Below, one piece after another: positions 1 to 64,000 of a DNA stretch of 64,000 nucleotides. Below the pieces are notes generated by a model, which had not been told where the DNA came from, did not search any database, and was given only the letters and a program-made list of their open reading frames with translations. The position numbers were made by a program, and so were the translations under genes. The stretch spans positions 248,001 to 312,000 of the forward strand of contig NZ_CP020371.1 of the NCBI RefSeq assembly GCF_002813775.1. Direction: 5' to 3'. Position 1 is the first letter of the stretch. Each line of letters begins with the position of its first letter. This DNA is from Candidatus Thiodictyon syntrophicum (GTDB lineage: Bacteria > Pseudomonadota > Gammaproteobacteria > Chromatiales > Chromatiaceae).

Positions 1-553
1 GCGACAACGGGACCTGGAGCAGAGGCATGCGGTCATCGGGCCAAGGACCATCCTCTTCGATCTTGTCAACACCCGCTTTGCCGATCTTCTGGCGGATCTT
101 TGTCGCGGCCTCTGTTCGATCGAAACGGGCGGCAATCCGTCCCGAGAAAAGCTCGATTCGGTCGGTCCAGTTCAATACCGACTTGAAGCCGGTACCTTTG
201 CTGCCGATCATGCGCCGTGGGCGCTCGCGGTCCATGTGCGCCTGCTTTCCACTGTAGTTCAGCGTACACAGGGCACGGAATCCGCGATCAGTGAACGGCG
301 CGCCCTCGTTCGCGACGATCAGCTCTCGGTCAACAAGCCGGATGAAAAAGCCGCCCTGCCGCTCGCCGTCGGAGAGTGCATCTTCCACATTTTGCAAGAG
401 CTCAAGAATCGTGCGCTTTGCGTATTCGCGGCGTTCCTCGTTCTCGCGATTGCCATCGCTGCAAATCTGGATCGGCTTCGCCCGATAGGCGTTGAGTGTT
501 TCCTCGCGCGTCTCGGTGACGACGTCTGGGGGACTGGGCTGGTCGGGACTCAT
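1..553 (-). CDS. Hsp90/sacsin-like GHKL ATPase, N-terminal part (runs off window)
   Basis: The reading frame starts at an ATG and continues off the left edge, so only the first 184 residues are visible. They contain the GHKL nucleotide-binding fold: an N-box helix ELLQNVEDAL at about residues 51-60, a G1-like segment around VANEGAPFTDRGF (about 80-92) and a G2 segment IGSKGTGFKSVL (about 116-127). The glycine-rich GSKGTGFKS and the QNVEDA helix resemble the ATPase heads of bacterial sacsin-N-terminal-like proteins rather than HtpG, MutL or histidine kinases. Such proteins are usually large, with a varied C-terminal part that cannot be seen here. The neighbour is a toxin-antitoxin pair, so a role in stress or defence is possible but is only inference. 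Confidence 0.7.
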   Translation of the reverse strand, partial: MSPDQPSPPDVVTETREETLNAYRAKPIQICSDGNRENEERREYAKRTILELLQNVEDALSDGERQGGFFIRLVDRELIVANEGAPFTDRGFRALCTLNYSGKQAHMDRERPRRMIGSKGTGFKSVLNWTDRIELFSGRIAARFDRTEAATKIRQKIGKAGVDKIEEDGPWPDDRMPLLQVPLS

Positions 554-611
554 GGTTGCTGGAACCGAGTCACGCCAGACCGCGGTCGGCCGGGGCTGGT
601 GCCTGCCATGC

Positions 612-938
612 TCAACCTGCGGGGTCCTGGGACTTGGCCGATGCCGGCAGCCGCAACAACCGTTCGCTGCGCCAGACACGAACGATGCGCACCCGCAACG
701 GGTCCCGGCGATAGACAATCCGGAAGGGCGGATGGATCAGCTCGCGCAGAAAGGCTTGGTCAAACTCCGGAACGACCCGCCCGATGTCGGGGTGGTCGGC
801 GAGAACCTCCACGCGTTCGAATATCTCGGCGACGAGCCGGTCGCCGACCTCCGGTACCCCTTCTTCGGCGTACCATTCCTGGATACCTGCCAAGTCGCTG
901 AGGGCGGACTCGGCGAAGCTGACCCTAGCGACGCTCAT
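612..938 (-). CDS. RelE/ParE-family toxin
   Basis: This 108-residue protein has the compact RelE/ParE fold pattern. It has an N-terminal helix pair (VSFAESALSDLAGIQEWYAE), the central strand IGRVVPEF, then the hallmark RELIHPPFRIVYRRD and VRIVRVWRSERLL strands seen in ParE-type toxins. The start is the ATG of MSVARV, because an upstream extension would run through the antitoxin gene. It begins 4 bp after the antitoxin stop, so the two are co-transcribed in the usual antitoxin-first order. ParE toxins poison gyrase and RelE toxins cut mRNA on the ribosome; the sequence alone does not settle which applies here. Confidence 0.85.
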   Translation of the reverse strand: MSVARVSFAESALSDLAGIQEWYAEEGVPEVGDRLVAEIFERVEVLADHPDIGRVVPEFDQAFLRELIHPPFRIVYRRDPLRVRIVRVWRSERLLRLPASAKSQDPAG

Positions 939-942
939 GCCC

Positions 943-1212
943 CTAGGCCAAGCCGAATCTGGCCTTGGCCTCGGCGAGGGAGACCTCGCGGCCAGCGTCC
1001 AAATCGGCCAATCCCACGACCACCGCGCGCATGAAGGCGCGCTCCTCCGCGGCGTGCTCGTAATCGGCCACGGACTGCATAACGGCGACCCCGCGCCCTC
1101 TGCTGGTAAGCAGCACGGGCCGATGGGCCTCGGCAGCATGTTTGACCACTCGACCAGGATTGACCTTGAGGTCCGTTAACGGGACTACGTCTTCGGAGAA
1201 TTTCACGCTCAT
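943..1212 (-). CDS. Phd/YefM-family antitoxin
   Basis: This 89-residue protein has the Phd/YefM N-terminal DNA-binding pattern: VVPLTDLKVNPGRVVKHA, then a strand RPVLLTSRGRGVAVMQSVADYE, typical of antitoxins that repress their own operon. The C-terminal half, with DLDAGREVSLAEAKARFG, is the toxin-binding tail seen in this family. MSVKFSEDV is taken as the start because it begins the conserved domain; an upstream in-frame ATG would add 29 residues without family resemblance. It lies just upstream of the ParE/RelE-like gene. Such pairs often stabilise plasmids and integrative elements, which fits the conjugation genes next door. Confidence 0.85.
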   Translation of the reverse strand: MSVKFSEDVVPLTDLKVNPGRVVKHAAEAHRPVLLTSRGRGVAVMQSVADYEHAAEERAFMRAVVVGLADLDAGREVSLAEAKARFGLA

Positions 1213-1604
1213 GGGCGCCTGCCTCTGGGCTTGCTTGGTGCGGACAGTAGCACCTGTTAAGTGGTCTGCCAACATCGCTGACAACGGGAAGCGAGCCAAA
1301 GGAAGAAATTCTTAAGGGGACCGCAGTGATAGCCGCTTCCTCGGGGGTCTCACGCCAGATCCGAGACCTTGACCGTTGCGCGTGACGCCGGGACATACAT
1401 GCGTGGAGTCCGGTATGGGGTGACTTGCGGTCTCTGACCGAGAAACCGCGGACGGCGGCTCCGGGTCGTGAGTGGTCTTCCGCCTGAGGGCCGCTGAATT
1501 GATCCGGTCCTGACGGGCCACCGTCCCGGCGCCACTCGTGATCCTCAGCGAACCGAGCACCGAAGCACCTCACCAACATCCGCAGCACCAGGTATGCCGG
1601 TGAC
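1213..1604. other. Intergenic stretch between toxin-antitoxin pair and conjugation genes
   Basis: No gene with a recognisable domain is seen here. Short open frames exist on the minus strand but are arginine- and proline-rich, as expected from chance reading of high-GC DNA. The part next to 1213 must hold the promoter of the toxin-antitoxin operon, but no clear -35/-10 pair was identified by eye. Confidence 0.4.
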
Positions 1605-2273
1605 TTACAAACGCTTCTGGCTGTTTGCAAGCACAAGCCCCAAAAGCACGGCGACGACGACCACCCCGACCGGCACGCCCGTCGCCGGTAGCGGGATGGG
1701 AGCAACCAACAGCATCAAGGTCCCGATCAGTATCCAAAGCAGCGCCCGCACCGCCCAGAAATGAATCAGCGGACTGGCATAAGAAAAGCCGTGCTGCCGG
1801 ATACGCCGCCGTAACCACGCATCGTACGCGGCGGCCACGCCCAGGATCAGGCTGAACGGCCACCAGAAGAGCAGGACCGCCAGGCGCTGACAGGCCTGCC
1901 CGAGCGACCACCACACCACCTGCACCCGCCCCGCGAGCCAGGGCCAGACCGGGCTGTCCGCCAATTTCTCCAACCCCGCCCCGGCCATCCGCTGATCGGG
2001 GACCAGAACGTGGTAACTCCACGCCTCCAAGCCGGTGCGGACGAAACACGCCCGATACCAGCGCACGGCGCGGTCGAGGATGACGTCGGCCTGCGCCGGT
2101 CCCACGGCGTCCACCAGCGACGTCAGTTCTTTGGCGCTGACCTGGCGCGTCCAGTCGGTCGGCACCAGGGCGGCGAACAGGATGAACTCCATGACGAAGA
2201 GCAGCAGGCCCGCGGCGAGGGTCCAGAGCCAGATGCCCTTGCCGTCGGTGCCCTCATGGGAGTCGTCAAGCAT
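1605..2273 (-). CDS. DUF4400 integrating-conjugative-element membrane protein
   Basis: The 222-residue protein has an N-terminal membrane segment (LWTLAAGLLLFVMEFILFAA, about 15-34), a soluble middle part, and further hydrophobic segments around residues 110-130 and 160-210. Size, topology and position directly after a TraD-type coupling protein match the DUF4400 family (PFL_4697-like) of SXT/PFGI-type integrating conjugative elements. Its start overlaps the end of traD by 8 bp, so it is the last gene of the leftward transfer operon. Its molecular role is not known; a part in the inner-membrane transfer apparatus is inferred from context. Confidence 0.8.
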   Translation of the reverse strand: MLDDSHEGTDGKGIWLWTLAAGLLLFVMEFILFAALVPTDWTRQVSAKELTSLVDAVGPAQADVILDRAVRWYRACFVRTGLEAWSYHVLVPDQRMAGAGLEKLADSPVWPWLAGRVQVVWWSLGQACQRLAVLLFWWPFSLILGVAAAYDAWLRRRIRQHGFSYASPLIHFWAVRALLWILIGTLMLLVAPIPLPATGVPVGVVVVAVLLGLVLANSQKRL

Positions 2274-4671
2274 CCTGGGACCCGGTCACCGACGCCAGGT
2301 CGCGGCCAGTCGATGGCAGGACGGCACGTAGCCGACGGCCCAGGATGCGCCGTTGGTCGGCCGTCATGACCTGCGCCAGCACCGCATGCTCGGACGCGGC
2401 GAGCGCCCCCATGAGCGCCTCGAAGAAGGCCGCAAAGCGCTCGCGATCGGGCACCCCGGCCTTCTTCGCGGCTTTGTGGGAGTTGATCGCGGCCACGGCG
2501 ATGGTTTGCAGGCGGGCGTAGCGGGCTTCATCGGTGGGATACCCCGCCCAGAGTCCCAGTGCAAGGCGTTCGAGTAGCCCGCGGCTGTCCGGCCAGTCGA
2601 TCTCGACCTGGGTCAGGGCCTCGCGCTGGGAGCGTTTCAGGGCCGCGTTCAGGTATCTTTTTCCCATAGCATGTTCCATTTGGTTCGGTAGCGTCGCGGC
2701 GTCGGGGGCGTCCGGCTCAGCCGCACCGTCGTCCGCGGTGGACGCGCTGGCGGCTGATGGCCCAAGGGGTCCGGCTGACCGCTCAGGAGGAACGGCCAGC
2801 AGCGCCGTGGGGCGCGGGTCGCCACCTGGCCCAGTGGCCGGCATCGTGACTGCCGCCTCGGCCGCACCGCGCAGCGCACCCAGGATCGGCAATCGACCCT
2901 TGACGATCCGCCCTCCCGAGAGCTTCGCGATGTACTCGAAGTTCGGGAGCTGCCCAAGCCAGGCCGGGCTGAACAACTCCACCTCCTCCTCGACCACGCG
3001 CTCGCCGGTGTTGCCGGTATAGAGCACCGGGTTGCTGGCATCGGTGGTGCTGCCATGCGAGCGCATGATGCTGACCACGCGGGTCTTCGGCAGGCTTTCG
3101 GCCACGTATTCCTGGGTCTCGGCATCGAGCACGCGCAACGCCACCAGATTGTTGATGTTGCCCAGTACCTGCCGGGCCTTGGCCTCGCTGCCGGTGCGGG
3201 CGGCGAAGTCGGCGAAGGTCTGGGCAGCGATCACCAGGCGCAGACCGGCACCACGGCCTTTGTTCAAGAGTTGGATGAAGGGGTCGTTCACCACTTCGGC
3301 CGACTCGTCGATGAACACGTTCACCGGACGCGGGCGCCCCTGGTGGTTGTAACGATCACCGGCCACCGCGGCCAGGTCGGCGATGAGGATCGAGCCGATG
3401 GCCGACCCGACCATGGTGTCCGACAGCGAGTCCAGACCGACGTAGAGCACTTCGTCGGCGTCGATCACGTCGGCCAAGTTGGTCAGGCGCCGCGGATCAG
3501 CCGCCTCGCCCGCGGCCGGTGACAACAGACCCTCCAGGTCCCCGGACGTGAGCATGCTCAGGATCGGCATCAGGCTCGCGACCATCTTGGAGAAGTGCAC
3601 TTGCTCGCGTTCGTAGAGTCCGAGCAGCCCTTCCAGCACAGTCGAGGGATGGTCGCTGCTGACCCGCTCGCGGTAGTAGCGCACCAGCGCCTTGACCCGG
3701 GCAGTTGCATCGCGGGCACGGGCCAGGAGGGTCGCCGCTTCGGTCTCCCAGTCGGGGCGATAGGCGGCGAAGTGCCGCCTCAGCGCCCGTTCAACCAGAG
3801 CCTCGGCACCACCTTCCAGGTAGTGGCGCAAACTGACCAGACTCGGTCGCTCCTCGACCGCAAGCAGGCCTTGGACCACATTGCTCAGGGCCATTTGCCC
3901 GAAGCTCTTGAAGGGATCGTTGCCGGTCTCCGATGGGATCAGGGCCGCCACCCGGCTCGCCAGTTCGGTGGCACGGTTAAAGCTGTGCAAGGGGTCGATA
4001 CGCACCGATTCGGCGGGAAAGGCCGGATGGAAATGCACGAAGCGCTCCGGGGTGCCGGCCAGGACGCACGCGCGCTGCGCCGTGTCGCGCAGGTCGCGGT
4101 CGCCTTTGGGGTCGATGATCAAGACCGCCTCACCACGCAGTACGGCTTGGGTGACCAGGAGGTCGAAGGTGCGGGTTTTGCCGGCGCCCGTGACCCCGAC
4201 GATGAGCATGTGCCCGTCGGTATGCGACAGCGGGATACGCAGGTCCTGATCGCGTCCCCCCAAACCGTGCAGCCAGGTCGCACCCATGCGCTGCGGATCG
4301 CGCGGGGCAAACAACTCCGGTCCTGCCCGCATGAGGTCCAAGGCGCGTTGCGTGTGGATGGGGAGCCAGTCGAAGCCCCAGCCCAGCCACAGGTCCCCGG
4401 ACCAGGACGGCAGGCGGGCCGCGAAGTCCTCCGGGGCGATGCACCCCAGCGAGTGTCCGCGCAGCCATTCGTGCTGGCTGGCGATCCGCACCGCACCCCG
4501 GACCCAGGTCAGCGCCATGGCGAGCGCCAGCCACGCGAGCCAGTGAAAGGCCCCCGTCGGCAGGCCCCACAGACCCGCGGTGACCGCGGCGACCACGGCC
4601 ACGACGACCCACAGGATGAGCGCCCGGCGTTCATAGTTGGGGCGCCAGGGGTCGGCATCGGCCGCGGTCAT
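2266..4671 (-). CDS. traD: TraD-type conjugative coupling ATPase
   Basis: This 801-residue type IV coupling protein has two N-terminal membrane segments (about 17-38 and 43-57) and a Walker A motif GVTGAGKT at about 159-166. A Walker B NVFIDES lies at about 451-457, followed by the RecA-like block LLNKGRGAGLRLVIAAQTFADF. It is expected to be a hexameric inner-membrane ATPase that brings the relaxase-DNA complex to the type IV secretion channel. Sequence style and length match the TraD subgroup of SXT/TOL-type integrative elements. Its ATG overlaps the traI stop in an ATGA arrangement and its end overlaps the DUF4400 gene. The C-terminal 150 residues are Ala/Pro-rich and variable. No frameshift is seen. 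Confidence 0.93.
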   Translation of the reverse strand: MTAADADPWRPNYERRALILWVVVAVVAAVTAGLWGLPTGAFHWLAWLALAMALTWVRGAVRIASQHEWLRGHSLGCIAPEDFAARLPSWSGDLWLGWGFDWLPIHTQRALDLMRAGPELFAPRDPQRMGATWLHGLGGRDQDLRIPLSHTDGHMLIVGVTGAGKTRTFDLLVTQAVLRGEAVLIIDPKGDRDLRDTAQRACVLAGTPERFVHFHPAFPAESVRIDPLHSFNRATELASRVAALIPSETGNDPFKSFGQMALSNVVQGLLAVEERPSLVSLRHYLEGGAEALVERALRRHFAAYRPDWETEAATLLARARDATARVKALVRYYRERVSSDHPSTVLEGLLGLYEREQVHFSKMVASLMPILSMLTSGDLEGLLSPAAGEAADPRRLTNLADVIDADEVLYVGLDSLSDTMVGSAIGSILIADLAAVAGDRYNHQGRPRPVNVFIDESAEVVNDPFIQLLNKGRGAGLRLVIAAQTFADFAARTGSEAKARQVLGNINNLVALRVLDAETQEYVAESLPKTRVVSIMRSHGSTTDASNPVLYTGNTGERVVEEEVELFSPAWLGQLPNFEYIAKLSGGRIVKGRLPILGALRGAAEAAVTMPATGPGGDPRPTALLAVPPERSAGPLGPSAASASTADDGAAEPDAPDAATLPNQMEHAMGKRYLNAALKRSQREALTQVEIDWPDSRGLLERLALGLWAGYPTDEARYARLQTIAVAAINSHKAAKKAGVPDRERFAAFFEALMGALAASEHAVLAQVMTADQRRILGRRLRAVLPSTGRDLASVTGSQDA

Positions 4672-7037
4672 GCGGCGGCGACCGCCGCTCCGCCGTCAGG
4701 GGTCATCCGGCAACCGGGCCGGTGCATCAGCGCCAGTTTCAGCGATTGCGGCTTGAGTCCTGCCGCCTGCGCCGCGGCGGCAATGTCCGCGGGCGTCACC
4801 ACGACCAGGGCGCCCGGCCCGGTCGCACCCGCGGCCGCATGTGCCGCACGGACCTGGGCGATCAAGGCAGTGGCGACTGCGCTCGGGCTCTGTCCGGCCG
4901 TCGGCGCCGGACTGGAGGGGGTTGATTCAGGCGCGGTCGCCGTCGGTGTGGAACCGTGGGCGTCTTGAACGGGACCGGCGAGGGCCGACGGTGGCGGATT
5001 GCCCTGGATGGCCACAGCCAGCGTCCGGGGCGTACAGAGGTCCAACGCTCCGGCCGGCAGCAAGGCCGCGAAATAGCCGCTCGCTTCGACGTTGAGGGCG
5101 ACCCCGTGGACCTCGTCACTCATCCGCACGTGCTGGTAGGGCTTCAGGATGTCGACCGCGAGCAGCGCGTCGTCCCACAGGGCCGCCACCTGGACCTCCA
5201 CGGCGGGGCCAAACCCGTCCAGGCCAGCGGGCGTGCGGACCCAAATCTGATGGCCGGGTTGCTCCGGGAGGTACAGCACGGCCGCGGGCGCGCGCGCGCC
5301 GGTGCGGATCGCCGCCGCCAGGGCCAGCAGCAGACGCGCCCCCGTGCCGGGGCGTCGCGCCTGGAACCACGCCGTGGCCGCCGTACGGGGATCGGGGGCC
5401 CCCTGGGTGGCCGCGCCGGGGGCAGTTGGTGCCGCCGCCTGGGTCGTCATCGGCCGCGGCTGGCGCAACCGCTCCGCCGCCTGCTCAATGGGGGACAGGA
5501 CCCGTCCTGTGCTGACCGGGAGCGGCAGCGCGGGAACCGCCGCAGGCCGTCCCTGGTCGGCGGCGGACGGTGGCGAAGCTTCCGCGCCAGCGACGGGCGG
5601 GAGGATGTCGGGCACGTCCAGGCGATCCGCCACGTCGTCCACCTCGTCGTCGTCCCACTCCAGCCCCAGACGCCTGGCTTCATCCCGGCGGGCGGCGTCA
5701 TCCTCGGCCGCCGCTGCACGGTCCATCAGTACCGGGCGCGACCCCCCCTGCGGCGTACCGACCGGGTACCCCAGGACCTGGCCCGGGGTCGGGACCACGG
5801 CCCGCACCACGGCCTCGCCAACCAGGCCGACCGGGGCCGGCGCCGGCCCGGACAGCAGATGGTGCGGCGACGACAGGCGCAGCAGGGTCAGCGTGACCGG
5901 CTTGCCGTCGCGCGCCAGCGGGGCTGGCGCCAAGCGCCAGTAACGGCGCACCCCGTCGCCCTCCGTGGGGGGAAGCGCATACCGCCGCTCGATCAGCAGG
6001 TCCGCCAGCGTATCCGGGTGCCGCGGAATACCCGGGACGCGATCGGCAGCGAGCAGTTGGACGACTTCATCGCCCCCCTGGGGCCAGACCACGTAGAGAC
6101 TGTCACCCAGCATCCACAGGCGCGCGCCCGGGGTGTTGATTTGCCAGGTACCGGCGCGCACCAGCCGCGCCATGGCGTCGAGCAGGTAGCGCTCAATCGG
6201 CACCCCCAGTGCGGTCGCCTGGGGGTCAATGCGGTTGGTCTTCAGATCCCGCTCGACCGAAGCGCGGTCGGCGTTGCTGACCAGTTGGGTCAGCGTCGCC
6301 TGCTCGTTCACCCCGGCCACCGCGTCGATCATGGCGTTGCCGATCTCCGGGTCCGCCGCGAACAACATCCTGAACACATCCGGCCCCAGCACCCGCTCGA
6401 CGGCGAACATCCCCACCGACTGATGCCGGTTGTGGCGCCGCTCGCGCCAGTGTAGGTAGTAACTGTCGAGGCCGTGCCGGGCGGCCCAGTCGGCGATCGT
6501 CTCATGCATCGGCGACCAGGTCAGGGTGCCGTCACGGTTGGTCACCGACAGGTCGGAGATGGGCTTGCCGAGGTCGTGACACAGGCCCGCCAGCGCCGCC
6601 GCCAGGCGCCACAGGGGCTCATGCACGCGCCGCACGGCGGGCTCCCGGTCCATAGCGAACACCTTCCCGGCACTCGCCTGACCGGCCCAGAAGGCGACCT
6701 CCAGACTGTGATGCAGCAACCCGCCGGCACCGCGGTGATGGTGCGCCTCGGAGGCCGGCAGGAGGTGGACGAAGGCGGCGAAGCGGTCGACGACCGGGCG
6801 TACCTGCGTCTGGAAGAAGGTGGGCGTACAGCCAATCCCGTAGCGCAGCTTGCCCACCAGTTCGGCCTGGGTCGCCAGCAGTTGGGCCGAAGCCACCACC
6901 GGAAGGCCCTGCAAAAACGGCGGATAACGCGGGATGTCGGGGGGCGCAATCAGCGCTGGCGCGACCACGGGGGCGACGGTGGGCACAGGTTGGGCGGGTC
7001 GGCGGTGCAAGAAGTCGAAGATGTTCATGGCGCCCAT
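4668..7037 (-). CDS. traI: MOBH-family relaxase TraI (HD-type)
   Basis: The protein is about 789 residues long and its N-terminal domain is that of TraI_2/MOBH relaxases of integrative elements. It has a GAGGLLHHSLEVAFWAG block followed by LCHDLGKP, the histidine and HD residues that define this family, which lacks the HUH fold of F-type TraI. It nicks oriT and pilots the single strand during transfer. A Pro/Ala-rich linker (about 440-560) separates the catalytic part from a C-terminal winged-helix-like region. The start is MGAMNIFDF or MNIFDF three codons later; longer upstream frames read through non-coding DNA. It is translationally coupled to traD and lies 89 bp after the MobI-like gene. 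Confidence 0.9.
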   Translation of the reverse strand: MGAMNIFDFLHRRPAQPVPTVAPVVAPALIAPPDIPRYPPFLQGLPVVASAQLLATQAELVGKLRYGIGCTPTFFQTQVRPVVDRFAAFVHLLPASEAHHHRGAGGLLHHSLEVAFWAGQASAGKVFAMDREPAVRRVHEPLWRLAAALAGLCHDLGKPISDLSVTNRDGTLTWSPMHETIADWAARHGLDSYYLHWRERRHNRHQSVGMFAVERVLGPDVFRMLFAADPEIGNAMIDAVAGVNEQATLTQLVSNADRASVERDLKTNRIDPQATALGVPIERYLLDAMARLVRAGTWQINTPGARLWMLGDSLYVVWPQGGDEVVQLLAADRVPGIPRHPDTLADLLIERRYALPPTEGDGVRRYWRLAPAPLARDGKPVTLTLLRLSSPHHLLSGPAPAPVGLVGEAVVRAVVPTPGQVLGYPVGTPQGGSRPVLMDRAAAAEDDAARRDEARRLGLEWDDDEVDDVADRLDVPDILPPVAGAEASPPSAADQGRPAAVPALPLPVSTGRVLSPIEQAAERLRQPRPMTTQAAAPTAPGAATQGAPDPRTAATAWFQARRPGTGARLLLALAAAIRTGARAPAAVLYLPEQPGHQIWVRTPAGLDGFGPAVEVQVAALWDDALLAVDILKPYQHVRMSDEVHGVALNVEASGYFAALLPAGALDLCTPRTLAVAIQGNPPPSALAGPVQDAHGSTPTATAPESTPSSPAPTAGQSPSAVATALIAQVRAAHAAAGATGPGALVVVTPADIAAAAQAAGLKPQSLKLALMHRPGCRMTPDGGAAVAAA

Positions 7038-7126
7038 GATGCCAACGGGGGCGCACCGGGCGTGAGTGCCGAACATTCGATTCTTGGTAGGGTATGCGGG
7101 AAGCCCCCCGCGTCTTGCCCGTCCAA

Positions 7127-7672
7127 CTACCCAGCCGGGCACGCCCGCGCCGCCTGCACCGCACGGGCGGCGCTGCGCAGTTGCACCCGGGCCTGGCTGA
7201 GCTGGCGGGCCGCCGCCCGGATGCGCCCGAGCGTCTCTTCGGCCTCCATGATGAGGTCGATCTGCCACGGCCGCGCCTGCGCGCGGAAGGCCGCCCGCTG
7301 GTAGCGGTCCCCCGTCCCACGGGGGATGTAGGTGGTGTGGCAGCGGCGCCCCGCACGGCCATGGGCGAAGGTAAAGGAGACCCACTCCACGGCGAAGGCG
7401 CCGGGGGTCGACTGCGGGCTGTGCTGGGCGCGCACGCGCACCCCGAGTTTGCCCCACTCGCTCTTCGGGTGGTCGCGCCCGACATCGGTCAGCCGGGCCT
7501 GGAAGCGCTCGATCGCGGCGTGGGCGTCCTGCGCCAGCGCCCCCAGACTCTCCTCGACCAAGCGGTCGATCAGCGCGCCCGCCCCGGCCAGCCCACTTTC
7601 GGTGGCCGTCCCTGACTCATCCCCCTGCCCCGCGGCGCGCATCGCGGCCGGCACGTTGGTATCGCTCATCAC
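7127..7672 (-). CDS. MobI-like mobilisation accessory protein
   Basis: This 181-residue soluble protein has a helical N-terminus, a beta-rich middle (WGKLGVRVRAQ, then AFAVEWVSFTF) and a YIPRGTGDRYQRAAF segment. A long helix follows, with LIMEAEETLGRIRAAARQL. This layout and its place between the oriT candidate and a MOBH relaxase resemble MobI of IncA/C plasmids and SXT-type ICEs, which is needed for nicking at oriT. Direct identity is not certain from sequence reading alone. It is the first gene of the leftward transfer operon, and the divergent gap upstream separates it from the parM operon. Confidence 0.55.
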   Translation of the reverse strand: MMSDTNVPAAMRAAGQGDESGTATESGLAGAGALIDRLVEESLGALAQDAHAAIERFQARLTDVGRDHPKSEWGKLGVRVRAQHSPQSTPGAFAVEWVSFTFAHGRAGRRCHTTYIPRGTGDRYQRAAFRAQARPWQIDLIMEAEETLGRIRAAARQLSQARVQLRSAARAVQAARACPAG

Positions 7673-8307
7673 CTTTCCACAATCTTATCTTTTGGAGTAG
7701 CGCCCACCGACTACTCACGTATGCTTCATCAGGGGCGCCGGTGCGCCGCATGGGCAGGATGGCCGCGGCCCGTATTCACCTGGCGGGTGAAGAACGGTGC
7801 GCGCTTTTCACGTCAGCGCATTTGCTCATTGTTACAGGTCACTGCGTCGCATCGCAACCCTGCGGGTCATCACGCACCCTGCGCGCGGCGCTACTCACGT
7901 CATCGTGGCGTCTGCGCCACGGCCTGACGCCGGGCCTTGGCTAGGCACGTCAGCGCGCGGCGACGCTGGCTTGCACGTCTGGCGGTGGGTTTCTATTTCA
8001 GTGGCTTGCGGCCACTCCCCGCGATCCGGTACTCACATGACGGGGCCGCCGATCAACTACTCACGTCTATTCGGCGACGGCGGCCATCCGAAGTCGCTGG
8101 TCGACGCGCCGGCACTTCCCGCATTCCCCCCACAAAACCGAACTTTGGGCACTCACCGCGCAGGTCTTATTCATGGGACCCTCTGCTGCACGTTCTCGAC
8201 CCGCTCTCGACGTCCCGGTTCACGCTGCTCGCCGAACCGCCGTTTTCCGGTCCTGGTCTATGACCTGGGAGACCCGCGTCGACCTCTTCTCTACCTGTGG
8301 AGCCGCC
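7673..8307. promoter_or_regulatory. Divergent intergenic region: candidate oriT and/or par centromere
   Basis: This 635-bp gap separates the leftward relaxase operon from the rightward parM operon and holds no convincing gene. It contains four TACTCACGT-type boxes and several more CACGTC copies. It also has two short perfect inverted repeats: TTCACC-tggcg-GGTGAA at 7775-7791 and AGTGGC-ttgcg-GCCACT at 8000-8016. In SXT/IncA/C-type elements oriT lies next to mobI, and in ParM systems the centromere lies just upstream of parM. This segment therefore sits where either would be expected. The promoters of both operons must also be here. Function is inferred from position and repeats. Confidence 0.55.
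7712..8066 (+). repeat. Dispersed direct repeat boxes TACTCACGT
   Basis: Copies of TACTCACGT lie at 7712-7720, 7892-7900 and 8058-8066, with a one-base variant TACTCACAT at 8030-8038. The three perfect copies are all on the plus strand. Related CACGTC cores near 7808, 7946 and 7975 fill some of the gaps at intervals near 90 or 30-50 bp. They look like binding sites for a ParR-like or MobI/relaxosome protein. Confidence 0.6.
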
Positions 8308-9297
8308 ATGCCCATTGCCGCCCTCGATATCGGTTACTCCAACCTCAAGGTGGCCAGCGGTCGCCCTGGCGGTCCGCCCCGCGTGATCATCCGCCCGGCC
8401 GGGGCCGCACCGGCCGAGCGGTTGGGCGAGCGCATCCGACACGCAAACCCAGACACCACGGACGCACCCATCTTCGTAGACATCCACGGCCGCCGCTGGG
8501 CCGCCGGGATCGAGCCGGCTCGCCTCGACGGCTGGGTGCGCTCGCTGCACGCGGACTACGCCAGCACCGATGCCTATCTGGCGCTGGTGCGCGCCGGGCT
8601 GGTGCTCACCGGCGAGCGGTGCCTCGACACCGTGGTGACCGGCCTGCCGGTCGGGCAGGCCAGCGACCCGCGCCGCTGCGAGGCCCTGCGGCAATTGATC
8701 CTGGGCGCCCACCAGACGGGGGTCGGCGTCATTGAGGTGGCGAAGGTACGCGTCGTCCCCCAACCCGTGGGCGCCTACCTGGACCTGGTGTGGTCGGCCA
8801 CCGATCCGGCGCTGCTGGAGCGCATCGAGACCGGCGCGGTCCTGGTCCTGGACGCCGGTTTCTACTCCTTTGACTGGGCGCTGGTGGTCGCCGGCGAACT
8901 GCGCCGGTCCGCCTCCGGCACCAGTCTGGAGGCCATGTCCGTCCTGCTGGAGCGGGCCGCGCGACAGCTCGCCGAGGTCTATGGCGGCAAGCCGACCCCC
9001 CTCGCCCTGGAGGGTGCGGTGCGCGCCGGGCGCGCGACCTGGCTGCAAGCGGGCCACACCGTGACCTTGGAGCCGGTGCTGCGCCAGGCAGCAACCGAAG
9101 TCGCCGGGGTCGCCTTGGAGGCGCTGCGCCAAGCGTTGCGGCGCGAGGAAGCGAATGTCGACCTGGTGCTGCTCGCCGGGGGCGGCGGGGCACTCTACGG
9201 GGCAACGCTCGGCCGCCTGTTCCCGGGGGCCACGGTGGTGGTCTCGGACGACCCGGTGGCGGCCAACGTACGGGGATTCTTTCGTCATGTCCGCTGA
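8308..9297 (+). CDS. parM: ParM/StbA-like actin-family ATPase
   Basis: The 329-residue protein carries the actin-fold landmarks of plasmid segregation proteins. These are phosphate-1 ALDIGYSNLKVA at the N-terminus, phosphate-2 VLVLDAGFYSFDWAL near residue 180, and the adenosine loop LLAGGGGALYG near 290. ParM polymerises to push replicated DNA apart and needs a DNA-binding adaptor bound to a centromere. The start is the ATG preceded by GGAG 6 bp upstream. The following small ORF overlaps its end by 11 bp, as expected for an adaptor or partner. Its presence suggests that the element spends time as a replicating circle, as shown for some ICEs and for plasmids. Confidence 0.85.
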   Translation: MPIAALDIGYSNLKVASGRPGGPPRVIIRPAGAAPAERLGERIRHANPDTTDAPIFVDIHGRRWAAGIEPARLDGWVRSLHADYASTDAYLALVRAGLVLTGERCLDTVVTGLPVGQASDPRRCEALRQLILGAHQTGVGVIEVAKVRVVPQPVGAYLDLVWSATDPALLERIETGAVLVLDAGFYSFDWALVVAGELRRSASGTSLEAMSVLLERAARQLAEVYGGKPTPLALEGAVRAGRATWLQAGHTVTLEPVLRQAATEVAGVALEALRQALRREEANVDLVLLAGGGGALYGATLGRLFPGATVVVSDDPVAANVRGFFRHVR

Positions 9298-9568
9298 GCA
9301 AGGTGCACGCATCCCCCGCTTTCAGGTCCAGATCACGGCCGCCTACGCCGAACTGGCGCAGGACCTGGCACGGCTGCCGCCGCGCACCCGCCCGGAGCGG
9401 CTGCGGGCCCTCGCCATGGTGGGGGTGGCGGTGATGAGCGGGAAGATCGGGGCCCTCAGCACCCCCGGCACGGCGCTCCCGGCGCCGTCGGAGCTGTCGG
9501 AGCCAACCGCTGACCCACAGTTGGGGCGGCGCTTGCGGTTGTTGGAGGCCATTTCCGCCGATGCCTAA
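9287..9568 (+). CDS. Small protein encoded after parM (possible adaptor)
   Basis: This 93-residue ORF overlaps the end of parM and the start of the lytic transglycosylase gene. It is predicted mostly helical, with QVQITAAYAELAQDLARLPP at the N-terminus and RLRLLEAISADA at the end, and has a Pro/Ser-rich middle. ParM partners (ParR, StbB) are small, poorly conserved proteins encoded just downstream, so a DNA-binding or adaptor role is plausible from position and size. No family motif was recognised. Confidence 0.6.
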   Translation: MSAEQGARIPRFQVQITAAYAELAQDLARLPPRTRPERLRALAMVGVAVMSGKIGALSTPGTALPAPSELSEPTADPQLGRRLRLLEAISADA

Positions 9569-10658
9569 GTTACGCAGAGTACATCTTTCCGATCTTTTTT
9601 ATAGTATTTTAAGATATCCATTATTCTTCGTGACCGCCGGACTCCTGATCGCCCTCCCGCGACTGGGGGTGGCGGACACGTCTGCTCCAGGAGCAACCAC
9701 ATTGGCTGGAACTGAATTTGAGCGCGCCGCCCAGGCGCACGGCGTCCGCCCGGCGCTGTTGTACGCCCTGGCGGTCGCGCGCAGCGGCCAGGTCGATGCG
9801 CTCGGCCGCGTCGCGCCCTGGCCTTGGACGGTCATTGAGCGGGGCCAACCGCACTACTACCAAGACCGCCCCCACGCCGCGCAAGCACTCCTCGCGCCGG
9901 AATTTGGGCCCGTCCAGAACACCCGCGACGTCGGTCTGACGGGGATCAACAGCACGCACCTGGGGACGCGCGGCGCGGCGGCATCCGACCTCCTGGACCC
10001 GGCGACCAACCTGCGCCTGGCCGCCGCGATTCTGGCCGACGGCCTGCGTGCGACCCCGCACGACCCGGCACTGGCGATCGGCCGCGTCGCCTATCCCACG
10101 GATGCCCGCGCAGCGCGGGCCTTGGGGCAGCAGGTTCAGGGCATCGCGACGGCCTTAGGCGCAGCGCCCAGCGGCGCGCCGGCACCCCGCATCGGCTGCC
10201 GCGTTCCTCCCCCGGTGCCGGCGGCGCCTGTTGCCGCCGGGCGTGGCCCCGCCGCGGCGGCGCAGCGGCCGAGCGTCGTCGACCTCATCAAGACGGCCGC
10301 CGCCCGCCATGGGGTGGACCCCGCGTTTGCGCTGGCCATCGCCAAGAACGAGAGCGGCTTCCGCCAATCAGCCCTGAGTCCAAAAGGAGCGCGCGGGGTC
10401 ATGCAATTGATGCCCGGGACCGCCGCTCGCTACGGCGCTGACCCACACGATCTGGGGCAGAACATCGAGGCCGGGGTGCGCTATCTGCGTGATCTGGCAG
10501 ATCTGTTCGGCGGTGACGCGGCCCTGGTGGCGGCGGCCTATAACGCGGGAGAGCACGCGGTCGTCAAGCACGGCTGGCGCGTACCCCCCTATCGCGAGAC
10601 GCAAGCCTATGTGCCACGGGTACTGGCGGCGCGGGAGCACCTGTGGTCTCAACCCTGA
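9561..10658 (+). CDS. Conjugation-associated lytic transglycosylase (SLT fold)
   Basis: A 365-residue exported protein with an N-terminal hydrophobic segment (LFFVTAGLLIALPRLGVAD) and a C-terminal SLT domain. The catalytic glutamate lies in AKNESGF at about residue 262, followed by SPKGARGVMQLMPGTAARYG and VAAAYNAGEHAV, all classic for goose-type lytic transglycosylases. The N-terminal half (about 45-190) resembles a degenerate second SLT-like domain without the catalytic Glu. Such enzymes open peptidoglycan locally for assembly of the type IV secretion channel. The ORF overlaps both neighbours, so it belongs to the parM to traF operon. The first codons are unusually AT-rich compared with the rest. 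Confidence 0.88.
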   Translation: MPKLRRVHLSDLFYSILRYPLFFVTAGLLIALPRLGVADTSAPGATTLAGTEFERAAQAHGVRPALLYALAVARSGQVDALGRVAPWPWTVIERGQPHYYQDRPHAAQALLAPEFGPVQNTRDVGLTGINSTHLGTRGAAASDLLDPATNLRLAAAILADGLRATPHDPALAIGRVAYPTDARAARALGQQVQGIATALGAAPSGAPAPRIGCRVPPPVPAAPVAAGRGPAAAAQRPSVVDLIKTAAARHGVDPAFALAIAKNESGFRQSALSPKGARGVMQLMPGTAARYGADPHDLGQNIEAGVRYLRDLADLFGGDAALVAAAYNAGEHAVVKHGWRVPPYRETQAYVPRVLAAREHLWSQP

Positions 10659-10990
10659 CGCTGAACGCCCCGACGCACGCGGAGACGATCCGCCGACTCA
10701 ACACCGCCTTCTTCCTGGCCGCGCGGGACGCCGCACGCGAGAGCGTCCCGTTCGCCGTGACCGCCTTCGGCGTCCCCGAGATCCTGGCGCAGTGGTTACT
10801 GACCGCCGCCCCCGATGAGGTCATGGCGCTGGCGCGACTGCCGGTCTGTGCGTTTGCGGTCCGCTTGCCCGCCCGGGCGGTGCAGACCGTCTGCCGGCCG
10901 GGACCCGCGCGCGCGGTGGCGACGGATGGCCCGCTGGTGGCGATGCATACGGCGCTGCTGGCCGTGGGGGGCGCCCATGAGTGCGGTTGA
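10643..10990 (+). CDS. FlhD-like transcriptional activator subunit
   Basis: The 115-residue protein aligns by eye with FlhD over its core: IRRLNTAFFLAARDAARESV matches the FlhD INLSYLLLAQRLIVQD helix. FGVPEILAQWLL-(x)n-VMALARLPVCAFAVRL matches [23 protein letters not shown] and its following strand. The GTG start overlaps the transglycosylase gene by 16 bp. It is followed by an FlhC-like gene overlapping by 14 bp. SXT/R391 elements (SetCD) and IncA/C plasmids (AcaCD) use FlhDC-type pairs as master activators of transfer genes, and the same role is inferred here. Confidence 0.75.
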   Translation: MVSTLTLNAPTHAETIRRLNTAFFLAARDAARESVPFAVTAFGVPEILAQWLLTAAPDEVMALARLPVCAFAVRLPARAVQTVCRPGPARAVATDGPLVAMHTALLAVGGAHECG

Positions 10991-11471
10991 GCGCTACACC
11001 GCCCTGCAGTTGGCGGTGCGGCTGGTCCGGCACGGCGTCAAACTCTCCATTGTGCATTCCGGCACCGGTGTCGCCCGCGATTACCTGCGCACGCTGCACC
11101 GCGAGATCCACGGCCATTCACCGCGTGGGGGGCCGCTCGTGACCAGCGTGGGCACCGTCATCAAGACCCGCCCGCAACAGGCCCAGGCCTCGCTGTTCGC
11201 CGCCTTGTATATGAAGCTCGACGGCCATGGACTCTACCAGGCCATCAACTACACCGCCTTGCTCGATGCCTTCGAGATGTACCTGGCGCTGCTCCCGACG
11301 CCGCAGGCGGCGCTGCTCGACATCAATCTGGCCTGGGCCACCGCGCGCGACCTGCGCGGCGGCCAGGCGGACCTACAGCACTGCCCGGCGTGCGCGGTGG
11401 GGTATCTGGTGATGCGGGCGGGCCATATTGGATCAACCTGTCCTCTGTGTTCACTGTATGCGCGCGTCTAA
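10977..11471 (+). CDS. FlhC-like transcriptional activator subunit (SetC/AcaC type)
   Basis: This 164-residue protein matches the FlhC layout. The DNA-binding N-terminal part LAVRLVRHGVKLSIVHSGTG corresponds to FlhC VRLINLGARLQLIESETG and is followed by YLRTLHREIHGHSPRGG. The C-terminal zinc site CPACAVGYLVMR ends in CPLC, giving the four cysteines (CxxC...CxxC) that FlhC uses to bind zinc. It forms a hetero-oligomer with FlhD. It overlaps the upstream flhD-like gene by 14 bp and the downstream traF by 14 bp. Location inside a conjugation operon makes a transfer-gene activator the likely role rather than flagellar control. Confidence 0.85.
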   Translation: MSAVERYTALQLAVRLVRHGVKLSIVHSGTGVARDYLRTLHREIHGHSPRGGPLVTSVGTVIKTRPQQAQASLFAALYMKLDGHGLYQAINYTALLDAFEMYLALLPTPQAALLDINLAWATARDLRGGQADLQHCPACAVGYLVMRAGHIGSTCPLCSLYARV

Positions 11472-12432
11472 TTTCCCACGCTGGTCGCTGGTTGGGCTGG
11501 GCCTGGTCATGGCCTGCGCGGCCAGTGCCGAGCCTGAGGGGTTTTGCACCGGCAAGTCACAGGGTTGGTTTTGGTACCGCCACGACCCCACGCCGCCCCT
11601 ACCCCCAGAACCGGTGCCCCCTCCCCCGCCCGCCCCCGCGCCGACCGCCGGACCATCACCGGAGGCGCCGGCGCCGCAACCGGTGCCACTGTCCGCCGCC
11701 TGGATGCGCGAGCACCTGGATCGCTATCGGGATCGCGCCATCGATGACCCGACCCCGGAGAACGTCGCGGCCTTCTTTTACTTGCAACGGGTGGTCCTCG
11801 ATAAGTCTTCGACCTTCGCGAAAGTCGCCGCGCGCGTGGTCCAGGGCAATCCCGACCTCGACGAGATTACCCAGCGCCCCACCGCCACCTTCGGCGCCAA
11901 CCTCGCGAACAAGACGGCTGGGGACGCCCGGGACGCCGTGCTCGGGCGCATCGCGCGGCTTGCGGCGGTGTGGTTCTTCTTTCGTTCTGACTGCCCCTAC
12001 TGCGAAGCGCAGGCCCCGTTGCTCGAGCGGATGGCCCAGCGCTACGGCTTCACCGTGCTCCCCATCTCGCTCGACGGGAAGCCGCTACCCAGTGGCGCGT
12101 TTGCGACCTTTCGCGCCGACGCGGGCCAGGGCCAGGCCCTCGTGGTGCGCGCCACGCCGACCATGTTCCTGGTGCACCCCGCGCCCGACGGACCCACGGT
12201 CGCACCGGTGGCCCAGGGGCTGCTGTCGCTGGCCCAGTTGCAGGAGCGCTTCGTGACGGCCGCCGTCACGGCCGGCTGGATCACGGAAGCCGACGCCAAT
12301 CCAACCCGGGCCGTGACGACCGACGCGGGCGCCGCGACACCCACACCCACGGGCGACCTGCCCGACGACCCCGCCGCCCTGGTGGCCCGCCTGCGAGGCA
12401 GGGTCCCGTCAAAGTCCGGGGGCTTGACGTAG
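11458..12432 (+). CDS. traF: TraF-type pilus assembly thioredoxin-like protein
   Basis: This 324-residue periplasmic protein starts at MRASNFPRW with a signal peptide (LVGLGLVMACAASAEPEG). A Pro-rich stretch at about 45-80 follows, then a thioredoxin-like domain with the active-site pair CPYC at about 179-182 and the cis-proline region RATPTMFLV. The motif KSQGWFWY directly after the signal peptide is typical of F-type TraF/TrbB proteins. It assists disulfide folding of transfer proteins in the periplasm. The gene overlaps flhC-like by 14 bp. No traH or traG follows; the transfer operon stops here and transposase genes begin within 170 bp, so the module is truncated or split. Confidence 0.88.
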   Translation: MRASNFPRWSLVGLGLVMACAASAEPEGFCTGKSQGWFWYRHDPTPPLPPEPVPPPPPAPAPTAGPSPEAPAPQPVPLSAAWMREHLDRYRDRAIDDPTPENVAAFFYLQRVVLDKSSTFAKVAARVVQGNPDLDEITQRPTATFGANLANKTAGDARDAVLGRIARLAAVWFFFRSDCPYCEAQAPLLERMAQRYGFTVLPISLDGKPLPSGAFATFRADAGQGQALVVRATPTMFLVHPAPDGPTVAPVAQGLLSLAQLQERFVTAAVTAGWITEADANPTRAVTTDAGAATPTPTGDLPDDPAALVARLRGRVPSKSGGLT

Positions 12433-12599
12433 CGGCGGGGGCCTCGGGCGATGCGAAGCGCGCGGGTGACGGTCGGGCGGTAGATCTGGCGAAGACGATC
12501 GCGGGGTTGGGCGAGGCGCGCGAAGGGGAAGTGCGCGGGCGCAGGCGAGCGCCAGCCTCCGCCGGAGCGGCCGTGCGTCAGCGTCAGCGGCGTCGGGTG

Positions 12600-14361
12600 T
12601 CAGACGCCGATGGCGGCCAGGGCCCGGCGCGGTTGGTGAGCGAAGGCGCGCAGGGCGCTGGCGATATTGGTAAAGCCGTGCAGACGAGCCAAGGCGATGG
12701 CGAAGTTGCGCAGGCTGGCCATGATGGCCGGTCCGTGGCCGACGCGCACGCGCGAGCGATCCTCGTCGAAGGTGACGTCGCGGACATAATGGGAGCGGTT
12801 CTCGATGCCCCAGTGGCCGCGGTTGAGTTGCAGGAGTCGCGGCGGGTCGGCCAACTGCGGTGGCAGGCTGGTCACGGCGAACACCGTCTCGTCGCGTTGC
12901 TTGCCCGACGTGAGTTCGGTGACGGCGCGTTCGATGCGACAGACCTGGGCGACGTGGGGGAAGTTGACGTAGTCGTTGAGGGCCGTGGAGGCCATCAAGC
13001 GGCGCTGCTCCAGGCGCCCATGGCCCTTATCGAGGGTCGTGGTGCAGAGGGGGGAAATGCGCCTCGGTCAGGGCGCTGAGGTCGGCATAGAGGGTGGGCT
13101 GATTTTCTTTGACCGTGAAAAAATAGTGGGCCTGTTTCTCCTCGACCAGGAAGCGCGCGGTCTCGCGTTGGGTATGCAGCGCATCGGCGGTGACCACCCG
13201 TCCCGTGAGGTCCAAGGGTGCGAGCAGCGGTTTGAGCTCCGGGATCTCGTTGGTCTTGGCCGGGATCTCGCGCTGCGCCACGGTCACGCCCTGATCTTGG
13301 AGGAACGCGCTGAGCAGATGCACCTGGGTGCCGTCGGGGCGCACCGCCCCGCGCAGGGCCTTACCATCGACGGCCACGGCATCGTCGGCAGCGACGAGGC
13401 CGAGCAGCCAGTCACTCAAGGTGGCATCAATGGCGGCAACGTCGCTGGCTTGCAGGACGCGGCGCAAGGTCGGCTCGGAGGGTGGCTCGAAGCGCTCGGT
13501 GCGGGGATTGTAGCGGGCGTGTAGACGCTTGAGTTGGGCCTGGGTCAGGCGCGCTGCCCACTCGGCGAGCGCGGTATAGCCGCGGTTGCCGGCGAGTACG
13601 GCGGCGAGGCCGATGCTCAACACCGTGGCCTGGGGATGGCGTTTACCGCGCGGACGGCGCCGATCGGGCAGCGCGCGCAGACGCTGCTGCAGGTCCTGCA
13701 TCTGGGCCGTGGTCAGGGTGACGGATTGCATTGGCGTGCTCCAAGGGGCGGGTAGCACGGGGGCGCACAACAGCGCCCGGGCGCGTGGGTGCAACGGATA
13801 GACGAGTGCCTGCTTGGGTTCGCCATGGGGGGTATAGCGGCCGTTGCAGCGCGCAAAGCCGCGCGTGGTGCCGACCACCTGCCAGTTGGCGGCGCGGTAA
13901 CAGGCACCGGTAAAACGCGTTGGATCGACGAAGGTCTCGGCCAGCAACAGGCGGTGACCATGGACGCGCAGCCAATCGTCGGACAGGCGCCGCAGGTTCA
14001 GCGCCAGGATGCGCGAGGCCAGATTAGGGACGCGCCCGGTGGCGGGGAGGATCAAGAACCGGGCGTTGTTGGCCAGCAGATGCAGGCGTTGATAGTGCAG
14101 CACCCGCGGCCAACCGATCCAGGCATCGCGGGCCGCGCACTTGAGCGCCGCCGCCTGCCAGCCGAGCAGCGCCAGCCAGCACCCATCAAGCGTGGCAACG
14201 TAGCGTAAGGTCTTGCCGAATAACGAGCGTAGGCCCAGGTAATGATGCGCCTCGACCAGCGCATCCCACGCGTCCCGCTCCCCGGGCAGGATCAGGCGGA
14301 CCTCCAGACGCCGGAGTAACTCCGACGCGGGGCGGCAGGACTGGCAAGGAATTTCGGCCAT
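12600..14361 (-). pseudogene. DUF4338 (DruA-like)-ISAs1 fusion transposase, frameshifted
   Basis: The frame beginning at 14361 encodes a DUF4338/DruA-like head of about 210 residues: WPRVLHYQRLHLLANNARFL, LILPATGRVPNLASRIL and ACYRAANWQVVGTT. It is followed in frame by an ISAs1-family DDE transposase, with VAVDGKALRGAVRPDGTQVH, KTNEIPELKPLL and HYFFTVKENQP. Translation ends early after LTEAHFPPLHHDPR. The expected continuation TLDKGHGRLEQRR followed by GHWGIENRSHYVRDVTFDED is intact in another frame down to 12600. The slip lies at or near a run of six C around 13053-13065. Restoring one frame gives a protein of about 585 residues. No DruB-E genes are near, so this is an insertion sequence gene and not a Druantia defence locus. 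Terminal repeats were not located. Confidence 0.85.
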
Positions 14362-14466
14362 GCCGACTGTTGTAAGACATTTCGGGCCGAAAATCCAGTT
14401 CTGCGAACATCGGTCACAAGCTCAAGGGGCTACGGGTGAACTCGACGGAGCCCTGGCCTGCGAGGG

Positions 14467-15846
14467 GTGCGGCCTTGACATGATGTGCCTTTGAGGAGTA
14501 TTTCGTAACCTTCTGTGACTAGACGAGAAGGTGCAGTCGTGACGAAGGTAGTCAGGATCTCGGGTGACGAGGTGACGGTCGAGGTAACGGTGCGGCTCAG
14601 CGGTAGCCTGCTGGACATGGAAGGAGCCATCCAGGAGGCCACCAACGCGGTGGGGCGCTGCGCCACCGAGGAGGCGCTGCAGCGTTTCGACACCGACGGC
14701 AGTGCGATCCGTGTCGGCGCGATCAAGCTGACCGCGCGCGGGCGCGATCCGAAGGAGTACCAGACGCCTTACGGGCCGGTCGAGGTCGAGCGTTATGTCT
14801 ACCAAAGCTCGCGCGGCGGGCGGATCTACTGTCCGCTCGAGCACCAGGCGCGGATCGTGCGCGGGGCGACCCCCCGATTCGCCAGTCAACTCAGCCACAA
14901 GTATGCGCAGCTCAACGTGCGCGCGGTGCAGACTGACCTTGAGCAGAACCACGGTCGGACGATCGCTACCTCGTATATTCAAAATGTTGCGGAGTGGGTA
15001 GGCACCATCGCCACGGCCAAAGAGGAGGACTGGGAGTACGCGATGCCGGCGCTTGAGACGCCCATCGCGACCGTCGTGGTCAGCCTCGACGGCGCCATGA
15101 TCCCCATGGCCGACAGTGCGGGCTGGCGCGAAGCCATGGTCGGAACCCTCTCGCTTTACGACGACGAGGGCGAGCGCCAGCACACCATCTACCTCGCTGC
15201 GGCACCCGAGTACGGCAAGCAGGAGTTCCGGCAACGCATGGAGCGCGAGATCCAACGCGTCAAGCGGCACCTCCCCGAGGCACTGTACCTGGGCATCGCC
15301 GACGGGGCGGCAAGCAACTGGCGGTTCCTCGAGCAACACACCGACCGCCAGTTGATCGATTTTTTCCATGCAACGGAATACGTGGGCAAAATCGCCCAAG
15401 CGACCCATCCGCAGCGCCACGCCGAGGGCCCGCGCGCGCAGTGGCAGAGCGCGCACTGCACGACGCTCAAGCACGACCCCGCCGCCCTTGACCTGCTCAT
15501 CGGCGAGGCCGCGCGCCTGTCGCAGCGGCACACCCTCTCGCAGACGCTGCGCGACGACGTTCTCAGCGCTTGGACCTACTTCACCAACCATCGCCATCAA
15601 ATGGACTACCCGGGCTTCGTCGCCGCGGGACTGCCGATCGGATCGGGCGTCACCGAGGCCGCCTGCAAGACCTTGGTCAAGCAACGGCTATGTGCCTCCG
15701 GGATGCGCTGGAAGAACAAAGGGGCCAAGATTGTGCTCAGCCTACGCGCACTGACGCAGACCACCGGACGATGGGCACAGTTCTGGCCGAAGATCGACCA
15801 GTTTGGGGCTGAGTGCTACGGTTAGGCACATTATTCGGAGGCCGCA
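14467..15846 (+). mobile_element. ISKra4-family insertion sequence
   Basis: The transposase gene is bounded by imperfect inverted ends. The left end has TGCGGCCT followed after 7 nt by ATGTGCCT; the right end read inversely has TGCGGCCT, 7 different nt, then ATGTGCCT. The element is about 1,380 bp. The right boundary falls inside the group II intron reverse-transcriptase frame, right after its DADIAGC codons, so it interrupted that gene. The reverse-transcriptase frame is not recovered beyond the left end, so sequence was lost there. No clear target duplication was found. Confidence 0.75.
14539..15825 (+). CDS. ISKra4-family transposase
   Basis: The protein of about 428 residues has an N-terminal region that reads YQTPYGPVEVERYVYQSSRGG and a DDE-type catalytic core with VVVSLDGAMIPM, LGIADGAASNW and the IDFFHATEYVGK block. 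It ends in LPIGSGVTEAACKTLVKQRL, the signature near the C-terminus of ISKra4 transposases. A GTG start preceded by AGAAGG 7 bp upstream is chosen; an earlier in-frame GTG would add 8 residues. The frame is intact, so the enzyme may be active. Confidence 0.9.
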   Translation: MTKVVRISGDEVTVEVTVRLSGSLLDMEGAIQEATNAVGRCATEEALQRFDTDGSAIRVGAIKLTARGRDPKEYQTPYGPVEVERYVYQSSRGGRIYCPLEHQARIVRGATPRFASQLSHKYAQLNVRAVQTDLEQNHGRTIATSYIQNVAEWVGTIATAKEEDWEYAMPALETPIATVVVSLDGAMIPMADSAGWREAMVGTLSLYDDEGERQHTIYLAAAPEYGKQEFRQRMEREIQRVKRHLPEALYLGIADGAASNWRFLEQHTDRQLIDFFHATEYVGKIAQATHPQRHAEGPRAQWQSAHCTTLKHDPAALDLLIGEAARLSQRHTLSQTLRDDVLSAWTYFTNHRHQMDYPGFVAAGLPIGSGVTEAACKTLVKQRLCASGMRWKNKGAKIVLSLRALTQTTGRWAQFWPKIDQFGAECYG

Positions 15847-15906
15847 TCCGGCGATATCCGCATCCAGCACCCATTTCGCACTGCCCTTCCTGGACAGATT
15901 GATATG

Positions 15907-15914
15907 GAGCTTCT
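15907..15914 (+). repeat. IS66 target-site duplication, left copy
   Basis: GAGCTTCT flanks the left IS66 end and is repeated exactly at 18752-18759 beyond the right end. Eight-base duplications are typical for IS66, and the two copies fix the exact insertion point inside the reverse-transcriptase gene. Confidence 0.9.
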
Positions 15915-15999
15915 GTGTCCTTCCGGTAAGGCTGCATGAAATCCCGTCCCTAGCCCGGTAGCGTAGGAGCCCCGTTTTTGGTGATCCGGAGGCTCCACG

Positions 16000-16410
16000 A
16001 TGTCACTGTCACTTCCCGCCGCGGCCGATCTGGCACAGACGGCCGCGGCCTTTGCCCACTGGCGCAACACCACGTCCCAGGGCGCGCGCATTCCCGCGGA
16101 ACTGTGGTCGCGGGCGGTTGAACTGGCCGCCCGCCATGGGGTAAGCAAGGTCGCCACGACGCTGCGACTGGACTACGCCGGTTTGAAGCGGCGGCTGACG
16201 GCGCGGACAGCGCCCCTGCCGGTGCCCACCACGGCGCCGCCGGCCTTTGTGGAAATGATGCTGGGCTTACCACCGTCGGGGCCGGGCTGCGTGCTGACCC
16301 TGTCCGACGCCCGTGGTCGTTCGTTGCGCATCGAGTGGACCGGGGCGGCGACCGGCGAGGTCGCGACGGTGGCGTGTCGCCTGTGGGAGGCGGCGCCGTG
16401 CTTGCCCTGA
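16000..16410 (+). CDS. tnpA: IS66 accessory protein TnpA
   Basis: This 136-residue protein holds a helix-turn-helix region (LWSRAVELAARHGVSKVATT, then LRLDYAGLKRRL), as in the first ORF of IS66 elements, where it helps bind the ends. The ATG lies 86 bp inside the left end. Its last codons overlap the start of tnpB by 13 bp. Confidence 0.85.
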   Translation: MSLSLPAAADLAQTAAAFAHWRNTTSQGARIPAELWSRAVELAARHGVSKVATTLRLDYAGLKRRLTARTAPLPVPTTAPPAFVEMMLGLPPSGPGCVLTLSDARGRSLRIEWTGAATGEVATVACRLWEAAPCLP

Positions 16411-16754
16411 CCCCGCAGTTGCGGGTCTTGGTCGCGACGGACCCGGCGGACTTTCGCCAAGGCATTGATGGTCTTGCCCGGCGGGTGCGCCAGGTGTTGG
16501 CGGACGAGCCCATGAGTGGAGCACTCTTCGTCTTCCGCAACCGCCGCGGTACCGCGATCAAGCTCCTGGTCTACGACGGCCAGGGTTTCTGGCTGTGTCA
16601 GAAGCGCCTGTCCGAAGGCCGCTTTCGGCACTGGCCGAGCGGCCCGCCGGGGCAGGTGCTGGCCCCCCAGGAACTGGCGGTATTGCTCGCCGGTGGGGAT
16701 TGGCGCGCCGCGGCGGGGGCGCCGGTGTGGCGGGCGTTGACGCCGGGGGCGTGA
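16398..16754 (+). CDS. tnpB: IS66 accessory protein TnpB
   Basis: The 118-residue protein is a textbook IS66 TnpB (Orf2). It begins LTPQLRVLVATDPADFRQGI, followed by GLARRVRQVL, then GALFVFRNRRGTAIKLLVYD and FWLCQKRLSEGRF. A GTG start overlapping tnpA is chosen because it begins the conserved domain. It is required for transposition in IS66 relatives, though its biochemical role is not settled. Confidence 0.92.
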   Translation: MLALTPQLRVLVATDPADFRQGIDGLARRVRQVLADEPMSGALFVFRNRRGTAIKLLVYDGQGFWLCQKRLSEGRFRHWPSGPPGQVLAPQELAVLLAGGDWRAAAGAPVWRALTPGA

Positions 16755-16768
16755 CGTGGCGGTGTACG

Positions 16769-18511
16769 ATGCGGTATAACGCCGTGTATGAACACGACGC
16801 TCCTGCACCACCGGCCAGTCGCGGCATGAGCCGGCGTAAGAACCCGCGCACCCCGCGGGTGTCGGTCCCCATCGCGCGACTCGATGCCATTGTCGAGCGC
16901 ACCCGTACCCAAGCGCTGCCGGTGGATGACCACGCCACCCTCAAGGCGGCGGTCGACACCTTGGCGCGCCTGACCGAGGAACTGGAGACCACGACCACCA
17001 CCCTGGAGCGGGTGCGTCGGCTGATTTTCGGACCCCGCACCGAGACCACGGACACGGTCCTGGGCAAGGACCAGCCAGCGCCGCGCGATGCCCCGGCGCC
17101 GCCGGCCGACGCCGACCCGGCGGCGCCGGGCGCCAGCGACGGCGATGCCACGCTGCCGCCCCACCAAAAGACACGCACTGGCCACGGCCGCAACGGGGCC
17201 GACAAGTATCCCCGCGCCCCGCGCATCCCGGTTGCCCACGCCACCTTGAAGCAGGGCGACCCCTGTCCCGAGCCCGGTTGCACCGGCCGGGTCTATGTCC
17301 AACGCCAGGAGCCCGCCGTCCTGGTGCGCGTCACCGGCGTGGCGCCCCTGCAGGCGCAGGTCTACACCCTGGAGCGGCTGCGCTGTGGGCTGTGCGGCAC
17401 GGTGTTTACGGCCGACCCCCCCGCGGGCGTGGGCGCGGCGAAATACGACGCGACCGCCGCCGCCATGATCGCCTTGCTGAAATACGGCTGCGGGCTGCCG
17501 TTTCATCGCATCCAACGCCTGGAGCAGGCGCTGGCCATCCCCCTGCCGGCCACTACCCAATGGGATGTGGTCGCGGCGGCCGCGCCGTGCCTCGCCCCCG
17601 CGGTGGAGGAGCTGGCCCAGCAGGCGGCGCAGGGCACGGTGCTCTATAACGACGACACCACCATGCGCATCCTGAAATTCACCGCCGAGGCGCGGGCCGA
17701 GGCGCTGCCCCCGGGAGCTAACGCCGAGCGCACCGGGGTGTTCACCAGCGGCGTCGTCGCCGAGACCGTCAATGGCCCGATCGCCCTGTTCAAAACCGGA
17801 CCTTGTCATGCCGGGGAGCACCTCGCCGAGGTCCTCAACCGGCGCCACGACCCCGTGCCCCCGATCCAGATGTCCGACGCCCTGGCGCGCAACACCCCGG
17901 GGGATCATCCCACGCAGGCCGCGTCCTGTATTCCCCATGGGCGCCGCAAGTTCGTCGAGGTCCATGACGCCTTTCCCGACGAGGTCGCCTTCGTGCTGGA
18001 AACCCTGCGTCCCGTGTTCCACACTGACCACCAGGCCCAGCACCAGGGACTCGACCCGCACGCGCGCTTACTCCTGCACCAACAGGAAAGCGGCCCGCGG
18101 ATGCAGGCGCTCCACGACTGGATGGCCACGCAGTTGGAGACGCACGCCGTGGAGCCCAACTCGGGGCTCGGTCAGGCGATCCGCTACATGCAGAATCATT
18201 GGCAAAAAATGACCCTGTTTCTGCGCGTACCCGGCGCCCCGCTGAGCAACAACATCTGCGAGCGGGCGCTCAAGAAGGCCATCCTGCATCGCAACAATTC
18301 GCTGTTTTATCGCACCTTGAACGGCGCCAAGGTCGGCGATCTGTTCATGAGTCTGATCCATACCGCGGAACTGCACCAAGTGGCGCCGTTTGATTACCTG
18401 GTCGCGCTGCAGCGCCATCCCGCCGCGGTGGCACTCGACCCGCCGGCCTGGATGCCCTGGAATTACACCACGGCGCTGGCGCGCCTGGCCGCCGAACCCG
18501 CGCCGGACTGA
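16769..18511 (+). CDS. tnpC: IS66 transposase TnpC
   Basis: The protein of about 580 residues has an N-terminal coiled-coil and linker, the zinc-binding segment with LRCGLCGTVFTADPP, and a DDE core with VLYNDDTTMRIL, CIPHGRRKFVEV and PGAPLSNNICERALKKAI. The start may be this ATG or the one 57 bp downstream (MSRRKNP). The frame is intact, so the element may be autonomous. Confidence 0.92.
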   Translation: MRYNAVYEHDAPAPPASRGMSRRKNPRTPRVSVPIARLDAIVERTRTQALPVDDHATLKAAVDTLARLTEELETTTTTLERVRRLIFGPRTETTDTVLGKDQPAPRDAPAPPADADPAAPGASDGDATLPPHQKTRTGHGRNGADKYPRAPRIPVAHATLKQGDPCPEPGCTGRVYVQRQEPAVLVRVTGVAPLQAQVYTLERLRCGLCGTVFTADPPAGVGAAKYDATAAAMIALLKYGCGLPFHRIQRLEQALAIPLPATTQWDVVAAAAPCLAPAVEELAQQAAQGTVLYNDDTTMRILKFTAEARAEALPPGANAERTGVFTSGVVAETVNGPIALFKTGPCHAGEHLAEVLNRRHDPVPPIQMSDALARNTPGDHPTQAASCIPHGRRKFVEVHDAFPDEVAFVLETLRPVFHTDHQAQHQGLDPHARLLLHQQESGPRMQALHDWMATQLETHAVEPNSGLGQAIRYMQNHWQKMTLFLRVPGAPLSNNICERALKKAILHRNNSLFYRTLNGAKVGDLFMSLIHTAELHQVAPFDYLVALQRHPAAVALDPPAWMPWNYTTALARLAAEPAPD

Positions 18512-19787
18512 TCCCGCGGCGGCCCCGTGCCGCCCGTGCGGGCCTCCTCCCCACACCGCCCAAGGTCCCGACCCGTCACCGCGCTGGGGCGTGGGCGCGC
18601 ACGGGCAGGCAGACGTCATCCCAGCTTGCTACTGGCGGCTCGCCCGCTCCGCCAACAGCGACAACGGCGGGCCTTGGGTTCGCCAATGACGCGGGGCTCC
18701 CACGCTACCGGAACCGCGCTCGGCATTCATGCAGCCTTGCCGGAAGGACACGAGCTTCTCGGCCGCGTCTTGGCAGGCCCGGTACCTACGGAAGCCGTAA
18801 GAGTTTGGATCTGCTGTCGTTTCGGCAATTGGCTCCAATGCTAACAGGTAAAGAGCCTGCATGGCCCTATCCTTCATCGTTGGAATCCCTAATGGACGCT
18901 TCTTTCCGTTTGCCTTCGGGATAAGCACCCTCCGCAGCGGTTGAGGCTTGTACCCCCGCCGCCGCAGTGACATGACCCCTCTGGCCTTTGATTCCGGGTT
19001 GCGCCATACAACCTTGTCAACACCCGGAGTCTTCTTTCCCTTGTTTGCGGTCACTCGTTTAACCGCGATGGCCTTACCCGCGAACGAATGGGTTAAGAGC
19101 CAGCTTAGGGCTTTCACCTTGTTCCAGCGCCCTTCCTTTACTGCCTTTGCAATACGCGCTTGCAGCCGACGTACCGTTTGGTGAGCTTTGACCCAATTGA
19201 TGTCGTGCCAGCCCACTTCGCAGTCGGGGGCTGCACCAATAGCAGATGCTATCGTCATTTGCTTTGCCCCGTTGTTTCGGTTCTACAAATTCTCTTGCAA
19301 TCCAAGACCAGTCGGAAGTCTGCCCTCTTTCGAGTGGAATAATGTTTCAACCCCTATCCAGGCGGTTACGGCCCGGCATTCGCTTTCTCCGACATCCTAT
19401 ACCCGCATGTCCAACAGCCTCTCTGATGATTGGCCTGCCCTTGCGGGCGAAGATACGGGTTTACCATGTTCCGCTTTGGTGACGACGAGAGTTTAGGTGC
19501 CAGCTTTCTCCCGGTGGATCGCCATCTTCGCTTGACAACCATTCAGTGCCAAGACCTGTCCACTTACCATTTTGGTCACTGCCTGTCAGCATCTTTGGCA
19601 GTTTCGAAATAACGGGATTTACCACTGATTCACATAGGTTCACCATACTCTCAAGCCTAGCCCCCTAACGCACGATGCTAGCGTCGTTGGTTCGCCCTCG
19701 CGGGTTCGCCTTCTCCCTTACGGGATGGGTTACATTGTCAGAGCAGCTTCACACGGATTCGTTACCGATTCCGCGTGTGCCCTTAGT

Positions 19788-21319
19788 TCTACTTTGTTAA
19801 CTTGAATTCTGGCCGCTTTTCAACTAGCCTGGCTAGGCTATCTTGTAACGCCGCTCGATATCGCTACGCCGTTGATCATGCCTGACCGCCATTTGTGCAA
19901 TACGCTTTTCAACCATAGCCTCATCCTGCGTTAGTAACGCGATAATCATCAGCCGAACGTCCCGGCAGCTTAATAAAGGGTATTCAAGTTTGTGCGTAAT
20001 ACGCTCTTTTACGATAAAGGAGAGTGAGAGCATGACAAGTGCCATATGATGGTGCCAGGCATTCCATTTCCTAACTTGATAATCAGACATCCCGATTTCG
20101 GATTTAGCCTCCTGAAAGGCACGCTCCACCCAATATCGTTGGGCTTGCATGTATGCTAGCCTTTCAATCGGTGTCTCCATGTAGTCAACGTTGCTTAGCG
20201 AGTATTTGATCTTATTGTCGGCCAGATTTCGGCTTATTACCAAGACTCGCTCTATTGCACGATCACCTTTGCCATCCCAGACCCACACTCTTTCCGCATG
20301 AATTGAGAGCGTCAACGGCCCCTTAACCGCATCGCGAACTGTAACGTTTCGCCATGCATGAGAACTTAGAGAAGTGCCATAGTTCTTCACCGTTATGGGA
20401 TCTATATCTGTTTGTGGCTTCGTCGGTTGGCGACCCGGCCCAGGCTTCTTCTCAGGAACTGAAATCGTTGGTTCAACGGTATAAATTAGCTGATTGCAAT
20501 GAACGTCGAAAACAAACGTTAAGCCCATGTTATCTATAGCATTACTTAATTCCCATCCATGTCCGTAGACGCCGTCTCCACCGACCCAGCCAAATTCCAC
20601 GCCTGCCGCCATATCTGCTGTCACCATATCGAGCGCCAGTTCCAGCTTGGTCTTGAAAGCACGCGCGTCAGGAGGTATGCCCGCTCTTTCACAACGCTCT
20701 GGATTGCTGGTCCATGACTCTGGTAGAAAGAGGCGACAGTTAACCAACGTGCTGTGACACTGCCAAACTAAGCTCGCGTAGACGCCAACCTGGCAGTTAT
20801 CCACTTTTCCGACCACCCCAGCATATTGTCTGGAAACACCCGCCGAATAGTTGCCTTTCTTTAGATGTGCGGATTCGTCAATAATATAACCGACGTCACG
20901 AGAGCGATAGTCGTGTTGGTCGGCATACAGATCAGATGTATTTTGGGCAACTAAGCGCATGACTCTCTCTGAAGACCAGGGGGAATCCGTGATAAAGTGT
21001 TGAAGCTGCTGATAGCTGTTATCCGGCATCTCGATCTCTTCGTTAAGGCGTTCGATGTTACGCTTACCAGACTCTGTTTTCAGAAGGCCGTTGATGTAAC
21101 CTCGACATAACTCATAACCATCGGAAGTTTTGGTCAGAAAGCATTCATGATAGCCTTCAAGATGATTTGATAGATGCTTTACTATCCTTTTCAAAGCATA
21201 GTCCGGTTGACCATAGTTTGTTTTATTCACCAGGCTTCTCTTACACGCTCCGAATATATTTTTACCGCTGCTAAAATTATATCAAATTCAATGGCCTATT
21301 GCAATTTAACAAAGTAGAA
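19788..21319 (-). mobile_element. IS701-type insertion sequence (1,532 bp)
   Basis: The ends are TTCTACTTTGTTAACTTG on the left and its near-perfect inverse on the right (17 of 18 bases). The flanking tetranucleotides are TTAG and CTAG, consistent with the 4-bp CTAG-like duplications of the IS701 group. The element is markedly more AT-rich than the window average, pointing to recent arrival from another genome. It splits the 5' RNA part of the group II intron. Confidence 0.85.
19833..21230 (-). CDS. IS701-family transposase
   Basis: The 465-residue DDE transposase shows YIIDESAHLKKGNYSAGVSR near residue 115, GVEFGWVGGDGVYGHG near 213 and VERAFQEAKSEIGMSDYQVR near 375, the DDE blocks of the IS701/IS4 superfamily. 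The frame is complete and is the only gene of its element. Codon use is far more AT-rich than the neighbours. Confidence 0.9.
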   Translation of the reverse strand: MNKTNYGQPDYALKRIVKHLSNHLEGYHECFLTKTSDGYELCRGYINGLLKTESGKRNIERLNEEIEMPDNSYQQLQHFITDSPWSSERVMRLVAQNTSDLYADQHDYRSRDVGYIIDESAHLKKGNYSAGVSRQYAGVVGKVDNCQVGVYASLVWQCHSTLVNCRLFLPESWTSNPERCERAGIPPDARAFKTKLELALDMVTADMAAGVEFGWVGGDGVYGHGWELSNAIDNMGLTFVFDVHCNQLIYTVEPTISVPEKKPGPGRQPTKPQTDIDPITVKNYGTSLSSHAWRNVTVRDAVKGPLTLSIHAERVWVWDGKGDRAIERVLVISRNLADNKIKYSLSNVDYMETPIERLAYMQAQRYWVERAFQEAKSEIGMSDYQVRKWNAWHHHMALVMLSLSFIVKERITHKLEYPLLSCRDVRLMIIALLTQDEAMVEKRIAQMAVRHDQRRSDIERRYKIA

Positions 21320-21342
21320 CTAGGGGAACTCCGTTGGAACAA

Positions 21343-21792
21343 TCACACAACAAAGCGACTTTCATGTCGCACAAACGGGATGTCGTCATCGTAGAACGGC
21401 GCCGGCTCCGACTCAACTGGGGGCACCGGGTCCCGCGCCGGTTCGCCGTGACCCTGCGAGCGTGCGCCGCCGGTCGGCTTGGCGGACGTTGTCACCACCA
21501 GCGAGTCGCACAGCATGGCCCAGGACTCGCGCGGCTCGCCGTCCACGGGGGTATAAACGCCGCGCGTCATGCGCCCCAGGGCGGCGACCATTTGTCCCTT
21601 CTGCGCCCGCTGCAAGGTCTGCGCGGCGGCACCAAACGCGAGGAGACCCACCCATAGGGTTTCCGGCGCCGCCGCATCCCGGGGCGTGACATCGACGGCG
21701 ACCTGGACCGTGGTCATGTCCTTACCGCTCTTGGTGGTGCGGGCCACGGGATCGCCACCCAGGCGACCGTACAAATTGGCGATCAGGCTCAT
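21343..21792 (-). CDS. ssb: Single-stranded DNA-binding protein with intron-disrupted C-terminus
   Basis: This 149-residue OB-fold protein (MSLIANLYGRLGGDPVART, TVQVAVDVTPRD, LWVGLLAFG) is of the type carried by conjugative elements. The disordered tail ends in the acidic tip DDDIPF, which in SSB normally is the very C-terminus and binds partner proteins. Here the frame continues for nine residues (VRHESRFVV) before a stop. Those nine codons are the first bases of the group II intron, so the intron entered right before the stop codon. With the intron unable to splice, the tip would be masked. The gene is oriented opposite to the traF operon. Confidence 0.9.
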   Translation of the reverse strand: MSLIANLYGRLGGDPVARTTKSGKDMTTVQVAVDVTPRDAAAPETLWVGLLAFGAAAQTLQRAQKGQMVAALGRMTRGVYTPVDGEPRESWAMLCDSLVVTTSAKPTGGARSQGHGEPARDPVPPVESEPAPFYDDDIPFVRHESRFVV

Positions 21793-21989
21793 GGGGTGGG
21801 CTCCTTGGTTGACGGCGCTCTTTGGTGATTCGTGCCCAGCCCCTTGAAACTGGGGGCGCGGCAGTGGGATCTGAACAGTGAGAACGAGGCCCTGGCGCCG
21901 CTCGCGCCGGGCGAGACCTCCTCGCGCGGTATTCAGCCACGGTTGAGGGTCGACGGTGGAGCAGCGTCAGGAACCTTGCGGCCGGGTGC

Positions 21990-22690
21990 CGGGCTCCAGG
22001 ACCGCGTGACGGCCGCGCCGCCTGTGAGGACCTGACCAGGCGTTGCCGGTATCGCCGGCGGACCGCTCCCGCGAGCGCGCCCGCGGCCACCGACCTGCAG
22101 GAACATGGGGCCTGACCTGACCCTCCTTGCCGCCCGCTCCGGCGCGGTGGACCCGGCGTTGGTTGGACAGGGCGGGCGGCGATTTGGTCCTCACCCGGCG
22201 CGGCGTGACCATGACCGGCAGGTGATAGACCAGGTCGCGCATCACCTCGAAGGCGGCGGAACCTGGGCCGACGATGATGCCGGCGCGAATCCCGGTCACC
22301 GGTACCCGCCCCCGGCGCAGCACCTCGCCGGTCTCCCGGCGGGAGACGATGTGCTCGGAATCTGCGTCTTTGGGGACCAGGCCGCCCAGGTAGCAGACCC
22401 GCTCCACGCCGGTCCTCGCCGCCGCGGCAGCGAAACGGGCCGCGGCCCGCAGGTCCAATTGGCCGGAGTTGCGGCCTGCGTCCATGGAGTGGACCAGCTA
22501 GTCGGCGATTCCGACGCCCTCCAAGGCGACGGGAAGGTTCTCGGGGTTCAGGGCGTCCGCCACCACCACCGCACCGCGCCAGCCCCGCGCCTCCAGCACC
22601 CGGGGCTGGCGGGAGGAGACGCGCACCGGCACCCCCGCCGCGAGGAGCCTGGGGACAAGATGGGTGCCAAGGTAGCCGCGACCGGGACCG
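21990..22690 (-). pseudogene. NAD(P)-binding SDR/NmrA-type gene remnant
   Basis: Reading leftward, the frame shows a Rossmann start VGPGRGYLGTHLVPRLLAAG, then VADALNPENLPVALEGVGIA. A stop codon TAG at 22498-22500 replaces an expected tyrosine-like codon. The frame resumes with LVHSMDAGRNSGQLDLRAAA, ERVCYLGGLVP and MRDLVYHLPVMVTPRRVRT before similarity fades. The beginning overlaps the 3' end of the sulfatase gene in another frame, so that end is probably a deletion joint. The family is extended SDRs of the DUF2867-associated type. Confidence 0.7.
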
Positions 22691-24350
22691 ACCGGCCTGA
22701 GTCGAAGGCGCGCAACAGCATTCCCGTCAACTCCGGCAGGCCGCCCAGCGCCGGCCGCCGCGGTGTGAGTTCGGGGGTGAAGCCCTGCGCGACCAGGGCG
22801 TCGCGCACTGCCGTGCGCCCCGTGATCAGGTGCACCGGGACCTCCCAGGTTGCACCCTCGCCGCTCACCGCGGCCGCCGGCTGATGGTCCCCCAGCACCA
22901 GCAGCACCAAGTCCAGGTCGGGCCTCAGTCGCAGCCAGCCCGCCAGCACCTTGAACAGGTAAGCGAGCGAATCCGCATAAGCCGGACCGAGGTCGGTGAG
23001 GTCGGGCCGTTGCGCAAGGGCCGCGGTGATCTGCGCGGGCTCAAAGGGATTTGCTGTCAGCATGCGCCCCCAGTCCGGCTGGTAGGGCGGGGTAGGACTG
23101 AAGGGGATGTGGGAGTTGATGGTGGGAAAGACCGCAAGGCGGGGCCGGCCGTCCGCGCTGGTCAGGTCGGCATCCAGTCGGGCCAGGGCGAACTGGTCCG
23201 GGATGCGCCACCAACCCAGGGCCGGACCCCGATAGTCCAGGGCCGCTGCACCCAGGATCGTCGCGTATCCATAGAAGGCCCCCTCGGGCCAGGCCTGGCG
23301 CAGCCCCGGCATGACCGCCAGGGTGCGGTAGCCGGCTTGGGCGAAGCGGTGGACCAGCGTTTCCCTCCGCTGGGTCAGCAGCAGATCGTAGTCGGCGCCC
23401 TCGGCCACCTCCACACCGGAGAGGAGGCTGGCGTGGGCGAGCCAGGAACTGCCCCCGAAGGTCGGGGAGCGGACGAAGGCCGAGACCGCCCCGCGCCCCG
23501 TCTGCGCCACCGCGCCCGCCAGGTCGGCCCGGCTGGCGGCAAGGGCCCGGGCGAGGCGCGGCTGATCGTAGGTCACCGCGCCGTAGGACTCGGCAAACAC
23601 CATCACGACATGGGCGCCCTGCACCTGCGCCAGGTCCGACTGCATTGGCGGACTCGGCGGCAGCGCGCGCGGCCCCGTCCCCAGGGCCTTGAGCACGAAG
23701 GCGGCCTGCTGGGCATAGGTCTTGGTCACCGGGAGCGAGAAGGCGTACTCCCAATCCACGCGCGGGCTCAGCACCCCGGCCAAGTAGGCGGCGGCCACGG
23801 CACCGCAGAGCACCGTCAGGACCCGGCGCGGGGCGGGCTGGCCGACCGCAGCGCCGACCTGCCGCAGGGCCCAGCGCAACAGCGCATAGACGATCCCCAA
23901 CAGGAGCGCCAGACCAAGCGCGCCGCCGAGCACCAGGGGCACGGGCGCCGCCTCGATCAGCATGGCCGCCACCCCGGGCAGGTGCCGGGCATCCCAGAAG
24001 AGATTGATGGGGCGGCCGTAAAGGGCCGGGGCGGTGACCGCGGCGTAGCGCCCGACCGCCAGCAGGGTGAGGAGCACGGCGAGCCCGGCCAGCAGGCGCC
24101 GGGAGGGCGGGCCCCAGACCCGTGCACCCAGTGCAAGCGCCAGCACCAACAGGGCGATCTCCGCGGACAACTCGCGGCGGACTTCCACCCAGGGAGTCGG
24201 CCAGTGGTTCTGGAAGCTCAAGGCGGTGTTGAGCAGCACGAGCGCGGCAACCAGGGCCAGCCAGCGCCATATGGCCGGCCGCCGCGGTTGGGAACCGGCC
24301 TGCGCGCTACCGCGATCCGGCATCGATCGCTGCCCCACGCTCGTGCGCAT
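22548..24350 (-). CDS. Membrane-anchored sulfatase/phosphoglycerol-transferase-like protein
   Basis: This 600-residue protein has several N-terminal membrane segments (about 27-45, 62-80, 86-110, 130-160, 175-195) and a C-terminal alkaline-phosphatase-superfamily domain facing the periplasm. Visible blocks are VVMVFAESYGAVTYDQP, SAFVRSPTFGGSSWLAHASL, the histidine loop FPTINSHIPFSP and LVLLVLGDHQPAA, as in LtaS/MdoB-type enzymes that move phosphoglycerol-like groups. The usual nucleophile Thr may be the Ser/Thr of SPTFGGSSW. The last 50 residues after LLRAFDSG are out of family and overlap the SDR remnant, so the natural stop was lost. It is the last large gene of the leftward operon. Confidence 0.75.
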   Translation of the reverse strand: MRTSVGQRSMPDRGSAQAGSQPRRPAIWRWLALVAALVLLNTALSFQNHWPTPWVEVRRELSAEIALLVLALALGARVWGPPSRRLLAGLAVLLTLLAVGRYAAVTAPALYGRPINLFWDARHLPGVAAMLIEAAPVPLVLGGALGLALLLGIVYALLRWALRQVGAAVGQPAPRRVLTVLCGAVAAAYLAGVLSPRVDWEYAFSLPVTKTYAQQAAFVLKALGTGPRALPPSPPMQSDLAQVQGAHVVMVFAESYGAVTYDQPRLARALAASRADLAGAVAQTGRGAVSAFVRSPTFGGSSWLAHASLLSGVEVAEGADYDLLLTQRRETLVHRFAQAGYRTLAVMPGLRQAWPEGAFYGYATILGAAALDYRGPALGWWRIPDQFALARLDADLTSADGRPRLAVFPTINSHIPFSPTPPYQPDWGRMLTANPFEPAQITAALAQRPDLTDLGPAYADSLAYLFKVLAGWLRLRPDLDLVLLVLGDHQPAAAVSGEGATWEVPVHLITGRTAVRDALVAQGFTPELTPRRPALGGLPELTGMLLRAFDSGRSVPVAATLAPILSPGSSRRGCRCASPPASPGCWRRGAGAVRWWWRTP

Positions 24351-24407
24351 CGCCCACCCCGCCTGGGTCCCGGCCGCGCTGGTGCATTTGCGGTGTGTCC
24401 CGCGGGG

Positions 24408-25145
24408 TCATGGCGTGCCTCCGGTGGGCGGGTCCAGGCCAGCCTGCCGGGCGAGCCGGAGGGTGTCGACGGCGAACGAGTAACAGAGCAACGCCAACCC
24501 GACGGCCGCCACCGCCGCACTCCAAACCGGGGGGAGGAGCGGTGCCAGGGCCAGGGTGAGCGTCAGCACCTGAACAACGCAGATCGCCTGCCGCCGCCGA
24601 CTGGGGGGCAAGGGATGCCGCAGCATGGGCCACCGGTAACCCGCCGCCACGAACAGGTAGCGCAGCAACCCCGCGGCCAGCACCCAGGGCCCGGCCTTGC
24701 CCAGTGACCACACGAGGATCGCCAGCACCGCCACCAGCAAGGCGTCCACCTCCATGTCGAAGCGTGCGCCGAAGGGGCTCGCCCAACCCCAGCGCCGCGC
24801 CAGGTGTCCGTCCAACCCGTCGAGTCCCGCGGCTGCCAGGGCCAGCAGCAGGGCCGTCCAGGCCACCGCCGCAGTTCCGACCTCCCCCACCAGGCCAGCC
24901 AGCAGGGCCGTGAGGACGGCGCGCACCAGGGTCACCTGATTGGCCGGGCCGCAGCGCACCTGCGGCCGGTGCAGGGGCAGGAAGGCGGCCATGATGGCCA
25001 GGACCAGCCCGAAAGCCGCGAGCGACTTGATGAGGAAGGCGTCGCCAAGGCCGAGCGCGGTGTCCAGACCCGACCCGAGCGCGATGAGCAGCAACAGCCC
25101 GGCGAGGCCGTTGCGCACGGCGCTGCCAGTGAGCCCCGCGCTCAA
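24408..25145 (-). CDS. CDP-alcohol phosphatidyltransferase family protein
   Basis: A polytopic membrane protein of about 245 residues with the full CDP-alcohol phosphotransferase signature, D-G-x2-A-R-x8-G-x3-D-x3-D, in LDGHLARRWGWASPFGARFD followed by MEVD. This motif binds CDP and two metal ions. The substrate alcohol cannot be read from sequence. A TTG start overlapping the RibD-like stop (TTGA) is proposed, since no ATG lies near and the first membrane segment starts soon after. Its place between a reductase and an LtaS-like enzyme suggests assembly of a polar lipid or lipid-linked product. Confidence 0.75.
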   Translation of the reverse strand: MSAGLTGSAVRNGLAGLLLLIALGSGLDTALGLGDAFLIKSLAAFGLVLAIMAAFLPLHRPQVRCGPANQVTLVRAVLTALLAGLVGEVGTAAVAWTALLLALAAAGLDGLDGHLARRWGWASPFGARFDMEVDALLVAVLAILVWSLGKAGPWVLAAGLLRYLFVAAGYRWPMLRHPLPPSRRRQAICVVQVLTLTLALAPLLPPVWSAAVAAVGLALLCYSFAVDTLRLARQAGLDPPTGGTP

Positions 25146-26116
25146 CGAACCCGAGTGATCGGGGCCTCGCAGTCCCACTCGCCCTCCCGCCTGATCCGCC
25201 GTGGCTCGCAATCGAACAGGATGTCCTCCCCCATGCGGAAGATGCGGCAAGGGGGGCGCATACAATCACCCAGGGACCTCGTGGCGGGGAGGGTGACCCC
25301 GCGGCGCCCCTCGCCGATGAACAGCGGTGCCACCGTGACCTGTAACCGATCCAGGAGTCCGGCACGCAGGAAGGCGGAGACGGCGATCCCGCCCCCCTCG
25401 ATGAAGACCCGGCGCAGCCCGCGCCGATGCAGTTGTGCCAACAGGGGGCGAAGCTCCAGGCGCCCGTCCAGCACTGGAGCCCCGATCACATCGGCCTGGC
25501 CGTGACGGCCGGACCCGGTCAGTGCGTCTTCACAGACCACCAGGGTCGGTGCAGCGCCGTCGCTGAAGACCCGCCGGTCCACGCCAAGCCGACGGCTGGG
25601 GTCAAGCACCACGCGCACCGGGCTATCGCCGGGGACCAGCCGGGTGGTCAGCCGCGGGTCGTCGGCAGCGACGGTTTCTGCCCCGACCAGGACCGCGTCG
25701 CACAGGGCCCGCATGCGGTGCAGATGCAGGATGTTCGCGGGGCCGGTGACGAAGCAGGAATCGCCCCGGCTGGTGGCGATATAGCCGTCCAGGCTCTGCC
25801 CCAGGTGACCAACCGTCAGGGTTGGATGGGTCTCCTGCGGCAGGATCGGCAGATAGAGATCCAGCAGGTCCCGGATCCCGGCCGGGCACCCCGGTGCCGC
25901 GGCCCAGCCGTCGCTGGGGCACCAGCGCAAGAGCGCATCGCGGCTGTCCAGCTCCACCGTCCGCAGCCCCGCCGCGGCGGCGGTGAAGGCGGTCGTCCGG
26001 GGCGGCAGGGGACCTGAGCGCGCCAGGCGGGAGGCGGCCAGGATGGCCGACCAGGCGACCGTTTCACCCCGCGGATGCGCGGGCTGGGGTAAGGGGGCAA
26101 GGCGGGCTGGCTGCAT
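25142..26116 (-). CDS. RibD C-terminal-type (dihydrofolate-reductase-like) reductase
   Basis: The protein has about 324 residues. From residue 100 onward it is a RibD_C reductase, with TVGHLGQSLDGYIATSRGD, VGAETVAADDPRLTTRLV and RVFIEGGGIAVSAFL, the NADPH-binding and substrate-loop blocks of riboflavin-pathway pyrimidine reductases. The first 100 residues are a separate poorly recognised part with no deaminase zinc motif, so it is not a full RibD. Within this operon, with a PTPS-like enzyme, reduction of a pterin- or pyrimidine-like intermediate is the natural guess. The start is the ATG of MQPARLAPL. The gene overlaps the CDP-alcohol gene by 4 bp. Confidence 0.8.
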   Translation of the reverse strand: MQPARLAPLPQPAHPRGETVAWSAILAASRLARSGPLPPRTTAFTAAAAGLRTVELDSRDALLRWCPSDGWAAAPGCPAGIRDLLDLYLPILPQETHPTLTVGHLGQSLDGYIATSRGDSCFVTGPANILHLHRMRALCDAVLVGAETVAADDPRLTTRLVPGDSPVRVVLDPSRRLGVDRRVFSDGAAPTLVVCEDALTGSGRHGQADVIGAPVLDGRLELRPLLAQLHRRGLRRVFIEGGGIAVSAFLRAGLLDRLQVTVAPLFIGEGRRGVTLPATRSLGDCMRPPCRIFRMGEDILFDCEPRRIRREGEWDCEAPITRVR

Positions 26117-26198
26117 TAGTGGTCCTGACGTATCAGCCGCCCGTGGGGCCGGTCTGCAGGTCGACTCCATTGGAAACGGGCCAGGCCCAGTGACCGGC

Positions 26199-26756
26199 TC
26201 AACCGAACAGGCTCATCCGCGCCATCACCCGGTCGCGCTTGACCAGCCAGTGTCGCAGCGCGCCGGCGACGTGCAAAACGATAAGACCGAGGATCGCCCA
26301 GCCGACCACGCCGTGGACAAAGAACAGGGTCTCGCTCTGCGCCTGGTCCTTGCCGATGAGTCCAGGCAGGGTCCAACCGAAGAATTGCACCGGGTAGCCG
26401 CCCGCCGCCGTGGCAAGCCAACCGATGACCGGCATGGCCACCAGGGCGACGTAGAAGAGGCCATGGACGACGCGGCTGGCGACGTGTTCGGACGTCGCCA
26501 GCGGCGGCCGATAGGGTGGCGCGCCAAGGCTGACCCTGAGCCCGAGGCGCAGGATCATCAGGGCCAGGATCATGACTCCGAAGGTCTTGTGGTAAGCGTA
26601 CAGGGCGTTGGTTGCTGCGCCGCCGAAGGTCTCCTTGACCCCGTCGAAGCCGAGGAATCCCAGGGTCATGCCGATCGCCAGGACGCCCAGCACCAGGATG
26701 ACGATCAGCCAGTGCAACAGGCGCTGCACCAGGGGATAGCGGTCGGTCTCAATCAT
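26199..26756 (-). CDS. Cytochrome b561-family membrane protein
   Basis: The 185-residue protein has four membrane helices and the histidines that hold two b-hemes: RLLHWLIVILVL near the N-terminus, YHKTFGVMILAL, RVVHGLFYVALVAMPV and FFVHGVVGWAILGLIVLH. A C-terminal RHWLVKRDRV follows. It is expected to pass electrons in the cytoplasmic membrane, often from or to quinone. The start is MIETDRYP. It is the only redox membrane protein in the operon and may supply electrons to a partner enzyme; this is inference. Confidence 0.88.
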   Translation of the reverse strand: MIETDRYPLVQRLLHWLIVILVLGVLAIGMTLGFLGFDGVKETFGGAATNALYAYHKTFGVMILALMILRLGLRVSLGAPPYRPPLATSEHVASRVVHGLFYVALVAMPVIGWLATAAGGYPVQFFGWTLPGLIGKDQAQSETLFFVHGVVGWAILGLIVLHVAGALRHWLVKRDRVMARMSLFG

Positions 26757-26877
26757 GATTCCCCTCGTTGGCCCACGCGGCGCGCTCGGCTGAACGCCAG
26801 CGCTAGAACTGGTTACCGGTTTGCGGCTTTCAACCTTCACCGCTCCCGGCTGCCGGAACCCGGCAGCGCCTTTGAAA

Positions 26878-27804
26878 TCATTTGGGCAGCAGCAGGGCGT
26901 CCTGGTGACCCACCCGGATGCGCGAGCGCCGGCCATCGATCCCGGCCTGCCGGACCGCTCGCCACTGTTGGATGGATGCCTTCAGCGCCTTGCGCTGCGA
27001 GCCCGGGTGCGCGTCGGTCTGTGCCAGCGCGGCGGCGGCCCAGCCCTCCGTCAGGGCCGACTGGATCCCGGTTTCATGGGGGTCAAGCAGCCAGTCGCTA
27101 TCCGCCAGCTCCACCGAAAACCCCATCGCCTCCGCCAACTGCGCCAGCCGTACTGTCGCGCCGGGCCCGAGGGCGGGACCAAACCCCTTGTCGCGACGTT
27201 GGTGGGTGTTGACGAGGCCGATGACGCGCGGGTCGAGGGGGTGCCCAGGCTCGATGACCACCCGACCGTCGTAGGTCAAGGCCAGCAGCAGGGGCGCACG
27301 GGCGGCATGACAGCGCCCGATCAGACCCGCGAGCCAGGGCTCGGAGACGAGATCCAACAGCGCCGAGGCGGTTACCAGGGTCCCGCGGTCGAGGTCGAGG
27401 GCCGCGGCACCGCGCGCCAGATCGAGCGTCCGGGTGTGAATCTCCCAGGGAGGCGCTGGCCCCTGGATGCGCAGCCCGTCGGCCTGCGCAGCAGTCGGCA
27501 GACCCAGGCCGCCCGCCCACTCGGCAGTCCGGCGCGGCAGGGCGGCGAGCAGCTCCCGGTCCCGGTCCAGACAGATCCAGCGCTGTGGCACGTTCAGGCA
27601 GGGCGAAAGCCGTGGGGCCAGATAGCGCAGATTGGCCCCGGCGCCGCAGCCCAGGTCCAGCACGGTCAGGGGTGCCGTCGGATTGTCGGCCTGTTGCGCG
27701 CGCTGCGACAGCCAACCGGCAAGGCGCTGCACCAGGTGCGCGCAGCGGGCGCGGGTATCGGCCGCCTCGCGCAGGGCCAGCCAGTCCGCGCTGAAGTCAC
27801 CCAC
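26878..27804 (-). CDS. Class I SAM-dependent methyltransferase
   Basis: The 308-residue protein has the SAM-binding motif I TVLDLGCGAGANLRYLAPRL, the acidic loop ICLDRDRELL, a motif around LVTASALLDLVSEPWL, and LLALTYDGRVVIEPGHPLDP. It lacks further domains. A GTG start overlaps the glycosyltransferase stop by 8 bp, showing translational coupling. The substrate is unknown; from context it may methylate the small molecule or glycoside made by this operon. Confidence 0.85.
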   Translation of the reverse strand: MGDFSADWLALREAADTRARCAHLVQRLAGWLSQRAQQADNPTAPLTVLDLGCGAGANLRYLAPRLSPCLNVPQRWICLDRDRELLAALPRRTAEWAGGLGLPTAAQADGLRIQGPAPPWEIHTRTLDLARGAAALDLDRGTLVTASALLDLVSEPWLAGLIGRCHAARAPLLLALTYDGRVVIEPGHPLDPRVIGLVNTHQRRDKGFGPALGPGATVRLAQLAEAMGFSVELADSDWLLDPHETGIQSALTEGWAAAALAQTDAHPGSQRKALKASIQQWRAVRQAGIDGRRSRIRVGHQDALLLPK

Positions 27805-28882
27805 GCCGGACCTCCTCGCAGGCGGCAGCGAAGGCGGCAGCGAAGGCGGCGGCGGCCTGCGGCCAGGTCGGGAGCCGCAGACCGGCGGCGCGGGACCCGG
27901 CGGCGAGCCGGCGGCGCAGGCCCGCATCCGTCAGCAGCCCCCGCAGCGCCGCGGCGAGGGCCGCGGGGTCGTCCGGCCGGACCAGGACGCCGGCCCCCGG
28001 AGGGACGGTCTCGGGCACCGCGCCGGACCGGGCAGCCAGAATCGGCACACCCCGGGCGAGGGCCTCCGCAAAGACCATCCCGTACCCTTCGAACCGGCTG
28101 GCCAGCACGAAGAGGTCGGCCTGCGCATAGTGCCGATTGAGCTCCCGCCGCGCGAGGACTCCGCGGAAGCGCACCCGCGCGCGCAACCCCAGGTCGTCGC
28201 GCAACCGCGGCAGGGTGCCGGACCATGCGGGGTCCCGGTCGGTGGCGCCGACGCAGTCGAGTCCCCAGGGGAGGTCGGCAACCTCCGCCAGCGCCCGCAG
28301 CAGGACATCATGGCCCTTGCGCGGGACCAGGGCACCGACGCTCAGGAGGCGCGGCTGACCATCCGGCGAGCCCAGGGCCGCCGGTGCCGGGTCCGTCCCG
28401 GGCTCCACCACCCGGATGCGCCCTGCCGACACCCCGTACGCCGCGAGCAACCGCGCAGTGAAGCCGCTGGTGACCAACACCAGCCGCGCCTGGGCCAGGG
28501 CGCGGGTCTCGGCTTGGCGCAGCGCCGCGGCCCGTTCGGGCGGGACCCCGGTTTCTTCGGCCAGGGGGTGGTGGACCAGGGCCACGAGCCGGAGACGCTC
28601 GCCCTGCGCCTGCGCCAGCTCGGGGAGTGCGCCGAAGGCGAGCCCGTCCACGACGGCGAGGGCCGCATCGGGGATGGACGCAAGGACCGCTTCGGTCTGT
28701 CTCAGGGCCGCCTGGGTCGGCACCGGAAAGCTCGCGTCCAAGACACGATGCTCTACCCGCCAGCCCAGCCCGGCCAGGCCGGCTATCATGCGCCGGTCGT
28801 AGCCATAGCCCCCGGTGGGGGTGTCGAGGTCCCCGGGGATCAGGAACCACAGGCGCCGGCGCGCGGCAGTGGGCGGGTTCAG
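27797..28882 (-). CDS. GT4-family glycosyltransferase
   Basis: The GT-B protein begins with [20 protein letters not shown], the usual N-terminal loop of retaining GT4 enzymes. It continues with [32 protein letters not shown] and the donor-binding EX7E block [20 protein letters not shown]. The conserved N-terminal loop lies upstream of the first ATG (28789), so the true start must be further out. The only candidate near the PTPS stop is a CTG in a CTGA overlap, which is chosen with low certainty. The Ala-rich C-terminus carries a short repeated [10 protein letters not shown] stretch. Confidence 0.8.
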
Positions 28883-29283
28883 ACCGGCAGCTCCGCCTCG
28901 TAGGCCGCCCAGGCGAGGTGCGACTCGCGCAGGACCACCCGCAGGGAGCCGAGGCCCCGGGCGGCATCGCCCAGCTCACCGGCGCGGATGCGCGCGACCA
29001 GGCCCTCGAAGATCTGCCGTGCCATGAATTCGGTGGTGGTGTTCTGGCCCCGAAGATCCGGGTGCTCGTCCAGGTTGCGGTAGTCGAAGGTCGCCAGGAC
29101 CGCGCGCAGGGCTTGGCTGGCGAGGCCGATATCGACCACCAGGTTGTCGTGGTCCAGTTCCGGTCGGCGCAGTTCCAGGTCCACCACATAGGTGGCGCCG
29201 TGGAGCCGCTGGGCCGGGCCGAAGACCTCACCGCGGAGGCTATGGGCGATCATGACGTGATCGCGTACGCACAGGCTGTACAT
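28879..29283 (-). CDS. 6-pyruvoyl-tetrahydropterin synthase/QueD-like protein
   Basis: The 134-residue protein has the T-fold layout of PTPS/QueD: a first histidine in MIAHSLRG, a second block [15 protein letters not shown], the acid region [20 protein letters not shown], and [10 protein letters not shown] followed by [15 protein letters not shown]. In PTPS the metal is held by three histidines, two of them in an HGHNY-type motif. Here that motif reads HGATY, so one zinc ligand is missing, and no catalytic Cys is seen near the first His. It may act on another substrate or with altered metal binding. It is 12 bp after the dehydrogenase gene and overlaps the glycosyltransferase frame. Confidence 0.8.
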
Positions 29284-29295
29284 GGGCGTCGTCCT

Positions 29296-30324
29296 CTATG
29301 AGTAGCGAATGCGGTGCATCAGGGTGTCGCCGGGGTCGCGGGCCAGGCGCGCCTGGACCGCCGGCAGGTCGTCGAAAGCGTCCTCGCCGGTGATCAGCCG
29401 ATCGAGGACCGGGTCCGCCAGCAGCGACAGGGCCAACGCCATGCGCCGGCGATGGTCCCAACGCGCCCGCTGGGCGGTGGCGACGCTGCCGACCTGGGAC
29501 GAGCGGATGGTCAGCCGGCGCCGGTGGAAACCCTGGCCCAGGGGGAGTGGGACCTCGCGCGTTCCGTACCAACTCAACTCCAGCACGGTCGCCTCGAATC
29601 CCGCGATCCGCAGGCCCTGCGCCAGACCCGCCGGGGCACCGCTGGTGTGGATGACCAGGTCCGCGTCGGGGGTCGCCTCCGGCGGCCCCGCAAACCCGAC
29701 CCCGAGGGCGGCGGCGATGGGGGCACGCCGGGGGTTCAGGTCGATCAGCTCGACCTGGCAGCCGGGGATGCGTCCCGCCAGCCAGGCGACCAGGCAGCCG
29801 AGGGTGCCGGCACCGATGACGGCGATCCGCTCCCCGAGACGGGGGCTGGCGTCCCAGAGCCCGTTGACCGCGGTCTCCAGGTTCGCGGCGAGCACCGCGC
29901 GCCCCGTCGGTACCTGTTCCGGTAGGAGGTGGAGCGCCGCCGCCGGGACCCGGTAGCGGGTCTGGTGCGGATGCAGGCAGAAGACCGTCCGCCCCAGCAG
30001 GTGCGCGGGGCCTTCCTCCACCACGCCGACGCTGCAGTAACCGTACTTGACCGGCCCGGGGAAGTCGCCAACCTGGAACGGCGCGCGCATGGTCTGGTAC
30101 TCACTCGGCGGTACCTCACCGCGAAATACCAGGGACTCGGTCCCGCGGCTGATGCCGCTGTAGCGGGTGCGCACCAGGGCATCCCCGGGGGCGGGGTCCG
30201 GCAAGGGTTCCCGGCGCAGCTCGCCCCGGCCGGGCTCGGTCACCCAGAAGGCGCTGGCCTGTCCCGGGGGCGGCGTCAGCCCAGCGGGTGAGCATGTGGG
30301 TCCTGTCTGTCGTCGATCGGTCAT
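29296..30324 (-). CDS. MDR/zinc-type alcohol dehydrogenase-like protein
   Basis: This 342-residue medium-chain dehydrogenase/reductase begins a GroES-like fold with [20 protein letters not shown]. It has the coenzyme Rossmann motif [18 protein letters not shown] near residue 160 and the strand [12 protein letters not shown]. The usual catalytic Cys and His zinc ligands of classical alcohol dehydrogenases are not evident; the block reads [14 protein letters not shown]. It is the first gene of the leftward operon, and the ATG (MTDRRQT) is set by comparison with the second broken copy near 53 kb, which shares this start. Confidence 0.82.
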   Translation of the reverse strand: MTDRRQTGPTCSPAGLTPPPGQASAFWVTEPGRGELRREPLPDPAPGDALVRTRYSGISRGTESLVFRGEVPPSEYQTMRAPFQVGDFPGPVKYGYCSVGVVEEGPAHLLGRTVFCLHPHQTRYRVPAAALHLLPEQVPTGRAVLAANLETAVNGLWDASPRLGERIAVIGAGTLGCLVAWLAGRIPGCQVELIDLNPRRAPIAAALGVGFAGPPEATPDADLVIHTSGAPAGLAQGLRIAGFEATVLELSWYGTREVPLPLGQGFHRRRLTIRSSQVGSVATAQRARWDHRRRMALALSLLADPVLDRLITGEDAFDDLPAVQARLARDPGDTLMHRIRYS

Positions 30325-30686
30325 AATGAAAATCGAAATCAGCGATGGGGCCGATCGAACCCTGCGCGGATCCGCAGGCCCGGTCCGCAAGTCGGTCCCG
30401 CGGGGGGCAAATACCAGGCCCCTCTGCGGCGAGCCCCTGACCTGGGACAGGGACCGATGCGCCAGGATACTCCCGGCGACCCTCATCATTGCCCCGGCCG
30501 CACCAGCATGTCTGCCCATGGCTCGGATGGAGTGACCCGCCAGGGGCGCGCGGCGCCGTTACGCCCTCCTCCACCCAACCTGAGGTTGCAAGGCCCATGA
30601 CAACTCACATCGACCCCCAAAACAGATGCATCAGATTCTCCGAATATTAGAGTAATGTGATGCGATTGCCCTGAGCGTTATCCAGG
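30325..30686. other. Divergent intergenic region upstream of the dehydrogenase operon
   Basis: No gene was recognised. The first 45 bp next to the dehydrogenase start are repeated beside the second copy near 55.36 kb, then the two copies diverge. The promoter for the leftward operon and for the rightward YkgJ-like gene must lie here. An AT-rich tract at about 30640-30660 precedes the YkgJ-like gene, but no convincing promoter boxes were identified. Confidence 0.4.
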
Positions 30687-31766
30687 ATGACCGTGCAACC
30701 ACAGCCCCCTTTAGCCCGACTCCATGACGAGATCGACGCGCGTGTGCGAGACATCCGGGGGGAGCATCCCGACTGGCCGTGCGGCAAAGGCTGCGGTAAT
30801 TGTTGCCGGACGCTCGCCGACGTACCCCAACTCACGGCCGCGGAATGGGACCTGCTGCGCGCGGGCCTCGCCGCGCTCGCGCCGCAACCGTTGCGGGAGA
30901 TCCGCCGGAACCTGGCGGCCTTGGTTGGCCAGCGGTCACGACCGGTTGTCTGCCCGCTCCTGGACCGGACGTCCAACGCCTGTCTGGTCTATGCCCAGCG
31001 TCCGGTGGCCTGCCGCACCTACGGCTTCTATGTGCAACGTCACCTGGGGCTCTATTGCCATGGCCTCGAAGCCCGCGTCGCCGGCGGCGCCTTGGCAAAC
31101 GTGGTGTGGGGCAACCACGCTGCCATTGATCGCCAACTCGCCGACCTGGGCGAGCCCCGTGCATTGACCGAGTGGTTCGAGCAATGGATAGCCGAGATTG
31201 CGATAAAGAAAGGACATCAGGATTTTGTGGCCATAGTTACGGGTCGCAGTAACGATGAGATCCAAGTGCTTGGGGTGCTGAAGGATCGTAGCAAACAGAC
31301 CGTAAAGGAATTCTTCTCAAGTATTCCCAAGCGGTTACGAATATCTGTGCGGTACGTCTGTTCCGATATGTATGATGGTTTCATCAATGCCGCTAAGGAA
31401 GTGTTCGGGAAAAAAATTCGGATCGTTGCGGACCGCTTTCATGTCGCTAAGCTCTATCGTGAAGGACTCGAGAATCTACGCAAGAAAGAATTGAGACGTC
31501 TTCAGCGAACACTTTCGGCAGTCGATTACAAGAAATTAAAAGGTGCAATGTGGGCGTTACGTAAGAAAGAAGCAGATTTGACAGACGAGGAAAAAGCGAT
31601 CCTGGAAAAACTGTTTGAGTATTCGCCGCGATTGAAGCAAGCTCATCTATTTCGTAACCAACTGACAGCGATCTTCGATAAACATATTACCCGAGCCCAG
31701 GCGAAGCATCTACTCAATGGTTGGGCGGCCCGTGTCAAGCGTAGCGAGGTTCGCTTTTTTGGATGA
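30687..31766 (+). CDS. YkgJ-family cysteine-cluster protein fused in frame to an ISL3 transposase fragment
   Basis: Residues 1 to about 165 are a YkgJ-type putative zinc/iron-chelating protein: CGKGCGNCCRTLADVPQLTA, VCPLLD, CLVYAQRPVACRTYGFY and LYCHGLEA. From about residue 168 the frame runs directly into an ISL3 transposase, with IAIKKGHQDFVAIVTGRSND, VCSDMYDGF and IRIVADRFHVAKLYREGLEN, up to RVKRSEVRFFG. Base composition drops from GC-rich to clearly AT-rich at the joint near 31190. The transposase part lacks its N-terminal third, including the first catalytic Asp, and its end. So this is a chimera made by IS insertion and deletion. The YkgJ part is nearly complete. Confidence 0.85.
   Translation: MTVQPQPPLARLHDEIDARVRDIRGEHPDWPCGKGCGNCCRTLADVPQLTAAEWDLLRAGLAALAPQPLREIRRNLAALVGQRSRPVVCPLLDRTSNACLVYAQRPVACRTYGFYVQRHLGLYCHGLEARVAGGALANVVWGNHAAIDRQLADLGEPRALTEWFEQWIAEIAIKKGHQDFVAIVTGRSNDEIQVLGVLKDRSKQTVKEFFSSIPKRLRISVRYVCSDMYDGFINAAKEVFGKKIRIVADRFHVAKLYREGLENLRKKELRRLQRTLSAVDYKKLKGAMWALRKKEADLTDEEKAILEKLFEYSPRLKQAHLFRNQLTAIFDKHITRAQAKHLLNGWAARVKRSEVRFFG
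31190..31762 (+). mobile_element. Internal fragment of an ISL3-family element
   Basis: Only the middle of the transposase gene is left, with no terminal inverted repeats at either side. It joins the YkgJ-like gene on the left and the livF gene on the right, where livF starts 4 bp before the chimeric frame ends. The fragment marks a deletion joint. Confidence 0.8.
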
Positions 31767-32539
31767 CCAGCGCCAGCCAGGCAATGCCGCTGCCGGATAC
31801 CACGGTCTCCCTGTTGGAGGTCAGCGGGCTGCGCGTGCACTATGACGGGATTCAGGCCCTGCACGGCGTCTCCTTCAGCGTGCCCCGGGGGCAGATCGTC
31901 ACCCTGATCGGTGCCAATGGCGCCGGCAAGACCTCGATTCTGCATGCCATCTCCGGACTGACGCCCTACAGTGGCAGCGTCACCTTCGCGGGCCACGACC
32001 TGCATGGGGTGCCGGCCCATCGGATCGTCGGCCTGGGTATCGCCCAGGTGCCCGAGGGACGGGGCATCTTCGGCAACCTGACGGTGCGCGAAAACCTGCG
32101 CCTGGCGACTTGGCAGCGCCGCGACCGGGAGCGAATCGAGGAGGATTTCGAGCGGGTCCTGGTCCGCTTCCCGCGCCTGCGGGAGCGCCTTGGACAGGCC
32201 GCGGGCACCCTGTCCGGCGGCGAACAGCAGATGCTGGCGGTGGGGCGGGCGCTGATGAGCCGGGCGAGTCTGCTGTTGCTGGACGAGCCATCCATGGGCA
32301 TGTCGCCGATATTGGTGCAGGAGATCTTCGCCATCATCCAGGAAATCAACCGGGAGGGCACGACGGTCCTGTTGGTGGAGCAAAACGCCAACATGGCGCT
32401 ACGTATCGCCTCCCACGCGCATGTACTCGAAACTGGTCGCATCACCCTCGCCGGCAGCGGCCAGCAGCTCCTGGGCGATCCGCGAGTCAAGCAGGCCTAT
32501 CTGGGGACAGCCCTGAAGCATCACTCTGTCGCCGGCTGA
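31763..32539 (+). CDS. livF: LivF-type ABC transporter ATPase (orphan)
   Basis: The 258-residue ATPase has Walker A GANGAGKT, a Q-loop region, signature LSGGEQQ, Walker B LLLLDEPS and the H/D-loop with LLVEQNANMALRIASHAHVL, which is characteristic of LivF subunits of branched-chain amino acid and urea/amide importers. The other subunits (LivG, LivH, LivM, binding protein) are absent; an ISL3 fragment sits where they should be, so the operon was cut. The first eight residues may come from the joint, with MPLPDTTV as the natural start. It could no longer work alone. Confidence 0.88.
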   Translation: MTSASQAMPLPDTTVSLLEVSGLRVHYDGIQALHGVSFSVPRGQIVTLIGANGAGKTSILHAISGLTPYSGSVTFAGHDLHGVPAHRIVGLGIAQVPEGRGIFGNLTVRENLRLATWQRRDRERIEEDFERVLVRFPRLRERLGQAAGTLSGGEQQMLAVGRALMSRASLLLLDEPSMGMSPILVQEIFAIIQEINREGTTVLLVEQNANMALRIASHAHVLETGRITLAGSGQQLLGDPRVKQAYLGTALKHHSVAG

Positions 32540-32714
32540 CTAACCCGGGTCAGGCAAATCGACGCTGATGCAGTACGGTCGTCCGCGCCGATCGCATCGA
32601 GCCAATCCGGCGGTTTTCTCTGCACGCTGACCGCTTATACGGTGGTGGGAGTGAAGCCAGGCGGATAATGCTATATTCTCAGCGGCTTCACCAGCACTGG
32701 CGGATGATCCCTGG

Positions 32715-34493
32715 TCAATGATCGAATTGCAGCCGTAGCTGGGCGCGGCCATCGCGTTCACCCTGATCGACGCGATCGGCCAGTTTTTGGATCAGCATCC
32801 CGGGCAGCGTCGCCATGGCCTCAGCGAGCGCCGCATCATCCGCGTCGGCGTCCATGAGTGCCTGCCAGTCGACCGCTTGGGGCGCGGCAAACTGGATGCC
32901 TGGGCCAGGATAGTCCAGCGTCAGAATCAACTTGTACTCGTCAAAACTGGCCAACAAGCGCGCCGGGCCCGCGAGCGCCCGGGCCTGGTTAAGGGTCTCC
33001 AGTGCCTCGCCCACCGCGGTACCGGCGCGGGCGATGACCTCCGGGCGCGCCCCCCAGTCCGCCCCGCAGTCTTCAAGAAACCGAGTTGCCTGCGGACCCG
33101 GCCGCGCTTGGTCCAGCAGGAGTTCACGGGAACGGGAGACGCCGATACGGAAGAGCAGATTCAACCCGATCGCAACCATGGTCCCGACCACCAGCCCCGA
33201 ACCGAGAATGGGTTTAAGCTCCGGGGATACCGACGCCGTCAGTCCCGGGACCATGAACACCGCCGTACCAGCGGCCAGACCCAGTCCGACGACCGCTTGC
33301 CGCCGACTGTTGAGCATCCGCGACATAATCAATTGCGCGCCGGAGACCATCACGTAGCCTGCGGTATAAATCAGGATGGCACCGACGACGGCGGGCGGCA
33401 GCAGGATGATGAACGTGGCGATCTGGGGCAGGCAGGAAATCGCGATGAGCAGCACGCCGGTCACCATTCCCGCGCGCCGTGCGGCGACCCCGGTCATATG
33501 GGCGAGGCCGAGGTTGGCCGAGGAGATGCAAGTGGTTAAGGTGCCGGCGAGGCCGCAGACGATGTTGCACAGTCCCATGCCGTTCAGCAAACGGCCGATC
33601 ATCGGGAGATCAGGACGCCGCCATTTTTCATTATTCATCTTGTCAATCACCACCCCGCCCCCCACCGCGTCGACGGCATTGATCACGAGGACCAGAACAA
33701 GGGGGATGATCGCCGCCGGAACCCAGGTGGGCGTTGGCGGGATGTAATTGCCAACCGGTAGCGAAAGCGGCGGCTGGATCGCGACCTTGGCCATTTCTGC
33801 GGCGCCAAAGTCGCCGGTCAGTACCGCCACGAACATCCCCGTCGCGGCACCGATGATCAGGGCCAGCACACGAAGGCGGGCCCCCGTCCAGACTGAGACG
33901 GCGACCAATGATCCCAGGGTGGTCGCAGCGATCAGTATTGACGTTGGAGCGATGCCACCGCGCTCGAGCCCGATAGCGCGTTCTACGCCACCCGGGATCA
34001 GGCTCATGCCGAGCAGGACCAACAGCGTTCCGGTCACCTCGGGCGGAAAAAGGACTTGCAGCCGGGGCAAAAAACGTCCCAGCCCAATAACGACGATACC
34101 CCCTGCCAAGAGGCCGCCCGCCGCGGCACTCGGGCCATGGGCGTTGGTCACAGCGATGAACGCCATCATCGTAAAGGGGTCCGGGATATGCACCAAGAGG
34201 TGGCCCGCGCTGACCCGGGTGGTCAAACTGTTCAGCAGGGTACCAAGACCCATGACGACCACCGACAGGGATACGAAATCCCGCAGCGGCGCGTCCGCAA
34301 GACCGATGCCTTTGCCGGCAATAACGACATAGATCAACAGCATCAGTGCCACCAGCATATGCTGTATACCCACTGCCAGAACCGTGGGTAGGGGCGGTGT
34401 TTCCTGGGCGATATACAGCATATCGCGAGGCCTCTCCCGCTTTGCGTCAACAAAGGGAGGCAGAACACGATCGAAATGCTTTCTCCAGTTCAT
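32715..34493 (-). CDS. NCS2 (NAT) nucleobase permease with C-terminal HATPase-like domain
   Basis: The 592-residue protein has about 12-14 membrane helices over residues 30-440. It shows the NAT family QH motif (GIQHMLVALMLL, first helix) and signature NLGLAHMTG after SSA, as in xanthine and uracil permeases. Unlike ordinary members it carries about 140 extra cytoplasmic residues: FLEDCGADWGARPEVIARAG, VGEALETLNQ, LASFDEYKLILTLDYPG and LIQKLADRVDQGE. These have the rhythm of an RsbW-type HATPase but lack the N-box Asn and glycine loops. The start is MNWRKHFDRV, shared in style with the divergent paralogue. It is transcribed away from that paralogue. Confidence 0.85.
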   Translation of the reverse strand: MNWRKHFDRVLPPFVDAKRERPRDMLYIAQETPPLPTVLAVGIQHMLVALMLLIYVVIAGKGIGLADAPLRDFVSLSVVVMGLGTLLNSLTTRVSAGHLLVHIPDPFTMMAFIAVTNAHGPSAAAGGLLAGGIVVIGLGRFLPRLQVLFPPEVTGTLLVLLGMSLIPGGVERAIGLERGGIAPTSILIAATTLGSLVAVSVWTGARLRVLALIIGAATGMFVAVLTGDFGAAEMAKVAIQPPLSLPVGNYIPPTPTWVPAAIIPLVLVLVINAVDAVGGGVVIDKMNNEKWRRPDLPMIGRLLNGMGLCNIVCGLAGTLTTCISSANLGLAHMTGVAARRAGMVTGVLLIAISCLPQIATFIILLPPAVVGAILIYTAGYVMVSGAQLIMSRMLNSRRQAVVGLGLAAGTAVFMVPGLTASVSPELKPILGSGLVVGTMVAIGLNLLFRIGVSRSRELLLDQARPGPQATRFLEDCGADWGARPEVIARAGTAVGEALETLNQARALAGPARLLASFDEYKLILTLDYPGPGIQFAAPQAVDWQALMDADADDAALAEAMATLPGMLIQKLADRVDQGERDGRAQLRLQFDH

Positions 34494-34936
34494 CGGAGTC
34501 TCGTTCGTTCGGGGCCAACAGTGGCCCAACATTGTGCCGCCACCCGCCGTCCCCCAAGGTCACCGCACGCACGCGCGGGTATGCTGGCGTGTGCAATCTC
34601 CTCCAACTCGGGGCGGTCTCAGCAGTGCCGCTGCCGGCGGGTGGGATTGCAGCCCCTCGTGGTCGTGCTTGCGGCTGAGACATACTTGACCGATCATACC
34701 ATCCTTGGCCGCTGCGGCCAGCGGTTCCCGCGGCCAAGCAAAACCGCACTGCGAACAAGTTATCAAAATGCAGAACGCAGACCCACCGCCAGCAGTCGTC
34801 AACAACATTTTATTCGCAATGTCGGGCGGCCGCGCAGGGATTGCACCCGAACGCCCTCGCGTTGTCCGCAAGAGCAGTGGACGAGCGGCCGTGCCGGACC
34901 TGGGCGCTCGACGCGATGATTACCCCGAGACCTGAC
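34494..34936. promoter_or_regulatory. Divergent promoter region between the two permease genes
   Basis: These 443 bp must carry both permease promoters. No guanine/xanthine-type riboswitch core and no clear operator was seen. A GC-rich inverted stretch around 34711-34735 (GGCCGCTGCGGCC, then GCGGTTCCCGCGGCC) could form a hairpin. No gene is supported. Confidence 0.45.
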
Positions 34937-36724
34937 ATGGACTGGCACAATGCGTTCGACCGCCTCTTGCCGCCGTTTGCCGAAGGCAAACGCGAGAAGC
35001 CGCGCGATATGCTCTATCTCGCGTCGGATCGCCCGCCCTGGTCGACCACCCTGAGCGTGAGTATCCAGCACGCGATCATGGCGCTGATGCTGTTGATCTA
35101 CAGCATGATCGCCGGTCAGAGCATGGGGCTGGCGGGCGCTCAACTGCGCGACTTCTTGGCTCTTGGCATGCTGGTCATGGGCCTGGGCACCGTGCTGAAT
35201 GGTCTGACGACGCGCTTCAGCGCCGGCCATCTACTGATCAATCAGCAGGGTCCTTTGAACATCACCATATTCATCGCGGTCGTCGAGTTCTCCGGGCCGG
35301 GCGCCGCCGCCGGCGGGGTTCTGGTTTATGCACTGATGATGTTGATTCTTGGGCGTTTCTTGCCGCTGCTGCGGGTGCTGTTTCCGGCTGAAGTGAGCGG
35401 CGTCTTGTTGGTGCTGCTGGGCATGGGCCTCGTACCGGTTGGCATCCGGCGGGCCTCCGGTCTGGCGGCGGGGACCCTCAACCCGCTCGACCCCAGCGCC
35501 GTGCTGATCGCTGCGGTCACCCTCGGGACGATCTTCGGCTTGGCGGTGTGGTCCCCTGGCCGCGCGCGAATCCTCGCATTGCTAATCGGTGCCGCCGCCG
35601 GACTGCTGGTGGCTGTCCTGACCGGTGTGCTTGGCAGCGCCGAACTGGCGCGGGTGGCGGCGCAACCCATGTTTGCCTTGCCCGGCGAGTATTACCGGCC
35701 GGCACCACCGACCTGGGTCCCGGCGGCAATCGTCCCTTATCTCTTGGGATCGATTATGGCGGCCGTGGATACGGTGGGTTCCGGCGTGATGATCGACAAG
35801 ATGAATAATGAGCGATGGCGTAGACCCGATCTGCCGATGATCGGTCGGTTACTTAATGGGCTGGGCCTCTGCCACCTCTTGAGCGCTTTGACCGGCACCA
35901 TCGCGACCTCGATTTCTTCGGTCAATCTGGGGCTGGCGCATGTCACCGGGGTGGCCGCGCGACGGGCCGGGGTCGTGACAGGCCTGCTGTTGATCGCGCT
36001 GGCCTTACTGCCCCAGATCACTGCCTTCGTGATCCTGCTGCCGGCACCGATCGTTGGGGCGATCCTGATCTACACGGCCGCCTATATGATGGTGTCGGGG
36101 GCAGAGTTGATCCTGTCGCGCCTGCTCAATGCGCGACGTCGCGCCACCGTGGGGCTGGGTCTGGTGGCCGGCACTGCCGTATTCATGGTCCCGGAGTTGA
36201 CCGCCCAAGTGCCCTTGGCGTTCAAGCCTATCCTGGGCTCGGGCCTGGTCGTCGGGGTGTTTTGCGCCATGCTGTTGAATTTTATTTTTCGTATCGGTGT
36301 TTCCCAGCAAGGCGAGTGTGTGCTCGATGGTGCCGGCCCGCAAGCGCAAGCCACCCGCTTTCTGGAGGACCGCGGGGCCGACTGGGGGGCCCGCCGCGAG
36401 GTCATCGGACGGGCCGGCCTGGCCGTCGGCGAGGCCCTGGAGGCCTTGCGCACGGCCGGCGTAATAGCCGGGCCAGCGCGGCTGGTTGCCCGATTCGATG
36501 AATACACCCTGAATTTGCTGATAGACTACCCAGGCCAGGCATTGCATCTCGCCGCCATGCCGGCGATGGATGCCCAGGCGCTGCTCGACCTGGATCAGGA
36601 CGAGGAGGCGTTCGAGGCGGCGATGGCGACACTCTCGGGGGCGCTGATCCGCCACCTGGCCGACCGGGTCGAAACCCAGGAACAGTTAAATCGGGGGCAA
36701 TTGCGGTTAAGTTTCATTCATTGA
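34937..36724 (+). CDS. NCS2 (NAT) nucleobase permease with C-terminal HATPase-like domain, paralogue 2
   Basis: This 595-residue paralogue of the divergent neighbour has the same N-terminus (MDWHNAFDRLLPPFAEGKRE), QH motif SIQHAIMALMLL, signature NLGLAHVTG after SSV, and the same C-terminal extension. That extension reads FLEDRGADWGARREVIGRAG, VGEALEALRT, VARFDEYTLNLLIDYPGQAL and RHLADRVETQ. The extension is conserved in both copies, so it is functional rather than accidental. ATG of MDWHNAF is chosen by comparison with paralogue 1. It overlaps the following Na/Pi cotransporter remnant by one base. Its last 180 codons are duplicated 2.8 kb downstream. Confidence 0.85.
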   Translation: MDWHNAFDRLLPPFAEGKREKPRDMLYLASDRPPWSTTLSVSIQHAIMALMLLIYSMIAGQSMGLAGAQLRDFLALGMLVMGLGTVLNGLTTRFSAGHLLINQQGPLNITIFIAVVEFSGPGAAAGGVLVYALMMLILGRFLPLLRVLFPAEVSGVLLVLLGMGLVPVGIRRASGLAAGTLNPLDPSAVLIAAVTLGTIFGLAVWSPGRARILALLIGAAAGLLVAVLTGVLGSAELARVAAQPMFALPGEYYRPAPPTWVPAAIVPYLLGSIMAAVDTVGSGVMIDKMNNERWRRPDLPMIGRLLNGLGLCHLLSALTGTIATSISSVNLGLAHVTGVAARRAGVVTGLLLIALALLPQITAFVILLPAPIVGAILIYTAAYMMVSGAELILSRLLNARRRATVGLGLVAGTAVFMVPELTAQVPLAFKPILGSGLVVGVFCAMLLNFIFRIGVSQQGECVLDGAGPQAQATRFLEDRGADWGARREVIGRAGLAVGEALEALRTAGVIAGPARLVARFDEYTLNLLIDYPGQALHLAAMPAMDAQALLDLDQDEEAFEAAMATLSGALIRHLADRVETQEQLNRGQLRLSFIH

Positions 36725-37266
36725 TGCCAGGATATTCGAACTTTCAGCTTCAGATGACCGTTATTTTCGCTGACATCCTCGGCGGGCTTGGGCTGTTCTT
36801 CATTGGCATCAAGCTGATCGGCAGCCATCTCAAACAGGATGACGCACTGACGGCCCTTGACCTGGTGGAACGGGAACAGGGCCGACTGCTGAACTGTCTC
36901 CCGGCCTATCTCAGCGCGGCCGATATGGAACGTACCGGGGAGCTGGCGACACCCATCCCGGCCCTGCTCCAGGGCAACCGGGCCCTGGCCGGTCAGATCG
37001 CCACCTTCATTACCGAGCTGATCAACCGCCAGCAGGACCGCCTAGCCTTGGACCGCATGCTCAATCTGCAAAGCCGTAATCGCCTCATTGATGATTTGCG
37101 CGAGGGCGTGTATGAACTCGACGGGTTGCTTGCGCGTACCAGGCCCACCGCCGCAAGCGGCAACCAGGCATTGGAAAGCAACATCACCGAGGCCTTGCAC
37201 TTCCTCTTGCTGGCCCTGCACTTGTGTCCTTTGTGTCCTGGTGGTGCAAGCGGTCTTTCTAGGTGA
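36724..37266 (+). pseudogene. Na/Pi-cotransporter-like gene with core deleted
   Basis: The first 35 residues are the N-terminal helix of a PNaS/NptA-type sodium-phosphate cotransporter (DILGGLGLFFIGIKLIGSHL). The frame then passes at once into its C-terminal PhoU-like helical domain (ALDLVEREQGRLL, ATFITELINRQQDRLALDRM, LIDDLREGVYELDGLLA). The membrane core of about 400 residues is missing, and the last residues after LHFLLLALHL come from a second joint next to the exporter remnant. It cannot transport. It is coupled to the permease by a TGATG overlap. Confidence 0.75.
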
Positions 37267-38574
37267 GCTGCCGCTCGGCCAGTCGGGCGAGTACCCCATT
37301 GGTCACCATCAGCGCGTCATAATTCTCTGCCTCGACGATGCGTCCGCCCGCCAAGACATAGATGCGATCGGCGTGGACGACGGTACTGAGACAGTGGGCC
37401 ACCACCACCCGTGTCACCCCCAGACGCTCCAGGCTATCGGTCACCACCGCTTGGGTACGATTGTCGAGTGCGCTGGTCGCCTCGTCGAGCAGCAGTATCT
37501 TGGGCCGGCCCACGACGGCCCGGGCGATCATCAGCCGCTGCATCTGACCGCCCGAGAGTGCGCCGCCACCTTCGAGGATCACCGTCTGCATTCCCATCGG
37601 CATCTGGCGGATGTCCTCCGCCAGCCCCACCCGCTGCGCTGCCTCCCAGGCATCGTCCAGGGTGCCGCCGGCGGCGCCGACGATATTATCGAACAGTGAG
37701 CCCGGCATCGGCTCGGCGTTCTGCATCACCACACCCATCTGGCGGCGAATGGCGGTGGCGTCGAGGCTGGCCAGGGCCTGGCCGTCGAAGAAGACGCCGC
37801 CGTTCTCCGGCGTCTCGAAACCCAGCAACAGCCGCAGCAGCGTCGATTTGCCTGATCCGGAGGCCCCGACCAGGGCAATGAACTCTCCCGGGGAAACCGC
37901 CAGCGACACATCGTCCAGGATCAGAGGTCCTTCCGGGGCGTAGCGGAAGTGCAGTCTGGTTGAGGGCCGCCTGCCAGGCGCCGATCCGTTCTGCGGCCAG
38001 TTGATGGCGGCGGCCTTGGGCAAAGAGACTGGCCCAGCGGGCGAAGGCGCGATCCTCGCCGGCCGCAAGCCGGATCTTGGTCTCCCCCAGGATGAGTTGC
38101 AGCAGGCTGTTATTCAGTTTGCCGGTCAACTCGGCCAGGGGACGTTCCTGGCGCAGGCGCAGATAGCCCAGCAGCATGCTCAGTACGCAATAAACGCTGA
38201 TGAGCAGCGCCGCCCAGAGCGCCAAGCGGGTGTCGTAATAGAACATCAGCGCGAAGCTGAAGATGCCGCTCAGGATCGCATTGACACTGGCGGTGGATGC
38301 CAGGGTCTGGATCTGGGTGATGGCCATGACGCGGGTCGCCAGGTCGCCGGCGGAATAGCCCTGGAAAAAGCTCATCGGCAAGCGCAGCATCCGGTCCATC
38401 GCGATCGAGGCCCTGGCGAGTGCCCCCGTCACCGACATCAAGTCCTTGAAGGCATGATTGCGTGTGGCCTCGGTGGCGACTCGGCGCGCCTGCAGACGGT
38501 TGTATTCGTCGACATTGGCCAGACGCAGATTCAGATCGGCGGCCTCGAACAGGAGCCGGTGCAGGGTCCACTAT
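37259..38574 (-). pseudogene. NHLM-type bacteriocin ABC exporter remnant
   Basis: The frame from about 38574 holds the end of a helical stretch (DLNLRLANVDEYNRLQARRV) and the membrane domain MDRMLRLPMSFFQGYSAGDL, then GYLRLRQERPLAELTGKLNN, up to AWQAALNQT. There it breaks. In another frame the ATPase follows: LHFRYAPEGPLILDDVSLAV, GASGSGKST, GGGALSGGQMQRLMIARAVV and LLLDEATSALDNRTQ. This style is that of NHLM/NHLP leader peptide exporters. About 100 residues of the second membrane half and the whole N-terminal part are missing. It lies directly behind the NHLP precursor, as exporters of such peptides do. Confidence 0.8.
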
Positions 38575-38851
38575 AGTACGCCACGACCGTCTTCCCAGAC
38601 CCCACAGGCACCCAGCCGCCTCCCGCCGCCCCGGCGAAGGCCTCGTCCGAGAGGTCCTTCAACTGTTCTGGGATCACCAATGTAATAACGTGCGCGGTGT
38701 TCTCCACCGCCAGAACCCGGACGCCCTCGGGCACCTCAATGCCCTCGGCCTTGAGCGTCCCCACCGGGTCGGCCAAGAGGCGCTGCTTGAAGGCATCGTC
38801 GGCCCAACACTTGGCGATGAGTTGCTGATACTGTTTGGCGTGGTCGTTCAT
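38531..38851 (-). CDS. NHLP-type (nitrile hydratase-like leader) RiPP precursor
   Basis: This 106-residue precursor has the nitrile-hydratase-alpha-like leader: QYQQLIAKCWADDAFKQRLL, ADPVGTLKAEGIEVPEGV, then RVLAVENTAHVITLVIPEQL and LSDEAFAGAAGGG, the double-glycine-type export cleavage site. The core after it is WVPVGSGKTVVAYYSGPCTG with SCSRPPI. AAGGGGA about 7 bp before the ATG supports the start. The last dozen codons overlap the exporter remnant in another frame, so the native core end may have been replaced by a deletion joint. No modifying enzyme (LanM, YcaO, radical SAM) is seen nearby. Confidence 0.85.
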   Translation of the reverse strand: MNDHAKQYQQLIAKCWADDAFKQRLLADPVGTLKAEGIEVPEGVRVLAVENTAHVITLVIPEQLKDLSDEAFAGAAGGGWVPVGSGKTVVAYYSGPCTGSCSRPPI

Positions 38852-39056
38852 GGTCCGGTCCCCTTGGCGATAGGATGGCAATGGGTAACCCGCGTGCCGT
38901 CCATCCCGACTGCGGCCCGCTGGGAAACTCCCTGGCGCACCACACTCGCGAGCGCGTGGATACTTAGCTCGGCGCACTCCACTCCGATCAGCCCGTCGGT
39001 ACCGACGACCAGTTCTCACATATACGGCTGCCCAGATGATGTTGTAGGGGCGGATT

Positions 39057-39587
39057 TGATCGCAAGTGCCCTTGGCGTTCAAGTCCGTCCTGGGCTCAGT
39101 CCTGGTAGCCATGGTAGTCCTGGTAGTCCTGGCAGTCGGGATGTCTTGCGCCATGCTGGTGAATTTCCTATTTCATATCAGTGTCTCCCATCAGGGCGAG
39201 TGTGCGCTTGCTGGCGCCCGCCCGCAGACGCCCCGCTTTCAGGACGACCGCGGGGCCGCCTGGAGGCGGCGGCGCACGGGCATCGGACGGCCCGGCCTAG
39301 CCGTCGGCGAGGTCCTGGAGGACTTGCGCTCGGCCGGGGTGATGGACCGCCCGGCCCGGTTGGTTGCCCGATTTGAGAAATACACCCTGAGTTTGCTGAT
39401 AGACTATCCAGGCTGGGCGGTGCAGTTCGCTGCCATGCCGACGATGGATGCCCGGGCGCTGCTCGATCTGGACCGGGATGAGGAGGCGTTTGAGGCGGCG
39501 ATGGCGACACTCTCGGGGGCGGCGATCCGTCACCTGGCCGACCGGGTCGATACCCAGGAGCAGTCAAAGCTGGGCAATTTCTGTTAA
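39057..39587 (+). pseudogene. C-terminal fragment of a third NCS2 permease-HATPase-like gene
   Basis: The frame begins abruptly at VPLAFKSVLGSVL and parallels the last 175 residues of permease paralogue 2: ISVSHQGECALAGARPQ, GRPGLAVGEVLEDLRSAGV, LVARFEKYTLSLLIDYPGWA and AIRHLADRVDTQEQSK. A one-base loss near the end changes the last codons to NFC before the stop. The similarity at DNA level continues past the stop for about 20 bp. It is a tandem duplication remnant, and the following STAS gene probably once followed a whole permease gene. Confidence 0.85.
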
Positions 39588-39619
39588 GTTTCAATCATTG
39601 ATGCGAGGACCCGGGAATC

Positions 39620-39958
39620 ATGAGTATGCTATCGAGTAAGAGCGCCGGTGTACTGATCCTGATGCTCAATGGCCGGCTGGATACCAACAGCGCGCCTGAG
39701 GCCGATCGACAGATCGGTGATGCAATCGATCAGGGTGAGACGCGGGTGCTGGTGGATTTTTCCAAGACCGATTATATCTCCAGCGCCGGATTGCGAATTC
39801 TGCTCAAGGCCACCAAACGGCTCAAGCAAGCCGGCGGCGCCTTTGCCCTGTGCAACGCCAACGAGCAGATCCATGAAGTGCTGGAGATGAGCGGCTTCGT
39901 GACCATCATGTCCTGTTATGGGAGCGTCGAGGAGGCCCTGCAGGCCATGAACAAATAA
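39620..39958 (+). CDS. STAS-domain anti-sigma-factor antagonist
   Basis: This 112-residue SpoIIAA/RsbV-like protein carries LILMLNGRLDTNSAPEAD and the phosphorylation loop KTDYISSAGLRILLKATKRL, in which the serine of SSAGLR is the usual target of an RsbW-type kinase. In partner switching, the dephosphorylated form binds the kinase and frees its other partner. The SpoIIE-type phosphatase two genes downstream would dephosphorylate it. The permeases upstream carry an HATPase-like tail, a possible partner. Spacing of 43 bp to the next gene suggests one operon. Confidence 0.92.
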   Translation: MSMLSSKSAGVLILMLNGRLDTNSAPEADRQIGDAIDQGETRVLVDFSKTDYISSAGLRILLKATKRLKQAGGAFALCNANEQIHEVLEMSGFVTIMSCYGSVEEALQAMNK

Positions 39959-40001
39959 CTGGCCTCAATCGTTGTGCCGGCCACTGCGATGATCCAGCAA
40001 T

Positions 40002-41096
40002 ATGTTCATTGATAAGAGTCGTGTTAAGCGGGCCACTCATGCGTGGCGCCGAGTGGCCCCCTTTGCCACCCTCGCCGTGGTACTCATGGCCGTGGTCGGG
40101 TTGGCGTTCGCGCAATCCGTAGCGCCTGTTGGGCTCCCGCCGGCTCCCGCGGCGTCTGGCGCCCCGCCAGTTGTCGTCCGATTGGCGCTGCAGTGGCAGC
40201 CACAGAGCCAGTTTGCAGGCTATTACCTGGCGCGCGACCAGGGTTGGTACCGGGCGGCCGGACTGGACCTGAGTCTGGTACATGCGAGCGTCGCCCAATC
40301 CTCCGTTGATTTGCTGCGCACGGGTGCGGCGGATCTGGTCACACTCTTTCTTACCGATGCGATCATTGCGGCGGCGCCACCAGCCAACCGATCTACGCAA
40401 CCGCAAATCGTTCAAGTGATGCAAGTGGTACAACGCTCCAATCTCATGCTCTTGGCCTGGAAGGATATGGGCGTCAGGCAGGCCAAGGAGCTTGACGGGC
40501 AGCGAGTCAGCTATTGGCAGGGGGCTTTCGCCGCCGCATTCCAGGCATTCTTTTCCATCAACGGGGTCAGTCCCAAGCCGATACCCCAGTATCAGTCGGT
40601 CAATCTCTTCCTGGCGCGAGGCGTGGCTGCTTGCGCGGCCATGGAATACAACGAGTACCACCGGATCTGGCAGGCCGGAATTGACGCCGGGCGCATCACC
40701 GCCTTCCGAATGCGCGACTTTGGTCTCGGCTTTCCCGAGGACGGTCTCTATACCACGTCATCCTGGGCCAGCCGCAACCCCGAACTCGTACGGGCCGTGC
40801 GCGGGGCGACCCTGGCCGGCTGGGTCTATGCCCGTGACCACCCGGAGGAGGCGCTCGACGCAGTCTTGGCCGAAGCCCGCCGAGCCGGCGTGGCCGCCAA
40901 CCGACCCCACGAGCGTTGGATGCTCCGCCACATCCTCGATTCCATCTTTGTTCCCGGGTCCTTGCCCGCGGCGGTTGGCCGCCTCGACCAGCGTGCATTC
41001 GCGAGTACGGCGCAGACACTGCGGTCTGCTGGGCTGTTGGAACAGGCGCCCGAGTTCACTGCCTTTGCGCCATTTCAAGCAGAGGAGGCGCCATGA
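40002..41096 (+). CDS. NMT1/ThiY-like ABC substrate-binding protein
   Basis: The 364-residue exported protein has a signal segment VAPFATLAVVLMAVVGLAFA and then the NMT1/THI5-like fold. It begins RLALQWQPQSQFAGYYLARD, followed by GWYRAAGLDLSLVHAS and a hinge DLLRTGAADLVTLF. This family binds pyrimidine-like or sulfonate ligands for import. No ABC membrane subunit is encoded nearby. Its stop overlaps the start of the phosphatase gene in ATGA, so the binding protein may feed a periplasmic signal to that sensor rather than to an importer; this is inference. Confidence 0.85.
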   Translation: MFIDKSRVKRATHAWRRVAPFATLAVVLMAVVGLAFAQSVAPVGLPPAPAASGAPPVVVRLALQWQPQSQFAGYYLARDQGWYRAAGLDLSLVHASVAQSSVDLLRTGAADLVTLFLTDAIIAAAPPANRSTQPQIVQVMQVVQRSNLMLLAWKDMGVRQAKELDGQRVSYWQGAFAAAFQAFFSINGVSPKPIPQYQSVNLFLARGVAACAAMEYNEYHRIWQAGIDAGRITAFRMRDFGLGFPEDGLYTTSSWASRNPELVRAVRGATLAGWVYARDHPEEALDAVLAEARRAGVAANRPHERWMLRHILDSIFVPGSLPAAVGRLDQRAFASTAQTLRSAGLLEQAPEFTAFAPFQAEEAP

Positions 41097-43482
41097 CAGA
41101 ACGATCGGGCAATAGCGATGCGTTCGTCCCGCGGCACAGCATCCGTACCCGCCTGCTCCTGTGGACCGTTGGTGTCACGGGACTGCTGCTGATGGCCGTC
41201 GTCGGGTGGAATTACCTGGGCATGCGCGAGCGGCTGGAAACGGAGGCGATGAACCGGGCGGCGTTCCTGGCCGAGGGGGCTGCCGACAAGATCGATGCCA
41301 AGCTGGGTCTATTGCAGGGTCTCGTCCAAGGGATGGCTCTCACACTGCAGGCGCAGGCGTTGGATGTACCGTTCGCCCAGGTACGGGCGCTGCAGGACGC
41401 CGCCCTGCGCGATTATCCGGAGGTCTACGGTACCGCGGTGACCCTGCTGCCTGCCATGCGCCCCGCAACCTGGCCGGATTCCGCGCCGTACGCCTATCGT
41501 AACCAGGGTTCGTTGGCATACCAGAATCTGGACGAGGGGAATCACTCGCAGCTCGGTGAGGACTGGTTCGCCCTTCCCAGATATCTGGATCGGGGGGTGT
41601 GGAGCGAGCCTTACCGCTGGACGAATGGCGTCAAGATGGTGACCTACTCCATGCCGATCCGCATCCAGACGCCGACCGGAGCGGTGTTCGCAGGCGTCGT
41701 CACCTGTGATATCGGCCTCGATTGGCTGGACCGCGCCCTGGCGATCTTGCCGGTAGGCAAGAATGGATACGGCGCGTTGCTGACCCGTAATGGTACCTTC
41801 ATTTCACACCCGGTGAAGGACGTCGCCCTTAATGAAAGCATCTTCAGTATCGCCGAGGCGCGTAATAGCGACTCGCTGCGAGCGGTCGGCCTGCGCATGG
41901 TGTCAGGTAGTCCCGGGATGATTCCATGGTTGAGTTGGGCCACTGCAGATGCCTCCTGGCTCGCCTGGCAACCGCTCAAGACGGCCGACTGGACGATGGC
42001 GACCGTGATCTCACAGGCCCAACTGCGGACCGACATCCTGCGCCTGAGTCAGAGCCAGGCATTGGTAGGGGCGGGCGGGTTGGTGCTGCTCGTGCTTGCG
42101 GTCTGGCTGCTTGCCCTGTCGATCACGCGTCCGGTGGAGGCGTTGAGTGCGGCGGCGGCCACCTTGGCGTCGGGAGATCTTGAGGCCGCGCTACCCAGGC
42201 CGCGGGGGACCGATGAGATCGCGCAACTGACTGCTGCCTTCGGCGCGATGCGTGACAACCTGAAACACCACATTGCGGACCTGGCGGCAACCACCGCCGC
42301 CCGCGAGCGCATGCACAGCGAGTTGCGAATTGCCCATGACATCCAGATGGACTTGATGCCTAAGACCTTTCCCATCTTGCCAGCACGCGCGGACCTGGAT
42401 CTCTTTGCGCGTATGGAGCCGGCCCGCGAGGTGGGTGGGGATTTTTATGATTTCTTCTTCCTGGATCAGGACCGGCTGGTGGTCGCGATTGGCGACGTCT
42501 CCGGCAAGGGCATCCCGGCCGCGCTGTTCATGGCGGTTACGCGCTCTTTTTTCCGCTCGTCATTCAAGATCGACGCTGATCCCGGGCGGGCCTTGGCCCG
42601 GGTGAGCGATGACCTGTCGGAGGGGAACGATTCCTGTATGTTCGTGACCCTATTCTGCGCGGTGGTTCGCCTCAGCGATGGTACAGTCGACTTCGCCAAT
42701 GCGGGCCATAACGCGCCATTGCTGGTGCGTTTAGACGGACGGATGGAATGGATCGCGAACCCCCACGGGGCCGCGGCGGCCATTATGCCGGGGGCTGTGT
42801 ATGAGACCGGCCATTTGACCTTGGCCGCGGGTGACGCCCTGTTGCTGTATACCGACGGCGTGACCGAGGCCATGAACCCTGAGCATCGGCTGTACGGTGA
42901 AAAGCGGCTGGCATCCCGGATGGAGGGGGCGCCCGCGCTCAATTGCGAGGATTGTGTCGGCGTACTGGCCGGGGATATCCGCGCCCACGCCGCCGGGGCG
43001 GAGCAATCCGACGACATCACCATGCTGATGTTGAGACGCGTGGTGACCAGTGCCCCGGCGGCCCCTCCGGATGGCGAAGGCTGTCTGCGGCTGGACATCG
43101 CCAATCACCAGGAGGGCCTGGCGAATGCGCTCGACCAGTTGGATGGATTCCTCGCGACCGCCGCCCCCCCCAGGCACTGCCCTATGTTGCCCGACTGGTG
43201 CTCGAGGAATTGGTCACCAACACGATCAAATATGGTTATTCAGACGATGACGTGCATAACATCCGCGTAGTCTTGCGGATCGGACCACCCGCCACGATGG
43301 TCATTGAGGATGACGGTCAGCCGTTCAACCCGCTGCTCGATGCGCCAGCGCCCGATCTGGGGGCCGCGACCGAAGAGCGTCCGATCGGGGGCCTGGGCCT
43401 GCACATGGTGAAGAAGATGACCCGCTCACTGACCTACCGGCGCGAGGGCGGGCGCAACCGCGTCGATGTCGTGTTGGGCTGA
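41093..43482 (+). CDS. Membrane sensor SpoIIE/PP2C phosphatase with C-terminal HATPase, frameshifted in a C8 tract
   Basis: Domains in order are: a membrane helix (about 20-42), a dCache-like periplasmic sensor (about 45-310), and a second helix (LVGAGGLVLLVLAVWLLALS). A HAMP segment follows, then a PP2C/SpoIIE phosphatase (MEPAREVGGDFYDFFFLDQD, AIGDVSGKGIPAALFMA, FVTLFCAVV, NAGHNAPLL, LLLYTDGVTEAMN). An RsbW-type HATPase ends the protein (VLEELVTNTIKYGY, VIEDDGQPFNP, GGLGLHMVKKM). The last domain is in a different frame; the break is at eight consecutive C at 43164-43171. Without the HATPase the first frame ends near 43270. It could be a sequencing slip, decay or slippage switching. It would act on the STAS protein. 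Confidence 0.88.
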
Positions 43483-43559
43483 GGGTCAAGTCGGCCTTGG
43501 TGCATTGCTTCAACCCTTGCCGCCATTATCGAACGCCGAAGTTCACGCCGGCGCTCCCA

Positions 43560-43630
43560 TTCGTGTTCGTTGTCGCTGTCGTAATTCGGATACGACAACG
43601 ACAACGACAAGAAGCGGTGGCGAAATCTAT
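43560..43630. repeat. Extragenic repeat copy 1 with GTCGTT/AACGAC hairpin
   Basis: TCGTTGTCGCTGTCGT at 43567-43582 pairs with ACGACAACGACAACGA at 43592-43607 (15 of 16 positions, 9-nt loop). It lies between two convergent genes and could act as a bidirectional terminator. A related copy lies on the other side of the GNAT gene. Confidence 0.6.
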
Positions 43631-44670
43631 TTCTTACCGCACTGTTGACCGAGGTGGACGCTGTCCCAATCCTGCCGAAGGAGTGCCAGGATCTCACGCG
43701 CCCGGTCGGAGTGGAGCTGGATCTGATCGAAATCCGGTGGGCACAGGAGCTTCTGCATGAGCAGCCCGTCCGTATCGAACCAGCGCGGCAGTGGACCACC
43801 CAGAAAATAACCCTCTTGGCGCAGATGCTCCACCCCCGCCCCGACACAGGGCTGGGCCAGGTTCAGCCAGACCTGGAAGACCCAGACCCCGCGCGCCGTC
43901 GCCTCCTGCTCTAGCGCCGTGAGGCGTTCGATGAAATCGCCACCGGCATGGGCCACCGCGATCCGGGCGACCCTGGCGAAATCGAACAGGGTCATGGTGA
44001 TCGCCGATGGCGAGGCGGTCGGCAAGGGTTCATCGGCCGTCGCCAGTTCCCGCGGTTCGTCGAGCGGCTGATAGAGAAAGCGCAGTTCCTTTTCATAGAC
44101 CGGCGGCAGGAATATCCGGTGCGGCTTCGGGCGATAGGAACGGAAGATCAAGAGGGCCGCGACCCGTCCGGTGGCACTCTGTTCCTGGGTATAGGCCTCG
44201 GCGGGCATCAGGGCGATTTCCAGGGCCATTTCGACGAATCGGAGTCCCGCCACAGCCTTCTGCATATAGGGATGATTGCACACCGGCTCGCCGAAGACCT
44301 CATGGATGTCCGGCTGCTGGGGCACCCATTCCTCGCAGATGAATTCCAGCAGTCGCTTGGTGAGGCCGAGGTTGCGGCAGTCCTTGCGGACCAGTCCGGC
44401 CCCGGCCTCGTAGACACAGGGGTCGGGGGCCGACCGGTACAGGTGCTCCACGCCCACGATCTCACCGGATTGACGGACGGTGATCGAATAATAGTCGCCG
44501 GCGGCATTGGCGCGCGCGATGGCGGCGGGGTCATAGAACAGCTTGATGGGATAGCCTTCGCCATAGACATCGCGAAACAGCGCGGTGATTCCCTCACCAT
44601 CGCCTTCGCGAAACAGGCTGATTTCAAGGCCGGTGCCGCTGTCGGAGCGGTTGGTGTTATCGATTGCCAT
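43627..44670 (-). CDS. GNAT-family N-acetyltransferase-like protein
   Basis: The protein of about 347 residues has a GNAT fold in the N-terminal 160 residues: ISLFREGDGEGITALFRDVY, IVGVEHLYRS, VYEAGAGLVRKDCRNLGLTK and RLLEFICEEW. The acetyl-CoA loop appears as KDCRNLGLTKRL. The C-terminal half is a second poorly recognised domain possibly of the same fold. It converges with the phosphatase gene and is flanked by two copies of an extragenic repeat. Similar GNAT-like domains appear in the HATPase protein at 52 kb, suggesting they belong to one regulatory family. Confidence 0.75.
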   Translation of the reverse strand: MAIDNTNRSDSGTGLEISLFREGDGEGITALFRDVYGEGYPIKLFYDPAAIARANAAGDYYSITVRQSGEIVGVEHLYRSAPDPCVYEAGAGLVRKDCRNLGLTKRLLEFICEEWVPQQPDIHEVFGEPVCNHPYMQKAVAGLRFVEMALEIALMPAEAYTQEQSATGRVAALLIFRSYRPKPHRIFLPPVYEKELRFLYQPLDEPRELATADEPLPTASPSAITMTLFDFARVARIAVAHAGGDFIERLTALEQEATARGVWVFQVWLNLAQPCVGAGVEHLRQEGYFLGGPLPRWFDTDGLLMQKLLCPPDFDQIQLHSDRAREILALLRQDWDSVHLGQQCGKK

Positions 44671-44730
44671 CGTGCTCCCGTTCAATAATCAAGCGAGTAC
44701 AGAATAACGAAAATCCTGCTACCGTTCCCA

Positions 44731-44812
44731 GTCGTGATCCTTGTCGGTGTTGCAGAGGACAGCGATTACGACCACGACCACGACAACGAACAGATACGGT
44801 CGCGAAATCTCC
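44731..44812. repeat. Extragenic repeat copy 2
   Basis: A diverged direct repeat of the block at 43560-43630: both have TCGTG(T/A)TC(G/C)TTGTCG at one side, TACGAC(A/C)ACGAC in the middle and GCGAAATCT at the other side. Both copies lie in the gaps either side of the GNAT gene. Confidence 0.55.
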
Positions 44813-44823
44813 GGCGTGCTGTA

Positions 44824-45663
44824 CTAGACCAGTTCCGACAACCGCAACAGGAGATTCCCGGCCACCGTCCGCCGGTACTCGGCATCGGCGCGGCCATCGA
44901 CAATGGGCGAGACGGCCTGCTGGGCCTTGGCTGCGGCCTCGCGCAGCAGGGGCAGCGACAGGTGCCGCCCGATCAGGCACCGCTCGGCCTCGGGGCAGAC
45001 CATGACGGTGGGTCCGACACTGCCCCAGGCGAGCGCCGCCCGTTCGGTTACGCCGCTGCCATTGACCTGCAACAGCGCCGCCAGACTGACTACCGAGCAG
45101 GCCAGCGCGTTGCGCAGCCCGACCTTTTCGAAGTGCTGCACAGTCCAGCCTGAGGGTTTGGGCACCCAGACGGAGCCGAGGATGGCGCCCGGTGGCAGCG
45201 CGGTCTGTCCCGGCCCGGTGATGAATTGGCGCAGTGGCATGCGGTGCGACTCGGCCGGGGTGAGCAGTTCCACCTCGGCATTCAGGGCGTAGAGTGGCGG
45301 TAGGGTATCACCGGCCGGCGATGCCGTGCAGAGATTGCCGCCCAGGGTTCCCATGTTCCGGACCAGGGGCGAACCCAATACCCGTAAGGCCGCGACCAGC
45401 ACCGGCACCTGGGTCTGCACCAGCGCCTCGGCCAGCAGCTCGGTATGGGTGCAGGCCGCGCCGAGACGCAGCCATTCGCCCCGTTCCTCCACGCCCCGCA
45501 ATTCGTCGATCCGCTCCAGATGGATCAGCGCTGGGGGCGCGAGCAGACCGGCACGGCGTTTGACCAGCAGGTCGGTGCCCCCGGCATAGACCATGGCACC
45601 GGGGGCCTGCGCCAGCGCGGCCCAAAGGTCCGACAAGGAGTGCGGGGTGAAGACCGGGATCAT
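44824..45663 (-). CDS. Xanthine dehydrogenase-family FAD-binding subunit
   Basis: The 279-residue subunit has the FAD-binding blocks of molybdopterin hydroxylases: MVYAGGTDLLVKRRAG, then GSPLVRNMGTLGGNLCTASP, and VGLRNALACSVVSLAALLQV. It passes electrons between Fe-S centres and NAD or another acceptor. Its start overlaps the stop of the Fe-S subunit (ATGA). The catalytic large subunit upstream is destroyed, so the complex cannot form from this locus. Confidence 0.9.
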   Translation of the reverse strand: MIPVFTPHSLSDLWAALAQAPGAMVYAGGTDLLVKRRAGLLAPPALIHLERIDELRGVEERGEWLRLGAACTHTELLAEALVQTQVPVLVAALRVLGSPLVRNMGTLGGNLCTASPAGDTLPPLYALNAEVELLTPAESHRMPLRQFITGPGQTALPPGAILGSVWVPKPSGWTVQHFEKVGLRNALACSVVSLAALLQVNGSGVTERAALAWGSVGPTVMVCPEAERCLIGRHLSLPLLREAAAKAQQAVSPIVDGRADAEYRRTVAGNLLLRLSELV

Positions 45664-46136
45664 GACGGCGCCTCCGCGCGCAGGACGCGGGCCGCTGCCT
45701 CCACCGCATCGATGATCATGTGATAGCCGGTGCAGCGGCAAAGGTTGCCGCTCAAACCCTCGAGGATCAGCGCCCGGCTGGGCGCCGGGTCGCGCCGCAA
45801 CAGCTCGACCACGGCCAGGATCATGCCGGGGCTGCAAAAGCCGCACTGGACCGCGCCGCAGTCGATGAAGGCCTGTTGGACCAGGTGCAGTTGCCCCGCG
45901 GGCGCCAGCCCCTCGATGGTGGTGACCTCGCGCCCCGCCAGTTGCGCCGCGAGCAACAGGCAGCTTAGGCGCGTCGCGCCGTCCACCAGGATGGTGCAGG
46001 CACCGCACTCGCCGACACCGCAGCCCTCCTTGACTCCGGTCAACCCCAGGTCCTCGCGCAACAGGTCCACGGCCCGCCGATCGGGGGCGACCTCCAGTTC
46101 CCGGGTCTCGCCATTCACCGTCAGCCTGAGCCTCAT
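45660..46136 (-). CDS. Xanthine dehydrogenase-family [2Fe-2S] subunit
   Basis: The 158-residue subunit has both Fe-S clusters: the plant-ferredoxin-type EGCGVGECGACTILVDG, followed by a later Cys, and the helical-domain pair QCGFCSPGMI and GNLCRCTGY. It is the standard small subunit of xanthine dehydrogenase-type molybdenum hydroxylases. The start overlaps the end of the large-subunit remnant by 4 bp, showing the original operon order of large, Fe-S and FAD subunits. Confidence 0.92.
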   Translation of the reverse strand: MRLRLTVNGETRELEVAPDRRAVDLLREDLGLTGVKEGCGVGECGACTILVDGATRLSCLLLAAQLAGREVTTIEGLAPAGQLHLVQQAFIDCGAVQCGFCSPGMILAVVELLRRDPAPSRALILEGLSGNLCRCTGYHMIIDAVEAAARVLRAEAPS

Positions 46137-46545
46137 GCGGCGTCTCCCCTGGACCCGGTGTGGGCCTCCAGGGCCGCCAGCACCCGCGGTGGTGTGAATG
46201 GGGCCTGATGCATCCGCACCTCCAGGGCCTGCTCGATGGCCCCGGCGATGGCCGGCAATGGCCCGTTGATACCGACCTCGCCGATGCCCTTGCTCCCGAA
46301 GGGTCCGGTCTCCTCGATGGTGGTGATCGCCAGCGCTTCGATCCGCGTGTGGGGGATGCGATAGGGACCGGCAGCGTGTTCCAGGGCCAGTTCCAAGACC
46401 TCGCCGCCGAGATGGGCATAGGCACCGGTGTCGTAATAGAGCCGGCACTCCAGTGCGTGCAGGCTCCCGTCGGCCTGCGCGCCCAGTCGGTAATGCAGTC
46501 GCGCCGCATGGCGCTTGTAGCCGGCGAGGATGCTTTCCTGTTCCT
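46133..46545 (-). pseudogene. Xanthine dehydrogenase-type large subunit, middle and C-terminal remnant
   Basis: The frame shows ESILAGYKRHAARLHYRLGA, LHALECRLYYDTGAYAHLGG and GPYRIPHTRIEALAI from the middle of the molybdopterin subunit. It passes directly into the C-terminal block ETGPFGSKGIGEVGINGPLP. Several hundred residues are missing between these, and the upstream part is cut by the IS607 element. The first 21 codons survive on the other side of that element. Confidence 0.85.
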
Positions 46546-47947
46546 AAAATTCTGAGCAAAGTTGCTCAGTGATGAAGTTAGGATTTATCCGCACTTGGTT
46601 GATAGGCGTTGCGGCCTGCAACTCAAGCCTCTTGACGCTCAGTTGCGCCGGAGAACGTGACAGCAGCACCCGTCGGACTTCCCGGTGCGGCATGTACCGC
46701 TTGATCTCCGGGTCCGCGAGCCTTGCCAGCACGTTCAGAGCCGCGTTATGGTCTGCCTGCAGAACGTCCCCGGTGACCCGGTAAAACTTGTCGCCACGGC
46801 GCTTGCCTTCCAGCAAGCCAGTAGTCGAGTCCATTTGCGACGTGAAGGAACCATTGACGAGCACATGCTCGGCATCGCGCTGCTTACACACCGAGTCCAG
46901 GGCCTCGGCGAGCACGCCTTTTGCCCATGAACTCATGCGTCTGTTGTATCGCTTCCATTGCTGCTTCCTGGCAATGGGCGAGGTCAAATCTTCGGAGACC
47001 ACCAGGGCCGCCTTATCCACGATGGAGTGCGCCGATTGATAGGCGATCGTGCGCAAGCGCTTCTTGGTGCGCACCCTTCTTGCTTCGAGCTTCTTGCGAC
47101 CCAGGTTATTAGTGAGAATCCGGTCGGCCTTGGCCTGGTGGCCGCGCTTACGGTGCTTCTTTTCCAGCGCATGAAGCTGGTTGCGCTGCTGACCGGTCTT
47201 GGCACCCGTGTCGCTATATGCCGTCAGTACGGCACCGAAGGCCTGCCCATGCGCGGCGCCGTCGGAGTCCGTGAACGCTTCGGTATAGCCCTTGTCGATC
47301 CCAAGTGCCTGGTCCTCGTGCCGGCGTCCCTCATCCTTGTCGGTCGCGTAGTGGATTTCCGTGAAGCCGTCCTTCACGCACACACGGAGGTTACTGCCGG
47401 TCAGGTCGACGTTCTTGCCATTGGACGTCGTGACCAACTGGATGTCATCACCGTACTTCTTGGCCACGCGGATCGTGATAACCAGTTGACCGTCAACAAC
47501 TTCAGACGAATGTTTATCGGAACGGACGATGAACTGGTTCGTCGTGTGACTGACGCCGTGCCGGAAGTGCTTGCGCATCTGGCGATGGAGGAAAAGGTCT
47601 TCCATCCACTGATCGGCCGTGAGTAGGGTGTAGAGCCGTTTCCGCTCGGCTGGGTCCGCGGTCCTGGCCGCGATAGCCTGTCGAACTTTGAGCTTCGCCG
47701 CCGCCTTGTATGTCAAAATATCGTTGACTACATCCTTGGTGGTTTCGTTACGCACGGTGCCGTCCACCCACAGGCCCGAATAGAGGTCTTGGGCGGTGAT
47801 GGCCTTACGGATGTCGCTAGCGGACTTGCCGACGTTGCCCAGCGCCCCGTATCGTCGCCAAATATCGGCGCGCAGGTAGCCCATCGCCTGACAGATCGGC
47901 GTGAGTTCCGGCGGGACATCGGCTTGCAGGGTGCGCGTGACCTTCAT
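46544..47947 (-). CDS. tnpB: IS607-associated TnpB (RuvC-fold RNA-guided nuclease family)
   Basis: The 467-residue protein has the RuvC catalytic triad of TnpB: Asp in ALGIDKGYTEAF, Glu in LVVSEDLTSP and Asp in LQADHNAALNVLARL. The zinc finger between the last two, normally four cysteines, is not evident; the segment reads VNGSFTSQMDSTTGLLEGKR. TnpB proteins are ancestors of Cas12 and cut DNA with an RNA made from the transposon end. Here the ORF stops at the element's edge, so such an RNA would overlap the gene end and read into the xanthine dehydrogenase remnant. The ATG overlaps the tnpA stop. Confidence 0.88.
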   Translation of the reverse strand: MKVTRTLQADVPPELTPICQAMGYLRADIWRRYGALGNVGKSASDIRKAITAQDLYSGLWVDGTVRNETTKDVVNDILTYKAAAKLKVRQAIAARTADPAERKRLYTLLTADQWMEDLFLHRQMRKHFRHGVSHTTNQFIVRSDKHSSEVVDGQLVITIRVAKKYGDDIQLVTTSNGKNVDLTGSNLRVCVKDGFTEIHYATDKDEGRRHEDQALGIDKGYTEAFTDSDGAAHGQAFGAVLTAYSDTGAKTGQQRNQLHALEKKHRKRGHQAKADRILTNNLGRKKLEARRVRTKKRLRTIAYQSAHSIVDKAALVVSEDLTSPIARKQQWKRYNRRMSSWAKGVLAEALDSVCKQRDAEHVLVNGSFTSQMDSTTGLLEGKRRGDKFYRVTGDVLQADHNAALNVLARLADPEIKRYMPHREVRRVLLSRSPAQLSVKRLELQAATPINQVRINPNFITEQLCSEF

Positions 47948-48573
47948 TCGCAAAGCGCCTTGGGTTGTGTTGCGGCACAGTCGGGGAAATCGGCCTTGAT
48001 TTCGTGCTTGTATTTGCGCAGTCCATACAGCCGGCAGGAGAAGGTGTGCACGATGGCCAGCAAATCCTCGACCATCTCCTGTTGCGGCGAGAGCGATTCC
48101 TGATTCACTACCACCACCTCGCAACCGTTATGCCTGGCGATGTGCTCGAACAGGTCGAACCCGAAGCGCATCAGCCGATCTTTATGGGCGACAAGCACTT
48201 GCCGGACCTCGCCGCGCCCGATTTGCTCCACCAGGGCGAGAAAGCGTTTGCGCTTGAAGTTCATCCCGCCGCCAATCTCGGTCATCCATTCATCCACGGC
48301 GATCCCAGCGCCCAGGCAGTAGGTCTCCATCGCCTTCACCTGAGAGGCCAAATCGTCCTTCTGACCGGCGCTCGACACGCGGCAGTACACCACCACCGCG
48401 CGCCGCTCCGGCACGCCGCCCGTCAGCAAGCGCACGTCCGCTTCGTCGAAATAGCGATGCCCGGACGGATGACGCTTGGCCACGAGCTTACCCTCGCGCT
48501 CCCAACGCCGGATCGTCGAGGGCGCTTTCCCGATCCGTTTCGCGAACTCGTTGATGCGGTAAGTTTTGCTCAC
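47944..48573 (-). CDS. tnpA: IS607 serine recombinase TnpA
   Basis: The protein of about 209 residues starts with a MerR-like helix-turn-helix (RINEFAKRIGKAPSTIRRWE, then REGKLVAKRHPSGHRYFDEA). A small serine-recombinase domain follows: VVVYCRVSSAGQKDDLASQV, with the catalytic Ser in RVSS, and VLVAHKDRLMRFGFDLFEHI. This domain order is specific to IS607 transposases. A GTG start is preferred; an upstream ATG in an AT-rich leader would add 13 residues. Confidence 0.9.
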   Translation of the reverse strand: MSKTYRINEFAKRIGKAPSTIRRWEREGKLVAKRHPSGHRYFDEADVRLLTGGVPERRAVVVYCRVSSAGQKDDLASQVKAMETYCLGAGIAVDEWMTEIGGGMNFKRKRFLALVEQIGRGEVRQVLVAHKDRLMRFGFDLFEHIARHNGCEVVVVNQESLSPQQEMVEDLLAIVHTFSCRLYGLRKYKHEIKADFPDCAATQPKALCE

Positions 48574-48623
48574 GCGAGCAATTATAGATAATAATAAATA
48601 AGAATCAAACAACAGTTAACACC

Positions 48624-48685
48624 TCCTGGCCCGTCACCTTGGCGTGGGCGTCCACGCGCGGTACGGCCAACCCGATTTCCATCAT
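48624..48685 (-). pseudogene. Xanthine dehydrogenase-type large subunit, N-terminal remnant
   Basis: MMEIGLAVPRVDAHAKVTGQE matches the start of molybdopterin hydroxylase large subunits (VPRVDAxxKVTGxA). The frame then enters the IS607 element. Its ATG overlaps the stop of the MFS gene (TGATG), so transporter and dehydrogenase were one operon. Confidence 0.8.
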
Positions 48686-49878
48686 CACGGTCGTGGGTCT
48701 CCCGGGGTCGGGCGAACGGCCAGCAGCAGGCCGAAGGCGAGGAGCAGGACCACGGCACCGCCGATAAAGAGACCGCCGATCGGCCCCCCGGCCGCCAGGA
48801 AGGCACCGCCCAGCCAGGGGCTCAGGAAAAACCCCGCATCCATCATAAAAAGCGCCAGGTTGGTGTTGACGCCGCGCAGGGCCGGCGGTGAGGCCATGAA
48901 GAGCGCCGAGTTCAGCAATGGCAGACTGACGCCGAGACAAAGCCCGTAGAAGACGGCCGACAGTGCGAGACCAGTGATGGAATCGGTCCGGGCCAGGGCG
49001 AAGAGGCATAGGGCCAGGCAGAGCGTGCTGATCCGAAGCACTGGCAACTTCGGAAACCGATCCAGGACCAGACTGCCCAAGAGTCGCGTCAGGATCAGTG
49101 TTGAAGTCGACAGGCCGAAAAAGAGCCCCACGTCGACGCCGCGGAACTGACCGGCAAAGTCCTTTATGAAATAGAATACTGAACTGTAGGCCAGATAGTA
49201 ACCGAGATTGACCAGCAGCAGCAGGGGCACCTCCGGCCGTTGCAGGTCCTCCTTGAGTTCCCGCCGACTGGGTCTTTGAGTCAGGGTCCGGTCCATGCCC
49301 GCCACCACCGCGGCCAGCCTTCGGCGACCCGCCAGCAGCAACAGGATGGCCGGGATTGAGAGCAGTGAGACCCCGGCATAGATCTGCGCCGCGCTCGCGA
49401 CCTGGGGCAGCAGCCATTCGGCCAGTGGCGGCATCAGTGCGTAAGGCAGGAGCGTGGTCAGGCTGAACAGGCTGAAGCCCTGGGCGCTCCGTCCTTCCGG
49501 GATCAACTGCACCATCAGTGTGATGCTGGCCGACACCAACAACACGAAGGTGGCCCCATGCAGGATGCGCAACAGGATCAGGCTCGGCACGCTCAGCGCC
49601 CATTGGTAGCTCAACAGGGTCATGACCAGCAGCAACAGCCCCGCCAGCAAGACCCGCGTCGCATTGGCTACACTGATCAGGGGAATCAACAGCAGGCGCA
49701 AGACGAAGGCGGTAAAGGGCTCCAGCCCCACCAGCAGCCCGCGCCATTCCGCCGGGATGCCGATCTGTCCGAGATAGCTGTAAAATCCGTAGAACACCGC
49801 GATGTTGCAAAAGGCAAAGAAAGAGATGCCCGATAGCAGGATGAATTCCGGGGACAGCAGTGATTGGGGGCGGGGCAT
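48685..49878 (-). CDS. MFS-family transporter
   Basis: The 397-residue protein has about 12 membrane helices in two halves linked by a basic loop (RRELKEDLQRPEVP near 215). Typical MFS features are the loop GIPAEWRGLLVGLEPFTAFV and ILTRLLGSLVLDRFPKLP. Substrate is unknown; genetic linkage with xanthine dehydrogenase subunits makes a purine or related heterocycle plausible. MPRPQSLL is chosen as start. Upstream lies an imperfect tandem GATAAGGGATGA repeat at about 49890-49920. Confidence 0.8.
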   Translation of the reverse strand: MPRPQSLLSPEFILLSGISFFAFCNIAVFYGFYSYLGQIGIPAEWRGLLVGLEPFTAFVLRLLLIPLISVANATRVLLAGLLLLVMTLLSYQWALSVPSLILLRILHGATFVLLVSASITLMVQLIPEGRSAQGFSLFSLTTLLPYALMPPLAEWLLPQVASAAQIYAGVSLLSIPAILLLLAGRRRLAAVVAGMDRTLTQRPSRRELKEDLQRPEVPLLLLVNLGYYLAYSSVFYFIKDFAGQFRGVDVGLFFGLSTSTLILTRLLGSLVLDRFPKLPVLRISTLCLALCLFALARTDSITGLALSAVFYGLCLGVSLPLLNSALFMASPPALRGVNTNLALFMMDAGFFLSPWLGGAFLAAGGPIGGLFIGGAVVLLLAFGLLLAVRPTPGDPRP

Positions 49879-50017
49879 GGGGGAAAGATGAGGGATAAGG
49901 GATGAGAGATAAGGGATGAATCGAGCCCGAGGCAAGTCGAAAGGTTGTAGCCTCCCGGTAGGATGGCTGGAGCGAAGCGAAACCCATCTGGTGCCGCCCG
50001 CGAAGACGCCCGACCGC

Positions 50018-51127
50018 TCACCGCGAAATCAGGGTGCGCAGGGCGGCGACGAAGCCCTCCATGACCTCCAGCCGGGCGAGGCTGACCCGAATCCAGTTGG
50101 GGAAACGGAACCCGGTCATGCTCCGGATCATGAACCCCTGGTGGAGCAGCCGGCGATAGGCCAGGGTGTCGCTCATCGGCAACTGGATCATCATGAAATT
50201 GCCCTCTCCAGCGACGTACGGCAAACCCAGCTGAGTCACTTCCTCCCGCAGCAGCCCCTTGCTCTCCCGCACCAGCGCCCGGGTGCGAGCGACATGGGCG
50301 TCGTCATCCACGGCCGCGACCGCGGCGAGCTGTGCCAGGGCATTGACCGAATAGACGATACAGGTCCGCCGGATCGCATTCACCAGGTCCAGACTGCCGG
50401 CCAGATAGCCGATCCGCAGGCCAGCCAACCCATACATCTTGGAGAAGGTCCGGAAGATCACCAGATTGGGATAATCGTCGATCAGCCCCATGCCATCCGG
50501 GAAGTCGTCGGCCTCGACGAACTCGCAATAGGCTTCATCCAGCACCACGATCCGCTCGCCCGCGACCCGCTCCAGAAAGCGCGACAAACGGTCGCGGTCC
50601 CAGTAGGTCCCGGTGGGATTGTTGGGGTTGCAGACGAACAGCACCTTGGTGCGAGCGTCGATGGCGTCGAGCATCCCCTGATCGTCGAAGCCGTGGTCTC
50701 GCAGCGGAACCAACCGGGCCTCGATGCCGGAAAAAGTCGCGAACCATTCATATACCGCGAAGGTCTTGTCCGCGGTCACGATATTGTCGCCGGGCTCGCA
50801 GAACGCCTTGATGACGAAGCCGATCACCTCATTGGCACCGTTACCGACCAGGAATTGATCGGGGTCCTTGCCGAAGCGGTTGGCCAGCCGCTGCCGCAGG
50901 TGCCAGGCATCGCCACTGGGATAGAGTGCGGCGAGCGGTGGTGAGAACCCTCGGATTGCCTCCTGCGCGGCCGGCGGTGGTCCCAGCACATTCTCGTTGT
51001 TGTTGAGCCGGTGTAGCTGCGCACAGCCGTAGAGCCGCATCAGTTCGGCATCCGGCTTGCTCGGGATATAGGGCTCGAAGCCCCGCACATAGGCCGGCAG
51101 CAAGCGATCCAGCGGCGGTGGGTTCAC
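50018..51127 (-). CDS. Histidinol-phosphate aminotransferase-like PLP enzyme
   Basis: The 369-residue fold-type I aminotransferase has FVCNPNNPTGTYWD, VLDEAYCEFVE and the PLP-lysine block FRTFSKMYGLAGLRIGYLAG. The N-terminal LHRLNNNENVLGPPPAAQEA is as in HisC-type enzymes. It is too far from any histidine genes to be assigned to that pathway. A GTG start overlaps the stop of the HATPase-GNAT gene by 4 bp, so the two are co-translated. Confidence 0.85.
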   Translation of the reverse strand: MNPPPLDRLLPAYVRGFEPYIPSKPDAELMRLYGCAQLHRLNNNENVLGPPPAAQEAIRGFSPPLAALYPSGDAWHLRQRLANRFGKDPDQFLVGNGANEVIGFVIKAFCEPGDNIVTADKTFAVYEWFATFSGIEARLVPLRDHGFDDQGMLDAIDARTKVLFVCNPNNPTGTYWDRDRLSRFLERVAGERIVVLDEAYCEFVEADDFPDGMGLIDDYPNLVIFRTFSKMYGLAGLRIGYLAGSLDLVNAIRRTCIVYSVNALAQLAAVAAVDDDAHVARTRALVRESKGLLREEVTQLGLPYVAGEGNFMMIQLPMSDTLAYRRLLHQGFMIRSMTGFRFPNWIRVSLARLEVMEGFVAALRTLISR

Positions 51128-52452
51128 GGCCTGGCCTCGGTCTCGAATTGGGCCTCGCACTGGAACACCAGCGTATCGCCCTGGCCGGCATTCGGGAGTA
51201 TCAACCGGGGCCTGAAACCGGTCGCCAGCAGCGCGGGGGTGAAGTGGCCCTGCCAGGCCTGCCCCAGGTCCATCTCGAAGAACAGGTCGTAGAATCCCTC
51301 CTGACGCAGGACCCGGACATGCGCAGACAGGTTCGCCAACGCGTCCGCGCCCCACCAGAGTGGGCGCAGTGTCACTTCACCGGCCGGGCGGTTGAATGCG
51401 GCAGTCAGCACCGAATAGGGATCGACCATCGCCCCCGACGAGGCGAGCGGGACCTGGGTGCGCGCGAAGGCCAGCCGCCGATATTCGCTGGTGAGGAAGG
51501 GCTGCACCTCGGGATGGCACCAGGCGATGGCACCGGCGTCTTCGATCAATTGGCGGTAATAGGCCGGAATCTCGGTCACTGAGCCATCGGGGGCCTGATG
51601 GTGCAGGGTGCCCAATGCCTCGAAATAGTCCGCGGGCAGATCGGGCGCCGGATAACGACAGAGCAACCCGACCGCACGGGACTTGGCCAGGCTGCCGAGC
51701 AGTCGATCGAGCAGCCGGCGCGCGATCGTCGCCGACTGCCCGAAGAGATAGGGACCATAGCACTCCACCAGCCGGTCGCCCTGCCGACGCCAGAGCAAGC
51801 CACCGCCCGGATTAGCGGCTGCGTCCACGGCGACGGCGGCCTGGTAGACCCCGGCAGCGGCCATATCGACGACCTTGCCAGTGGTGGCGAACTCCGCCGG
51901 CAGGCGTCCAGACGGCAAGGCCTGAATGCGTTGCAGCAGGAGATGAAGCTCGGCGGCGTCGGGTTCCTTGATGGTCACCGCGGGTCCCGCATCCGGGATC
52001 GGGAAGGGCGTGGCGTCCGCGGCCGGATAGGCCCTGTCCTTGCTCATCGCCAAGTGGAATTCACCGCCCTGTTGGGAAAAACGCAGCCGATCCACCATGC
52101 GGGCAGCGATCAGCAGCCCCAACTCGGCGGAAGGTTCGTCATCACCGGTGATCGAACGCGAGGTGATGTTGAAGGCCCGGAGGTCGAGGGTGTGGCTCGG
52201 CGCGGTAAAGATCACCGTCACCTCATGGCCGCCGCCCTGACACTCGATGCGCAGATCCTGGTCTGACGCCGCACCTTCGGCCAGGTAGATGAAGATCTCC
52301 TCCGCCGCCAGGGTGAGCGACAGCGCCTCCCGGTCCCCCAAGCCGAGTGCCCGGGCCGACTGTTCCACGAAGCTCGTGCATAGGGACAAGAAGCACCGCC
52401 TGAGCGTGACGGCGAGGCGCAGGGTTGCGGGCCTGGCAGGTTGAGTGTCCAT
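51124..52452 (-). CDS. RsbW-like HATPase fused to a GNAT-like domain
   Basis: The 442-residue protein has an N-terminal anti-sigma-kinase-type HATPase (about 10-140). It shows LRRCFLSLCTSFVEQSARAL, then LTLAAEEIFIYLAEGA in place of the usual N-box, and SAELGLLIAARMVDRLRFSQ as a GLGL-like segment. The rest, from about 170, resembles a GNAT-type fold with AAVAVDAAANPGGGLLWRRQ and VGLLCRYPAPDLPADYFEAL. N-box Asn is not obvious, so kinase activity is doubtful. It belongs with the STAS and SpoIIE genes 8-11 kb away in a dispersed partner-switching set. Confidence 0.75.
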   Translation of the reverse strand: MDTQPARPATLRLAVTLRRCFLSLCTSFVEQSARALGLGDREALSLTLAAEEIFIYLAEGAASDQDLRIECQGGGHEVTVIFTAPSHTLDLRAFNITSRSITGDDEPSAELGLLIAARMVDRLRFSQQGGEFHLAMSKDRAYPAADATPFPIPDAGPAVTIKEPDAAELHLLLQRIQALPSGRLPAEFATTGKVVDMAAAGVYQAAVAVDAAANPGGGLLWRRQGDRLVECYGPYLFGQSATIARRLLDRLLGSLAKSRAVGLLCRYPAPDLPADYFEALGTLHHQAPDGSVTEIPAYYRQLIEDAGAIAWCHPEVQPFLTSEYRRLAFARTQVPLASSGAMVDPYSVLTAAFNRPAGEVTLRPLWWGADALANLSAHVRVLRQEGFYDLFFEMDLGQAWQGHFTPALLATGFRPRLILPNAGQGDTLVFQCEAQFETEARP

Positions 52453-52568
52453 GAGGATCACTGACGGCCGGTTGGCGCTCAGGTAGTTGGCAGGGTGGGT
52501 GCGGCTGGGTGCCGGGGACAGAAGCCCTGACATCCGTCCGATCTCAAAGCAGCATTCGCCGACCAATC

Positions 52569-52790
52569 CTACTCCTGCGGGGCATACCCGGGCAAGCGGG
52601 CGGGCAGTTCCGCAGCGGGTCTGTATTCAGGCGCTCTCCGGTGGGAGTCTGCCAGACCTCCAGGCGGTAGAGGGTGTTGTGCGCCGCGATGCGCAGGTCC
52701 TGCACCACGACGTCGCGGTACCCCTTGAAGCGCGAACCCTCCGGCACCGCCAGGCGCGGGGGGCGCACAACGGTCTCGTGAATGGTGAGC
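52569..52790 (-). pseudogene. Transposase N-terminal fragment
   Basis: The stretch [20 protein letters not shown] with [17 protein letters not shown] looks like the N-terminus of a transposase family that starts with an FKGYxDVVVQDL block. It stops without the rest of the gene and is joined to the broken dehydrogenase copy. Family assignment is from memory of the motif and is moderate. Confidence 0.5.
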
Positions 52791-53370
52791 TGTGGGGTTC
52801 AGGTCGATCAGCTCGACCTGGCAGCCGGGGATGCGTCCCGCCAGCCAGGCGACCAGGCAGCCGAGGGTGCCGGCACCGATGACGGCGATCCGCTCCCCGA
52901 GACGGGGGCTGGCGTCCCAGAGCCCGTTGACCGCGGTCTCCAGGTTCGCGGCGAGCACCGCGCGCCCCGTCGGTACCTGTTCCGGTAGGAGGTGGAGCGC
53001 CGCCGCCGGGACCCGGTAGCGGGTCTGGTGCGGATGCAGGCAGAAGACCGTCCGCCCCAGCAGGTGCGCGGGGCCTTCCTCGACCAGGCCGACGCTGCAG
53101 TAACCGTACTTGACCGGCCCGGGAAAGTCGCCAGCTTGGAAGGGCGCGCGCATGGTCTGGTACTCACTCGGCGGTACCTCGCCGCGAAATACCAGGGACT
53201 CGGTCCCGCGGCTGATGCCGCTGTAGAGGGTGCGCACCAAGGCATCCCCGGGGGCGGGGTCCGGCAAGGGTTCGCGGCGCAGCTCGCCACGGCCCGGCTC
53301 GGTCACCCAGAAGGCGCTGGCCTGTCCCGGGGGCGGCGTCAGCCCAGCGGGTGAGCATGTGGGGCCTGTC

Positions 53371-55330
53371 TAGGGTGTTCAATATTTCACCTATATCGCA
53401 AATTAAATTCATGCAGTTTTCGTGTTTGACACAAAATCAATGAGAGCACGCCGACGCCGGGCCAGCATCGACGCACCGAGGTGCGTTGTCGCCCACTGCT
53501 CGACATCAATAGTACGCACCGATTCCATCGCCTCCTGAATCAACGGAGTCGCCAGGTCGGCGATGAAGGCAGGAATCGCAAGCACCAGCTTACCGATCTC
53601 CTTGAGCGGCCCCCTGGTGGTGAAGCATTTGTATTTCCCGAAGACCGATTCGATGATATCGGAGGAGGCCAGCCAGACACTATCAGTCGGGATCTTGGCG
53701 GATTCCAATGCGACCTTCGCGAGAATCTGTTGGGTAAAGGCCGCCGCCCGTGGGGTGAGCGTTGACGGCGGTGGCAGCGTGGCCTGGAGTGATTCTTGGG
53801 AGCCCTGCTGAAGACCCGTGGATTTGAGATGCGACTGAATCAGCTTGGATTGCGCCATCATTTGCGCGTAATCCACCAGGTCATCCCGGTAGGACAGTAG
53901 CCAGGCAAAGCCGTCAAGGAAGCGACTGTACCCGGCGTCCGCTTGCTGCCAGAACACATCGTCGAGCGTATCACTCTCGAGGTCTGAGTGTGTCTGCAGT
54001 GCCTGGCAAAAAGCCGCCCGGTCGGGATAGCGAATGCCGACGATGGCCCGCAATGGGTGCGCCCGGGCGGCGCCGAACCGCGCGCACAGGTGCTCCCATG
54101 CCGGCCACTTCAGGACGTATTGCGCGCGGATCGCGCTGAAGTCGCCGCGATCATGGTAGGCGAGGACGCGTTGTGCCCACCGCACATGGACATCCAGATT
54201 CATAAAACGCGCCTTGATGCGCTGCCGAGGCGGCAGCAAGAAGGCGAGATCGGTCTGCTGCAAGGACGACCACGCGCGGCGACAGTGCGCCAGCAAGGAC
54301 TCCCAGCGCGCATCTCGGCCCATCTCGGCCTTGAGCCGCGTCGCAATAAGATGCGATATATCATAAGTATAGACGCAGGCAGTGGCGTGCTCCTGAAACA
54401 AGGCGATGCCCTTGTGCAGGTCGCTGCCGTGGTCGGCAACGATCTGGACTGGTGGACCGGTGCGTTGCGCAACGCGCCTGAGCACTTGTGCGACCCACGC
54501 TCCCGTGCTGTGTGTTGTGATCTCCACGGCCAGCACCTGCATGGCGCCGTGACACGGGCTGTAACCGCTCTGGGCCAGTGCACTCACCGGAATACCCAGG
54601 ATGACGAGGCACTTGGACGCCCCCAAGGCGATCGTATGGTCGGCGACGTAGATCCAATCCGTGCGCCATTGCGGTTGGCGATTGAGAATCGCGAGACCGC
54701 AGCGATAGACCCAGTTGAGCACGGTGGTGTGGGCTGGCGCCGCCACCGGGAGTGACGCGCCGAACAGATTCAATACCCGCGCCACCCCGCGGCTGCCGAG
54801 CCCCGCGTGCAGATACAGCCGCATGGTTAACTGCATGACCATGACCGAATAGTGATGGCCGACCGGCGGGGACAGCGCAAGGTGTGGTGGCTCATCCGCT
54901 GGTTCGTCATCCGCCGGCGCCGCGGCCTCTTCGGCTCCCGTTCGCGCACGCTCCGCCTTTAGCGCACGCGCCTTCCACTGCGCGCGGCTGTGCTCCAGAT
55001 CCCGAATCTTGACCTCCGCGGCCCGCAGGCGCTGCTGCCGCTCCAACGCTTTCGCCTTCCAGGCATCACGTGATCGCTGGAACAGGTTGGCCAGACGGCT
55101 CGCTGGGCTCTTGAATGCATTCATCACGTCGTGCGTGCTCCGGCAAGGCGGTCAGATCACCGCGCCAGTAGACTGATCAAGCGTTCGTCGTTTGTCAACG
55201 GCTTGGCATGAGAAAGTGGCGCACGCGTCATCGTACTCCCCCAAGCACAGAACCGACCGCCGGGCCTTCCAGGCAACACGCTTCTTGCATCGACTTTTCG
55301 GCGCCTTTTTAGGTCAGATTGAACACCCTA
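53371..55330 (-). mobile_element. Unclassified insertion sequence, 1,960 bp, with 9-bp target duplication
   Basis: Both ends carry the 13-bp inverted repeat TAGGGTGTTCAAT (53371-53383 and 55318-55330). The 9-bp direct repeat GGGCCTGTC flanks it at 53362-53370 and 55331-55339. Comparison with the uninterrupted gene copy at 30.3 kb confirms the empty site. It holds one large transposase gene. The family could not be named with confidence. Confidence 0.9.
53409..55127 (-). CDS. Transposase of the 1,960-bp insertion sequence
   Basis: The 572-residue protein has an N-terminal coiled coil (RDAWKAKALERQQRLRAAEV, KIRDLEHSRAQWKARALKAE) and a helix-turn-helix-like TTVLNWVYRCGLAIL. The DDE-type core shows DWIYVADHTIALGASKCLVI, VQIVADHGSDLHKGIALFQE and, near the end, DIIESVFGKYKCFT with a plausible catalytic Glu. 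DDE assignment is by pattern. The frame is intact, so the element may be active. Confidence 0.8.
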   Translation of the reverse strand: MMNAFKSPASRLANLFQRSRDAWKAKALERQQRLRAAEVKIRDLEHSRAQWKARALKAERARTGAEEAAAPADDEPADEPPHLALSPPVGHHYSVMVMQLTMRLYLHAGLGSRGVARVLNLFGASLPVAAPAHTTVLNWVYRCGLAILNRQPQWRTDWIYVADHTIALGASKCLVILGIPVSALAQSGYSPCHGAMQVLAVEITTHSTGAWVAQVLRRVAQRTGPPVQIVADHGSDLHKGIALFQEHATACVYTYDISHLIATRLKAEMGRDARWESLLAHCRRAWSSLQQTDLAFLLPPRQRIKARFMNLDVHVRWAQRVLAYHDRGDFSAIRAQYVLKWPAWEHLCARFGAARAHPLRAIVGIRYPDRAAFCQALQTHSDLESDTLDDVFWQQADAGYSRFLDGFAWLLSYRDDLVDYAQMMAQSKLIQSHLKSTGLQQGSQESLQATLPPPSTLTPRAAAFTQQILAKVALESAKIPTDSVWLASSDIIESVFGKYKCFTTRGPLKEIGKLVLAIPAFIADLATPLIQEAMESVRTIDVEQWATTHLGASMLARRRRALIDFVSNTKTA

Positions 55331-55431
55331 GGGCCTGTCAGTCGTTGATCGGTCATAATGAAAATCGAAATCAGCGATGGGGCCGATCGAACGCTGCGCC
55401 TCGAACCCCTTATCCGCCTGGCTGAGGACAC

Positions 55432-57069
55432 CTAGCGGAATAAAGCACGCGCAACCGCAATGCACGTGAGCGGGTGGTACTGCCCGAAGTACATTGGCGG
55501 GACCACCAGCGACGGCTTGACGAACGTCTTGACCGCATGGATCGCGCCCCGCACGCTGTACTCCGTGGTGAACACGATCCCGTTGGGGATCTCTACGAAC
55601 TGCCCGAGGAACGCGAAGTTCTTTGCGCCCGCCGGCACCACTGCAGGCCGGTCGCCCCTGGCTCTGCTGAGAAACTGGCTGCTGCTGTAGGGCAGCATAC
55701 AGGGGATGCAGGTGGAGGTGTCGAGGATCTCGTTCTTCTCCACCTCGTCCTGGTCGAACTGCAGGTGGCCCAACAGCTCCTCCAGGATCTCGCGACCTGT
55801 GCACTCGGGCATGGTCTTCTTCACGAACTTGCCGATGTTGTTGTCCCGCAGCGCCGTCACCCAGATGACGCACGTAGCGCGGGGCTGGTCGGGAAACAAG
55901 GGCTGCCGGTAGGTGTGCAGATGCATGATCCACGGGGAGGCCGTGATGGGCAGCGGGCTCTGGCGACCCATCTGGCGCTCCACTAACCACTCGAACTTGC
56001 GCTGGAATAATCCTCCGCGGAAGGTGACGGTGAAGGTCATCATCCTGGACTGCGAAAGGTCGCGCAGGAACTGGTCGGGGCGGCCGAAGTCGGGCTGCCG
56101 GGCGGCGATCTTCTTCCACAGGGTCCAGGCTCCACCAAGGTTCCGGCTGCCGACCGCGGGCTTGTCCACCGGGCGGTCGTGGGCGCCGAACGAGGCATTG
56201 CTGATGATGGAGCCGATAGTCAGGAAGACGAGGTCGGTGTCGCGCACCTGGATGGAAGGTTTGGGCTCGCCACCCTCGGTCTCGAGGTGGATGCGCTCAA
56301 TCCACCTCTCCTTGCCGCCGGAGTCGATCTTGAAGTCGACGTCTGAAATCCTGCAGTTATAGTGGACGTTCACGCCCCTCTTCTGCATGAAGCGCAGGGC
56401 GGGCAGGATGAACGAGTGGAAGTTGGTAAAGCGGGTACGCTCCAGAGCTGCCATCGTGTTCATGTTCGGCATCTCGTGAAAGAACAGATGCATGTAGCGC
56501 TTCATTTCCACTGCTGAATGCCACGGCTGGAAGGCGAAAAGTGATCGCCACATGTACCAGTAATTGCTGGTGAAGAACGCTTCTCCAAAGATGTCCGTAA
56601 TCTTTGCACCGTCTGGAATCAAGGACTCGGGTGTGGCCAGCAGTTTTGCCATCTTCAACTTTTCAGCCGTGTTGAGACCGAGTTGATATCCGGTGTCCTT
56701 CTTACCATTCTCATGCAGAAGACGAACGACAGTGCTGAGTCTGCATTCTTCACGGTTCTTCTGATGATCTTGCAGGCACGATTCATTATCGTTGTACGGG
56801 ATCATGGACCACAGTTCTTTGGTGCAGGGATATACCTTGTCTTCAAACATGCGACTGCCCTGCATAAAGTATGCCGGTTGGTCGTCCACGATCATCTCTG
56901 AGGCATCACAGCTCCCTCCGACAGTATCGGTGTCGCCCTTCTGCTCAAAGATATGGATATTGGATGGATTGAAGTCAGCCTTCTGGATCAGATACATCGC
57001 AGCAGCAATGGAGCCCAGGCCAAGACCATTAAGATAAACCTTGACAGAAGAATCTACCGGCTTTTCCAT
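55432..57069 (-). CDS. Oleate hydratase (MCRA) family protein, divergent paralogue
   Basis: The 545-residue FAD protein has the family's nucleotide motif YLNGLGLGSIAAAMYLIQKA, IHIFEQKGDTDTVGGSCDAS, SNYWYMWRSLFAFQPWHSAV, and FAFLGQFVEIPNGIVFTTEY near the end. In true oleate hydratases a GGREME block holds the catalytic glutamate; here the matching block reads QGSRMFED, so that Glu is absent by eye. It may act on another fatty acid or be inactive. ATG of MEKPVDSS is chosen. The composition is less GC-rich than the neighbours, and the gene lies beside a second family member in the same direction. Confidence 0.8.
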   Translation of the reverse strand: MEKPVDSSVKVYLNGLGLGSIAAAMYLIQKADFNPSNIHIFEQKGDTDTVGGSCDASEMIVDDQPAYFMQGSRMFEDKVYPCTKELWSMIPYNDNESCLQDHQKNREECRLSTVVRLLHENGKKDTGYQLGLNTAEKLKMAKLLATPESLIPDGAKITDIFGEAFFTSNYWYMWRSLFAFQPWHSAVEMKRYMHLFFHEMPNMNTMAALERTRFTNFHSFILPALRFMQKRGVNVHYNCRISDVDFKIDSGGKERWIERIHLETEGGEPKPSIQVRDTDLVFLTIGSIISNASFGAHDRPVDKPAVGSRNLGGAWTLWKKIAARQPDFGRPDQFLRDLSQSRMMTFTVTFRGGLFQRKFEWLVERQMGRQSPLPITASPWIMHLHTYRQPLFPDQPRATCVIWVTALRDNNIGKFVKKTMPECTGREILEELLGHLQFDQDEVEKNEILDTSTCIPCMLPYSSSQFLSRARGDRPAVVPAGAKNFAFLGQFVEIPNGIVFTTEYSVRGAIHAVKTFVKPSLVVPPMYFGQYHPLTCIAVARALFR

Positions 57070-57272
57070 TATAGAGTACCTCTCATTTTCAGGAATTATC
57101 GCTGAAAAGCAAACTGTCGGGACCCGGCAGATTATCACTGCAGGCGATCAGCTTTGAAGCTCAGCCGGGCTGCCGGCAGGCTCAGGGAATGAGCGACCGG
57201 GGCAAACCGGCGGCATCGCCAACCGAGCGAGCCGCCCCCGATGCCCCGGAATCCGCTCCCGTTCCAAGCCGG

Positions 57273-59042
57273 TTAATCGGCCCCGACAAGACCGTACTCG
57301 CGCAACAGTGCGCCGATCTGGGTTTCGTCGAGCTTTTTCATCAGCAGATTGCGCAGGAACACAGGACCCGGAATATCGATCTCCTTGCCGTCGCGCAGGC
57401 GGCCGATCGCGGACAGGAGCATACGAATGTCGTAGGTGGAGTTGAATACCTCCGGCACGCCGCGCTCGACGTCGAGCAGTGTGTAAACAGCCTCCATCGG
57501 CGTTCGTACGGAGTACTCGGTGGTGAAGATGCAGTCGCGCTCCTTGGATTCCGCGAACTGCCCAATAAAGGCGAAGTTGACAGCGCCCGCGGGCACCACA
57601 TCCGGGCGATCGCCGGCCTGACGTGGCATGTAGAAGGCGGTCACGTACGGCATCATGACCGGCACGGTAATCGCACCCGTTGCGGCCAGTTCGGGGATGT
57701 CCTCGACCGGCACGCCCAGGTGGTAGAGCCATTCCTGGGTGATCTCCTCGCCGCAGCAGTCCTGCATGGGCTTCTTCACGTAATCGCCGGGTTGCTCGAC
57801 GAACAGCGCGTAGACCCAAACCACGATCTGTCCCTTGGGCTGCTGCTTGAAGTGCGGCTGCCGGTTGACCGTCCAACTGAGCAGCCAGGATGAGTCCTTC
57901 GCGGTCACAATGCCGCCAGTCACCACCTTGCCGCTGAACGGATCACGCTTGGCGATCTTCTGGATGTACTTTGGGATGCGCTCATCGAGCGTCGTGACGG
58001 TGGCCGACTCCCATTTGGTCTCGGGGATGTGCGAGCCGAACACGTCCGGGCGGCCGAACGCCGGATCCTTTGCGGCGATGCGCCGCCAAAGATCCCATGC
58101 CGGCGCAGGTCCTACATTGAGATTTGCCGGTGTGTGGTGGTCACCGTTGGCGGAGTTCTCGGTGAGCGAACCGATGGTCATGAACACCAGGTCGTCGGGG
58201 CCAAGATCGACGCCGTCTTCGACAGCGTCCCTACGCCAGTGAATGCGGGTAGCCTGTTTGCGTCTGGATGCGATGTCGAAATCGACATCGGTCACCTCGG
58301 TTCCGTAATGGAACACCACGCCATGATCCAGCAGCCACTTGACCAGCGGCAGCACCAGCGACTCGTACTGGTTGTACTTGGTGAATTTCAGCGTGGAGAA
58401 GTCCGGCATACCGCGGATCTGGTGGATGAAACGGTGCAGGTATAGCTTCATCTCCAGCGCCGAGTGCCACTCCTCGAAGGCAAACATCGTGCGCCAGTAC
58501 AGCCAGAAATTGCTGCTCAGCAATTCCTTCCCGAATACCTCGTTGATGCGCTTGTTCTCCATCTCTTCGCGAGTGGCCAGGAAGAGCTTGACGATCTCCT
58601 TCTGCGCCTGCTCGCTGAGCGTGAACAGGCCGGCGGTCTGCGCGTCCTCGCCTCGGTTCACGGTGGCACGCTGCAAAGAGAAGTTCGGATCGTCCTTGTC
58701 GAGCCAATAGAACTCGTCGAGTACGCTGGCGCCCTCGATCTCCAGCGACGGGATTGATCGAAACAGGTCCCACAGGCATTCGAAGTGGTCTTCCATCTCG
58801 CGCCCGCCGCGAATCACGAAGCCTCTTTGCGGCTCCTTGATGCCGTCCAGCGCACCACCGGGCAACTGTTCCTGCTCCAGGATGTTGATTGTGTTGCCAG
58901 GCATCTGCCCGTCGCGGATCAGGAAGGCTGCGCCCGCCAGTGCAGCCAGACCCGAGCCGACAAACCAGGCCGTTTTGTTCTCTGCGCCCTTGGGTTTGCG
59001 CGGGCGGGCGAAGGCTTCGTAGTTGCCTTTGCTGTAGTACAT
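57273..59042 (-). CDS. ohyA: Oleate hydratase
   Basis: This 589-residue protein matches the canonical MCRA/oleate hydratase pattern. It has FAD motif FVGSGLAALAGAAFLIRDGQ, LPGGALDGIKEPQRGFVIRG, GGREMEDHFECLWDLFRSIP with the catalytic glutamate region intact, SVLDEFYWLDKDDPNFSLQR, and FIGQFAESKERDCIFTTEYS. The enzyme adds water to cis-9 double bonds of free fatty acids such as oleate to give 10-hydroxy acids. Length is typical. The gene ends 203 bp before the divergent paralogue starts. Both may have come by transfer, as they share no pathway with nearby genes. Confidence 0.93.
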   Translation of the reverse strand: MYYSKGNYEAFARPRKPKGAENKTAWFVGSGLAALAGAAFLIRDGQMPGNTINILEQEQLPGGALDGIKEPQRGFVIRGGREMEDHFECLWDLFRSIPSLEIEGASVLDEFYWLDKDDPNFSLQRATVNRGEDAQTAGLFTLSEQAQKEIVKLFLATREEMENKRINEVFGKELLSSNFWLYWRTMFAFEEWHSALEMKLYLHRFIHQIRGMPDFSTLKFTKYNQYESLVLPLVKWLLDHGVVFHYGTEVTDVDFDIASRRKQATRIHWRRDAVEDGVDLGPDDLVFMTIGSLTENSANGDHHTPANLNVGPAPAWDLWRRIAAKDPAFGRPDVFGSHIPETKWESATVTTLDERIPKYIQKIAKRDPFSGKVVTGGIVTAKDSSWLLSWTVNRQPHFKQQPKGQIVVWVYALFVEQPGDYVKKPMQDCCGEEITQEWLYHLGVPVEDIPELAATGAITVPVMMPYVTAFYMPRQAGDRPDVVPAGAVNFAFIGQFAESKERDCIFTTEYSVRTPMEAVYTLLDVERGVPEVFNSTYDIRMLLSAIGRLRDGKEIDIPGPVFLRNLLMKKLDETQIGALLREYGLVGAD

Positions 59043-59679
59043 AGATCTCTCCTTTTTCTTTGCCTAACGGGGCTGGACACGCCGGTCGGTTTTTGCCCGG
59101 TCATGATATGATGACCTGGATGGGACTCTTTTTTCCCTCTAACAGTAAATTTGTCTCTCTTTTTCCTCGCTTTATCTTTGAAGGTTTAGAGTTGACAGAG
59201 ATTACATACCAACCCATAACCTCGCGGTAAAATTCCACTGCCTTCGCTACATCGGGAGATGAAGCTCAGCCCCGGCGTCGTGCCCCAGTGGCCGAGTAGG
59301 CGCGGTCGGACATCGCGCGTCCGTAAATCGCAAGCAGACACCCTCTCCGCCCGGCTGGTCTGTGCGTTACAGAACATAGGGTTGTGAAAGCGTCGAGATA
59401 CAAGCGAAAGACAGGTATGTGTGTTGGTTTCACGACAGCGCCATGGCGCCAATCGGGTGATGTGGGACGAGCGATTCCGCGGGGCGAGGCGATCCGAGTC
59501 ACCGCCCCACGCAAACGCGATGGCCCAAGACAGGTGAATGGATAGCCAACTCCCGGCAACAGGAATGATGGCGCCCCTGGTTCCTCGGCGCTGCAAGTCC
59601 AAGCCCAGCGTGCGCGCCGACTTCGGCATCACCACGAAGCGCGCCGACGCCCGACGCGCCTGAGGTCTACGACGAGGGG
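59043..59679. other. Long intergenic region upstream of ohyA
   Basis: No gene is supported. The 150 bp next to ohyA are AT-rich with pyrimidine runs (CTTTTTTCCC) and a TTGACA box near 59192, so the ohyA promoter probably lies here. The left-hand open frames in the remaining 450 bp are Arg/Ser-rich and show no family resemblance. Confidence 0.4.
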
Positions 59680-60516
59680 CTACAGCGAGTCCTTATTCTT
59701 CGAGCGCACGCGCAGATAGACCTCCTCCATGACCGCGACGAACGAGCCCTCCCGATCCCAGAATGGGGGAAAATCCCCGGCCTTTTTGACCAGAATGCCC
59801 GGCACGGCGGCCGGGGTGGCCGGTTCGATCTCAGTCGGCAGGCGTCGGCCACCCTGCCAGAAGGAGCGATAATCCGGGGGCGCGGGCGCGGGCAGCGGCC
59901 GGGTGTAGTAGCTATCGGCGGCGACCAGGGGCAGGGCGTGATCGTCCACCACGCCAGCCAGGGCCTCGCCCAAAGGGGTACGGCTCAGTGCTTCGCGCAG
60001 GGCCGCGCGCGACAGGCCGCGCAGCTCGAACAGGAGAAAGGGGTCGTGGTCGAGTTGGGCGGCGAGGCGGTAATAGACCCCGGCAATGTGTTTGCAGGGA
60101 TTGGCGTGGTCCGGACAGGAGCAGTTGGTCAGCCGGAAATCTTTGCGGTCACGCGGCAGCAGCGGGAGTTTGACGTCGGCAAAGGCCGCCTCGATGGTGT
60201 CCGGCATCTCGTTCAACAGCAGCTTGCAGACGAGCCCGGCGCGGCCCCCCAGATAGGCGATGGCCTTCTGCCAATCCGGCGCCGGGATGGGGGTCATCTG
60301 GATCTTGGTGGTGTAGCGCGGCTCCTTGTAGACCCCGTAATAGGGATTGATGTTGCCGCGCACCGTGGCCGTCACCACGGCGTCGGCGATGGCAAATTTC
60401 AGGATGCGGCTGTCGCTGCCATAGGCGCGACCGCGGGCCAGACGGCCGCTGTCGGTGAAGCCTTCCAGAGCCGCCAGGAAGCGTTGTCCCCACCAGGTCT
60501 TACCGGGACTGGCCAT
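59680..60516 (-). CDS. SWIM zinc-finger protein
   Basis: The 278-residue protein has a SWIM motif CSCPDHANPCKH (C-x-C-x6-C-x-H) at about 132-143, which binds zinc and often nucleic acid. N-terminal TWWGQRFLAALEGFTDSGRL with RGRAYG is typical of bacterial SWIM proteins encoded beside SNF2 helicases. It begins 2 bp after the helicase stop, so both are made together and probably act as one DNA-associated complex. The pathway is not known. Confidence 0.9.
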   Translation of the reverse strand: MASPGKTWWGQRFLAALEGFTDSGRLARGRAYGSDSRILKFAIADAVVTATVRGNINPYYGVYKEPRYTTKIQMTPIPAPDWQKAIAYLGGRAGLVCKLLLNEMPDTIEAAFADVKLPLLPRDRKDFRLTNCSCPDHANPCKHIAGVYYRLAAQLDHDPFLLFELRGLSRAALREALSRTPLGEALAGVVDDHALPLVAADSYYTRPLPAPAPPDYRSFWQGGRRLPTEIEPATPAAVPGILVKKAGDFPPFWDREGSFVAVMEEVYLRVRSKNKDSL

Positions 60517-60518
60517 GC

Positions 60519-63500
60519 TCAGTCCCCCACCGCGTCACGGTTGAGACGAATCAGCGCCTTGAAGCGCTCGTTGTCCAACTGCGCCAGCCACGACTCGTCG
60601 TTGCCGACGATGGCCCCGGCCAGGGCCTTCTTGCCCTCGATCATCTCGTTGATGCGCTCCTCCAGGGTGCCCAGGGTCACGAACTTGTGGACGAAGACGT
60701 TCTTCTCCTGGCCGATACGGAAGGCCCGGTCGCTGGCCTGATCCTCGACCGCCGGGTTCCACCAGCGGTCGAAATGGAAGACGTGGCTGGCCTTGGTCAG
60801 AGTGATGCCCACCCCGCCGGCCTTGAGCGACAGGATAAAGACCGCCGGCTCGGTGCGCGGGTCCTGGAACTCGGCGATCATGGCCTCGCGCTTGGTGCGC
60901 GCGGTGCCGCCATGCAGGTAATAGGTCTGGTAGTGCAGGTCGTGCCGCAGCAGGTGATCGAGCTGGGCACCGATCTCGGTGAACTGGGAGAAGATGAGCG
61001 CGCTGTCACCGGCGGCCATGACCTCCTCGAGCATCTCCGCAAGACGCTCCAGCTTGTGCGAGCGCGCCGGGGTGAAGGCGCTGCCGTCCTGGAGGAACTG
61101 CGCCGGGTGATTGCAGACCTGCTTGAGCCTCATCAGGGTGGAGAGCATCAGGCCCTGGCGCTCGATGCCCTCCTTCTCGTCCAATTGGCGCTCCACCTCG
61201 CGCACCACGCCCTCGTAGAGCGCCGCCTGTTCCTTGCTCAGATGGCAGTATTGCAGCGCCTCGACCTTGTCTGGCAGGTCCGCGATGATCGCCTTGTCGG
61301 TCTTGACCCGGCGCAGGATGAAGGGCGCGACCAGGCGCTTGAGGGTTGCCGTCTGCACCGGGTCGTGGTCGCGCTGCACCGGGATCTCGAAGCGCTTGCG
61401 AAAGCGCGCCTGGGTGTCCAGGTAGCCGGGGTGTACGAAGTTGAAGATCGACCACAGGTCGGTCAGGCGGTTTTCCACCGGGGTGCCGGTGAGGGCGAGC
61501 CGGTGGCGGGCCGGGAGCTTGAACACCGCCTTGCTCTGTTCGGCCTGGGGGTTCTTGATGTTCTGCGCCTCGTCCAGGACCACGCGATGCCAGTCGATGG
61601 CGGCGAGCAGCTTCTGATCCTTGCGCACCAAGGCATAGGAGGTGATGACCATCGCGTGCGGCGCGGCGCGGGTACCAAAGGCCGCCGCGTCCCGCTCCCG
61701 GTCCGGGCCGTGATGGATCAGGGTCGACAACTGCGGGGCAAAGCGCGCGATCTCCTTCTGCCAGTTGCCGATTACCGAGGTGGGGGCGACGAGCAGGGTC
61801 GGCGGGGGCTGGTCCGCGCCGTCGCGTTCCATGACCAGGCGGGCGATGACCTGCATGGTCTTGCCCAGGCCCATGTCGTCGGCCAAGCAGCCGTTGAGCC
61901 CCAGACGCTCCAGATAGTGGAGCCAGGCGACGCCGCGCCGCTGGTAGTCGCGCAACTCGGCCTTGAGCCCGGGCAGATCGGCGATCGGCTCCAGGCGGCT
62001 GGGGTCGTGCAGTTGCTCCAGCAGTGCGGCCAGGGCATCGTCGTGGTCGACCTCGAAGCTGTCGTCCTCGGCGGTCCGTTGCAAGAGGTCCTGGACCCGC
62101 AGCTCCGGCATCTCCTGGCCGTGCTGGTGCCAGAAGGCGAGCATCTCCTGCATCTTGTCGCGGTCGAGTTCGACCCATTGCCCACGGAACTGCACCAGGG
62201 GCGCCTTGGTCTCGACCAGGTGCCGCCACTCGTCGGCGGTGACCTCCTGGTCGCCGATGGCGAGTTGGTAGCGGTACTGGATCAGGTTGTCGAGGTTGAG
62301 ACCGCTGGTGCCGGCCGCCGCGCGGCTGGTGGACTTGCGCGGGGCGGAGCGCAGCCGAATCTTGAGCCGCCGCCGCCCCTGCGGCGTCCACCAGGCCGGG
62401 ACGATGACCTTGAAGCCGGCGTCCTCCAGCACCCAGGCCATCTCCTTGAGAAACCCGAAGGCCGCGTCGAGGTCCAGCGCCACCGACTGTGGTTCGGCCG
62501 TCTCCAGTCCGGCCCAAAGGGTGGGATAGACCCGCGCGGCCAGGCCCAGGCTGAGCAAAAGGTGCCGTTCAAAGTCCTGGCCCACTTGGCGCCGCAGCCG
62601 CGCTCGCCCCGCGGCCGGTTCGGACCAGTAGTCGGCCAGCGCCAGGCGCTGCGACGGATCATCCCGCGGGACCACGACGAACTGCAAGGCCCAGGTGTCC
62701 TGACCGCCGTCCGGCGGTTCCAGAAGTTGGAAACCCAGAGTGCAGGCCGCGTCCTGGGCGGTGCCGGTGATGCGGGCGCGCCAGCCCTGCCATTGACGGT
62801 AAGGCTCCAGGCCCGTGCCGGGCGCCTTCCAGAGTGCCGGCGCCGGGGCCAGACAGGCCGCCAACAGGGTGCGGTCAGTCTTCTTGGTGAGCACCGCTGG
62901 CCAGGGGGTCTGGCGCACCAGCCCATCGAGCAACACCTCGGCACAGTGACGCAGCAGCGTCTCGCCTTGCGCCAGCCCATCCACGCCGGCGGCGCAGACG
63001 GGCGGCATACACGCGCTGGCCTGGGCGAGCAACTGATCAAAGGGTTCCGGGGCCCACTGCCAGGCCCCATAGACCTCATCGGGCGGTTGCTTGCGCTTGC
63101 CCTTGGGGGTCGGCGGTTGGCGGTACACCAGCGCCGGCAGGTACTGATCCCGCACGAGGAGCCGCTTGAGCCCCTGGGTGAACCAATACCAGAACAGGAA
63201 GTCACTGCCGGGCTGGACCTCCCCGGCCTGGTGCAAGGCGAGGAAATGCATGTCGCTCAACTGTTTGACCGGGTTGACCAGAGGGTAGCAGTCCAGGGCC
63301 CAGGGGTGGAGAACGGCCTGGGCTTCCAGCAGGTCGTCAGCCCAATACTTCGCCAATTGCGGCGACGGCAAGGGGGCATCCGCGACGCTCGGCAGTTGCA
63401 CGGGGTAGGTCTCGATGGCCGCGTGCGGCGCGCCCAACAGGTCCAAGAGCGCGGGCCAGTCGTCTCTGGGCAGTTGAAAGGGATGTGGCGAGATGGCCGC

Positions 63501-63611
63501 GGTGCGGCTGGTGGGCTGCCGCTGCGGCACTTCCACCCACAGGCGTAACGCGCCCGCCTGAACGAAGGTGTCGCCGGGCTCGGGCAGCCAGAAGGCGTGG
63601 AGGACCTTCAT
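60519..63611 (-). CDS. SNF2-family helicase-like ATPase
   Basis: The 1,030-residue protein has an N-terminal region of about 500 residues found in bacterial SNF2 proteins, then the ATPase core. The core shows Walker [11 protein letters not shown] at about 577, the DEAQ box [12 protein letters not shown] at about 679, [20 protein letters not shown], and in the second RecA lobe [20 protein letters not shown] with SDRAFRIGQ at about 964. These proteins move on double-stranded DNA and remodel bound proteins rather than unwinding. [12 protein letters not shown] is the chosen start since it begins the conserved N-terminus. It pairs with the SWIM gene. Confidence 0.92.
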   Translation of the reverse strand: [1030 protein letters not shown]

Positions 63612-64000
63612 TGCACCGGACACCCGATCGCGCGGGCGCCACGCCATCGTTGGATGTCCGTCACCGACCGCAACAAATGAGAGGAATCGCTCGGATGCGG
63701 GTCGCAGTCGTGGTGCACGCAGGAGGCCCGGGGCTGATCGTTCTTGGGATGAGCCCATCGTACCTGAAACCGGACCCTGTCTGCCGCCATGCCGGATTTG
63801 AGCGCTGGAGACTGTGGTGGCCATTGACACTACCTGCAGGGCCTGGCAGAGGCGGGCTGTGCGCCGTGACACCGAGACCTGAATCGGTCTTCATGTCGTT
63901 ACGCGACACCCCATCATCTCGGGATGCGGCGGTCGAGCACCGGGTAACCGACCACGGCGTCCGCGGCGGAAGCACCAAGATTCCGCGCTAAACTGCGCCT
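63612..64000. other. Upstream region of the helicase operon to window end
   Basis: No gene is supported; open frames here are short and lack family resemblance. It should hold the promoter for the helicase-SWIM operon. Confidence 0.35.

Follow-up and report, generated by a model that had tools for sequence, protein, structure and literature searches.

Within the window, the stretch of 64,000 nucleotides from Candidatus Thiodictyon syntrophicum analyzed here, eight minus-strand genes were found at 22548-30324, each a single open frame and several overlapping. The first encodes an MDR-type dehydrogenase resembling BchC and threonine dehydrogenase (29296-30324), with all profile matches below cut-off, and is followed by a PTPS/T-fold protein of the SCO6650 type with an HGATY motif (28879-29283; Pfam PTPS, 1.9e-22) and a GT4 glycosyltransferase (27797-28882; Glycos_transf_1, 3.2e-29), whose probable CTG start overlaps the PTPS stop. 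A class I SAM-dependent methyltransferase with a GTG start (26878-27804; Methyltransf_23/25, below cut-off), a cytochrome b561 (26199-26756; 2.9e-27, scanned as a longer frame to 26936, with a probable ATG at 26756) and a RibD_C/DHFR-like reductase (25142-26170; RibD_C, 1.2e-39) come next. The last two genes encode a CDP-alcohol phosphatidyltransferase (24408-25145; CDP-OH_P_transf, 1.8e-16, scanned as a longer frame to 25265), whose probable TTG start at 25145 overlaps the RibD stop, and a membrane AlkP-superfamily transferase resembling LtaS, EptA and BcsG (22548-24350; Sulfatase, 4.6e-05, under the Pfam cut-off). The final ~40 codons of this LtaS-like frame overrun out of frame into a remnant NAD(P)-binding (SDR-like) gene, and conservation of the protein stops near position 22700. 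With the chosen starts, the intergenic gaps from the first to the last gene were 12, -4, -8, 121, 28, -4 and 57 bp; an earlier note had described most of the genes as overlapping or 2-20 bp apart, which held for four of the seven junctions but not for the gaps of 121, 28 and 57 bp. A near-identity search of plasmids, possibly excluding the window's own record, gave no match.

The eight-gene operon proposed in that note was borne out by the shared strand and by the recurrence of the neighborhood, and it is almost certainly one functional unit. We compared the best 80 of at least 583 relatives, ranked by their similarity to the PTPS-like protein of the window; 33 of these loci were shorter than 20 kb, so absences among the 80 are uncertain, and the 47 full loci were used for co-occurrence statistics. 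Among these best 80 of at least 583, fetched via the PTPS-like gene, GT4 genes occurred in 78, methyltransferases in 75, dehydrogenase relatives in 74, RibD-like genes in 61, CDP-alcohol genes in 56, AlkP-superfamily genes in 26 and cytochrome b561 in 4 (L017, L069, L086 and L087, with Pfam confirmation on L086). The same loci contained GTP cyclohydrolase II (28/80), creatininase (30/80), OpgG (14/80) and OpgH (20/80), and YceI and an LPG-type membrane protein were further recurrent partners; in relatives, YceI, the LPG-type protein and the OpgG/OpgH genes extend the set beyond what the note could see. Fusions within the best 80 of at least 583 tie the operon parts together: GT4-methyltransferase in 16 loci, CDP-alcohol-YceI in 3 (L023, L037 and L084), CDP-alcohol-AlkP in 2 (L017 and L063) and creatininase-RibD in 1 (L093). 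Additionally, in a second Contendobacter cluster, ADH adjoins the CDP-alcohol and AlkP genes. In the 47 full loci, Fisher P values, which ignore kinship, ranged from 0.004 to 0.03 for most gene pairs and reached 5e-6 for FkbM-OpgH and 5e-8 for GTP cyclohydrolase II-creatininase. Of 398 genomes sampled from the phylum of the window, 27 (own genome counted) carried the cluster, which was further seen in Streptomyces, Amycolatopsis, Gemmatimonadota and an Acidobacteria MAG. This conservation across several phyla is far above chance, and a chance neighborhood was rejected.

The PTPS-like protein matched PDB 3d7j (SCO6650 of Streptomyces coelicolor), released in 2008 and titled a PTPS homologue, over its whole length with a profile E value of 2.8e-59. 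Its model (pLDDT 89.6) placed 3d7j at Foldseek rank 1 with 60% identity and also matched QueD and PTPS structures, and it was weakest (pLDDT about 70) at residues ~11-30, the motif region. SCO6650 belongs to the same subfamily, with an HGAT motif and, in the printed alignment, GPAQ where PTPS has Cys. Like PTPS and QueD, the window protein has the T-fold, the first part of the HGH motif and the Thr-Thr-Glu motif, which is conserved in its relatives; only PTPS and QueD, however, keep the catalytic Cys and a complete His zinc site. Ala24 and Ala30, present in 81/81 sequences, align in the printed alignment with the Cys and the second HGH His of 1b66, which we take to be the catalytic residue and a zinc ligand, respectively, and the LDH-motif His is replaced by Tyr, Phe or Leu in 77/81. 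E120, presumably at the position of the pterin-anchoring Glu of PTPS, was found in 81/81 sequences, the printed 1b66 alignment stopping before it. An ordinary PTPS or QueD enzyme was rejected on these residue losses.

The best PDB match of the RibD-like protein was 6p8c (E 1.5e-28), named a diaminopyrimidinone reductase, and it shares the RibD_C domain with RibD and archaeal-type diaminopyrimidinone reductases, but it carries ~100 extra N-terminal residues and lacks the deaminase domain and the LDGK lysine. That lysine, seen in both 6p8c and 2azn, is replaced in 60/61 RibD-like sequences (Tyr in the window protein; Lys in 1/61), while the EGG glutamate is kept in 61/61, one further row being gapped in both counts; we take the two to be functional residues of RibD-type reductases. 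Ribosyl reduction by this protein is therefore doubtful. Profile matches of the dehydrogenase to BchC (1.4e-12) and to ADH_zinc_N (4.8e-4) fell short of the cut-off, and from a reading of residue conservation over 74 sequences the protein apparently lacks the usual zinc ligands.

The CDP-alcohol protein carries a readable DG..AR...G...D...D motif (DGLDGHLARRWGWASPFGARFDMEVD), presumably the conserved catalytic motif of CDP-alcohol phosphatidyltransferases, and its only matches, which were weak, were cholinephosphotransferases. The AlkP protein was modeled as membrane helices plus an AlkP-superfamily domain with a phospho-head-group-transferase fold; transferases of the LtaS, OpgB, GacH, BcsG and EptA type gave the best rows in VIA-align, with sulfatases within 3 Z units of the best row, and phmmer against PDB sequences gave no match. 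Sequence identity to these transferases was 10-18%, but their architecture and Glu/Ser/His/Asp-His pattern are common to the window protein, in which E254, S302, H414, D488 and H489 were invariant in 17/17 sequences; we take these to be the Thr/Ser nucleophile and the Glu/Asp/His metal ligands of LtaS/EptA-type enzymes. Unlike its counterparts, the window gene is linked to a CDP-alcohol enzyme. Formylglycine sulfatases have C/S-x-P-x-R at the active site; the Cys form was absent from 17/17 AlkP sequences, and the few S-x-P-x-R strings lay at residues 9, 20, 172 or >550, far from the active site. A true sulfatase is thus disfavored, though not disproved, by the sub-cut-off Pfam score, the missing Cys motif and the phosphotransferases as closest folds, with sulfatases within 3 Z. 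We regard the protein as a putative phospholipid head-group transferase, a predicted fold not in itself showing function.

The lipid genes form a module separable from the core. In eight of nine genomes that had full flanks and no local CDP-alcohol gene, no close CDP-alcohol relative was found elsewhere in the sequence, whose completeness is not stated (five without a match at 1e-5 and three with weak matches only, E 6e-7 or worse), which suggests that lipid attachment is optional and not essential to the pathway. The AlkP gene was missing from 22 of 38 full loci with a CDP-alcohol gene.

The recurrent YceI, LPG-type and OpgG/OpgH partners point to the periplasm as the destination, YceI being a lipid-binding periplasmic domain. 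A Pfam scan found neither OpgG nor OpgH in the window operon, and the genome's OpgG (C1:3075888-3077336) and OpgH-like gene (C1:3077917-3079683) lie on another replicon. Of 25 genomes with the cluster, 11 lacked OpgG, including three with an OpgH-like gene inside the cluster; these 25, the window's own included, were hand-picked, and the choice was partly informed by where OpgG was present. In the 47 full loci, OpgH and AlkP genes tended to exclude each other (AlkP in 1/15 OpgH loci versus 15/32 others), and OpgH and CDP-alcohol genes showed no association (Fisher P 1.0, kinship ignored), which argues against a simple rule in which AlkP decorates an OpgH glucan. On these three grounds, osmoregulated glucan as a general acceptor was lowered in our ranking. 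The OpgG, OpgH, YceI and b561-type genes also occur together in E. coli, where yceI is paired with b561-like yceJ near opgGH, but that stretch lacks the PTPS-GT4-methyltransferase-MDR core.

GTP cyclohydrolase II and creatininase as partners suggest GTP as the starting material. The window genome gave no creatininase match and only a distant match to GTP cyclohydrolase II. According to PMC7439116, the huimycin and toyocamycin pathways start from GTP with a PTPS-family enzyme, and huimycin adds a SAM methyltransferase and a glycosyltransferase to yield a methylated, glycosylated heterocycle. The likeness to the core lies in this logic and in the enzyme families; the route described there, however, begins with GTP cyclohydrolase I and runs through a functional 6-carboxytetrahydropterin synthase and two deazaguanine reactions that lead to preQ0, and huiA-G are described without MDR, RibD-like, CDP-alcohol or AlkP genes. 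No GTP cyclohydrolase I, working QueD or either deazaguanine enzyme was recognized within the window operon. Likewise, no lumazine synthase (RibH), riboflavin synthase (RibE), QueE or FolE was recognized by eye among 45 recurrent families, judged from the start of one sequence each (10 proteins scanned). The note knew of no described pathway with this gene set, and we found no recognizable description of the cluster in the open PMC literature, most subscription papers being outside this scope, so that absence is not proven. Of the two findings that the note had named as counting against its proposal, a neighborhood not conserved elsewhere was contradicted by the related loci, and a known pathway covering the set did not turn up in this literature.

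We interpret the locus as one form of a widespread two-module biosynthetic locus. The core module would comprise the dehydrogenase, PTPS-like, GT4, methyltransferase and RibD-like proteins, joined in many relatives by GTP cyclohydrolase II and creatininase, for which a housekeeping RibBA perhaps substitutes in the window genome. GTP would be opened to a diamino-oxo-pyrimidine nucleotide; this nucleotide would be reduced, then reshaped on the T-fold protein and oxidized or reduced by the dehydrogenase; methylation and glycosylation would give a soluble head group X, huimycin being a precedent for the logic. In the anchoring module, which the window has, the CDP-alcohol enzyme may join X to a presumed CDP-diacylglycerol donor, before or after glycosylation, and the resulting phosphatidyl-X would reach the outer face of the cytoplasmic membrane. 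There the AlkP-type enzyme would pass phospho-X to a periplasmic acceptor, perhaps OpgGH glucan in some lineages, as LtaS, OpgB, GacH and BcsG use phospholipid head groups. Derivation of X from GTP is probable and its linkage to lipid somewhat favored, while transfer to another acceptor is no better than possible; the complete sequence of core synthesis, lipidation and transfer is our best reading, offered tentatively. The GTP cyclohydrolase II, creatininase, YceI and CDP-alcohol fusion data agree with the note's guess of a glycosylated pterin or lipid-anchored cofactor, but the lipid part is detachable and the product putative.

If the core reading is true, an uncharacterized pathway exists in these 27/398 genomes and in other phyla, and GTP-derived ring chemistry would be joined to envelope lipids and perhaps glucans. 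We know of no pathway that makes such a link. SCO6650 (3d7j), known to us only as a single protein and without an assigned function, would gain a pathway context, as would proteins that are publicly annotated, probably wrongly, as 6-carboxytetrahydropterin synthase or sulfatase. More doubtfully, the locus may define a new phosphoglycolipid class with a GTP-derived pterin or pyrimidine head, spread over several phyla, carried or displayed in the periplasm by YceI-type domains and handed on to periplasmic glucans through an LtaS-like enzyme, so that a pterin bound to lipid or glycan would lie beyond the cytoplasmic membrane. The GTP-PTPS-methyl-sugar logic itself is already known from huimycin (PMC7439116).

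An unlikely alternative is that the pathway ends with the lipid: a phosphoglycolipid bearing a GTP-derived head would remain membrane-bound or travel through the periplasm on YceI, with AlkP adding phosphoethanolamine or phosphoglycerol to its sugar instead of removing X. The CDP-alcohol-YceI fusions, the lipid-head modification by EptA/MCR-type folds and the 22 of 38 loci without AlkP agree with it, but the CDP-alcohol-AlkP fusions suggest that AlkP uses the CDP-alcohol enzyme's product, and in some lineages the recurrent OpgG/OpgH partners hint at a glycan as acceptor. It is improbable, too, that the locus makes a redox cofactor or signal in the form of a soluble, glycosylated pterin-like compound, with b561 and YceI for electron transfer and the lipid genes as a separate adaptation: genomes that carry the core yet have no close CDP-alcohol relative, b561 in the window and four relatives, the E. 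coli yceI-yceJ pair and huimycin as a soluble product (PMC7439116) speak for it, whereas b561 occurs in only 4 of the best 80 of at least 583 loci, and the CDP-alcohol fusions and second Contendobacter cluster connect the lipid genes with the core. That the PTPS-like and RibD-like proteins have taken on a new role in making a sugar or cyclitol head, with no GTP-derived ring, is decidedly improbable; it would account for the lost active-site residues of both and for MDR, GT4, methyltransferase and CDP-alcohol chemistry typical of sugar-lipid heads, but not for the frequent GTP cyclohydrolase II and creatininase among the best 80 of at least 583, the creatininase-RibD fusion or the conserved Thr-Thr-Glu motif and E120. 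An alternative supply of riboflavin, folate or queuosine has very little probability, even though GTP cyclohydrolase II, RibD_C, creatininase (BrbF-type formamidase) and PTPS belong to the families of such pathways, given that RibH, RibE, QueE and FolE were not recognized by eye among the 45 recurrent families, and given the active-site losses, the constant GT4, methyltransferase and MDR genes and, as reported in PMC9478397, the failure of expressed homologues Oant_3869 (its cluster II) and Metdi4691 (its cluster III), which may or may not belong to the present locus, to relieve riboflavin auxotrophy. In the L009 locus, FolE2 and a PTPS with an intact motif lie next door.

The eight genes run on the minus strand from 30324 to 22548 and encode, in order, a medium-chain dehydrogenase (ADH), a PTPS-like protein, a GT4 glycosyltransferase, a methyltransferase (MT), cytochrome b561, a RibD_C reductase, a CDP-alcohol phosphatidyltransferase and an LtaS-like protein (AlkP), which ends at 22548. 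With the starts that we chose, the successive intergenic gaps are 12, -4, -8, 121, 28, -4 and 57 bp, the 121-bp gap lying immediately before the cytochrome b561 gene. The GT4 gene probably starts with CTG and the CDP-alcohol gene probably with TTG, each overlapping the stop of the preceding gene. That the eight genes form one unit is near certain. The earlier note had proposed a gene-neighborhood search for co-occurrence of these families, and the neighborhood proved to be conserved. A scan of named GTDB genomes yielded at least 583 relatives of the PTPS-like protein, and the best 80 were kept for locus counts; GT4 was present in 78, MT in 75, ADH in 74, RibD in 61, CDP-alcohol in 56, AlkP/LtaS-like in 26 and cytochrome b561 in 4 of these 80 loci. 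Where the flanks were complete (47 loci), every locus had GT4 and MT, 46 had ADH, 44 had RibD and 38 had CDP-alcohol. Gamma-, Beta- and Alphaproteobacteria supplied most of the best 80 of the at least 583 relatives; the others included Streptomyces, Amycolatopsis and Gemmatimonadota, and one MAG each of Acidobacteria and Nannocystaceae. Among them, the named relatives nearest to the window's PTPS-like gene were from Lamprocystis (83% identity), which makes a purple sulfur bacterium of the Chromatiaceae its probable host.

Counting the window genome each time, the PTPS-like gene was found in 6 of 38 relatives, 7 of 185 genomes of the class and 27 of 398 genomes sampled evenly across the phylum; in four of these 27 hits (G247, G251, G511 and G589) the matched range (query 1-133) contained a single TGA, which may simply be the natural stop. 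Four of the five other class loci fetched with flanks had ADH, PTPS and GT4 side by side together with RibD, CDP-alcohol or both, and the fifth (L009) had only PTPS-GT4-MT. The neighbors of its PTPS-like, GT4 and MT genes at L009:8845-10199 read, from their sequence, as a GTP cyclohydrolase of the FolE2 type and a PTPS whose HGH motif is intact. One locus (L017) held the window's own gene set rearranged, as cytochrome b561, RibD and a CDP-alcohol-AlkP fusion followed by ADH-PTPS-GT4-MT. A single Candidatus Contendobacter genome carried PTPS-GT4-MT (L036) and ADH-CDP-alcohol-AlkP (L115) as two separate clusters.

The first structural hit for the PTPS-like protein was PDB 3d7j (SCO6650 of Streptomyces coelicolor; 60% identity), which the family profile matched with an E value of 2.8e-59. 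The position of the PTPS catalytic cysteine and the second histidine of the HGH motif were both alanine in all 81 PTPS-like sequences, and the LDH histidine was tyrosine, phenylalanine or leucine in 77 of the 81; the protein is therefore not a working PTPS or QueD. The family has kept the Thr-Thr-Glu motif and E120, a putative pterin-anchoring residue, and the protein may still bind a 2-amino-4-oxo ring. The nearest match of the RibD-like protein was diaminopyrimidinone reductase, with the lysine of LDGK kept in only 1 of 61 sequences.

The simplest account of the gene set is a pathway of two modules. The core module (ADH, PTPS-like, GT4, MT and RibD-like) would convert GTP into a methylated, glycosylated head group, X; the CDP-alcohol enzyme would join X to CDP-diacylglycerol to give phosphatidyl-X, and the AlkP enzyme would hand on the phospho-head-group outside. 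CDP-diacylglycerol is the likely donor because the window's operon contains no CDP-sugar synthase. An origin of X from GTP is likely, and a lipid link in the window's form of the cluster is somewhat favored.

Further recurrent partners, which came to light only through comparison with the related loci, were counted in the best 80, with a Pfam run on representatives. These were an LPG_synthase_TM protein (31 of 80), creatininase (30), a RibBA-like GTP cyclohydrolase II (28), FkbM methyltransferase (28), YceI (25), OpgH-like proteins (20) and OpgG (14, one being a fragment, in L068). Fusions joined GT4 to MT in 16 of these loci, CDP-alcohol to YceI in three (L023, L037 and L084), CDP-alcohol to AlkP in two (L017 and L063) and creatininase to RibD in one (L093). 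The zinc cysteines were kept in the 28 GTP cyclohydrolase II sequences, and the tyrosine aligned with Tyr105 of an approximate E. coli reference sequence was kept in 27 of the 28, being histidine in Amycolatopsis. In SCO6655, a change at the equivalent place reportedly halts catalysis ahead of the deformylation step; this would leave a task for the creatininase. In the window genome, a search for creatininase gave no match and one for GTP cyclohydrolase II only a distant match. A creatininase-family protein has been shown to act as a formamidase on the GTP-derived pyrimidine, in a study that leaves a large clade of homologues uncharacterized (PMC9478397).

Five lineages have OpgH-like genes beside the locus, and fewer have OpgG there, which suggests a periplasmic glucan as a candidate acceptor in them. 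A version of the pathway in which lipid or glucan is universal is spoken against, because eight of nine genomes lacking a local CDP-alcohol gene had no close relative of it elsewhere, OpgG was missing from 11 of 25 chosen cluster genomes, and, among the 47 full loci, OpgH and AlkP genes occurred together in only one and OpgH was independent of CDP-alcohol (P = 1.0). In Marinobacter goseongensis (G197), OpgG fragments lie in the cluster (L068, near 17222), apparently a decayed copy, and a full-length OpgG is encoded elsewhere. In E. coli K-12 (1107500-1121500), about 4.5 kb separates the yceI-yceJ pair, of which yceJ is b561-like, from the opgGH end, an arrangement that echoes the cluster's partners.

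Searches of an open library containing 5.39 million papers found no recognized account of the gene cluster. The huimycin pathway uses GTP cyclohydrolase I, two deazaguanine steps and a PTPS-family 6-carboxytetrahydropterin synthase, together with a methyltransferase and a glycosyltransferase (PMC7439116). It shares with the proposed core the logic of a GTP ring plus methyl plus sugar, which is thus already known. However, the altered PTPS and the RibD-like, MDR and creatininase steps belong to the cluster and not to huimycin as described there, and the main difference is the cluster's lipid/periplasm module. A bolder reading is that the cluster makes a lipid- or glycan-bound class of pterin.

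The 64-kb window that holds the operon lies on contig C2 (416,864 bases) of a 7.74-Mb genome in three contigs. The conserved domain of the LtaS-like protein is complete, and the end of its frame overruns, out of frame, into what is left of an NAD(P)-binding gene that reads as SDR-like (21967-22690, minus strand). This remnant contains an internal stop, and the LtaS-like gene's own stop seems to have been lost at the junction. A 172-amino-acid piece of the remnant matched nothing in Pfam at 0.01. A gene for a single-strand DNA-binding protein (21343-21792, minus strand) and mobile-element debris (16595-21230) adjoin the operon, the latter comprising an IS66 transposase (16595-18511), what reads as an N-terminal reverse-transcriptase fragment of group II intron type (18629-19258) and a DDE_5 transposase (19833-21230). 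At 30687-31766 (plus strand), a CxxCxxCC-domain gene, apparently interrupted, is fused in frame to part of an ISL3 transposase. Close to the GTP-linked operon stands a divergent pair of xanthine/uracil-type permease genes (32715-34532, minus; 34841-36724, plus), a type not seen among the recurrent neighbor families of related loci. The G+C content is 71-73% in the operon (22001-30000) compared with 58-68% in the stretch from 30 kb on, but similar values (69-74%) recur in parts of 4-14 kb and 16-18 kb; third-position GC is 82-89% in the operon compared with 74-85% in three downstream genes.
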